Position numbers and translations under genes: made by a program. Shown in pieces: positions 1 through 34,826 of a DNA stretch of 34,826 bases (position 1 is its first letter; every line of letters begins with the position of its first letter). Source of the stretch: Rubrivivax sp. (GTDB taxonomy: Bacteria > Pseudomonadota > Gammaproteobacteria > Burkholderiales > Burkholderiaceae_C); the NCBI GenBank assembly GCA_016788525.1, contig JAEUPD010000059.1, positions 1 to 34,826 on the forward strand. Direction: 5' to 3'. The notes under the pieces were generated by a model. That model ran no database searches and was not told the DNA's origin. It saw nothing but the letters and a program-made list of their open reading frames with translations.

Positions 1-4
1 TGCA

Positions 5-35
5 TTCGAGTGACCAGCGAAGCTGGGCACTCGAA
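5..35. repeat. Intergenic hairpin repeat, copy 1
   Basis: An imperfect palindrome: TTCGAGTG (5-12) pairs with CACTCGAA (28-35), and inside it CCAGC (14-18) pairs with GCTGG (22-26) around a GAA loop, with one A/G mismatch at 13/27. It is the first part of a roughly 75-base sequence (1-78) that recurs in diverged form at 2069-2146. A shorter partial copy of the same sequence follows at 43-60. It lies downstream of the minus-strand receptor gene. No T-tract follows it in the minus direction, so it does not look like an ordinary intrinsic terminator. It is more like a REP-type intergenic element. Confidence 0.7.
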
Positions 36-80
36 AAAGGACATTCGCGAAGCTGGGCACCCCGTCGGCCCGATCCGGCC

Positions 81-145
81 GCGACCTGCGAGCACGTCGC
101 ACATCGCGACCTGCGAGCACGTCGCACATCGCGACCTGCGAGCAG
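81..145. repeat. 25-base tandem repeat, about 2.6 copies
   Basis: Two identical 25-base units (81-105 and 106-130), each beginning GCGACCTGCGAGCA, are followed by a partial third unit (131-145). Diverged fragments of the same words (CGACCTGCGA) continue to about 192. The stretch 1-203 has no convincing gene. It holds this array and the hairpin repeat only. Confidence 0.85.
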
Positions 146-203
146 CCGCGGGCCACGGCCAACGAGCGCATCGCAGGCCACGACCTGCGACCCCCCGGTC
201 CGC

Positions 204-1190
204 CTAGTCTGCCTGATAGCCCGTGGCCTTCACCGGCTTGGCCCACTTGTCGAAGTCGGCCTTCTGCACCGCGGCCAGTTGCTCGGGCGTGGAGCCCACC
301 GGCTCGAAGCCCATGTCTTCCAGCCGCTTGCGCAGGGTGGCGTCCTTCATCACCGTGGCCACCGCCTGCGAAATGCGCTGCGCCTGCTCGCGCGGCAGCG
401 TGCCCGGCCCGTACATCGCAAACCATGCGGTAGCGTCCATCGCCACGCCTTGCTCGCGCAGCGTGGGCACGTCGGGCAGCAGCGGCGAACGCGCGGCGCC
501 AGCCACCGCGATGATGCGCACCTTGCCGGCGCGGTGCTGCTCCAGTGACTCGCTCACCACGTCGATGTTGTAGCCGATGTGGCCGCCCAGCAGCGCCGTC
601 ATCGCCGGCGCGCCGCCCTGGTAGGGCACGTGCTGCAACTGCACGCCCGCCGCCTCGCCCAGCATCACGCCCAGGAAGTGCGGCACCGTGCCGTTGCCCG
701 AGGAGCCGTAGCTCGCGGTGTCGGGCGCGCTCTTGGCCTTGGCTTGCATCTCGGCCACGTTCTTCACGCTGCTCTTGGGGCCGGAGACCACCGCGAACTG
801 GAACGAGGCCAGCTGGCTCACCGGCGCCAGGTCCTTGTTCACGTCGTAGCTCAGGCGCTTGAAGACATGCGGGAACAGCACCACTGGGCCGCTGGGCATG
901 ACGAGCACGGTGTTACCGTCGGGCGCAGAGGCCTTGAGCTGGTCGATGGCGATGCGACCGGCGGCACCGGGCTTGTTCTCGACCACCACGTTCTGGCCGC
1001 CCAGCGGCTCGCGCAGCCGCTCGGCCAGCAGGCGCGCAATGGTGTCGGCCGAGCCGCCCGGCGGAAAGCCCACCAGGATGCGCAGCGGCGGCCGGTCAGC
1101 CTGTGCAAACGCCGCGGGTGCACCCAGGCCGGCTGCCGTCAACTGGGCGGCTGCTGCGGCGGCCTGCAGAAAGTGGCGTCTTGTCTTCAT
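204..1190 (-). CDS. Bug-family (TctC-like) tripartite tricarboxylate transporter substrate-binding protein
   Basis: A 328-residue periplasmic solute receptor of the Bug family. These receptors bind carboxylates or other small organic acids and usually serve TctAB-type transporters. Residues 1-30 form an export signal with a twin-arginine-like start (TRRHFLQ), an Ala-rich core and an A-F-A cleavage site. The mature part opens with the family hallmark LRILVGFPPGGSADTIAR, followed by VVENKPGAAG. A GAGGAGA ribosome binding site lies 8 bases before the ATG. No tctA or tctB is present in the window, so it is an orphan receptor here, as is common in Burkholderiales. It is divergent from an RraA-like aldolase gene, which suggests a shared organic-acid substrate. 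The ligand cannot be read from sequence. Confidence 0.93.
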   Translation of the reverse strand: MKTRRHFLQAAAAAAQLTAAGLGAPAAFAQADRPPLRILVGFPPGGSADTIARLLAERLREPLGGQNVVVENKPGAAGRIAIDQLKASAPDGNTVLVMPSGPVVLFPHVFKRLSYDVNKDLAPVSQLASFQFAVVSGPKSSVKNVAEMQAKAKSAPDTASYGSSGNGTVPHFLGVMLGEAAGVQLQHVPYQGGAPAMTALLGGHIGYNIDVVSESLEQHRAGKVRIIAVAGAARSPLLPDVPTLREQGVAMDATAWFAMYGPGTLPREQAQRISQAVATVMKDATLRKRLEDMGFEPVGSTPEQLAAVQKADFDKWAKPVKATGYQAD

Positions 1191-1352
1191 GGCGAGGTCT
1201 CCTCATCGAATGCATGCCAAGGCGTCGCCGAACTTGTACACGAGCGCGCGCCTTCGCACAGCCTCGTTATCCTCCATCGTGGTGCCCGGCCCGGCCCCGG
1301 ACCAGCGCGCACCATGGCCCAGGCAACGATGATCAACGACGAGGAACGCGCG

Positions 1353-2012
1353 ATGCCCATCGATCCGCAGCAGCTGCACCGCCTCAGCTCCGCCATCCTC
1401 AGCGACACGCTGGACAGCCTCGGCCTGATGCAGCAGGCGATGAAGCCGTTCATGCGCCCGCTGGACGACACCGCGGTGCTGGCCGGCCGCGCGCGCACCG
1501 GCCTGTACATGCCGGTGTACGACGCGCCCGCGGCGGGCGAGAACCCCTACGAGGTGGAAATCGCGCTGGTGGACGACCTGCAGCCCGGCGAGGTGGCGGT
1601 GCTGGCCTGCGACGGCCCCACCGAGCGCATCGCGCCGTGGGGCGAGCTGCTGTCCACCGCCAGCCGCGCGCGCGGCGCCGCCGGCTGCGTCACCGATGGG
1701 CTGGTACGCGACGTCAAGCAGATCCGCGCGATGCGTTTCCCGGTCTTCTGCGGCGGCATCGGCCCGCTGGACACCAAGGGCCGCGCGCGCATGGTCGAGC
1801 GCGACGTGCCGGTGCAGTGCGCCGGCGCACGGGTGCGCCCGGGCGACCTGGTGTTCGGCGACGTCGATGGCGTGGTGGTGGTGCCGCGCGAGGCCGAAGA
1901 CGAGGTGCTGCGCCGCGCGCTCGAAAAAGTGACTGGCGAGGACCACACCCGCCAGGCGCTGGAGCGCGGGGAGAAGCTGGCCGACGTGTTCCGGCGTCTG
2001 GGGATTCTGTAG
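1353..2012 (+). CDS. RraA-like / 4-hydroxy-4-methyl-2-oxoglutarate aldolase family protein
   Basis: A 219-residue protein of the RraA/HMG aldolase fold. Members cleave 4-carboxy-4-hydroxy-2-oxoacids to pyruvate plus a second oxoacid, or act as RNase E inhibitors (true RraA). Visible signatures are PWGELLSTAS (about 95-104), the active-site stretch DGLVRD (115-120), GGIGPLDTKGRA (134-145) and FGDVDGVVVVP (168-178). I chose the ATG at 1353 because GAGGAA lies 6 bases upstream. In-frame ATGs at 1314 and 1329 would add 13 or 8 residues. The RD pair and metal-site glycines are kept, which favours a catabolic aldolase over the RNase E regulator. Its divergent neighbour is a Bug receptor, consistent with organic-acid use. 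The exact substrate is unknown. Confidence 0.9.
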   Translation: MPIDPQQLHRLSSAILSDTLDSLGLMQQAMKPFMRPLDDTAVLAGRARTGLYMPVYDAPAAGENPYEVEIALVDDLQPGEVAVLACDGPTERIAPWGELLSTASRARGAAGCVTDGLVRDVKQIRAMRFPVFCGGIGPLDTKGRARMVERDVPVQCAGARVRPGDLVFGDVDGVVVVPREAEDEVLRRALEKVTGEDHTRQALERGEKLADVFRRLGIL

Positions 2013-2068
2013 CTTGGTGCTGCAGCGGCATCGGGCCGACGCGGTGCCCAGCGCAGTGAAGTCAAGGA

Positions 2069-2104
2069 TGCATTCGAGCGACCTGCGCGGCAGGGCACTC
2101 GGAA
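2069..2104. repeat. Intergenic hairpin repeat, copy 2
   Basis: This is the diverged second copy of the element at 5-35, lying between two convergent genes. The inner stem is CCTGC (2082-2086) with GCAGG (2090-2094), where copy 1 has CCAGC with GCTGG, so the central base pair has changed on both sides. The outer stem CGAG/CTCG is kept with mismatches. Similarity to the window start extends from 2069 to about 2146. Confidence 0.65.
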
Positions 2105-2158
2105 AGGCACATGAACGAAGCCGGGCAGCCCGCCGGTCCGACCCCGCCGCAACGGCGT

Positions 2159-3529
2159 TCAGCGCGCCAGGCGTGACAAGACCAGCTGGTCGCCCACCAG
2201 CGAGCCGTATTCCCACGGCTCCTGGCGCTGGCTGGTGGACTGCAGCACCGACTGGCGCACGCGCCGCAGCACGAGGGCGATGTCTTCGGGCTGGTCCAGG
2301 TGCTGCAGCAGCGCGGTGGTGTAGGGGCTGTTGGTGCCGGCGCCGTCTTCGGCGGTGCTGCCGTCGCGCGTGGCGTACGACAGCAGCGTGCCGCTCACCG
2401 AAGACACCGGCGCCAGCCCGGTGCCCACGCCGCTGCGCGTGCTGCGCAGCGAGCGCGAGATCGGGTTGTCGCGGCAGGCGTCGAGGAACACCACGCGGGT
2501 GTTGGCCGGCAGGTAGTCCAGCGCGTCGTCCAGCGACACGCCGTTGAGCTTGACCGTGCCGGTGGTGGCGCCCTCGGTCTGCATGTCCACCGGCACGATG
2601 TAGTTGATGCCGGCCATCTGCAGCCCGTGGCCGGCATAGAAGAGCAGGTTCACGTCATGACCGGCGGCGCGCGTCTGGAAGCCGGCCAGCGCCTTCACCA
2701 GGCCGGCACGGTCGAGGTCCAGATGCAGGTCGACGTCGATGCCGAAGCTGCGCAGCTTGGTGGCGATGGCTTCGGCGTCGCGGCGCGGGTTGGCCAGTAT
2801 GCCGAGGTGGACATAGCGGCTGTTGCCGATGACCAGCGCGCGGGCCTTCTGGGCTTTGCGTTCAGGCCCGGCGGCAGAACCGGCCGACGATGGCCGACCG
2901 GCGGCCATCTGTGCGCGCAGCACCTCGATCTCCTGGCGCAACACCGCCAGGTCCTCGGCGCTGGGCGGCACGCCCGGCGCGCGGCCGCCAGTCGAGGAAG
3001 CGGGCGGCACCATGCCGGCCACGGGCGGCGGCGGCGCTGCCCCGGCGGGCGCCGCGCTCGCCCCTGCCGCTGCAGGCGCCGCGTCGGCATAACGCGCGAA
3101 CTCGGCACGCGTCAGCGGTGAACGCCCGTCCACCAGCAGCACCTTGCAGCGGCAGTCGTCGGTGGCGCCGCGGGCGCGCAGGCGGCAGTCCTGCAGGGCC
3201 TTGGCGTCGCGCTGCGCGTCCCCGGACATCGACGACGGGTTCGTGCCGGCGGCCACCAGGTCCATGCCCACCGCGCGCCGGCACTCCGGCCTGTTCGGTG
3301 TGGCCGCCAGCGCGTAGACGCCTGTGCGCGGCACGAGCCGGCGCACGTCGGCACCGAACTGGCCCGCCACGTCGTCGTGGGCCAGCGCATGGTCGGTCAG
3401 GCACGAGCGCGCGCCATCGGCAAACACGATGCGAAAGCGCTCCGGACACTCGGCGCTCCACACGCTGCCCGGGGCGCACCACAGCACCCAGGCGCCGACC
3501 CACGCCGCCAGAAAACGCATGTTCATCAC
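2159..3529 (-). CDS. Secreted caspase-like (peptidase C14 family) protein
   Basis: A 456-residue protein with a signal peptide (1-26), a Cys-containing N-terminal region (27-150), an Ala/Pro-rich linker (150-190), a short coiled-coil-like segment (190-212) and a C-terminal caspase-fold domain (about 228-456). That domain starts ARALVIGNSRY. The catalytic histidine is H301 in YAGHG and the nucleophile is C352 in FLDACRDNP, so both catalytic residues are intact. Bacterial caspase-like proteins of this kind are predicted cysteine peptidases. Some act in regulated cell death or in envelope processes. Unlike cytoplasmic defence caspases it has a signal peptide and no adjacent effector or sensor gene. 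It is convergent with the RraA-like gene. Its substrate is unknown. Confidence 0.88.
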   Translation of the reverse strand: MMNMRFLAAWVGAWVLWCAPGSVWSAECPERFRIVFADGARSCLTDHALAHDDVAGQFGADVRRLVPRTGVYALAATPNRPECRRAVGMDLVAAGTNPSSMSGDAQRDAKALQDCRLRARGATDDCRCKVLLVDGRSPLTRAEFARYADAAPAAAGASAAPAGAAPPPPVAGMVPPASSTGGRAPGVPPSAEDLAVLRQEIEVLRAQMAAGRPSSAGSAAGPERKAQKARALVIGNSRYVHLGILANPRRDAEAIATKLRSFGIDVDLHLDLDRAGLVKALAGFQTRAAGHDVNLLFYAGHGLQMAGINYIVPVDMQTEGATTGTVKLNGVSLDDALDYLPANTRVVFLDACRDNPISRSLRSTRSGVGTGLAPVSSVSGTLLSYATRDGSTAEDGAGTNSPYTTALLQHLDQPEDIALVLRRVRQSVLQSTSQRQEPWEYGSLVGDQLVLSRLAR

Positions 3530-3569
3530 GCCATGCTAGCGCGGACCCGCACGGCGCGCCTTCCCCTCT

Positions 3570-4166
3570 TCAGCCGAACAAACCCGGCGCCCGTGCCGGA
3601 TCAACGCCATCGTCGGCGTAGTAGCACGAAGGGCACACCGCGCGGTAGCGCTCGTTGCCGCCGATCAGCACCTGTTCGCCTTCCAGCACGCGGCGGCCAT
3701 CGGAGTCGACGCGCATGTTCATGCTGGCCTTGCGGCCGCAGGCGCAGATGGTCTTCATCTCCTCCAGCTCGTCGGCCAGCGTCAAGAGCTTGGCGCTGCC
3801 GGGGAACGGTTCGCCGCGGAAGTCGCCGCGCAGGCCGTAGCACAGCACCGGCAGCGCCTCCAGGTGGGCCAGGCGGTGCAACTGCACCACCTGCTGGGGC
3901 GAGAGGAACTGCGCCTCGTCGATGAGCAGGCAGGCCAGGTCGGCCGGCAGCGCGGCGCGCTCGAAGCGCGTGCCGGGGCCGAAGGTGGCGGCCGGGCGCG
4001 TCAGACCCAGGCGGGAACCGATCAGGCCGCGGCCGCTGCGGCTGTCGTGCGCGGCGGTGAACAGTGCCACCTGCATGCCGCGCTCCTCGTAGTTGTAGGC
4101 GGCCTGCAGCAGCGCAGTGCTCTTGCCGGCATTCATCGCCGCGTAGCGGAAGTACAGCTTGGCCAT
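3570..4166 (-). CDS. tdk: Thymidine kinase (type II)
   Basis: A 198-residue thymidine kinase, which phosphorylates thymidine with ATP in the pyrimidine salvage pathway in the cytoplasm. The P-loop is AAMNAGKST (9-17), the catalytic base lies in DEAQF (E84 of 83-87), and the zinc-binding cysteines of the lasso domain are CACGRK (141-146) and CPSC (178-181). The length matches the family. The start at 4166 gives the canonical MAKLYFRY start. The reading frame is open for 58 codons further upstream, but that part has no conserved residues. The caspase-like gene starts 40 bases downstream on the same strand, with no obvious functional link. Confidence 0.96.
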   Translation of the reverse strand: MAKLYFRYAAMNAGKSTALLQAAYNYEERGMQVALFTAAHDSRSGRGLIGSRLGLTRPAATFGPGTRFERAALPADLACLLIDEAQFLSPQQVVQLHRLAHLEALPVLCYGLRGDFRGEPFPGSAKLLTLADELEEMKTICACGRKASMNMRVDSDGRRVLEGEQVLIGGNERYRAVCPSCYYADDGVDPARAPGLFG

Positions 4167-4263
4167 GCGGCGCCCTGGGCAGGGATGGCCGGTGATTGGA
4201 TGGAGCCGCGCGCGCCGTGCGGGCGGGGTGAGTGCGTGGCGGCGACGTGCGGCCAGGCGCCGG

Positions 4264-4644
4264 CTACAGCGACTCCGACGGGTCGAAGTCCAGTTCCACC
4301 TTGGCGCCGTTGGGGTCGAGGCTGAACAGCTGCCAGACACCGGCGCCGGCCTGCCGGCGCAGGTCGTACTTCAGGCCCCGCTCGTCGAAGCGTGCCTTCA
4401 CGGCCCGCAGGTTGCTGGAAGTGAAGGCCATGTGGTCGATGACGCCGGTGCGCTCGCGCGGCATCGGGCGGTCCCAGTAGACGTGCAGCACGGCGTGGTT
4501 GCCGCCTCGCGGGTACAGCCAGGCGCCGGGAAAGCCGAGCTCGGGCCGCGGGCCCTCCACGAGCCCCAGCAGGCCGCAGTAGAAGTCGAGCGTCTGCGCG
4601 CGGTCTTCAGCGGTGATGGTGAAGTGGTTCATGCCCTGGATCAT
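4264..4644 (-). CDS. VOC-family (glyoxalase/dioxygenase fold) protein
   Basis: A single-domain, 126-residue vicinal-oxygen-chelate protein. It begins MIQGMNHFTITAEDRAQTL, continues with the beta-alpha-beta pattern FYCGLLGLVEGPRP, has HMAFTSSNLRAVKARF in the second half and ends with FSLDPNGAKVELDF. Metal-ligand candidates are the His in MNHFTI, the His in DHMAF and the Glu in VELDF, as in glyoxalase I-type proteins. The VOC fold covers glyoxalases, ring-cleaving dioxygenases and resistance proteins, and the sequence does not decide between them. An in-frame ATG four codons further in is an alternative start. It is divergent from gnd across about 110 bases. Confidence 0.85.
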   Translation of the reverse strand: MIQGMNHFTITAEDRAQTLDFYCGLLGLVEGPRPELGFPGAWLYPRGGNHAVLHVYWDRPMPRERTGVIDHMAFTSSNLRAVKARFDERGLKYDLRRQAGAGVWQLFSLDPNGAKVELDFDPSESL

Positions 4645-4754
4645 CGGAAGGCTCCGCAGCTGGCGCGGCGGATTGTCGCGCCACAATGCCTGCGGCCCTT
4701 TGCCTTGCCTCAGCCGCCCGCACCTCTTGCGCCCCGCGCGGCGCGATCTCCGAC

Positions 4755-6194
4755 ATGCCGAACCAGCCCAGCGCCCCGGCCCCCGCCAACCCGTTCGGCC
4801 TCGTCGGGCTGGCGGTGATGGGCCAGAACCTCGTGCTCAACATCGAAAGCCGCGGCTTCGCGGTGAGTGTGTTCAACCGCAGCCCCGAGGTCACCGAGAC
4901 CTTCGTCGCCGCGCACCCGGGCAAGCGGCTGAGCCCCGCGCGCACGCTGGCCGAACTTGTCGCCACGCTGGCCCGCCCGCGCACCGTGATGCTGATGGTG
5001 AAGGCCGGCAGCGCGGTGGATGCGGTGCTCGACGACCTGGCGCCGCTGCTGGAGGCCGGCGACATCGTCATCGACGGCGGCAACAGCCACTTCGCCGACA
5101 CCGAGCGGCGTGCCGCCTCGCTGGCCGCGCGCGGGCTGAACTTCGTCGGCTGCGGCGTCAGCGGCGGCGAGGAGGGCGCGCGCAAGGGCCCTTCCATCAT
5201 GCCCGGCGGCCCGGCGTCCACCTGGCAGGTGCTGCGGCCGGTTTTCGAGAGCATCGCCGCGAAGGTGGACGGCGAGCCCTGCGTCGTGCACATCGGCCCG
5301 GGCGGCGCCGGCCACTACGTGAAGATGGTGCACAACGGCATCGAGTACGGCGACATGCAGCTCATCTGCGAGGCCTATGCGCTGATGCAGGCCGCCGGCA
5401 TGGAGGCGCCGGCGATGGCCGAGGTGTTCGCGCGGTGGAACGAGGGCGAGCTGCAGAGCTACCTGATCGAGATCACCGCGCGCATCCTGGCGCAGCGCGA
5501 CGCCGACACCGGCGCACCGATCGTCGATGTCATTCTCGACAAGGCCGGCCAGAAGGGCACCGGACAGTGGACGCTCATGAGCGCGGCCGACAACGCGGTG
5601 GTGGTGAGCACCATCAACGCCGCGGTGGAGGCGCGCGTGCTCAGCTCGATGAAGGCGGCGCGCGTGGCGGCGAGCACCCGTTTGAGCGGCCCGGCGTCGC
5701 GGCTGCCGATGCCCGCCGCCGACCTCGTGCCCCGGCTGCACGAGGCGCTGTACGCGAGCAAGATCGTCAGCTACGCGCAGGGCCTGGACCTGATGCGCAC
5801 GATGGGCGAGCGCAAGGGCTGGAACCTCGACCTCGGCGGCATCGCGCGCATCTGGCGCGGCGGCTGCATCATCCGCGCCCGCTTCCTCGGCCGCATCGCC
5901 CAGGCGTACGCCGGCCCGCCGCCGGCCAACCTGATGCTGGCGCCGTTCTTCGAAGCCGCGCTGAATCGCGCGCAGGCCGCCTGGCGCGAGGTGGTGGCGC
6001 TGGCCGTGACGGCCGGCGTGCCGGTGCCGGCGATGAGCGCCTCGCTGGCCTACTACGACGCCTACCGCAGCGCGCGGCTGCCGGCCAACCTGCTGCAGGC
6101 GCAGCGCGACTTCTTCGGCGCCCACACCTACGAGCGGGTCGACCGGCCGGCCGGGCAGTGGTTCCACACCACCTGGCCCGAAGTCATCGGCTGA
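4755..6194 (+). CDS. gnd: 6-phosphogluconate dehydrogenase, NADP-dependent, decarboxylating
   Basis: A 479-residue enzyme of the oxidative pentose phosphate pathway. It converts 6-phosphogluconate to ribulose 5-phosphate, CO2 and NADPH. The Rossmann motif is GLVGLAVMGQNL (15-26). The substrate loop is DGGNSHFADTERR (107-119) followed by GVSGGEEGARKGPSIMPGG (134-152). The catalytic pair is K190 and E197 in HYVKMVHNGIEYGD, with N194 between them. GQKGTGQWT of the C-terminal all-helical domain is present, so this is the full-length dimeric form. I chose the ATG at 4755. An upstream in-frame ATG at 4686 adds 23 residues with no family similarity. Neither start has a clear Shine-Dalgarno sequence. 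No zwf or pgl lies nearby. Confidence 0.95.
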   Translation: MPNQPSAPAPANPFGLVGLAVMGQNLVLNIESRGFAVSVFNRSPEVTETFVAAHPGKRLSPARTLAELVATLARPRTVMLMVKAGSAVDAVLDDLAPLLEAGDIVIDGGNSHFADTERRAASLAARGLNFVGCGVSGGEEGARKGPSIMPGGPASTWQVLRPVFESIAAKVDGEPCVVHIGPGGAGHYVKMVHNGIEYGDMQLICEAYALMQAAGMEAPAMAEVFARWNEGELQSYLIEITARILAQRDADTGAPIVDVILDKAGQKGTGQWTLMSAADNAVVVSTINAAVEARVLSSMKAARVAASTRLSGPASRLPMPAADLVPRLHEALYASKIVSYAQGLDLMRTMGERKGWNLDLGGIARIWRGGCIIRARFLGRIAQAYAGPPPANLMLAPFFEAALNRAQAAWREVVALAVTAGVPVPAMSASLAYYDAYRSARLPANLLQAQRDFFGAHTYERVDRPAGQWFHTTWPEVIG

Positions 6195-6237
6195 AGGCGC
6201 GCCGGCGGCCACCCGGCCCGCGCCCGGCCGGCCCGGC

Positions 6238-6876
6238 TCAGCGAGCCTCGTAGCGCCAGTTCTGGCGCTTGCCTTCGGCCATCCAGGCCACGGCCTGGGC
6301 CAGCCGGCGCTGGCGGGTGGCATCGCGCTTGGCCTCGCTGATCCAGTCGATGTAGTCGCGGCGGTGGCCGGGCGCGAAGGCCTCGAAAGTCTTGCGTGCC
6401 GCAGCGTTGCGCGCCAGCGCCGCCAGCAGGTCGGGCGGCGGCTGGGGCAGCGGCCGGCGGCCGGTGGCCGTGCTGCCGTTCTTCTCGGCCCGCGGCGGCT
6501 TGACACCTGCTTCGACGAGCGCGGCGGCCTTCTTCACCAGCGCCACCATCTCCGGCCTGGGCGGCAGGTCGCCGAGGGCGCCGACCCGGCCGAACTGGCC
6601 CATCGCCTCGTGCCCCAGGCCCAGGTCGACCACTTGCCTGCCGTGGCCGAAACCGAACGCGCAATGCGCCTTGAAGGCCGCCATGTGCGCGAGGTTGCGC
6701 TCGCCCAGCATGAAGAAGGGCATGCCCCACTTGATGGTCTCTTCCACCGCCGGGCACGCGCCATGCACCAGCGCGCGCAGGTGGATGAGGATCGGCCGCG
6801 CAAAAGGCTGCGCGGCGGCGATGTAGGCGTCGACACGCGGGTCGGTGTTGACGCTGGGCACGGGTTCGTCGCTCAT
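6238..6876 (-). CDS. DUF1801 / YdeI (OmpD-associated) family protein
   Basis: A 212-residue protein in two parts. The N-terminal DUF1801-like domain (about 10-115) contains DPRVDAYIAAAQPFARPILIHLRALV, then IKWGMPFFML and AAFKAHCAFGF. The C-terminal YdeI-type region (about 140-205) has LLAALARNAAARKTFEAF and GHRRDYIDWISEAKRDATRQRRLAQAVAWMAEGK, the common C-terminal signature. The YdeI/OmdA group has been linked to peptide and bacteriocin tolerance, but the biochemical function is not established. A GGAGG ribosome binding site precedes the ATG at 6876. It is convergent with gnd across 43 bases of GC-rich sequence. Confidence 0.88.
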   Translation of the reverse strand: MSDEPVPSVNTDPRVDAYIAAAQPFARPILIHLRALVHGACPAVEETIKWGMPFFMLGERNLAHMAAFKAHCAFGFGHGRQVVDLGLGHEAMGQFGRVGALGDLPPRPEMVALVKKAAALVEAGVKPPRAEKNGSTATGRRPLPQPPPDLLAALARNAAARKTFEAFAPGHRRDYIDWISEAKRDATRQRRLAQAVAWMAEGKRQNWRYEAR

Positions 6877-7018
6877 CGTGCGAGAGACCTCCGCTTCATC
6901 GCAACCCCCAGGTGCCGCCGCGGCCGGTGGCCGCGAGCCGGGTGGGCGCTGCGGGGGAGGGAGTGTCTGCCCGATGTGGCCCGCGCGGTATGGCGTTTAC
7001 GCGGAGATCATGGGGAGC

Positions 7019-7504
7019 CTAGCGAGCGGGCACTTTCGGCCGGCGCCGCGCATGCCATTGGGCGAGCGAGAAGTTCGGGTATTGCTCGAAGCTGTCGTCG
7101 CCGCGCCCGCGTTGTACCGCCACCCAGTCGGCCTTGGAGCCGAGCATGATGTGCGCCACCTTCGGCGGCGGCGGCAACGGTGTGTCGATGGCGCCGGCGT
7201 GCGGGTGCACGAGCGCGGGCCAGCGCGGGTCCCACACCCACAGCGGGCTGCCGCACACCTTGCAGAAGTGCCGCTCGGCCGGGCTGCGCTGGCGGCCCGG
7301 GCCGAGCCGGGCGCGGTAGATGCCCAGGTTCGCGCGACCCTTCACCTTCAGCGTCTTGAACTCGCCGCCCAGGTTGATGGCGAAGCCGCCGCTGCCTGCC
7401 GTCTTGCGGCAGACCGAGCAGTAGCAGCGCATGAACGGCGTCGGCTCGTTGGACTGCAAGCTGAAGCGCACGGCACGGCAATGGCACGAACCTTCCAGCA
7501 GCAT
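7019..7504 (-). CDS. GFA-family (glutathione-dependent formaldehyde-activating-like) zinc protein
   Basis: A 161-residue protein of the GFA/CENP-V fold. The zinc-binding cysteines follow the family pattern: C7 and C9 (SCHCRAV), C27, C29 and C32 (RCYCSVCRK), and C81 and C84 (FCKVCGSPL). GFA itself speeds the reaction of glutathione with formaldehyde. Most relatives have no proven substrate, so only the family is certain. The start at 7504 gives the typical MLLEGSCHCRAVRF beginning. It begins 35 bases after the stop of the M14 peptidase gene on the same strand, so the two may be co-transcribed. Confidence 0.92.
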   Translation of the reverse strand: MLLEGSCHCRAVRFSLQSNEPTPFMRCYCSVCRKTAGSGGFAINLGGEFKTLKVKGRANLGIYRARLGPGRQRSPAERHFCKVCGSPLWVWDPRWPALVHPHAGAIDTPLPPPPKVAHIMLGSKADWVAVQRGRGDDSFEQYPNFSLAQWHARRRPKVPAR

Positions 7505-7539
7505 GGCGTTCCCTTTTCCGGTCGATGGGGCCGGGTTCG

Positions 7540-9291
7540 TCAAGGCACGGCAATGTCGATCGTGCGTTCGCCCACCCGGCAGCTGCCCACCCGCACGCGC
7601 AGCGTGCCCGTGCCTTCGGCCACCAGCGTGACGAAGCGCTCGTGCGCATTGCCGCGCGTCCACGGCGCGAAGACGCTCGGGCCGCCGTACAGCCCCGCGC
7701 CCCAGCCTTCGAGGTGGCCGATCTCCGCCATGCCGCCGGCCGGCGCGAGCAGCTTCACGCCGCCCTCGCACGCCACGTTCAGGCGCAGCGGCTCGGCGTG
7801 CGCCAGCGCCTTGGCCGAAGGCAGCCCGCAGGTGCCGAGGTAGCCGCGGTTGACGATGCGCAACTCGACGCGCGTGGTGCCGCTGCCAGTGCCGCTGCCG
7901 GCGCCGCCGCCGCGCTCCTGGCTCACCACCTCCACGCCGACGCGCGGCGCCAGCGCGGCCACGCGCAGGAAGGCCGCGCTTTGCGCCTTGCAGGTCTCGT
8001 CGATGCGTTCCAGCGGCGGGTTCCAGATGCCCACGCGCGGGTCGAATCCGGCCACCTCCACTTCGCCCAGCTGCGGGTGCTGCACCTTGCGCCAGGCCTT
8101 GAACAGGCGCCCGGCGTTGTGTGTGCGGTCGAACTCGGCCAGCGCGCGCATGTCCTTGCGCGAGAACTTCGAGTAGTGATCGACGAAGGGCTTCTTGCGC
8201 TCGATGTTGAGCTGCTTGAACACGTCCCACAGCTCCACCACGTAGGCCAGCGCGCCGCGGTGGTGGTAGGCGAAGTCGGCCATGTCGCCGTGCAGCGGCT
8301 TGTCGGGTTCGTAGAGGAACTCGTGATAGCCGCTGACCGTGGGGTAGCCGGTGTGCTCGGTCATCCACGCTTCCACCTGCTCGAAGATGGCCAGGTCGCC
8401 CGGGTCCATCTTCGAGTCGGGCTCGCCGCCCAGCGGCCGGATGAGCACGCCGCCGAAGGTGTGCAGGTTCAGCCACACCATGATGTTGGGGTGGCGCGTG
8501 GCGAACTCGATCACCGCGCGCGTCTCGGGTGTGCTGCCGGGGTAGTGGCCGGCGCCCACCTGCTGGGGGTCGGGCGCCCAGTTGAACGGAAAGTTGCGGT
8601 TGAAGTCGTTCAGGTTGTCGCCGAGGAAAAACGGCGCCGGCACCGTGCGGCCGTCGAAGTTGACGATGTGGCCTTCGGGGTAGAGCTTGAAGAAGGGGCC
8701 CTCGTCCTCGGGCCCGCGGGCCACCATCACCGGGGGCTGCAGCACCTGGCCGCCCGGGCCTTCGTGGTCGCGCAGCTCGACGAGCTCGCCTTGGGGGTCT
8801 TCCTGGCGCATCGTCAGCGCCAGGCCGTCGCCGTCGATGTCGGCGGCTTCCCACCAGGCGTGACCCTTGTTCATGCGGTCGTTGACGGGGCTGGAGCGCA
8901 CGTAGCGGCCGGTGGTGAGCACGGTCTCGGCGCCATCGGGCGAGATGCGCGGCACGATGTAGAACAGCGTCTCGCGCAACGCCTCGCACATCGGCGCCGG
9001 CAGCGGCTTGCCGCCAGCCTCGTTGCGGCCCGAGTGAATGGCCAGCAGGTCTTCGGCGATGCCCAGCGCCACGCTGGAGCCGCACACCTCCGAGGCGTGC
9101 ATGTTGCCGTCCACCCATACCGCCGGGCGCTTGTCGCCGGGGTTGCGGCCGATGGTCAGCAGCGGGATCTCGCGGCCCTCGGCACTGGTGCCCAGCGTGC
9201 CCAGATGCGCAATGCCCGGGTGCCGGGCCGCCCACTGGCCGAGCTGGGCCATCAGCTCGGCATGGTTCACAAAGCGCTGGCGGAACGACAT
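7540..9291 (-). CDS. M14-family zinc metallocarboxypeptidase
   Basis: A 583-residue M14 peptidase. The zinc ligands are H65 and E68 (NMHASEVCG) and H277 (LNLHTFGG). The substrate-binding pair N231/R232 lies in [10 protein letters not shown], and the catalytic glutamate is E353 in AYVVELWD, so the active site is complete. The peptidase domain covers about 1-380. The C-terminal 200 residues form a beta-rich domain interrupted by a Gly/Ser/Thr-rich insert ([12 protein letters not shown]). There is no signal peptide, so it should act in the cytoplasm, perhaps on peptides. The start at 9291 is set by AGGAGA about 6 bases upstream. An in-frame ATG 19 codons earlier lacks support. Confidence 0.93.
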
Positions 9292-9582
9292 CGGGTCTCC
9301 TGAAGGGTGGGGCGTCTGGCAGGGCCGCAGGGCGGTGAATCCTGTCACGCGCGCGCCGCTGACCCGGCATTTTCCTCATCTATCTCAATCGAGCACGCCC
9401 GGCGCCGTTAGCCCAGGGCCGCGACTGCGCGTGCATTGCCGACCCCTCGGCAGCACGAAGCGAAGGTCTTCGGCAGGTTGCGCCGATCACGTGGCGGCGC
9501 ACGCCGAGGATTGAGCCGGCGCGCGCGGCCGGGGTGGGCCACCCGTGGGCCTCTGGACAGGGTTGGCCCGACGGTGTGCTGA
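9292..9582. other. Intergenic region at the 3' end of the long minus-strand cluster
   Basis: This 291-base stretch shows no supported gene. It contains two short dyads, TGCCGA(9437-9442)/TCGGCA(9447-9452) and GGGTGG/CCACCC near 9534-9546. Neither is followed by a T-tract on the minus strand, so no intrinsic terminator can be claimed for the cluster. The promoter of the peptidase gene must lie here but is not recognisable. Confidence 0.5.
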
Positions 9583-11085
9583 CTACGCCAGCAACACCAC
9601 CGCCCCGCTCGTGGCCCTGCGCTCCAGCCGCGCATGCGCCTGCCCCGCGCCGGCCAATGAGTGCCGCTCCACCGGCGGCACGCGCAACGTGCCATCGGCG
9701 AGCGCCGCCCACAGCCGCGCCGCGCGTCTTTCCAACTCGGCGCGCGTGGCCACGTAGTCGAACACCACCGGCCGCGAGAAAGTGATGCTCTTGGCCAGGA
9801 GCGCGTGCGTGTCCAGCTGCGCCAAGGCGCCGGTGGCGTTGCCCAGGCTGATCCAGTGGCCGCGGCGGGCAAGCGCGGCGAGGTTCTCGTCGCGCGCGGC
9901 TTCGCCCAGGCCGTCGATCAGCACGTCGGCGCCGCCGAGTTGCTGCACGGCATCCGCAAAGCGGTAGTTCTCGCCCAGCACGATCACGTGCTGGCAGCCG
10001 TACTCGCGCGCCAGCCGCGCCTTCGCTTCGCTGGAGACGGTGCCGATGACGGTGGCGCCGAGCTTGCGCGCCCACGCGCACACGAGCAGGCCCACGCCGC
10101 CGGCGGCCGCGTGCACCAGCACGCGCGTGGGTCCGGAGCCCGATGAGCCGCGGCGGTCGAGGTGGCCGAGGTCGTGCACCAGGTAATCGGCCGTCAAGCC
10201 CTTCAGCAGCAGCGCGGCGGCGGTCTCGTCTTCCACCGTGGGCGGCAGGCGCACCACCGCGTCGGCGGGCACGTTGCGCACATGCGCGTAGCTGCCGGGG
10301 GTGTGCCACAGATACGCCACGCGGTCGCCGGACAGGAAGCCGTGCACCCCCTCGCCCCAGTCGAGCACGTTGCCCGCGGCTTCCATGCCGGGCGTGCCGC
10401 CTTCGGCCATCATCGGCGCAATCCAGCCGCGGCGCAGGTAGATGTCGATGTAGTTCACGCCGATGGCACGCTGGCGGATGCGCACCTCGCCCGGCCCCGG
10501 GGCCGGGCAGTCGGCATCCTGCAGCACCATCTGCTCGGGCCCGCCGTAGCGCGGCACGACGATGCGGCGCGAGGCCACGGGCAACGCGCGGGGCATCGCC
10601 GCCTGCGTCGATTCACGCGCCGCACCGGGCGCGCGCAGGTCGCCGCCTTCTCTCAGGTGCTTGCGCAGGTTCTCGAAGCCCGCCTCGTACACGCCCTGCG
10701 CCACCAGGTCGGTGAGTTCGCGTTCCATGCCGGGCGGCGTGGCGAAGGTGCTTTCCCAGTGCCAGAACGTGCGGTTGCCGTCGGTCACGGGCTCGAGCGT
10801 CACCGTGGCCACGTAGCGCTGCAACGGCACGGTGGCCTCGACGATGCAGTAGGTGCTCTTGTGGTGGCGGTCGTCCAGCGTCAGCAGCTGTTCGCGGATG
10901 TGGTGGCCGTCTTTCAGCGTGAAGTTGCGAACGCAGCCGACCTGGTCGCTCTTCTCGCCGCGCTCGATGCGGCTGGTGTCCACCACCGCGTGCCACTGGT
11001 CGTGGCTGTTGAAGTCGCGGATGACGGCCCACACGCGCTCGATCGGTGCGTCGATGACGGTGGAGCGGACGACGCGTTGCAGCAC
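9583..11085 (-). CDS. SRPBCC domain fused to zeta-crystallin-type quinone oxidoreductase
   Basis: A 500-residue two-domain protein. Residues 1-148 are an SRPBCC (START-like, MxaD-like) domain, with IDAPIERVWAVIRDFNSHDQWH at its start and GFENLRKHLREGG at its end. Residues 172-500 are a zinc-free medium-chain dehydrogenase of the quinone oxidoreductase group, with GVNYIDIYLRRG (209-220), GMEAAGNV and the NADPH-binding stretch VHAAAGGVG (324-332). The quinone reductase part is of full family length. The frame is continuous and starts at a GTG with weak ribosome binding context. An internal ATG at 10596 could make the oxidoreductase alone. The SRPBCC half resembles the stand-alone SRPBCC protein encoded at 11522-11962. 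It is the last gene of the long minus-strand run. The substrate is unknown. Confidence 0.88.
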   Translation of the reverse strand: MLQRVVRSTVIDAPIERVWAVIRDFNSHDQWHAVVDTSRIERGEKSDQVGCVRNFTLKDGHHIREQLLTLDDRHHKSTYCIVEATVPLQRYVATVTLEPVTDGNRTFWHWESTFATPPGMERELTDLVAQGVYEAGFENLRKHLREGGDLRAPGAARESTQAAMPRALPVASRRIVVPRYGGPEQMVLQDADCPAPGPGEVRIRQRAIGVNYIDIYLRRGWIAPMMAEGGTPGMEAAGNVLDWGEGVHGFLSGDRVAYLWHTPGSYAHVRNVPADAVVRLPPTVEDETAAALLLKGLTADYLVHDLGHLDRRGSSGSGPTRVLVHAAAGGVGLLVCAWARKLGATVIGTVSSEAKARLAREYGCQHVIVLGENYRFADAVQQLGGADVLIDGLGEAARDENLAALARRGHWISLGNATGALAQLDTHALLAKSITFSRPVVFDYVATRAELERRAARLWAALADGTLRVPPVERHSLAGAGQAHARLERRATSGAVVLLA

Positions 11086-11157
11086 GGGCGGCCGAAGTGA
11101 AAGGGCGCGGACTCGGAGGCGGCGGTGCGCGGCGGATGCGGCGGCCTCAGCCGCCGG

Positions 11158-11484
11158 TCACGGGTGCGGGCCCCAGGGGGCGGCCACCAGAAGCTGATTG
11201 GCCTGCGTCTTGATGAGCGGCCTGATCTGCTTGGCGAACGCCATGAAGTCGGCGTCTTCGAACAGGCGCTTCCAGTGCGCGCGGCGGTCGTCGTCGCTGT
11301 CGAACTTCCACAGGTGGACGAGCTGGTGCAGCTCGCCGGTGTCGGAGATGAAGTAGCCGACGAGCTTCTTCGCGAAACCGCCGGCTTCGAGCGCCGGGTA
11401 GCCCTGGCTGCCGTACAGCCGCACCACCTCCGACATCTGGCCGACGGTGACGCTGTAGGTGCGCTTCTCGTAGATCACGGGCAT
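11158..11484 (-). CDS. NIPSNAP-family protein
   Basis: A 108-residue protein of the NIPSNAP (dimeric alpha+beta barrel) family. It begins VIYEKRTYSVTVGQMSEVVRLY and has the typical central LVGYFISDTGELHQLVHLWKFDSDDDRRAHW. Members are small, often dimeric, and are frequently found in catabolic operons, but their biochemical role is not settled. An AAGGAG ribosome binding site lies 8 bases before the ATG. It sits between two SRPBCC-containing genes on the same strand. Confidence 0.9.
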   Translation of the reverse strand: MPVIYEKRTYSVTVGQMSEVVRLYGSQGYPALEAGGFAKKLVGYFISDTGELHQLVHLWKFDSDDDRRAHWKRLFEDADFMAFAKQIRPLIKTQANQLLVAAPWGPHP

Positions 11485-11521
11485 GGCGGGGGCTCCTTGG
11501 GCAGGGGTCGGTGGGGGCGCT

Positions 11522-11962
11522 TCAGCGGCGCGCGAAATGTCGCTTCAGCGCGTCGAACCCGCCCTGGAACACGCCGTTGCCGATGAGCTCGGTCAGTTCG
11601 TGCTCGCGGCCCTCGGCGCAGTCGAACTCGGCGCTCCATTCGGCGAACGTGCGCTCGCCGTCGGTGATCGGGCTGAGCTTCAGCGTGGCCACGTAGTTGG
11701 CCACGCCCATCGGGCTTTCGAGGATCTCGTAGACGCAGGTGTAGTCGTAGTCGGAAAGCGCCAGCAGCCGCTCGCGGATCATGCCGCCGTCGCGGGTGTG
11801 GAAGTGGCGGATGCAGCCCACGCGATCGCTCGGCTCGTGGTTCTCGATGCGGCTGTCGGCGATGGCCGGGTGCCACAGCGGCAGCGCGTTGAAGTCGCGG
11901 ATGCGGCTCCACACCGTGTCGGCGGCGGCGTCGACCACCGATGAGACGTAGATCCGGATCAT
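11522..11962 (-). CDS. SRPBCC (MxaD-like) family protein
   Basis: A 146-residue single-domain SRPBCC protein, a fold with a deep hydrophobic ligand pocket. It begins VSSVVDAAADTVWSRIRDFNALPLWHPAIADSRIE, continues with VGCIRHFHTRDGGMIRERLLALSDYDYTCVYEI, and ends with GGFDALKRHF. The same words in the same order occur in the N-terminal half of the fusion protein at 9583-11085, so the two are paralogues two genes apart. It follows the flotillin-like gene by 13 bases. A ligand-binding or cyclase-like role is likely but unproven. Confidence 0.9.
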   Translation of the reverse strand: MIRIYVSSVVDAAADTVWSRIRDFNALPLWHPAIADSRIENHEPSDRVGCIRHFHTRDGGMIRERLLALSDYDYTCVYEILESPMGVANYVATLKLSPITDGERTFAEWSAEFDCAEGREHELTELIGNGVFQGGFDALKRHFARR

Positions 11963-11975
11963 TCAGTGCACCCGC

Positions 11976-13685
11976 TCACTCTTTGGCCTTGGGCGCCGAA
12001 GCCGGCGGGAGCGCAGCCGTGGCACCGCTGGCGCCGCCGACCAGACGCTGGATGTCACCGCCCTCGATGCCGATCTCACGCAGCAGCTGGTCCACCAGCG
12101 GCGCCTGGGCGCGGAAGCGCAGCGCGCTGTTGACCACGCCGTCGGCGAAGTTGCCCCCGCCGCCACTCACGCCGTTCAAGCCGTCGCCGCCACCGCTGCC
12201 GCCGCCCAGCCCGTCGACATGCAGGATCTTGATGCCCTCGATGCGCTCCATGGGCTTCACCGACTCGCGGATGATCGCTTCGGCTTTTTCCACCAGCTTC
12301 ATGCGCAGTGCCGACATGCGCGCCTCGGGGCTGAGCATGTTGTGCGCTTCGTTCATCAGGCGCAGCGCCTCGGCCTCGATCTCGGCGCGCACGCGCATCG
12401 CCATCGACCTGATCTTCTCCGCGTCGGCATCGGCCTCGGCCTGCGCACGGATGGCGGCACCGCGGTCCTCGCTGGCCGATTTCTCGGCCTTGGCCGCGAG
12501 CGTGAGGCGCAGCGCCTCGCGCTCGGCCTGCTGGCGCGCGCCGATGATCTCGATGGCCTTCTTGCGCTCGGCCATTTCCACCTCGCGCGCGGTGAACACC
12601 TTCTCCTCGGCGGACACGGCCAGCGCGCGCGCCACCTCGGCTTCGGCCAGCGCTTCGCTTTGCGCCTTGCTTTCCTTGGCGATGGCAATCGCGCGCTGCT
12701 GCTCGGCCAGCTCCAGCGCCTTGCGCCGCTCGATCTCGCTGGCCTGGATGGCGCGCTCCTTGCCGATGCGTTCTTGCTCGATGCTCTGCTCGCTGCGGAT
12801 GCGCGCGGCGTCGATGGCCTGCTTGGCGGTGATCTGCGCGCCTTCGGCGTCCTGCTCACGCTGGGCGCGTTCCGCGGCCAGGTCCGCGCGCTGACGTGCG
12901 CGGGCGATCTCCACTTCGCGCTGCTGCGCCAGGCGCGCCTGCTCGGCTTCCTTGTCGATGTCCAGACTGAGCTTCTCGGCCTCGAGGTTCTTGTTGCGGA
13001 TGGCGATCAGCGTGTCCTGCTCGACGTCGTTGCGCTGCTTCTTGCGCCGTTCGATCTGCTCGGTGAGGCGCGTCAGACCCTCGGCGTCGAAGGCGTTGCT
13101 CGGGTTGAAGTACTCCATCGCCGTCTGGTCCAGCTGCGTGAGGCTGGCGCTTTCCAGTTCCAGGCCGTTCTTCGTCAGGTCTTCGGCCACCGCCTCGCGC
13201 ACGCGCTTGACGTAGCTGCCGCGCTTCTCGTGCAGCTCCTCCATCGTCATCTCGGCGGCGGCGGTGCGCAGCGCGTCGATGAACTTGCCTTCCACCAGCT
13301 CCTTCAGCTGCTCGGGCTCCATGGTGCGCAGGCCGAGCGTCTGCGCCGCCGCAGCCACGCTCTCGGGCTTGGCGGCCACGCGCACGTAGAACTCGGCGAT
13401 CACGTCCACGCGCATGCGGTCCTTGGTGATGAGCGCCTTGTCGCGCCCGCGCGCCACTTCGAGGCGCAGCGTGTTCATGTTCACCGGAATCACGTCGTGG
13501 ATGATGGGCAGCACGAACGCGCCGCCGTCGACCACCACCTTTTGCCCGCCCATGCCGGTGCGCACGAACGCGCGCTCCTTGGAGCTGCGAAGGTACAGCC
13601 AGTGCAGCAGCCACACGACGATGGCGACGACGATCGCCGCGACGATCAGCGCAAGGATGAAACTGCCGAATTCAGCGCCGGTCAT
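11976..13685 (-). CDS. Flotillin-like (SPFH/YqiK-type) membrane protein
   Basis: A 569-residue SPFH-domain protein. A single N-terminal membrane segment (about 8-30, FILALIVAAIVVAIVVWLLHWLY) is followed by the SPFH domain (about 32-200), which starts AFVRTGMGGQKVVVDGGAFVLPIIHDV. A long charged Ala/Glu-rich coiled coil spans about 215-470 and includes repeated EAE and QRE patterns. The C-terminus is flexible and Gly-rich (GGGSGGGDG). Flotillins form large oligomers that organise membrane microdomains. An AGGAGA site precedes the ATG. In many bacteria such genes pair with an NfeD/YqiJ-type partner. None is present here, and the gene instead lies inside the transporter cluster, 37 bases after the TIM-barrel gene. 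Confidence 0.94.
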   Translation of the reverse strand: MTGAEFGSFILALIVAAIVVAIVVWLLHWLYLRSSKERAFVRTGMGGQKVVVDGGAFVLPIIHDVIPVNMNTLRLEVARGRDKALITKDRMRVDVIAEFYVRVAAKPESVAAAAQTLGLRTMEPEQLKELVEGKFIDALRTAAAEMTMEELHEKRGSYVKRVREAVAEDLTKNGLELESASLTQLDQTAMEYFNPSNAFDAEGLTRLTEQIERRKKQRNDVEQDTLIAIRNKNLEAEKLSLDIDKEAEQARLAQQREVEIARARQRADLAAERAQREQDAEGAQITAKQAIDAARIRSEQSIEQERIGKERAIQASEIERRKALELAEQQRAIAIAKESKAQSEALAEAEVARALAVSAEEKVFTAREVEMAERKKAIEIIGARQQAEREALRLTLAAKAEKSASEDRGAAIRAQAEADADAEKIRSMAMRVRAEIEAEALRLMNEAHNMLSPEARMSALRMKLVEKAEAIIRESVKPMERIEGIKILHVDGLGGGSGGGDGLNGVSGGGGNFADGVVNSALRFRAQAPLVDQLLREIGIEGGDIQRLVGGASGATAALPPASAPKAKE

Positions 13686-13722
13686 GGGGGGTCTCCTGCT
13701 CGGGTCTGCTTTGTCTGAAGGT

Positions 13723-14553
13723 CTAACGCGTCAGCTGGGTGAAGCGCCGGGTGGTCTCGGTCAGCGCCACCTCGGTGGGCAGGCGTTCCATCGAGCTGGC
13801 GCCGTAGAAGCCGTGCACGCCCGGACATTGCTTCAGGATGAAGTGCGCGTCGTCGGGGGTCGCGATCGGGCCGCCATGGCACAGCACGATGACGTCGGGC
13901 TTGACGCCCTTGGCTTCGGCTGCCCAGGCGTTGATGGGGTCGACGCAGTCCTTCAGCTTCATCGCCGTTTCGGCGCCGATGCTGCCGCCGGTGGTCAGGC
14001 CCATGTGGCACACCACGATGTCGGCGCCGGCCTTGGCCCTGGCGCGCGCCTCGTCGGCGTTGAAGACGTAGGGCGTGGTCAGCAGGTCGAGCTTGCGGGC
14101 GCGCTCGATCATCTCCACTTCCAGGCCGTAGCCCATGCCCGTCTCTTCCAGGTTGGCGCGGAAGGTGCCGTCGATGAGGCCGACGGTGGGGAAGTTCTGC
14201 ACGCCACTGAAGCCCAGGTCGATGAGGCGGCGCAGAAACTGGTCGGCGATCATGAACGGGTCGGTGCCGTTCACGCCGGCCAGCACCGGCGTGCGCCTGA
14301 CCACCGGCAGCACCTCGCGCGCCATGTCGCAGACGATCTCGTTGGCGTTGCCGTACGCCAGCACGCCGGCCAGCGAGCCGCGCCCGGCCATGCGGTAGCG
14401 GCCCGAGTTGTAGATGACGATGAGGTCGATGCCGCCGGCCTCTTCGCACTTGGCGCTCAGGCCCGTGCCGGCGCCGCCGCCGATGATGGGCCGGCCGGCG
14501 GCGATCTTGGCGTTCAGGCGGCCGAGCAGTTCAGAGCGGGCGATGCGGGGCAT
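13723..14553 (-). CDS. PEP-hydrolase-family TIM-barrel protein (Tm-1 C-terminal-like)
   Basis: A 276-residue TIM-barrel protein of the phosphoenolpyruvate hydrolase / TIM-barrel signal-transduction family. It begins [34 protein letters not shown], then has [59 protein letters not shown] and [14 protein letters not shown]. The start at 14553 gives the conserved beginning and has a GAGGGAGA-like site about 12 bases upstream. The family belongs to the PEP mutase/isocitrate lyase-like TIM barrels, and the true reaction is not established. It begins 25 bases after the stop of a UPF0261-containing gene. In plant Tm-1 these two domains are joined in one chain, so they probably work together. Confidence 0.92.
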
Positions 14554-14578
14554 GGCGGGGCGGTCTCCCTCGGGTCCC

Positions 14579-16849
14579 TCAGGCGCGGCGCGCGGCGGCC
14601 GCCGCGGGCGCGACTTCGCGCCAGGCGGCGACCAGCGCATCGGCGAAGGCCTCGTCGTTGATGTGGTGCGGCAACCGGATGAGCTTGCGATCGGGGCCGG
14701 CGCGAAAGCGCGTGGCGATGGTGTCGAACAACAGGCGGTCGGCTTCGGGGTCGTGGAACGGGCCGCCCGGCTTGTCGATCGCCGAAACGCCGCCTTCGGG
14801 GATGAGAAAGCGCACCGGCCCGCGCATCGCGTTGAGCTTGGCGGCGATGAATTCGCCGATGGCGCGGCACTCGTCGACGGTGGTGCGCATCAGCGTCACG
14901 GTGGGGTTGTGCCTGTACAGGCGCCGCGCCTTGAAGCGCTCGGGCACCGTGTCCCAGGCGCCGAAGTTCACCATGTCCAGCGCGCCGCAGCTGCCGACGT
15001 AGGGCACGGCGTGGCGCGCGAACACGTCCAGGCGCGTGGGGCCGGCACTCAGCGTGCCGCCACCGATCTCGTCGGCGATCTCGGTGGTGCTGACGTCGAT
15101 CACGCCTTCGAGCAGGCCGCTGTCGGCGAGCTTTTCCATGCTCTGGCCGCCGGTGCCGGTGGCGTGGAAGACGAGGCAGTCGTAGCGGTCCTCGAGCTTC
15201 TTGGTGACCATCTGCACGCAGGGCGTGGTGACGCCGAACATCGACAGGCCGATCGCCGGCTTGTGCGTGGAGGCGGAGCTGTCGCCGATGTTGCCGCCGT
15301 GGCTGATCATCCCGGCCAGCGCATGCGCGGCATTGGCCAGCACGCGTTGGCTGATGCGGTTGATGCCCTGCACGTCGGTGACGCTGTACATCATGCAGAT
15401 GTCGCTGGGGCCCACGTACGGGCGCGTGTCGCCGCTGGCCATGGTGCTGACCATCACCTTGGGCACGCCGATCGGCAGCGCGCGCATCGCCGGGGTGGCG
15501 AGCGACGCGCCGCCCGAGCCGCCGGCGGAGACGAGGCCGCCCAGGTCGCGGCGCGTGAGGATGAAGCGCTCGAAGGCCGCGGCCATGGCGGTGACGGCGC
15601 TGCCGCGGTCGCCGCTGAAGACCGCGCCCTCGCCCTGCGGATGGTGACGCGCCACCTCGCGCGGGTGCACGTTGGCCGTGCTCGTCTTGCCGCTGGTGGA
15701 AAGATCGACCGTCACCACGCGCAGGCCGAGTCTCTCGAGGCACTGCTTGAGGTAGAACAGCTCGCGGCCCTTGGTGTCGAAGGTGCCGGCCACGTACGCG
15801 GCGCGGCCGGTGCTCGAGGCCACCGGGAAGGGCAGCACGCTGGCCGCGGCCGGCACGGCGGCCCGGCCGGCGAAGCCTGCTGCGCCCGAAGAGGGCGAGG
15901 GCGCGGCATCGCGCGAGATGTCGTTGGCCGGCCCGGCCGTGCCGCCCGCGTTCCAGCGCGTGAAGCCGCGCACCGTGCGCGGCGACAAGTCATCGAGCGA
16001 CGGCGCGCCCTCGCCGTGTTCGCGCCGCACGGTGTACACGCGCGGCGCTTCGGCGGCGGCCACGGCGGGGGCGGCCGCGCCCGGGTCGGGCTCGGGTTCG
16101 TCGCCGGCGCTCTTCACGCCGAGCAGGCGCTCCTGCAGTTCGCGGTCGGCCGCCAGTTCGGCCGCCGGCATCAGCTCGGCGATGCGGCCGTTGACCATCA
16201 CGCCGATGCGGTCGGCCACGTCGAGCGCCACACCCAGGTTCTGCTCGATCAGCAGCACCGCAATCTCGCCCTCGCCGGCCAGCGACTTCAGCGCCTGCGC
16301 CACCTGGTCGACGATGACCGGCGCCAGGCCCTCGGTGGGCTCGTCCATCACCAGCAGTTTCGGTTCCAGCAGCAGCGCGCGGCCGATGGCCAGCATCTGC
16401 TGTTCGCCGCCCGAGAGCTGCGCGCCGCCGTGCCCCTTGCGCTCGGCCAGCCGCGGGAACATCGAATACACGCGGTCGACCTCGCGCCTGTTCGCCGCGA
16501 CGAGCTTCAACGTCTCGTCGACCGTCAGGCTCGGCCACACCCGGCGGCCCTGCGGCACGTAGGCGATGCCGCGCCGCGTGATCTCGTGCGGGCTGCGCCC
16601 GAGGACTTCCTCACCGAGCAGCTTCACGCTGCCGGTGGCCGACCCGATGGCATGGATGAGGCCGGTGACGGCATTGCACAGCGTCGTCTTGCCCATGCCG
16701 TTGCGGCCGACGATGCCGAGCACGCCGTGCTCAATGCTCAGGTGCACGGCCTGCAGCGCGTGCGCGCGGCCGTAGTAGACGTCCAGGCCGTCGATGACGA
16801 GGACGGGGCCTTTCGGTTTGGTGTCGAGCCTGCGTGACCAGAGTGCCAT
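14579..16849 (-). CDS. LivF-like ABC ATPase fused to UPF0261/Tm-1-like ATP-binding domain
   Basis: A 756-residue fusion. Residues 14-245 are a LivF-type ATPase with Walker [10 protein letters not shown] (48-56), Q-loop Q100, signature LSGGEQQ (145-151), Walker B LLVMDE (165-170) and the H-loop position occupied by Q203 in IEQN, as in LivF proteins. Residues 246-345 are an Ala/Pro/Gly-rich linker. Residues 350-750 are a complete UPF0261/Tm-1-like domain: [96 protein letters not shown] and [12 protein letters not shown]. It begins 15 bases after livG. The ATPase half should pair with the LivG-like protein to energise uptake. The role of the second half is unknown. There is no frameshift sign. 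Confidence 0.93.
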
Positions 16850-16864
16850 TGCCGGTGCCCCTGA

Positions 16865-17785
16865 TCAGCCCAGCGACCGCCGCGGATCCGGCTTTGCCGG
16901 GCCGCTGGCGGTGCCCCCTGGGGGGAGGCGACCGAAGGTCGCTTCGGGGGGGGCGTGGTTCCCCATATAGATCGCCTGCACCTGCGCGTCGTTCTCGATC
17001 TGCTCGGGCGTGCCGGTCTTCAGCACCTGCCCGTTGTGCATCACGGTCACCTTTTCGGTGACGCGCAGCGCGATGTCCAGGTCGTGCTCGATGAGCACGT
17101 AGCTCATGTGTGCCGGCAGCGAGCGCAGCAGCGCCACCAGCTCGCGCCGCTCGGCGGGCGACAGGCCCGCCGCCGGCTCGTCGAAAAGGATCAGGCGCGG
17201 CGCGCCGGCCAGCGCCATGCCGATCTCCAGCTGGCGCTGCTGGCCGTGCGCGAGGTTGGCCACGAACTCGCCGGCGATGTGGGCGAGGCGCGCGCGTTCG
17301 AGCAGCTCTTCGGTGGCGCGCTGCGAGGCGTGCGTCGGCCCGGGCCGGCGGAACGAATAGCGGCCGCTGGCCACGCCCCGCACGGCGAGAAAGAGGTTGT
17401 CGCGCACCGTGAGCTCGCGGAACAGCAGCGAACTCTGGTAGGTGCGGCGCAAGCCCTTGCGGATGCGTTCGTGCGGCGGCAGTTCGGTGATGTCTTCGCC
17501 GAAGAAGCGGATGCGGCCCGCAGTGGGGGGGAAGTCGCCGGTGATGGTGTTGAACAGCGTCGTCTTGCCGGCGCCGTTGCTGCCCAGCACCGCGTACTTC
17601 TGACCCGCCGCCACCGACAGCGACACGTCGTCCACAGCCTTCAGCGCACCAAAGGCACGCGTGACGTTCTCGAGCACCAGCGCGTCGTTGGAGGCGAGCG
17701 TGCCGATGGCGTGAGCCGGCGCCCCGCCGCGCGCGAGGTTGCGCGCGGCGGGGTTTGTCGATCGCAGCTGTGTGATCGAAGCCAT
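16865..17785 (-). CDS. LivG-like ABC transporter ATP-binding protein
   Basis: A 306-residue branched-chain-amino-acid-type (HAAT family) ATPase. It has Walker A GSNGAGKTT, Q-loop TYQSS, signature LAHGQQRQLEIGMALAGAPRLILFDEPAAGLS including Walker B, and H-loop IEHDLDIALRV. Residues 1-35 are an unusual Ser/Ala-rich extension, and the ATG has no clear ribosome binding site, so the true start could lie further in. The last 28 or so residues (from PPEATFGRLPPGG to the stop) are encoded by a copy of an intergenic repeat that also lies just upstream of the gene. Its partners are the LivF fusion, the LivH and LivM permeases and the LivK receptor of the same run. The transported substrate is unknown. 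Confidence 0.93.
   Translation of the reverse strand: MASITQLRSTNPAARNLARGGAPAHAIGTLASNDALVLENVTRAFGALKAVDDVSLSVAAGQKYAVLGSNGAGKTTLFNTITGDFPPTAGRIRFFGEDITELPPHERIRKGLRRTYQSSLLFRELTVRDNLFLAVRGVASGRYSFRRPGPTHASQRATEELLERARLAHIAGEFVANLAHGQQRQLEIGMALAGAPRLILFDEPAAGLSPAERRELVALLRSLPAHMSYVLIEHDLDIALRVTEKVTVMHNGQVLKTGTPEQIENDAQVQAIYMGNHAPPEATFGRLPPGGTASGPAKPDPRRSLG
16866..16953. repeat. Intergenic-type repeat inside the 3' end of livG-like gene
   Basis: This segment runs from CAGCCCAGCGACCGCCG through a CCGGCTTTGCCGG hairpin and CCCCTGGGGGG to a CCGAAGGTCGCTTCGG dyad. The same order of words is found upstream of the gene at 17801-17914. Here the repeat is read as the C-terminal codons of the ATPase. 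Confidence 0.7.
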
Positions 17786-17800
17786 TTGCTACAGCGAAGC

Positions 17801-17914
17801 CAGCCAAGCGGCCGCTGCGGACCCGGCCTTGCCGGTCCGCAGGCGTCGCCCCCGGAGCACTCGAAGAATCCTCTTCGAGGGCTCGGCGGGAGGCGCCGAA
17901 GGCGCTTCGGGGGA
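17801..17914. repeat. Intergenic repeat with three hairpins between LivK- and LivG-like genes
   Basis: This is the second copy of the repeat at 16866-16953. It contains a 12-base-pair stem with one bulge at 17815-17842 (CTGCGGAC with its partner TCCGCAG around CTT), a perfect 8-base-pair hairpin CTCGAAGA(17860-17867)/TCTTCGAG(17872-17879) absent from the other copy, and CCGAAG/CTTCGG near 17888-17902. On the minus strand it falls in the mRNA between the receptor and ATPase genes. It could stabilise or attenuate the message. Confidence 0.7.
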
Positions 17915-17922
17915 AGCCATGT

Positions 17923-19176
17923 TCAGGGGCAGTTCGGCTCGTCGCGCGAACCGATCTTGAACTGGTCCTTCGGAATGCCCAGCAGTTGCTCGACGTTGTC
18001 GACCTTGCGCAGCACCTTGGTGACCAGGCCACCCTTTGCGTCCTTGACCACTTCGGTGACGAAGGTGGTGCCGATCGCCTGGCGGTTGCCGTCCAGCCGG
18101 ATGTCGCCGGTGGGGCCCTTCAACACCAGCTTGGACAGCGCCTCGCGGTACTTCATCTGGCCGCCGGCGAGGTCGCCCTTCACGGCGTCGAGTGCGTCGA
18201 GCGCGGCCTTCATGTTGACGTGATAGACGAAGGCAAACAGGCTCGGGCTCGGGAAGCCGCCCTTTTCAACCGGAAAGTGCTTCTTGTAGTCGGCGACGAA
18301 GGCCTTCCACTCGGCGCCGTCGTAGGCATCGGCCACCGGGCCGGCGCTGATCGTGCCCACGAGAGAATCGCGCCGCTTGCCGCGATAGTTGAGGATGTCC
18401 TGGCTGACGGTGATGCTGCCGCCCATCATCGGCTTGTCGCCGCCCGCGGCTTCGTACTGGTTGAGGAAGTTCACCGCGTCGGCGCCACCCAGCACCACGA
18501 GCAGCGCGTCGACATCCTTCGGGATGCGCGCGATGGTCGACGCGTAGTCCTTGCCACCCAGCGGTACCCAGGCCTTGACCGGCACCTTTCCGCCCAGGCG
18601 GCAGAACTCGGCCATGAAGCCTTGCACCTGCGAGTACGGGAACGCGTAGTCCTCGGCGATGACCATCACGCGCTTGTAGCCCTTGTCGATGGCCGCCTTG
18701 CCCAGGCCCACCATCCACTGCGCACCCTCGGTGTTGAAGCGGTAGAAATTGGGGCTGGGGTCTTGCAGCGTCGTGGCCTGCGCACCGCTGCCGCCATTGA
18801 TGAAGGTGACGCCCGGCTGTGTCTTGCTGTAGTTCTTGACGGCGATGCCTTCGCTGCCGGACAGCGGGCCGACCATGATGTCGACCTTGTCCTGCTCGAC
18901 GAGCTTGCGCGTGGCGTTCACGGCCACGTCGGGGTTGGCATTCGAGCTGCCCTTGATGATCTCCACCTTGCGGCCTGCGACCGTGCCGCCGCGCTGGATG
19001 AGCGCGAGCTCGGCACCGCGCATTCCGTCGGCGCCACCTGCGGCAAACGGGCCTTCGAGGGTTGCCAGCAGGCCGATCTTGATCGGCGCGCCCTGCGCCC
19101 AGGCGGCGCCGCTGATCGCGACCGCAGCGGCCGCACCCAACACAGAACGCATCAACACACGCTTGGTCACTTTCAC
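17923..19176 (-). CDS. LivK-like ABC transporter substrate-binding protein
   Basis: A 417-residue periplasmic receptor of the HAAT family (periplasmic binding protein type 1 fold). It starts at a GTG with AGGAG 7 bases upstream. The signal peptide is about residues 1-28, ending AWA before QGAPIKIGLLATLEGPFAAGG, the normal mature start. Further family marks are ELALIQRGGTVAGRKVEII, VDIMVGPLSGSEGIAVKNY, FINGGSGAQATTLQ and VDALLVVLGGADAVNFLNQY. It is followed in the run by the LivG- and LivF-like ATPases and preceded by LivM. Such receptors bind branched-chain amino acids, amides, urea or aromatic acids. The ligand cannot be read here. Confidence 0.95.
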   Translation of the reverse strand: MKVTKRVLMRSVLGAAAAVAISGAAWAQGAPIKIGLLATLEGPFAAGGADGMRGAELALIQRGGTVAGRKVEIIKGSSNANPDVAVNATRKLVEQDKVDIMVGPLSGSEGIAVKNYSKTQPGVTFINGGSGAQATTLQDPSPNFYRFNTEGAQWMVGLGKAAIDKGYKRVMVIAEDYAFPYSQVQGFMAEFCRLGGKVPVKAWVPLGGKDYASTIARIPKDVDALLVVLGGADAVNFLNQYEAAGGDKPMMGGSITVSQDILNYRGKRRDSLVGTISAGPVADAYDGAEWKAFVADYKKHFPVEKGGFPSPSLFAFVYHVNMKAALDALDAVKGDLAGGQMKYREALSKLVLKGPTGDIRLDGNRQAIGTTFVTEVVKDAKGGLVTKVLRKVDNVEQLLGIPKDQFKIGSRDEPNCP

Positions 19177-19202
19177 GCTTTGTCTCCTAGACAGGTTGCA
19201 GG

Positions 19203-20342
19203 TCACGGCCTGCGCACCGCCTCGGGGCCGAAGCGCTGACGCAACTTCGACCACAAGCCGAGCAGGCCGTCGGGGGAAAACAGCACGATGGCGAGAAACA
19301 CGACGCCGATCACGAGGTTGAAGCGTTCGCGGTCGATGACGTCGATGGCGAAGGTCTGCAGCAGCACGAACACGATGGCGCCGAGGAATGCGCCGATCGG
19401 GTGCCGCATGCCGCCGAGCACGGCGATGACCAGGATGTTGATCAGCCAGCCGGTGCCCACCGAGTTGGGCGAGATGAGGCCGTTGTACCAGGTGAAGAGG
19501 ATGCCGCCGACCGCGGCGACGAGGCCCGAGAGCGCGTAGGCCGCCACACGATGCGCGACGACGTTGTAGCCGAGCGCGGCCATGCGCCGCGGGTTGTCGC
19601 GGATGCCTTGCATCGCAATGCCGAAGGGCGCGCGCACGAGCCACTTGACGAGCAGGTAGCCGGCCAGGCTGAGCGCCAGCGCGAGGAAGTAGAAGGGCAG
19701 CGGGTCGCGCCAGTTGACGTCCAGCACGACGGGTGGATAGACCTTCTGGAAGCCCTGGAAGCCGTTGAACAGCGAGTAGTTCTGCAGCACCAGGTAGTAG
19801 AACGCCACGCCGATGGCCAGCGTGATCATGATGGTGTAGATGCCTTCGGTGCGCACCGACAGCCACCCGATGAGGGTGGCGATGGCCACCGAGATGGCCA
19901 GCGCGAAGGGCACCACCACCCACCACGGCCAGGCGAGACTGATGCTCTGCGCGCTGGGGCCGAGGATGGAGACGACGTAGCCGGCGATGCCGGCCACGGT
20001 CATCTGCGCCAGCGAGATCATGCCGCCGTAGCCGCCGAGGAAGGTGAGCGACAGCGCGATGAGGCCGAGCGCGAGTGCCTGCCCGGCGATCTGGAAGGTG
20101 AAGAAGGGGGTGGCGAAGAAGGGGTAGAGCAGGGCGAAGGCGAGCACGAAGACGTGGCGCGCGCTCAGGTGCGCCCAGAGGAACTTGAGCCAGCGGGGGG
20201 CGTCGCTGTTGGCGTACGGGTCGACGGTGGGCAGGCCGGTGGCGGCACGCGCTAACGATGCGGTGGCCTTGGGTAGCGGCAGCGGCCTTGCGGCAGCGGC
20301 AAGGCCGGTGTTCATGGCGCGGCGCCAGTAGGCGGCGCTCAT
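19203..20342 (-). CDS. LivM-like ABC transporter permease
   Basis: A 379-residue inner-membrane permease of the HAAT type. An Ala/Pro-rich cytoplasmic N-terminus of about 60 residues is followed by about ten hydrophobic segments. Family words are ALGLIALSLTFLGGYGGMISLAQMTVAGIAGY, the RAPFGIAMQGIRDNPRRMAALGYNV loop (the ATPase-contact region) and GTGWLINILVIAVLGGMRHPIGAFLGA. GAGGAA lies 9 bases before the ATG at 20342, which supports this start over the ATG 9 codons later. It is separated from the livH-like gene by 724 bases of repeats, unusual for genes whose products form one complex. Confidence 0.94.
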   Translation of the reverse strand: MSAAYWRRAMNTGLAAAARPLPLPKATASLARAATGLPTVDPYANSDAPRWLKFLWAHLSARHVFVLAFALLYPFFATPFFTFQIAGQALALGLIALSLTFLGGYGGMISLAQMTVAGIAGYVVSILGPSAQSISLAWPWWVVVPFALAISVAIATLIGWLSVRTEGIYTIMITLAIGVAFYYLVLQNYSLFNGFQGFQKVYPPVVLDVNWRDPLPFYFLALALSLAGYLLVKWLVRAPFGIAMQGIRDNPRRMAALGYNVVAHRVAAYALSGLVAAVGGILFTWYNGLISPNSVGTGWLINILVIAVLGGMRHPIGAFLGAIVFVLLQTFAIDVIDRERFNLVIGVVFLAIVLFSPDGLLGLWSKLRQRFGPEAVRRP

Positions 20343-21066
20343 GGTGGTGTTCCTCGGCTGGCGTACGGAGGTTGCGGCGGCAAGGCAGCGGGCGGCACGG
20401 CGCCGGCGCTTAGCTGCGGCGGTCGGCCGCTTCGCGGCCGACTTCCCTGGCCTTGCAGGCCGCGCCGGGCCTTGCGGCCCGGCCGCTCGCCAGGCACAAA
20501 CAGTCCCCCGGACTGTTTGTGTCCGGGCTCGCCTGCTCGGGCTTCTGGCCCGCGCCCCAACTCGCTCCGCTCACTGCGTTCGCTCTGCTCAAACAATGGG
20601 CGCGAGTCAGATGTGGATGCGCGCGAGTACGCGCGCGGCCAGAAGCCCTGCGCTGCTCGGCGCCGCAGATGCGCGCCAGCACCGTGCCGCCCGCTGCCTT
20701 GCGGCATGCGTTGCGGCGACCGGACCATCGATTGCCGCACGGTTTGCTGCTCAGGCGCGGGGGGGCCAGCCGCTGCCGCGCATCTGCGGCGCCGAGCAGC
20801 GCAGAACTCTTGGCCTGCGCGTGTACTCGCGCGCCTCCACATCTGACTCGCGCAGCTGTCCGAGTAGCACGAGCGAAGCGAGTGCAACGAGTTCTGCGCG
20901 CAGGCCAAGAGTTCGAGCAGCGCAGGGGAGTCGGCCGCTGTGCGGCCGACCGCCGCAGCTAAGCGGCAGCGGCTGGCCCACCCGCGCCTGAGCCGCCCCA
21001 ACGGTTGAAGGCCGCGCCCAGCCACGGCAACCCCGAGCGTCATGCCAGCTATTCCGCACACGCCGC
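20343..21066. repeat. Nested inverted-repeat block between livH-like and livM-like genes
   Basis: No supported gene lies in these 724 bases. Instead, six segment pairs are inverted copies of one another: 20381-20400 with 20682-20701 (perfect, 20 bases), 20409-20442 with 20930-20963 (34 bases, 3 central mismatches), 20600-20645 with 20809-20853 (few mismatches), 20648-20675 with 20777-20804 (perfect, 28 bases), 20749-20777 with 20965-20993 (29 bases, 1 mismatch) and 20804-20821 with 20897-20914 (perfect, 18 bases). A separate hairpin lies at 20496-20520. Open frames across it (for example 20341-20991 on the plus strand and 20339-21070 on the minus strand) are repeat translations rich in Ala, Arg and Cys, without a family pattern. 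Confidence 0.9.
20496..20520. other. Perfect hairpin inside the repeat block
   Basis: ACAAACAGTC (20496-20505) and GACTGTTTGT (20511-20520) form a perfect 10-base-pair stem around CCCCG. One further C-G pair extends it at 20495/20521. It is less GC-rich than its surroundings and is the strongest local hairpin of the block. In the minus-strand mRNA it would lie between the two permease genes. No T-tract of terminator type follows on either strand. Confidence 0.75.
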
Positions 21067-22020
21067 TCATGCCGCCTTCCCCATGATCCCCCGCGGCCGA
21101 AACGCCAGCACCAGCACCAGGATCACGAACGTGAACACCACCGAGTAGGTCGGCGCGTAAGCCAACCCATACGTCTCAGCCAAACCCAATATCACCGCCC
21201 CGATGGCTGCGCCCACCACCGAGCCCATGCCGCCGACGATCACCACGATCAGCGAGGCCAGCAGCAGCCGCGTGTCCTCGCCGGGCACCATCGACAACTC
21301 CACTGCGCCGATCACGCCGCCGATGCCTGCGAGTCCCGCGCCCAGCATGAAGGTGATCGCGAACACCAGGTTCACGTTCACGCCCGCGGCGGCCAGCATC
21401 GCGCGGTCGTCCACGCCGGCGCGGATCATCGTGCCGACCTTGGTGCGGTTGAGCAGCCACCACAGGAACACGCCGATGGCGATGCCGAAGCCCAGCAGGC
21501 TCAGCCGATAGGCCGAATACGCGCGGATCACCGGGATGTCGCGGATGGGCCCCTGCAGCCACGCGGGTGCCTCCATCTGATGCACCTGGCCGGTGAAGAT
21601 CCACAGCAGGATGTCGGCAATGACGATGGAAAGCCCGATCGTCACCATCGTCTGCCGCAGCTCCTCGCCTTGCATGTGGCGCAGGATCAGCACCTGGATC
21701 AAGAGGCCGACGACCGCCGCGGCGAGAAAGCCGCCGGCCATCGCCAGGATCCACCAGCCGGTCTTCTCGGCAATGGTGAAGGCGATGTACCCGCCCAGCA
21801 GGTACAACGAGCCGTGCGCGAGGTTGACGTTGCGCATGAGGCCGAACACCAGCGTGAAACCGCTGGCGACGATGAAGTACAGCGAAGCCAGCGTCAGCCC
21901 GTTGAGCAGCGTGAGCAGGTACAGGCGCGCGTTGTCGGCCAGCGCCCACAGCGAGAACACCGCGATCGGGCCGCCGATCAGCAGCCACAGCAGCCAGCGG
22001 ATGCGCTGCGAACGTGTCAC
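21067..22020 (-). CDS. LivH-like ABC transporter permease
   Basis: A 317-residue inner-membrane permease of the HAAT type, with about eight hydrophobic segments. Family words are LLNGLTLASLYFIVASGFTLVFGLMRNVNLAHGSLYLLGGYIA near the start, LRQTMVTIGLSIVIAD, the ATPase-contact loop RTKVGTMIRAGVDDRAMLAAAGVNV, and the end FRPRGIMGK. The start is a GTG whose last two bases form part of the stop codon of the preceding amidohydrolase gene (GTGA overlap at 22017-22020). This tight coupling ties the enzymes to the transporter. Confidence 0.95.
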   Translation of the reverse strand: MTRSQRIRWLLWLLIGGPIAVFSLWALADNARLYLLTLLNGLTLASLYFIVASGFTLVFGLMRNVNLAHGSLYLLGGYIAFTIAEKTGWWILAMAGGFLAAAVVGLLIQVLILRHMQGEELRQTMVTIGLSIVIADILLWIFTGQVHQMEAPAWLQGPIRDIPVIRAYSAYRLSLLGFGIAIGVFLWWLLNRTKVGTMIRAGVDDRAMLAAAGVNVNLVFAITFMLGAGLAGIGGVIGAVELSMVPGEDTRLLLASLIVVIVGGMGSVVGAAIGAVILGLAETYGLAYAPTYSVVFTFVILVLVLAFRPRGIMGKAA

Positions 22021-23300
22021 GCGGCGCGCTCCCAGGCCCGCGCGTTCACCGGCGGTGACTTCGCAAACTGCCCATCCTTCATCACTGCGAGGATGCGTTT
22101 GGGGTCGCGCAGGATGCCGATGTTGGCCAGCGGGTCACCGTCGAGCAGCAGCAGATCCGCGAGATAGCCCTCCTTCACGAGGCCCAGTTCACCCGGCCGC
22201 ATCATCACCTGCCCGCCGTACAGCGTGCACGAGCGAATGGCCTCCATTGGCGTGAAACCCAGGTGCTTGATGAAGAGCTCCAGGTCGCGCATGTTCTGCA
22301 GGTGGGGGTTGAAGGCGAAGCCGTAGTCGCCGCCGGGCAGCACGCGGATGCCGCGCTTGTGCATGGCCTTCAGGCTCTCGCAGGCGGCGGCCCACTCTTC
22401 CTCGTAGCCCATCTTCACGGCCTGCTCGTGCGTCACGCCCCAGGGCTCGGCTTCCCACAGCAGCGCCCACAGGATGCCGATGCCCGGCGCGACGAACACC
22501 TTGTCCTTGGCCGCCTCCAGCATGTCCAGCGCCTCTTCATCGGTGAAGCTGGCGTGGTAGATGAGGTGGATGCCGTGGCGCAGCGCCTGCTTGATGCTCT
22601 CGCAGCTGCGCGCGTGCACGATGATGCGCTTGCCGCGCATCTTCACTTCCTCGGCCGCGGCGGCGACTTCGGCATCGGTCATCCAGGTCGTCTTGGCGTC
22701 CGCACCGGGCACGAAGTTGTCGCCGGAGACGTTCAGCTTGATCGAGTCGACGCCGTACTTCAGGAACATGCGCACCACGCGGCGCATGTCCTCCGCGCCG
22801 TTGACCACCTGGCCGAAGCTGAAGTCGGGAAAGGGCAGGTGCGGCAGCATCTCGTCGCCCAGCCCCCCGGGCACGGTGATCTCCTGGCTGGCCGCCAGGT
22901 AGCGCGGGCCGGGAATCTGGCCGCTGTCGATGGCGTTGCGGATCACCACGTCCAGCCGCGGCTTGGCGCAGGCCGCGCCCAGGCAGCTGGTGAAGCCGGC
23001 TTCAAGGTAGCGCCGGGCGACCTTCGCACTCCACAGCACATGCTCTTCCAGCGGCATGGTCTGGATGGCGCCGAGCGTGGCCGCATCATTCCAGCTGAAG
23101 TGCGTGTGCGCCTCGCACATGCCGGGCATCAGCGTGGCGCCGGCGCCGTCGATGACGGTGGCGCTGCCCGGTGCGATGGGCGCGGTGCTGCGCCCCACCT
23201 GGCGGATGCGGTTGCCGCTGACCAGCACGCTGCCGGTGTAGGGGGCGTTCTGGCCCGTGCCGTCGAGGATGCGGACGTTGGTGAAGAGGGTGTCGGCCAT
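22017..23300 (-). CDS. Amidohydrolase-superfamily hydrolase, copy 1
   Basis: A 427-residue amidohydrolase of the binuclear-metal type (imidazolonepropionase/prolidase-like group). Predicted metal ligands are H65 and H67 (EAHTHFSWND), the bridging carboxylated lysine K188 (KYGVDSIKLNVSG), H229 (IVHARS), H249 (IYHASF) and D325 (PGGDYGFA). All are present. The N-terminal small beta domain starts MADTLFTNVRILDG. A GAGGAGA site lies about 9 bases upstream of the ATG. It is a tandem duplicate of the next upstream gene, sharing start, ligands and length class. It probably hydrolyses a cyclic amide, lactam or dipeptide-like substrate in the cytoplasm, but specificity is not readable. Confidence 0.93.
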   Translation of the reverse strand: MADTLFTNVRILDGTGQNAPYTGSVLVSGNRIRQVGRSTAPIAPGSATVIDGAGATLMPGMCEAHTHFSWNDAATLGAIQTMPLEEHVLWSAKVARRYLEAGFTSCLGAACAKPRLDVVIRNAIDSGQIPGPRYLAASQEITVPGGLGDEMLPHLPFPDFSFGQVVNGAEDMRRVVRMFLKYGVDSIKLNVSGDNFVPGADAKTTWMTDAEVAAAAEEVKMRGKRIIVHARSCESIKQALRHGIHLIYHASFTDEEALDMLEAAKDKVFVAPGIGILWALLWEAEPWGVTHEQAVKMGYEEEWAAACESLKAMHKRGIRVLPGGDYGFAFNPHLQNMRDLELFIKHLGFTPMEAIRSCTLYGGQVMMRPGELGLVKEGYLADLLLLDGDPLANIGILRDPKRILAVMKDGQFAKSPPVNARAWERAA

Positions 23301-23323
23301 GGCGCGGTCTCCTCTCGGTGGCT

Positions 23324-24646
23324 TCAGGCGGCCCAGCGCGTCATCGCCGGCGCGGCGGCGGCGCGGCCGGCGCCCGCGCCCACGCCACGCACCGGCGGCG
23401 CACGGTGGAACTCGCCGTCCTTCATCACGGCGAGGAGGCGCTTCCTGTCCTGCAGGATCGTGATGTCGGTGAGCGGGTCGCCGTCGATCAGCAGGATGTC
23501 GGCGAAGCAGCCCTCGCGGATGTAGCCGATCTCCTTGCCGTGCCCCATCATCGGCCCGCCCCAGGCGGTGGCCGAGAGCAGCGCCTCCATCGTGCTCATG
23601 CCCACGTGCTTGACGAAGTACTCGAGATCCTTGGCGTTGGTGCCGTGCGGTGTCCAGGCGAAGCCGTAGTCGCCGCCGGGCATGATGCGGATGCCGCGCC
23701 GGCGCATCGCCTTCATGCTCTCGATGGCAGCCTCCAGCTCGCGGTGGTAGCCCATCTTCTTCGTCACCTCCGGCGTCAGACCCCAGGCGCTGGCGTGGTG
23801 GCAGGTGTTGATGAGCCACGCGAGACCGGGCGCCACGAAGTGCTTGAACTTCGCGGCCTCCAGCATGTCCAGCGCCTCGGTGTCGGTGAAGCTGGCGTGG
23901 TAGATGACCTCGATGCCCTGCTTGATGCACTCCTTGATCGACCAGGTGCTGCGCGCGTGCGCGGCCACCCGCTTGCCCCAGCGCTTGGCCTCGTCGACGC
24001 AGACGCGGACCTCCTCCTCGGTGAACTGGCTCATCTCCGAGGGCATGCCGGTGATGCTCTCGCCCGAGAGGTTGATCTTGATCTGGTCGACGCCGTACTT
24101 GGCGAACATGCGGATGCAGCGGCGCATCTCCTCGGCGCCGCTGACGATGGCGCCGAACGCGAACTCGTGCTGCGGCAAGTGCGGCGCCGTGGTGTCGCCC
24201 AGACCCCCCGGCACGGTGATCTCCTGGCTGGCGGCGATGTAGCGCGGCCCGACGATCGTGCCGTCGTTGATGGCGTTGCGGATCACCACATCGAGCCGCG
24301 GCTTGGCGGTGGCGGCGCCGACGCAGCTCGTCCAGCCCATGTCGAGGTACTTCCTCGCCACCTGCGCGCACCACAGGATGTGCTCCTCGGGCGGCATGCG
24401 CTGGATGCTGTCGAGCGTGGGCTGGTCGTTCCAGCTGAAGTGCGTGTGCGCCTCGACCATGCCCGGCATCAGGAAGGCGCCGGCGCCGTCGATCACCGTG
24501 GCTCCCGCGATCGGCGGGGTGCGCTGGCCGAAGGCGGTCTTGACGACGCGGCTGATGCGGTTGCCGCTGACCAGCACGTCGCCGGTGAACGGGGTCTCGC
24601 CGCCGCCATCGAAGACGCGCACGTTGGTGAAGAGGGTGTCGGCCAT
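23324..24646 (-). CDS. Amidohydrolase-superfamily hydrolase, copy 2
   Basis: A 440-residue paralogue of the gene that follows it. Metal ligands are H67 and H69 (EAHTHFSWND), K190 (KYGVDQIKINLSGE), H230 (AAHARS), H250 (IYHASF) and D326 (PGGDYGFAW), so both copies should be active binuclear hydrolases. It starts MADTLFTNVRVFDGGG, preceded by an AGGAGG site. The C-terminus carries a 20-residue Ala/Gly-rich extension (GVGAGAGRAAAAPA) that copy 1 lacks. The copies differ mainly around the substrate loops (for example NTCHHASAWGLT against WALLWEAEPWGVT), which suggests related but different substrates. The intergenic spacing to both neighbours is 23 bases. Confidence 0.93.
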   Translation of the reverse strand: MADTLFTNVRVFDGGGETPFTGDVLVSGNRISRVVKTAFGQRTPPIAGATVIDGAGAFLMPGMVEAHTHFSWNDQPTLDSIQRMPPEEHILWCAQVARKYLDMGWTSCVGAATAKPRLDVVIRNAINDGTIVGPRYIAASQEITVPGGLGDTTAPHLPQHEFAFGAIVSGAEEMRRCIRMFAKYGVDQIKINLSGESITGMPSEMSQFTEEEVRVCVDEAKRWGKRVAAHARSTWSIKECIKQGIEVIYHASFTDTEALDMLEAAKFKHFVAPGLAWLINTCHHASAWGLTPEVTKKMGYHRELEAAIESMKAMRRRGIRIMPGGDYGFAWTPHGTNAKDLEYFVKHVGMSTMEALLSATAWGGPMMGHGKEIGYIREGCFADILLIDGDPLTDITILQDRKRLLAVMKDGEFHRAPPVRGVGAGAGRAAAAPAMTRWAA

Positions 24647-24669
24647 GGGCGAAGCCTCCTGCGGGTTGG

Positions 24670-25491
24670 TCAGCGCGCGCGCTCGAGGAAGTCGCGCAGC
24701 ACGCGTTGCGACTCGGCCGGGCGCTCCAGCGTGGGCCAGTGTCCGCACCGGCCGAAGACCTCGACGCGCGCGTTGGCAAGTCGGCCGGCGAGCTGACGCG
24801 CGCCCGACAGGGGCGTGACCTGGTCCTCGTCGCCGTTGACGATGAGGGTGGGGCACCGGATCAACTCGAGCCGCGCGGCCTGCGCCTCGGCCAGCGCGAT
24901 GCAGTTGCGGGCGAATCCTTCGGCGTCCTGCGCCGCGATGCTGTCACGCACGTAGGCCACGGTGACCGGCTGGCTCTCGCGCGTGGAGGGCGACAGCGCG
25001 AACTGCGAGATGCCCTCGGCGATCTCGAACATGCCTTGCGCCCCCTGGTCCCGCGCGGTCGCGGCGCGGGCGCGCATGTTCTCGCGCTGCGCCGGCACCG
25101 GTTCGGCCATCGCGCCGAAGAGCGCCAGGCTGCGCACGCGCGACGGTTCCTTCGCCGCGACGTGCAGCGCGATGATGGTGCCGAAGCTGTGGCCGACGAG
25201 GTGGGCGCGCGCGATGCCGAGCGCCTCGCACACGCGCAGCACGGCGTCCGCATGCGTCTCGGCGCTGAGGTGGCCGCGGTGGGGCGTCGCTTCGCCCAGC
25301 GCGTAGGCCCTGCACGAGCGGCCTGCGCCCGGCAGCTCGGGCCGCACGCAGCGCCAGCGGCCCAGCGCCGGCAGCAGCGGCGTCCAGGCGTTCATGCTGC
25401 CGCCCAGGCCATGGATGAAGACGAGCGCCTCGGCGCCATCGGTGCCGCCGCGCACGTCGACGGCCATGCGGTCGATCCAGGCGATGCTCAT
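24670..25491 (-). CDS. Alpha/beta hydrolase
   Basis: A 273-residue alpha/beta-fold hydrolase. The oxyanion stretch is FIHGLGGS (25-32), the nucleophile is S102 in GHSFG, the acid is D223 in NGDEDQVTP, and the catalytic histidine is H251 in GRCGHWP. The triad is complete. There is no signal peptide. Members of this shape include enol-lactonases such as PcaD, esterases and C-C bond hydrolases. The position next to a FAH-family hydrolase, 10 bases downstream of it, suggests a degradative pathway. Start context is weak, but the beginning matches the fold well. Confidence 0.93.
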   Translation of the reverse strand: MSIAWIDRMAVDVRGGTDGAEALVFIHGLGGSMNAWTPLLPALGRWRCVRPELPGAGRSCRAYALGEATPHRGHLSAETHADAVLRVCEALGIARAHLVGHSFGTIIALHVAAKEPSRVRSLALFGAMAEPVPAQRENMRARAATARDQGAQGMFEIAEGISQFALSPSTRESQPVTVAYVRDSIAAQDAEGFARNCIALAEAQAARLELIRCPTLIVNGDEDQVTPLSGARQLAGRLANARVEVFGRCGHWPTLERPAESQRVLRDFLERAR

Positions 25492-25501
25492 GTGGGCGTG
25501 C

Positions 25502-26380
25502 TCATCGCTCTTCGAAGCGGTTCTCGATGAAACCGAGGCCGTCGACCTCGGCGCGCACCACGTCGCCCGGCCTCAGCCACTTGGGCGGCGAGAAGCCCAT
25601 GCCCACGCCGCTGGGGCTGCCGGTGGCGATGACGTCGCCCGGGTACAGCGTGATGCCGCGCGAGATGGCTTCGATCTGCGCGGCGATGTCGAAGATCATG
25701 TCCCGGGTGTTGGCGTCTTGCCGCAACTCGCCATTCACAAACCCGCGGATGCGCGTGGCCTGGCCGTCGAACTCGCTGGCGGTGGCGATCCACGGCCCCA
25801 TCGGGCAGAAGGTGTCGAAGCTCTTGCCCAGGTGCCACTGCTGGTGGCGCGTCTGCACGTCGCGCGCGCTGACGTCGTTGACGATGGTGTAGCCGAACAC
25901 ATGCTCCATCGCCCGCGAACGCGGAATGTTGATGCCCCCGCGGCCGATGACCACCGCGAGCTCGCACTCGTAGTCGACCTGCTCCGTGATCGCCCTGCCG
26001 GGCAGCCTGACGGTGTCATACGGACCGACCACCGTCTCCGGCACCTTGGTGAACACGATCGGCCACAGGTCGCGCTCGCGGCTTGGCGCCACCGCGTCGC
26101 GGAAGACGGTGGTGGAAAGCTCTTCGGCGTGCGCCCGATAGTTGCGGCCGATGCAGAAGAGGTTGCGCCGCGGGCGCAGCGGCGCGCACAGCGTGAGGGC
26201 CTCCACCGGCAGGCGTGCGCCCGCCGCCGGCGGCAGCGGGTCGCCATGGGCCAGCGAGCGCACCAGCTCGAACGCGCCGCGCTCAGGCCGCGGCGCGGCC
26301 AGCGGCGTCGCTTCACGTCCGTCGGCAGAGATGATGCCGACCTGGGGCCGGCCACCCCAGCTCCAGCTGGCGATGCGCAT
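25502..26380 (-). CDS. Fumarylacetoacetate hydrolase (FAH) family protein
   Basis: A 292-residue FAH-family enzyme. Members hydrolyse or decarboxylate beta-dicarbonyl or 2-oxoacid compounds in aromatic and related catabolism, using a divalent metal. The core starts at LFCIGRNYRAHAEEL (74-88). Metal ligands are E138 and E140 (DYECELAVVIG) and D169 (GYTIVNDVSARD). GKSFDTFCPMGPW, GDVIATGSPSGVGMG and the C-terminal GDVVRAEVDGLGFIENRF are all typical. It is the first gene of the long minus-strand run, divergent from the TetR-type regulator, and so is the probable control point. Confidence 0.94.
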   Translation of the reverse strand: MRIASWSWGGRPQVGIISADGREATPLAAPRPERGAFELVRSLAHGDPLPPAAGARLPVEALTLCAPLRPRRNLFCIGRNYRAHAEELSTTVFRDAVAPSRERDLWPIVFTKVPETVVGPYDTVRLPGRAITEQVDYECELAVVIGRGGINIPRSRAMEHVFGYTIVNDVSARDVQTRHQQWHLGKSFDTFCPMGPWIATASEFDGQATRIRGFVNGELRQDANTRDMIFDIAAQIEAISRGITLYPGDVIATGSPSGVGMGFSPPKWLRPGDVVRAEVDGLGFIENRFEER

Positions 26381-26502
26381 GGACTCGTCTTGTCTCCGTG
26401 CGGCCGCACCTGCTGGCCCCCTTGCGGGGCGGGCGCGGTCCGAACCGGCGTGGGTTCGTGAGGATCCGGAAAGCGGTGGGGACGCGGAGGAAATGGGCCC
26501 CG

Positions 26503-26518
26503 TGAGACTTGCGTCTCA
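26503..26518. promoter_or_regulatory. Candidate TetR-type operator in the divergent promoter region
   Basis: TGAGACTTGCGTCTCA is a perfect inverted repeat (6 + 4 + 6) in the 199-base gap between the FAH-family gene and the divergent regulator gene. It overlaps the candidate -35 of the regulator, TTGCGT (26509-26514), which is followed after 18 bases by CATCAT (26533-26538) as a possible -10. The position is as expected for autorepression. The promoter toward the hydrolase cluster was not identified. Confidence 0.55.
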
Positions 26519-26579
26519 AATCGGGATCGGTGCATCATACGGGCACGCTTGCCGCGGCCACAAGAACAATCCAAGCCCC

Positions 26580-27383
26580 ATGAGCCCGGTGAAAACCCGC
26601 ACCCTGAAGCGCCCGCCGGCGCAGCCGAGCCCGCCGCAACCGCCGCCCGAGCGTGGCGTGAAGGCCGCCACCTTCAAGCTGCTGCTCGACACGGCGATGG
26701 AGATCATCCGCGATGGCCACATCCCCAGCGTGGCCGAAGTCGCCGTGCGCTCGAAGGTCTCGCGCGCCACGGCGTACCGCTACTTCCCCAGCCGCAGCGC
26801 GCTGGTCACCGCCGTCATCGACAGCTCGCTGGGGCCCGTGCGCACGCTGTCGAGCAACCTGCCCGATGGGCGCGCGCGTGTGCGCGAGCTGTTCGAGCAG
26901 ACCTTCCCGCGCTTCCAGGAGTTCGAGCCGCAGCTGCGTGCGGCCGCCCAGCTCGCGCTGGAGCAGTGGGCGCAGGAGCGTGCCGGCCTGCTGGAAGAGG
27001 AACCGTATCGCCGTGGCCACCGCATCCGCATCCTCGAGCACGCGATCGCGCCGTTGAGGGACAAGCTCACGCCGACGATGCGCCAGCGGCTGCACCATGC
27101 GCTGTCGGTGGTCTACGGCATCGAGCCGTGGGTCATCCTGAAGGACATCTGGGGCCTGCCCGAGCGCGAAGTGCAGCGCGTGGCGCTGTGGATGGCCGAT
27201 GCGCTGATCGATACGGCGCTGGCGCAGTCGGCGCTGCCAGGTGCCGGGGCGCGCGACACGTTGGCGAAGCCAGCAGCGCGATCCGCGGCCAAGCCGGCGG
27301 CGAGGTCCGCGGCGAAACCGACAGCGAGAACTGCCCAGAGGCCAGCGCTCCGAAGTGCGCCGGCCTCGAAGTCACCCCGGTGA
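26580..27383 (+). CDS. TetR-family transcriptional regulator with basic C-terminal tail
   Basis: A 267-residue regulator. After a Pro-rich start (PPAQPSPPQPPPE), the TetR DNA-binding domain covers about 25-75, with the helix-turn-helix IPSVAEVAVRSKVSRATAYRYFPSRSALV. The ligand-binding helices follow (to about 225). The last 40 residues repeat AARSAAKP-type words rich in Ala, Lys and Arg, like histone H1-like or AlgP-type tails, and are absent from ordinary TetR proteins. The ATG at 26580 has no clear Shine-Dalgarno. It is divergent from the 14-gene cluster and near a TGAGAC/GTCTCA dyad, so it is the likely local regulator. The effector is unknown. Confidence 0.9.
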   Translation: MSPVKTRTLKRPPAQPSPPQPPPERGVKAATFKLLLDTAMEIIRDGHIPSVAEVAVRSKVSRATAYRYFPSRSALVTAVIDSSLGPVRTLSSNLPDGRARVRELFEQTFPRFQEFEPQLRAAAQLALEQWAQERAGLLEEEPYRRGHRIRILEHAIAPLRDKLTPTMRQRLHHALSVVYGIEPWVILKDIWGLPEREVQRVALWMADALIDTALAQSALPGAGARDTLAKPAARSAAKPAARSAAKPTARTAQRPALRSAPASKSPR

Positions 27384-27410
27384 CGCGGTAGCGCGGCGTG
27401 GGCCGCGACA

Positions 27411-28088
27411 ATGGCCCAGATGGGAACCGTCACTCTCGTGCGGCACGGTCAGGCCTCGTTCGGCGCGGCGGACTACGACCAGCTCAGCGAGCTTGGCGTG
27501 CGGCAGTGCGAGGCCCTGGGCGAGTACTTCGCGCAGCGCGGGCGCCGTTTCGATGTCGTGCTGACCGGCACCTTGAAGCGGCATGGGCAGTCGCTGGCGG
27601 CGATGGCCTCGCGCCTCGGGCCGCTGCCTGAAGGGCGGGCGGTGGCTGCGCTGAACGAGTATGACGCCGAAGGGCTGACACGCGCGGTGGCCGGCGACGG
27701 CCTGCCTGTTCAGGCGCCCGGCGGTGACCGCCGGGAGCATTTCCGCCTGCTGCGCGAGGGCCTCGCGCGCTGGATGCGCGGCGAGCTCAGCGTGCCCGGC
27801 ATGCCCGGGTGGGCCGAGTTCCGCGGCGGCGTCGTGCGCGTGCTCGAAGAGGTGCGCGACAGCGGCGCCGAGAATGTGCTCGTCGTCAGCAGCGGCGGGC
27901 CGATCGCCACCGCGCTGGCGCACGTGCTGAACGCACCGGCCGACGCGGTGGTGGCGCTGAACCTGCAGCTGCGCAACAGCGCCTTGAGCGAGCTGAACGT
28001 GACGCGCACGCGCCTGTGGCTCACCGGCTACAACGCGCTGCCACACCTCGACCACCCGCAGCGCGCCGGGTGGGTGAGCTACTCCTGA
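27411..28088 (+). CDS. Histidine-phosphatase-family (phosphoglycerate-mutase-like) protein
   Basis: A 225-residue protein of the histidine phosphatase superfamily. The phospho-accepting motif is LVRHGQAS, with R11, H12 and G13. R57 in GTLKRHGQS and the acidic E83 in NEYDAEGL fit the usual active site. The second conserved histidine, normally in V-S-H-G-G, is replaced by serine: VVSSGGPIA, S161. So the protein may be a weak phosphatase, a specialised variant or a binding protein. It starts 27 bases after the TetR-type gene on the same strand, so the two may be co-transcribed. An ATG three codons later is an alternative start. Confidence 0.9.
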   Translation: MAQMGTVTLVRHGQASFGAADYDQLSELGVRQCEALGEYFAQRGRRFDVVLTGTLKRHGQSLAAMASRLGPLPEGRAVAALNEYDAEGLTRAVAGDGLPVQAPGGDRREHFRLLREGLARWMRGELSVPGMPGWAEFRGGVVRVLEEVRDSGAENVLVVSSGGPIATALAHVLNAPADAVVALNLQLRNSALSELNVTRTRLWLTGYNALPHLDHPQRAGWVSYS

Positions 28089-28153
28089 AGCCGCAGCCGC
28101 CCGCCGACCGGGCTGGCGCCGTTGCGGCCATGGGGCCTGGCCGGCCAACGGTT

Positions 28154-28172
28154 CCGGCCCGGCACGGGCCGG
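28154..28172. terminator. GC-rich hairpin between convergent genes
   Basis: CCGGCCCG (28154-28161) and CGGGCCGG (28165-28172) form a perfect 8-base-pair stem with a GCA loop, between the 3' ends of the phosphatase-like and BON-LysM genes. It has no T-tract, so a bidirectional terminator role is only a guess from position. Confidence 0.4.
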
Positions 28173-28185
28173 CCGCTGCACAGCC

Positions 28186-28686
28186 TCACTGCGGCGGGAT
28201 GCGCAGCATCTGCCCCGGATAGATCTTGTCCGGGTGCGAGAGCATCGGCTTGTTGGCCTCGAAGATCACCGGGTACTTGTTCGGGTCGCCGTAGAACTTC
28301 TTGGCGATCTTGCTGAGGTTGTCGCCGCTGACCACGGTGTGCCACTGCGCCTCGGGTTCGGGCGACGAGACGGTCAGCATGTCGTTCACGGCGGCAACGC
28401 CGGCGACGTTGCCGCAGCACAGCAGCACGCGCTCCTTGGTGGCCTGGTCGGGCATGATGCCGTCGGCGGTGACGGTGGACGTGGCGGCGTCGAAGCTGAC
28501 GCTCAGGCTGTCGGTGGGCAGCCCCTGTGCCCGCACGTAGTCGATGATCGCGTCGCCGGCGGCCTTGCTCAGCGCGGCGATGTTCTCCGGTGTCGGTGTG
28601 GCGGCGGCGGCGTCCTGCGCGGCCTTGGCTTGTCCCTTGCCGAACAGCTTCTCGCCGGCGTCCTTCAGGAACGACATCAATCCCAT
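28186..28686 (-). CDS. BON-LysM domain protein (Kbp/YgaU-like)
   Basis: A 166-residue protein similar in plan to E. coli Kbp (YgaU), a cytoplasmic potassium-binding protein. It begins MGLMSFLKDAGEKLFGKG. A BON domain lies at about 40-108 (VSFDAATSTVTADGIMPDQATKERVLLCCGNVAGVAAVNDML) and a LysM domain at about 115-164 (WHTVVSGDNLSKIAKKFYGDPNKYPVIFEANKPML to PGQMLRIP). There is no signal peptide, as in Kbp. GGAGAG precedes the ATG. It is about 17 residues longer than the E. coli protein because of an Ala-rich segment near 20-35. The two adjacent cysteines (CC, about 89-90) in the BON domain are unusual. Confidence 0.92.
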   Translation of the reverse strand: MGLMSFLKDAGEKLFGKGQAKAAQDAAAATPTPENIAALSKAAGDAIIDYVRAQGLPTDSLSVSFDAATSTVTADGIMPDQATKERVLLCCGNVAGVAAVNDMLTVSSPEPEAQWHTVVSGDNLSKIAKKFYGDPNKYPVIFEANKPMLSHPDKIYPGQMLRIPPQ

Positions 28687-28759
28687 GGTGCTCTCTCCTG
28701 GTGTGGCCGGGCCCGGGTGGCCCGTGTGGGCATGCTACGCCGGCCGCTGCACGCTTCCA

Positions 28760-28777
28760 CCCATGCTGCAGCATGGG
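28760..28777. promoter_or_regulatory. Perfect 18-base palindrome upstream of the Kbp-like gene
   Basis: CCCATGCTGCAGCATGGG is a perfect palindrome 73 bases upstream of the BON-LysM start and 72 bases beyond the ureE stop, in a 162-base gap. Its symmetry and lack of a loop fit a binding site for a dimeric protein better than an RNA hairpin. No regulator can be named. Confidence 0.45.
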
Positions 28778-28848
28778 CCGCGTTCAAGGGTGATGCGCGT
28801 GCGGGCGCGCGGCCCGGGCGCTTGTAGTTCCTTGCTCTGTGCCTCTGA

Positions 28849-29490
28849 TCAGTGCTTGTGATCCGGGGTGCCGCCGGACGGATGATCGTGCCCATGGTCG
28901 TGACCGTGGTCGCGGCCTTGGTGGGCGTGCCCATGATGGTGCGCGTGGTCGTGATGGTCGTGCCCGTGGTCGTGATGGTCGTGCGCATGGTGGCGCGCAT
29001 GGTCGTGATGATGGTTTTCGTGCGCGCCATGGGGGTGCGCCGGCTCGTCACCGGATTCAGGCTCGAAGGCGGCCTGCTCCTCGCTGACGATCAGGTGCAT
29101 GCGGCGCAGCATGGCGCCCAGCGCAGGGTCGGGCTCGAGCTGGAGGTGATCGGGCCGAAGTTGCACTGCCACGTGGCGGCTGCCGAGGTGGTAGGCAGCA
29201 CGCAGCAGGTCGCCGGGCATGCCGTGCTCGGTGCAGTGGCGCACCACCATCACGGGCTGCGGTGCCGCCTTCACCACGACGAGCGTGCCGTCCTCGGCCA
29301 CCAGCACGTCGCCGCCGCGCACCACGCTGCCGCGCGGCAGGGCCACGTCGAGCCGGCGCCCGGTGCTGTCGGCGGCTTCGAAGCGGCTGCGCTGCCGTAT
29401 CTCCCAGCCCAGTTCCACCGTGGCGGCGCGCCGGGTCAGCACGGTGGCCAGGCCACGACCCTGTGCGATGAGCTTGTTCACGGTGAGCAT
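28849..29490 (-). CDS. ureE: Urease accessory protein UreE
   Basis: A 213-residue UreE, the nickel metallochaperone that delivers nickel to urease. The N-terminal domain (about 1-75) starts MLTVNKLIAQG and contains VELGWEIRQRSRFEAADSTGRRLDVALPRGSVVRGGDVL. The C-terminal metal-binding domain (about 76-145) has VMVVRHCTEHGMPGDLLRAAYHLGSRHVAVQL, with the conserved nickel-site His in the YHLGSRH region. The last 60 or so residues carry about 29 histidines in H-D, H-H and H-G words, a nickel-storage tail. GAGGAA precedes the ATG. No other urease gene is in the window, so it is unlinked from ureDABC/FG here. It could be a stand-alone copy serving a distant urease cluster. Confidence 0.96.
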   Translation of the reverse strand: MLTVNKLIAQGRGLATVLTRRAATVELGWEIRQRSRFEAADSTGRRLDVALPRGSVVRGGDVLVAEDGTLVVVKAAPQPVMVVRHCTEHGMPGDLLRAAYHLGSRHVAVQLRPDHLQLEPDPALGAMLRRMHLIVSEEQAAFEPESGDEPAHPHGAHENHHHDHARHHAHDHHDHGHDHHDHAHHHGHAHQGRDHGHDHGHDHPSGGTPDHKH

Positions 29491-29715
29491 GGGTGGTTCC
29501 TCGGTAGGCGCGCCAGGGCCGGGTCGCTGCAGGTTATAGCGCCAGGCAGCGGGCGTTGCCGGGGCCAGGGGGCGCCGCGTCGCGTGGCGCCGGCCCCACG
29601 CGCGAACGCTTTGTCACTGCTTTGCGTGAGCCTGCGGCCAGGGCCGGCGTGGCAGCGTCGGGCGGCGCGGCCAGAATGCCGCAGTTCCCCCTTTCATGCC
29701 GCCAAGGAAATCGCC

Positions 29716-30459
29716 ATGCACCTTCGCCGTTGCCTGACCGCCACCGTCACCACCACCGCCGCCGCCGGCCTGGCCCTTGCCGCTGCCGGCGCGGCCCGGG
29801 CCGCCGACTTCAACGCCATCAACCTGCTCAACCAGACCGAGTTCCGCGCCCTGGCCGAGGACATCGGTGCCGCGGTCTCGTACAAGGGCATGATCCCCTC
29901 GGAGGGCCTGGGCATCACCGGCTTCGACATCGGCATCTCGGCAGGCGCCACGGAAGTGGCCAACCGCGCCACGCTGAGCAAGGCCGCGGGCGGTGCCGAC
30001 ATCCCCAAGGCCATGCCGCTGGCCGGCATCCGCGCGGTGAAGGGGCTGCCGTTCGGCATCGACATCGGCGCGGTGGTGATGGGCCTGCCGGAGACCAACG
30101 TGCGGGCCACCGGTGGCGAACTGCGCTGGGCGTTCGTCGGCGGCAACGCGGTGCTGCCGGCGGTGGCGCTGCGCGCCTCTACGATGAATCTGTCGGGCGT
30201 CAGCCAGTTGAAGATGCGTGCCAACAGCGTCGACTTGTCGATCAGCAAGGGCATCCTGTTCCTGACCCCGTATGCCGGTGTGGGCCGTGTCGAGATCAGC
30301 TCCAGCGCGCCGGGCACTTCGCTGGCGCGCGAGAAGTTCGCCATGGACAAGGTGTTCGCCGGCATCAACATCGCCTTCGTGCCGTTTGCCCTCGTCGTCG
30401 AGGCCGACAAGACCGGCGAGGCGACCAGCTATGGTCTCAAGCTCGCGCTGCGCTGGTAG
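29716..30459 (+). CDS. Probable outer-membrane beta-barrel protein of unknown function
   Basis: A 247-residue exported protein. The signal peptide is about residues 1-29 (Ala-rich core, cleavage near ARA-AD). The mature part alternates polar and hydrophobic residues in short strands, such as LRWAFVGGNAVLPAVALRAS and ILFLTPYAGVGRVEISSS, and ends with GLKLALRW. A C-terminal aromatic residue in the last strand is the classic BAM recognition signal. I do not recognise a specific family. AAGGAAA lies about 6 bases upstream of the ATG. The frame is open far upstream on the same strand, but that part is the shadow of ureE. It ends about 66 bases before rnpB. Confidence 0.82.
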   Translation: MHLRRCLTATVTTTAAAGLALAAAGAARAADFNAINLLNQTEFRALAEDIGAAVSYKGMIPSEGLGITGFDIGISAGATEVANRATLSKAAGGADIPKAMPLAGIRAVKGLPFGIDIGAVVMGLPETNVRATGGELRWAFVGGNAVLPAVALRASTMNLSGVSQLKMRANSVDLSISKGILFLTPYAGVGRVEISSSAPGTSLAREKFAMDKVFAGINIAFVPFALVVEADKTGEATSYGLKLALRW

Positions 30460-30512
30460 GGCCTCGCCGAAGGGCGTGGCCTCAGGCCGGGGCGCTGCCC
30501 GGGCGCCCGGCG

Positions 30513-30518
30513 GATAAT
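30513..30518 (+). promoter_or_regulatory. -10 element of rnpB
   Basis: GATAAT (30513-30518) matches the sigma70 -10 consensus at five of six positions and lies 7 bases before the predicted first base of rnpB (30526). This is the correct distance for transcription to begin there. No good -35 hexamer is visible 16-18 bases upstream. Confidence 0.55.
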
Positions 30519-30525
30519 CCGCCCC

Positions 30526-30978
30526 GTGAAGCAGGCCAGACCGCCGCTGGTGCGCCACAGGGAAACCTGGCACTGGAGGAAGGTCCGGACTGCACAGGGC
30601 GGCGTAGCAGCTAACGGCTGTCCACCGCGAGGTGAGGATCAGAGCAACAGAGACGAGTCCGGACGGGGTTCCGCGTCGGGTGCTCTGTCGGGGGCCGGCG
30701 TCAGCCGGCAGCCCGGGCGGCGCAAGCCGCTCGGGCGAGGGCGCAAGCCCGAACCCGACAGCCATCCCGGGGCGGGGCAAGGCCTCGCCCGGGGTGAAAC
30801 GGGCAATCTCTACGCGCAGCAACACCAAATAGGCCGGCTTTGATGCGGCCCGCGGAGCCGGCGGGTAGGTGGCACCGAGCCGGGTGGGCGACCCCCGGCC
30901 CAGAGGAATGGCGGTCACGGCTGCGCTTCGCAAGGGGCGTGGCCGCACAGAATCCGGCCTATCGGCCTGCTTCACACT
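30526..30978 (+). ncRNA. rnpB: RNase P RNA (bacterial type A)
   Basis: This is the catalytic RNA that trims the 5' leader of tRNA precursors. The 5' end GTGAAGCAGGCC pairs perfectly over 12 bases with GGCCTGCTTCAC (30964-30975), forming helix P1. Universally conserved blocks occur in order: GGAGGAAGGTCCGGACT near 30574-30590, CAGAGCAACAGAGACGAG, GAAACGGGCAATCTCTACG, AGCAACACCAAATAGGCCGG, and ACAGAATCCGGCCTATCGG before the P1 strand. The length of about 450 bases exceeds the 377 of E. coli. The extra sequence is a run of GC-rich stem-loops at about 30685-30800. No protein gene belongs here, although frames are open on both strands. Confidence 0.95.
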
Positions 30979-31030
30979 TATTTCGGCGTTAGGGGCGCGG
31001 CTCGGTCGCCGCGAGGCTCGCGCGCCGGGG

Positions 31031-31069
31031 CGCACCGCCACGCCCGCGGCCGCGTGGCGCGGTGGGCGC
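31031..31069. terminator. GC-rich hairpin between rnpB and a convergent gene
   Basis: CCACGC (31038-31043) and GCGTGG (31052-31057) form the top of a longer imperfect stem. The outer parts GCGCACCG and CGGTGGGCGC also pair with small bulges. It lies 50-90 bases past the 3' end of rnpB and just before the stop of the convergent dioxygenase-like gene. No T-tract is present, so termination is inferred from position. Confidence 0.4.
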
Positions 31070-31072
31070 CGC

Positions 31073-31765
31073 TCAGTCGGGCACGATCAGTTCGTGCCTG
31101 GCCACCCAGCCCAGCGCGGGCTGCGTGGCCGCCGCTGGCGCGGCGGTGGCCGGGGCACGCGCCAGGCGCATCTCCAGCGTGGCGCGGCCCTCGGCCGGCA
31201 CGTTGCGCCACAGGAAATCGCGCGGATTGCCGGCGTCGCCGGCGACGAACAGCTGCGAGGTCCACTCGCCGAAGCTGGCGTGCCGCAGCTTGACATGGAT
31301 GTGCGGCGTGCGCCCCGGGTACGGCACCGGCCGGATGGTGCGAAAGGCGAGCTCGCCGCGCGCATCGCTCGTTGCCGCACCGAAGCCCTGGAAACCCGGG
31401 TCCCAGCGTGTTGCGCGCTCTTCGGCCGGGCGCGGCACCTGCGGGTGCCGGTAGTGCTGCAGCGTGTCGCATTGCCAGATCTCGACCTCTGCGCCGTCGA
31501 CGAGCCGGCCGGCCGCGTCGGCCACCACCAGCGACAGGCCGAGGTGCTCGCCGCGCGCCACGTGGGTCTGCGCGCCCTCGCGCACCAGCGTCAGGTCGGC
31601 GTCCCAGTCGTTCCACTGCGCGCGCCAGCGGCGCGGTGGGTAGAACGGGCCATCGGTCATCGAAGGCATCACGCGCCGGGAACTGGCCAGGGCCGGCTTG
31701 GCCAGCCATGCCGCGGCAAGCGCGTGGCCGCAGGAAGCGAGCAGGATTCGGCGGCGTGAATGCAT
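31073..31765 (-). CDS. Exported intradiol-dioxygenase-like protein
   Basis: A 230-residue protein of the protocatechuate 3,4-dioxygenase fold. The Fe(III) ligand set of intradiol dioxygenases is present: Y105 (TLQHYRHP), Y149 (PVPYPGRTPH), H155 and H157 (PHIHVKL). MPSMTDGPFYPP (33-44) and VVDGAEVEIWQCDTLQHY-type words are typical of the stand-alone family. The N-terminus (SRRRILLASCGHALAAAWLA) is a twin-arginine-like signal, so the protein is probably exported after folding with its iron. Ring cleavage of a catechol-like compound is possible. Secreted members of this group often have unknown substrates. It is convergent with rnpB and divergent from the carbonic anhydrase gene. Confidence 0.9.
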   Translation of the reverse strand: MHSRRRILLASCGHALAAAWLAKPALASSRRVMPSMTDGPFYPPRRWRAQWNDWDADLTLVREGAQTHVARGEHLGLSLVVADAAGRLVDGAEVEIWQCDTLQHYRHPQVPRPAEERATRWDPGFQGFGAATSDARGELAFRTIRPVPYPGRTPHIHVKLRHASFGEWTSQLFVAGDAGNPRDFLWRNVPAEGRATLEMRLARAPATAAPAAATQPALGWVARHELIVPD

Positions 31766-31881
31766 CGCGCGATTGAAGCACCGTTCGGGTGGCCCTGCAG
31801 CGGGTGCGACTGCGCCGCCCGGCCGAGGCGCGCCTCAAGCCGGTGCCCGACGGGCCGATATCTGGCCGAGGAGCCCTTGCC

Positions 31882-33150
31882 ATGACCCCGGTTTGCCGTC
31901 TCGCCGCCCTGCTTGCCGCCGTTGCCGTGCCGGTCATGGCCAGTTCGAGCGTCGCGGCGATGGTGGACAAGCCCACCCCGCGCAAGCTGGGCAAGCCCGC
32001 ACCCGATGCCGCCGTGACGCCGGCGCCCGCCGCGTCGATGGCGCTGAGCGGCGATGACGCGATGGACAAGCTGCGCCAGCGGCTCGCCGAACGTCTTGCC
32101 GCGCCGGGCAGTGCCACCGCCGCCGGGACGCTCGATCTGCAGATCGGCCCGCGCGTGCCACTGCCACCGTCGCACGGCGCGGAACGGGCGCCGGCTGCGC
32201 GTGCGCCGGCTCCGGCCGGGGAGCACCGCGCGGGCTCCAAGATCGCTGGATCCGCTGCGGCTCCGCTGGCGGGGTCGCCCGCGGGCCACCCCACGCCGGC
32301 GGCCCGCCACGGTGACGTGAGCCATGCGCCCTCGGCCGCCGCGGTGCCGAACCATCGCGCCGCGGTTCCGGCCCACCGCGCCGCGGCGATCGCGGGGGCC
32401 GCCGCGCCGCCGGCCGCCGCGGCGCACGGCCTGCGCCGTGCCGCAGCGGGGCACCGCCCGGGCGAGGCCGCCCATGGCGCGCATTGGGGCTACGAAGGCG
32501 CTGCAGGTCCGGCCGCCTGGGGCGCGATGAGGCCAGAGTTCAGCCTGTGCGGCAACGGCCAGCGCCAGAGCCCCATCGACATCCGCGGTGGCTTGTCGGT
32601 CGACCTCGAGCCCGTCCGGTTCGACTACAAGCCCACGCCGTTCGGGGTCATCGACAACGGCCACACGGTGCAGGTGAACCTGCCGCCGGGCAACGCCATC
32701 GAGGTGGGTACCCGCCGCTACGAACTGGTGCAGTTCCACTTCCACCGCCCGAGCGAGGAGCGCATCGACGGCCGCCAGTTCGAGATGTCGCTGCACCTCG
32801 TGCACCGTGACGCCGCCGGCAAGCTGGCGGTGGTGGCCGTGCTGCTGGGCAAGGGACCGGCGCACCCGGCGGTGCAGATGGTGTGGAACAACTTGCCGCT
32901 GGAGAAGCACGAGGAGGCCAGCGCGCGCAGCACCATCGACCCAGGCCACTTGCTGCCCGCCGACCCACGCTACTTCACCTACATGGGGTCACTCACCACG
33001 CCGCCGTGCAGCGAGGGCGTGCTGTGGGTGGTGATGCGCACGCCGGTCACGCTGGCCGAGGAACAGCTCGAACTCTTCTCCCGCATCTACCCCATGAACG
33101 CGCGCCCGCTGCAGCCGGTGGCGGGGCGGCGGATCATGCAGTCGCAGTAG
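31882..33150 (+). CDS. Alpha-class carbonic anhydrase with long N-terminal linker
   Basis: A 422-residue exported alpha carbonic anhydrase, which hydrates CO2 to bicarbonate in the periplasm or at the cell surface. The signal peptide is about 1-26. Residues 27-200 form an Ala/Pro/His-rich low-complexity linker. The enzyme domain (about 201-422) starts HWGYEGAAGPAAW. Zinc ligands are H286 and H288 (QFHFHRPSEE) and H305 (MSLHLVHRD). The proton-relay threonine lies in LTTPPCSEGVLW, and its cysteine likely pairs with C223. Bacterial alpha enzymes are usually near 220-250 residues, so the linker almost doubles the length. GAGGAG lies 10 bases before the ATG at 31882. Confidence 0.94.
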   Translation: MTPVCRLAALLAAVAVPVMASSSVAAMVDKPTPRKLGKPAPDAAVTPAPAASMALSGDDAMDKLRQRLAERLAAPGSATAAGTLDLQIGPRVPLPPSHGAERAPAARAPAPAGEHRAGSKIAGSAAAPLAGSPAGHPTPAARHGDVSHAPSAAAVPNHRAAVPAHRAAAIAGAAAPPAAAAHGLRRAAAGHRPGEAAHGAHWGYEGAAGPAAWGAMRPEFSLCGNGQRQSPIDIRGGLSVDLEPVRFDYKPTPFGVIDNGHTVQVNLPPGNAIEVGTRRYELVQFHFHRPSEERIDGRQFEMSLHLVHRDAAGKLAVVAVLLGKGPAHPAVQMVWNNLPLEKHEEASARSTIDPGHLLPADPRYFTYMGSLTTPPCSEGVLWVVMRTPVTLAEEQLELFSRIYPMNARPLQPVAGRRIMQSQ

Positions 33151-33193
33151 CCGCCGCGCGCCGCATGCGCCAGCTCGCCGCAACGCGCGGCGG
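33151..33193. terminator. Inverted repeat between convergent genes
   Basis: CCGCCGCGCG (33151-33160) and CGCGCGGCGG (33184-33193) are perfect inverted copies separated by 23 bases, directly after the carbonic anhydrase stop codon and before the 3' end of the convergent membrane-protein gene. A terminator role is suggested by position only. Confidence 0.4.
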
Positions 33194-33222
33194 GCCCCCA
33201 CAGCGCCCCGCGGTGACCGGGC

Positions 33223-33600
33223 TCAGCCGGGTGGGCTCGTGCGGCCTGGCTGGCCCTGGGGCTTGCGGGCCACGAGCAGCAGCCCCGGCCACAGCCACAG
33301 GCTGGCCAGCCACAGGCCCACGCGCTGCACGCTGAGCGGGCGCGTCTCGTGCCGCGCCACCTTGGCAAAGAGCACGAATGCCCCGGCCACCACGTACAGC
33401 AACAGCGCGCTGTACACGCCGGCCCGCCACCCGTAGGTGCCACCCAGTGCGTCGCCGAGTGCGCTTCCCACCAGCGCAGCGATCGGCACCGACAGCAGCA
33501 GGGCCAGCCCGACTCCTGCCAAGGCATACCTCAGGTTCCACAGTGGGTCGTTCTGCACGCTTATCACCCTGTTCGAAGAAGTAACGGAAATGCTGTACAT
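33223..33600 (-). CDS. Small membrane protein of unknown function
   Basis: A 125-residue protein with three predicted membrane segments: about 24-45 (RYALAGVGLALLLSVPIAALVG), 60-79 (AGVYSALLLYVVAGAFVLFA) and 94-111 (VGLWLASLWLWPGLLLVA). The N-terminal 20 residues are polar, and the C-terminus is short and basic (ARKPQGQPGR). No catalytic motif is visible and I do not recognise the family. The ATG at 33600 lacks a clear Shine-Dalgarno, so a later start (GTG near residue 12-15) is possible. It is divergent from mraZ across a comparatively AT-rich 195 bases. Confidence 0.7.
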   Translation of the reverse strand: MYSISVTSSNRVISVQNDPLWNLRYALAGVGLALLLSVPIAALVGSALGDALGGTYGWRAGVYSALLLYVVAGAFVLFAKVARHETRPLSVQRVGLWLASLWLWPGLLLVARKPQGQPGRTSPPG

Positions 33601-33738
33601 CCAACCAGCTTCAATCTCGAAAGCACTTCCAGTCCACCCAGCAAGTGCCTAATTCATAAGGACTTTGTCGTTCGCGAAGAGGATGGTGTTTCGGCCGTAA
33701 GTGCTTGATTCGACTGGGTTTTCTCCCAGTACGCCACG

Positions 33739-33767
33739 TTGACCCTCCCTAACGACTCGGTTAGAGT
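33739..33767 (+). promoter_or_regulatory. Candidate sigma70 promoter of the mra/dcw operon
   Basis: TTGACC (33739-33744) and TAGAGT (33762-33767) are 17 bases apart and match the -35 and -10 consensus at five and four of six positions. The -10 overlaps the first GTGGG box, which would let MraZ block the polymerase. Confidence 0.55.
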
Positions 33768-33798
33768 GGGGTTTCGTGCACGAAGGTGGGGTTTCGTG
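33766..33798 (+). promoter_or_regulatory. MraZ-type operator boxes
   Basis: GTGGGGTTTCGTG occurs twice (33766-33778 and 33786-33798), exactly 20 bases apart. Words starting GTG recur every 10 bases: GTGGG 33766, GTGCA 33776, GTGGG 33786, GTGTC 33796. MraZ of E. coli binds direct TGGG-type repeats with 10-base spacing upstream of its own gene. The last word contains the mraZ start codon, and the AAGGTGGGG of the second box may also act as ribosome binding site. Confidence 0.7.
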
Positions 33799-34260
33799 TC
33801 AGTCGACTCTCAGTGGCGCTTTTTCGGTGGACCGGTGCTGGCCTTGGATGGCAAGGGGCGCGTGACCGTGCCCGCGAAATGGCGCGACCAGATCAACGAG
33901 AAGCTGGGTGGCGAGCTGGTCCTGTGCAAGGACCCGGCGGGCTGCCTGGGCCTGTACCCGCCACCGGTGTTCAACCAGTTGGCCGACGTGCTGATGGGCC
34001 TGACCGGCGACGACGCCGACGAGTGGCGGCGGCTGTACCTGGGAAGCCAGAACGAACTGACCATCGACAACAGCTCGCGCATCCTGCTGCCGCCCGAACT
34101 GCGCCGCTGGGCCGGGTTCAGGGAGGAAGGGGGCTCGGTGGTCTTCATGGGGGTCGGTGCGTACTTCGAATTGTGGGACCCCAACCGCAGCGAAGCACGC
34201 GAAGCCCAAGTCATCGCCAAGGGCAAGCCCGAGGCGTTGCGCAACCTGGTGTTGCGGTGA
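33796..34260 (+). CDS. mraZ: Transcriptional regulator MraZ
   Basis: A 154-residue MraZ, the ring-forming AbrB-fold repressor at the head of the dcw cluster. Both half-domains show the signature: [17 protein letters not shown] near the N-terminus and [19 protein letters not shown] in the middle. The second repeat keeps SR...PPELR but has an insertion (EEGGSVVF) after it. I chose the GTG at 33796 because the conserved region begins nearby and the operator/ribosome site lies directly before it. The frame stays open to an ATG at 33739, but that would run through the promoter. Its stop overlaps the rsmH start (GTGA). It is slightly longer than the 152 residues of E. coli. Confidence 0.94.
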
Positions 34261-34826
34261 ACGCCCCAGAAGCCGCATGGACCCACCGCACCGTGTTGCT
34301 CACCGAAGCCGTCGAGGCGCTGGTGACGCAGCCGGCGGGCACCTACGTCGACGGCACCTTCGGCCGCGGCGGGCATGCCCGGGCGGTGCTCGCGCGCCTG
34401 GCGCCCGCAGGGCGGCTCGTCGCCTTCGACCGCGACCCCGAGGCGGTGGCCGAAGCGCAGCGCATCGACGACCCGCGCTTCACCATCCGCCACGCCAGCT
34501 TCGACCAGCTGCGCCCCGAGCTGGCCGCGCTCGGCTGCGCGCGCATCGAGGGCCTGCTGCTCGACCTGGGCGTCAGCTCGCCGCAGATCGACAACCCGGC
34601 GCGCGGCTTCAGCTTCCGCCACGATGCCGAGCTGGACATGCGCATGGACACCACACGCGGCGAGACGGCCGCGGCGTTCCTGGCCCGCGCCAGCGAGCGC
34701 GAGATTGCCGAGGTGATTCGTGACTACGGCGAAGAACGGTTTGCTGTTCCGATTGCAAAGGCGCTTGTGGCTCGCCGCGCAGGCGGCGCTGCGGTCGCCC
34801 GCACCGGCGAGCTGGCCGCGCTCGTG
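34257..34826 (+). CDS. rsmH: 16S rRNA (cytosine(1402)-N(4))-methyltransferase, 5' part
   Basis: RsmH (MraW) N4-methylates C1402 of 16S rRNA in the decoding centre. The gene starts with a GTG overlapping the mraZ stop by 4 bases and stays open to the window end, giving 190 codons of about 310 expected. The start [13 protein letters not shown] and the SAM-binding motif [16 protein letters not shown] are canonical, followed by [47 protein letters not shown] and [20 protein letters not shown]. The gene is truncated only by the window edge. ftsL, ftsI and mur genes should follow. Confidence 0.97.

Follow-up and report, generated by a model that had tools for sequence, protein, structure and literature searches.

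The window (the whole stretch of DNA that was analysed, 34,826 nucleotides) carries on its minus strand a gene joining an importer ATPase to a UPF0261 domain, set among genes for the other parts of a Liv-type ABC importer, several hydrolases, a flotillin and SRPBCC proteins (Table 1). The order usually found around such fusions is FAH, alpha/beta-hydrolase, amidohydrolase, LivH, LivM, substrate-binding protein (SBP), LivG, LivF-UPF0261, TBST, flotillin, SRPBCC and SRPBCC(-ADH), and it is rearranged in some alphaproteobacteria. The shorter SRPBCC protein of the window is one that we take to be CoxG-like, and relatives of the second carry an added zinc-ADH part by Pfam. Several neighbouring frames without a Pfam family are probably spurious. 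Between LivH and LivM lies a GC-rich block of about 700 bp with many inverted repeats (20350-21060), which has 80 matching pieces in the source genome and resembles a palindromic repeat or mosaic element of the dispersed kind; in Variovorax the same two genes are separated by 61 bp. Farther out, the window encodes a caspase-like Peptidase_C14 protein (2159-3529) adjoined by a thymidine kinase (3570-4340) and, upstream of the operon, a UreE-like urease accessory protein (28849-29490) and an intradiol-dioxygenase-like protein (31073-31765).

Table 1. Features of the fusion operon, in window positions except in the last row, where positions refer to the named loci
Feature	Position	Strand	Basis or remark
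LivF-UPF0261 fusion gene	14579..16849	(-)	756 aa: LivF-type ABC ATPase, linker, UPF0261
LivF-type nucleotide-binding domain, residues 1-245	16115..16849	(-)	PF00005 at 32-172; motifs
Low-complexity linker, residues 246-346	15812..16114	(-)	pLDDT <50; RW island at residues 298-299
UPF0261 (Tm-1-like) domain, residues 351-756	14582..15799	(-)	PF06792 and PF23189 above cut-off; pLDDT
PEP_hydrolase / TBST TIM-barrel gene	13723..14553 (ORF opens 14640; start inferred from alignment)	(-)	PF09370, 432 bits
LivG-type ATPase, presumed heterodimer partner of LivF	16865..17785	(-)	
Periplasmic substrate-binding protein	17923..19170, start approximate	(-)	PF13458 (Peripla_BP_6)
LivM-type permease	19203..20342	(-)	PF02653
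LivH-type permease	21067..22020	(-)	PF02653
Amidohydrolase	22017..23306, start approximate	(-)	PF01979
Amidohydrolase, second copy	23324..24646, start approximate	(-)	Translation; two amidohydrolase phmmer labels in window
Alpha/beta hydrolase	24670..25491	(-)	PF00561
Fumarylacetoacetate hydrolase (FAH) family protein	25502..26380	(-)	PF01557
Flotillin	11976..13685	(-)	PF15975, PF01145
SRPBCC protein	11522..11962	(-)	PF10604
Second SRPBCC protein	9586..11157, stop-to-stop frame	(-)	phmmer label; Pfam of relatives
TBST-sigma-54 activator fusions	L087 14623-16452; L088 7081-8862; L127 1-2319		

The fusion frame opens at an ATG and, read on the minus strand, runs through its 756 codons without an internal stop. 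Its N-terminal part matches ABC_tran (Pfam, residues 32-172, 92.5 bits against a cut-off of 25) and contains a Walker A motif, Q-loop, signature, Walker B motif (LLVMDEP) and the LivF-type EQN, all invariant or nearly so across an alignment of 43 fusions. The C-terminal part is matched by both UPF0261 families, PF06792 for the N-terminal half (residues 351-516, 206.9 bits against 27) and PF23189 (UPF0261_C) for residues 530-746 (302.8 bits against 27), and passes the NF002673 equivalog (596.7 against 520). AlphaFold modelling reached a mean pLDDT of 92.2 for the UPF0261 part alone (alignment of 62 sequences) and of 79.9, with a pTM of 0.49, for the whole chain (alignment of the 43 fusions); in the whole-chain prediction both domains are confident and their mutual placement is left unspecified. 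The 756-residue frame is thus genuine, with a complete LivF-type ATPase, a linker and a complete UPF0261 domain, as the earlier note had read it from the translation, and the existence of the fusion and its operon is near certain. The ATPase half shares its motifs with the ATPases of the LivFGHM and urea UrtDE (HAAT) importers, as well as an operon containing LivG, LivH, LivM and Peripla_BP_6, but differs from them by its added 500-residue C-terminal extension. It scores below cut-off against the equivalogs of LivF (NF008626, 151.9 against 441 bits) and UrtE (208.7 against 285.8), scores that make it LivF-type but neither LivF nor UrtE proper; being so far below the LivF cut-off, it need not serve an importer of amino acids.

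The roughly 100-residue linker is predicted to be disordered, residues 246-346 having pLDDT values below 50 in the whole-chain model. Linker length ranges from 76 to 166 residues across the fusions, and an RW island present in 40 of 43 linkers may be a docking motif. Linker dN/dS, a rough measure because the linker alignments are gappy, was estimated for 11 of 42 possible pairs; one pair was saturated, and the other 10 gave 0.22-0.95, compared with 0.11-0.40 for the LivF part and 0.13-0.44 for the UPF0261 part. By this measure the linker looks faster-evolving than both domains, yet constrained and translated. Methionine occurs in 25 of 43 linkers, which is uninformative about internal initiation. 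The earlier note had envisaged that resequencing might reveal a frameshift or an overlooked stop near codons 246-345; many independent assemblies have the frame open, and this, together with the linker dN/dS, rules out an assembly artefact or missed stop.

The fusion is widespread, contrary to the other outcome allowed for at the outset, that it might occur in a single genome. A whole-protein search among 60 relatives found intact fusions in 9 of 36 other genomes of the genus (L005-L013), together with a fragment that starts inside LivF at a contig end (G029), a UPF0261 tail at another contig end, so that the fusion state is indeterminate there (G010), and an unfused UPF0261 of 67% identity (G023, L015). 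The order was sampled through 399 genomes; a close UPF0261 (E ≤1e-60) occurs in 20 of them, and 10 of these 20 loci are fused, with the window counted. A phylum sample of 398 genomes gave 33 matches in 28 genomes, 14 of the 30 loci read being fused (window counted) and the three remaining matches lying in frames of 423-438 aa, too short for a fusion. Named genomes were scanned with a UPF0261 alignment, and the best 80 loci of 585 relatives, 11 plasmid-record loci and the window made up a set of 92; among these listed matches 57 read as fused, 32 as unfused and 3 were set aside (contig ends truncate two, and the third has its halves in different frames), flotillin being present in all three of the latter. 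A restriction to one genus is ruled out by the order, phylum and named-genome matches. The fusions, which diverge down to 50% identity, occur in Beta- and Alphaproteobacteria and, by the record title of MAGs, in Gammaproteobacteria too; named records that carry them include Variovorax paradoxus, Shinella zoogloeoides and Yoonia. A LivF-like ATPase is the fusion partner at all 57 fused loci read, bearing out the suggestion that UPF0261 is physically tied to an importer, here of the Liv/HAAT type.

In Actinomycetota none of 22 matches was fused (296-genome sample, E up to 1e-60, 19 genomes with matches), 21 of the frames being at most 572 aa and hence too short, and the single 756-aa frame (G1088) having no LivF part. 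A search for other UPF0261 domain fusions found no domain besides UPF0261 in the long frames of L002, L018, L019 and L021 (Pfam, E up to 1e-5), and phmmer found no LivF part in the 910-aa UPF0261 frame of L057. The source genome itself holds two more UPF0261 paralogues, both unfused and of about 34% identity to the fused domain (G000:C199, which is L002, and G000:C9, which is L003). In Mesorhizobium sp. AR07 (L158 8905-11227, titled a complete genome) the LivF half is out of frame with the UPF0261 half, through either a sequencing error or a secondary split. L113, a fused copy whose contig is binned as Candidatus Rokuibacteriota, sits within the betaproteobacterial group on the tree, reflecting either transfer or mis-binning. 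L119, from a contig binned as Candidatus Odyssella, has the fusion operon in its typical form and clusters with Azospirillum, Fodinicurvata and the betaproteobacterial fusions, so that mis-binning is likely.

The fusion is tied to one conserved operon type. Where enough flank is available, flotillin lies downstream at 43 of the 44 fused loci and at none of the 29 unfused ones; LivH or LivM lies upstream at 50 of 51 fused and 5 of 29 unfused loci. Unfused UPF0261 elsewhere adjoins CUT1 sugar importers in some loci, and at 22 of the 32 unfused loci neither a Liv- nor a CUT1-type permease, the two types searched for, was found on the same strand within 10 kb. LivF and UPF0261 also occur as separate genes close to one another: they adjoin directly in Tagaea (L128) and in Thermomicrobium (L037), whereas some 0.9 kb lies between them in Bradyrhizobium (L091). 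In Thermomicrobium LivG, LivF, UPF0261 and TBST follow in the same order, all separate, an order that looks like the unfused arrangement.

In the window the gene after the fusion encodes, as a separate chain, the TIM-barrel protein TBST, which we take to be COG5564. TBST adjoins UPF0261 at 49 of the 57 loci read as fused and at 30 of the 32 read as unfused. The eight fused loci without an adjacent TBST comprise one that ends at a contig edge (L099), a further one (L151) and six (L148, L153, L154, L155, L156 and L160) with TBST elsewhere in the genome in every case. In five of these (L148, L153, L155, L156, L160) the distant TBST has another UPF0261, an unfused one, as its neighbour; in L154 the fused UPF0261 is the only one found, and TBST is far away. 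Fusion operons without an adjoining TBST occur in Mesorhizobium (L148, L151, L155, L156, L160) and a related alphaproteobacterial MAG (L153). The adjacency and co-occurrence agree with the co-evolution of UPF0261 and TBST (Mirrortree r 0.886) given in the accessible text of PMC5028733, and with COG5441-COG5564 being among the phylogenetic-profiling pairs reported for fungi in the portion available of PMC8963296, COG5441 being UPF0261 (PMC2364660, in its accessible part). The closest solved structure to the TBST of the window is Mll9387 (PDB 2p10), matched over nearly its full length (421 bits). We know of no activity for Mll9387 that the match could lend to TBST. Near some UPF0261/TBST operons TBST forms the N-terminal part of sigma-54 activators (AAA and Fis-type HTH), and it therefore probably binds a metabolite of the pathway.

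On UPF0261 trees the fusions cluster far beyond shuffled labels. The first tree had 94 rows, including the very long branch of L091; the tree for the one-clade test had 91 (60 fused against 31), leaving out L091 and two outgroup paralogues and counting as fused L100 and L145, at contig edges, and L158, with its split frames. The AU test does not reject a tree in which all fusions are held together in a single clade (p-AU 0.18); one fusion clade appears in 0% of 200 bootstrap trees, and the fused/unfused label changes four times on the tree, at least three of the changes being forced by well-supported branches. Unfused L124, L128, L134 and L150 lie near the base of the fusions and unfused L141 inside them. 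A single gain with losses would fit these trees, and more than one origin would also be compatible with them. The L141 gene itself (10001-11188, in a Granulosicoccaceae MAG) is an unfused UPF0261 frame of 420 aa without any of the queried neighbour genes.

A Foldseek search of the UPF0261 model against the PDB gave 17 matches at E up to 0.001, comprising 12 Tm-1 chains, two chains of entry 9mpy and three weak matches to alpha/beta-hydrolases (ranks 15-17, TM 0.28-0.29); a viral fold library returned two matches within the same E limit, unconvincing at TM ≤0.23. Tomato Tm-1 and plant Tm-1-like structures (PDB 3wrw, 3wrx, 3wry) are the closest solved fold, with 38-41% identity to the full-length Tm-1 chains by Foldseek and 464 bits. 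We know of no kinase activity for Tm-1. Entry 9mpy (released September 2025) is by its title the structure of a UPF0261 domain protein, Saro_1862 of Novosphingobium aromaticivorans, to which acetovanillone is bound; the chain in the crystal has 406 residues and lacks an ATPase part. The fused domain has the same fold over its full extent (Foldseek E 8.6e-37, 34% identity, profile 282 bits) and is closer to Tm-1 than to Saro_1862. Common to the fusion clade, Tm-1 and Saro_1862 are the motifs DTK..E, GGS.G, ST.ASG, G.GG, TE..D and HN...(T/S).(M/V)RT, and the same invariant UPF0261 residues occur in fused and unfused members. Tm-1 consists of the same two modules, UPF0261 and TBST (PMC5028733, accessible text), joined to each other in plants, whereas in the bacterial fusion UPF0261 is carried by an ABC ATPase and TBST is a separate gene.

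The accessible text of PMC13101465 describes MarK, a single-component acetovanillone kinase of N. aromaticivorans. Since MarK and Saro_1862 agree in organism and ligand, they are probably the same protein, in which case UPF0261 can be a kinase. Phosphorylation of a phenolic compound at the start of its catabolism is known from the HpeHI, AcvAB and PpsAB dikinases, so far as the available portions of PMC9618137 and PMC12167813 describe them. These would do the same job as that proposed here for the fused UPF0261, but they belong to another fold family, of ATP-grasp and swivel domains, and are described as a pair of soluble components that carry no transporter part. Acetovanillone was considered as the substrate of the operon and thought unlikely, because neither an HpeCBA-like carboxylase nor an HpeD-like phosphatase is found among the annotated operon neighbours; the operon is thus probably not an acetovanillone pathway. 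Beside LivFG, UPF0261 and TBST, Thermomicrobium roseum encodes a PPDK_N protein and one with a PEP-utiliser swivel domain (L037 14380-15351, 18217-19911), a pair with an architecture like that of the HpeHI/PpsAB two-component aromatic dikinases. As this cluster already has such a pair, UPF0261 may carry out another step there; by analogy, the pair would support an aromatic substrate and weaken the need for a second kinase.

The UPF0261 half is likely to be an enzyme that acts on the imported compound, and for its being a kinase the arguments are about evenly balanced. The preferred reading, held with equally balanced confidence, is that of a kinase tethered to an importer, with a flexible linker holding a small-molecule kinase to the LivF ATPase. 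LivF would pair with LivG and power uptake of a compound handed over by the periplasmic binding protein; UPF0261, tethered at the cytoplasmic mouth of the importer, would phosphorylate the arriving compound at the expense of ATP, and phosphorylation would trap it in the cell. The neighbouring TBST might bind the product or complete the reaction, and the hydrolases, flotillin and SRPBCC proteins of the operon could continue catabolism. Kinase activity in the fusion branch, trapping and the TBST role are what we infer. A similar benefit is discussed for phenol phosphorylation after passive uptake by Dexter et al. (PMC9618137, in the part available). With 76-166 residues the tether suits local action better than tight allostery. 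The coupling that it would provide between kinase and importer is putative, and the tether may merely set 1:1 expression; it appears dispensable in some places, since L015, L141 and L158, near or within the fusion group, are unfused. More tentative still is an ABC-family analogue of group translocation, in which one tethered machine, with a flotillin membrane microdomain and a TIM-barrel partner, would use ATP both to import and to phosphorylate an aromatic or similar hydrophobic compound, and so capture it vectorially.

Rather doubtful, though the best placed of the other explanations, is that UPF0261 is a pathway enzyme of another kind, such as a lyase, hydrolase or isomerase that works together with TBST, and that its tether to the importer serves channelling. 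The occurrence of UPF0261 together with TBST in several operon types and their co-evolution (r 0.886, PMC5028733, accessible text) are consistent with it, as are the presence of hydrolases and lack of an obvious phosphatase among the annotated operon neighbours, and the position of the fusion branch closer to Tm-1 than to Saro_1862. The matches to alpha/beta-hydrolases (TM 0.28-0.29) point the same way, but they are weak, and the sole UPF0261 match in the PDB with a catabolic ligand comes from an organism with a single-component kinase for that very ligand (PMC13101465, as far as its available text goes), an argument that returns to the importer-tethered kinase.

It is improbable that UPF0261 is instead a regulatory domain, binding the imported compound or its product and inhibiting or activating transport. 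MetN- and MalK-type ATPases have accessory domains that regulate transport, and UPF0261 stands C-terminal to the nucleotide-binding domain like these; TBST at the head of sigma-54 activators beside some operons also makes ligand sensing by the module plausible. Against this, a disordered linker of 76-166 aa is long for direct allostery, fused and unfused UPF0261 have the same invariant residues, and UPF0261 is free-standing at 32 of the 92 loci read, 22 of which gave no Liv- or CUT1-type permease on the strand of UPF0261. A domain that stands alone, or beside CUT1 importers, is not an importer-specific sensor, so that of the two functions that the earlier note had offered, sensing of transport finds no support and action on the imported compound is the better one. 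The latter is favoured because the UPF0261 protein of 9mpy holds an aromatic catabolic substrate for which the same organism has a kinase (PMC13101465, available text); the description of UPF0261 as uncharacterised is for its part partly outdated by that entry. Slightly less probable again, and very unlikely, is a neutral fusion, in which adjoining LivF and UPF0261 genes lost a stop codon and nothing depends on the tether. The separate neighbours in Thermomicrobium and Tagaea and the near neighbours in Bradyrhizobium are in keeping with it, as are the split frames of Mesorhizobium AR07, unfused L141 among the fusions, the unfused relative in the same genus (G023/L015, 67% identity) and the linker being the least constrained part, but the fusion is kept at 57 loci read and down to 50% identity, with the RW island in 40 of 43 linkers and dN/dS below 1 in all 10 measurable pairs of the 11 tested.

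The fusion is a combination of two known kinds of protein, an importer ATPase and a UPF0261 protein, and a literature search by family names (title and start of abstract) found no paper describing it. If the UPF0261 half phosphorylates the imported compound, ABC import and metabolic trapping would be coupled in one protein, which to our knowledge has not been described for ABC importers, and a single machine may take up the compound and carry out the initial reaction on it. The fusion also offers a direct handle on two widespread and poorly known families, UPF0261 and TBST: the ligand of the binding protein would be the prime substrate candidate for both and would offer a lead on the Tm-1-like proteins of plants. 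In two public records the fused protein is labelled 'ABC transporter permease', a name under which the fusion is hidden.
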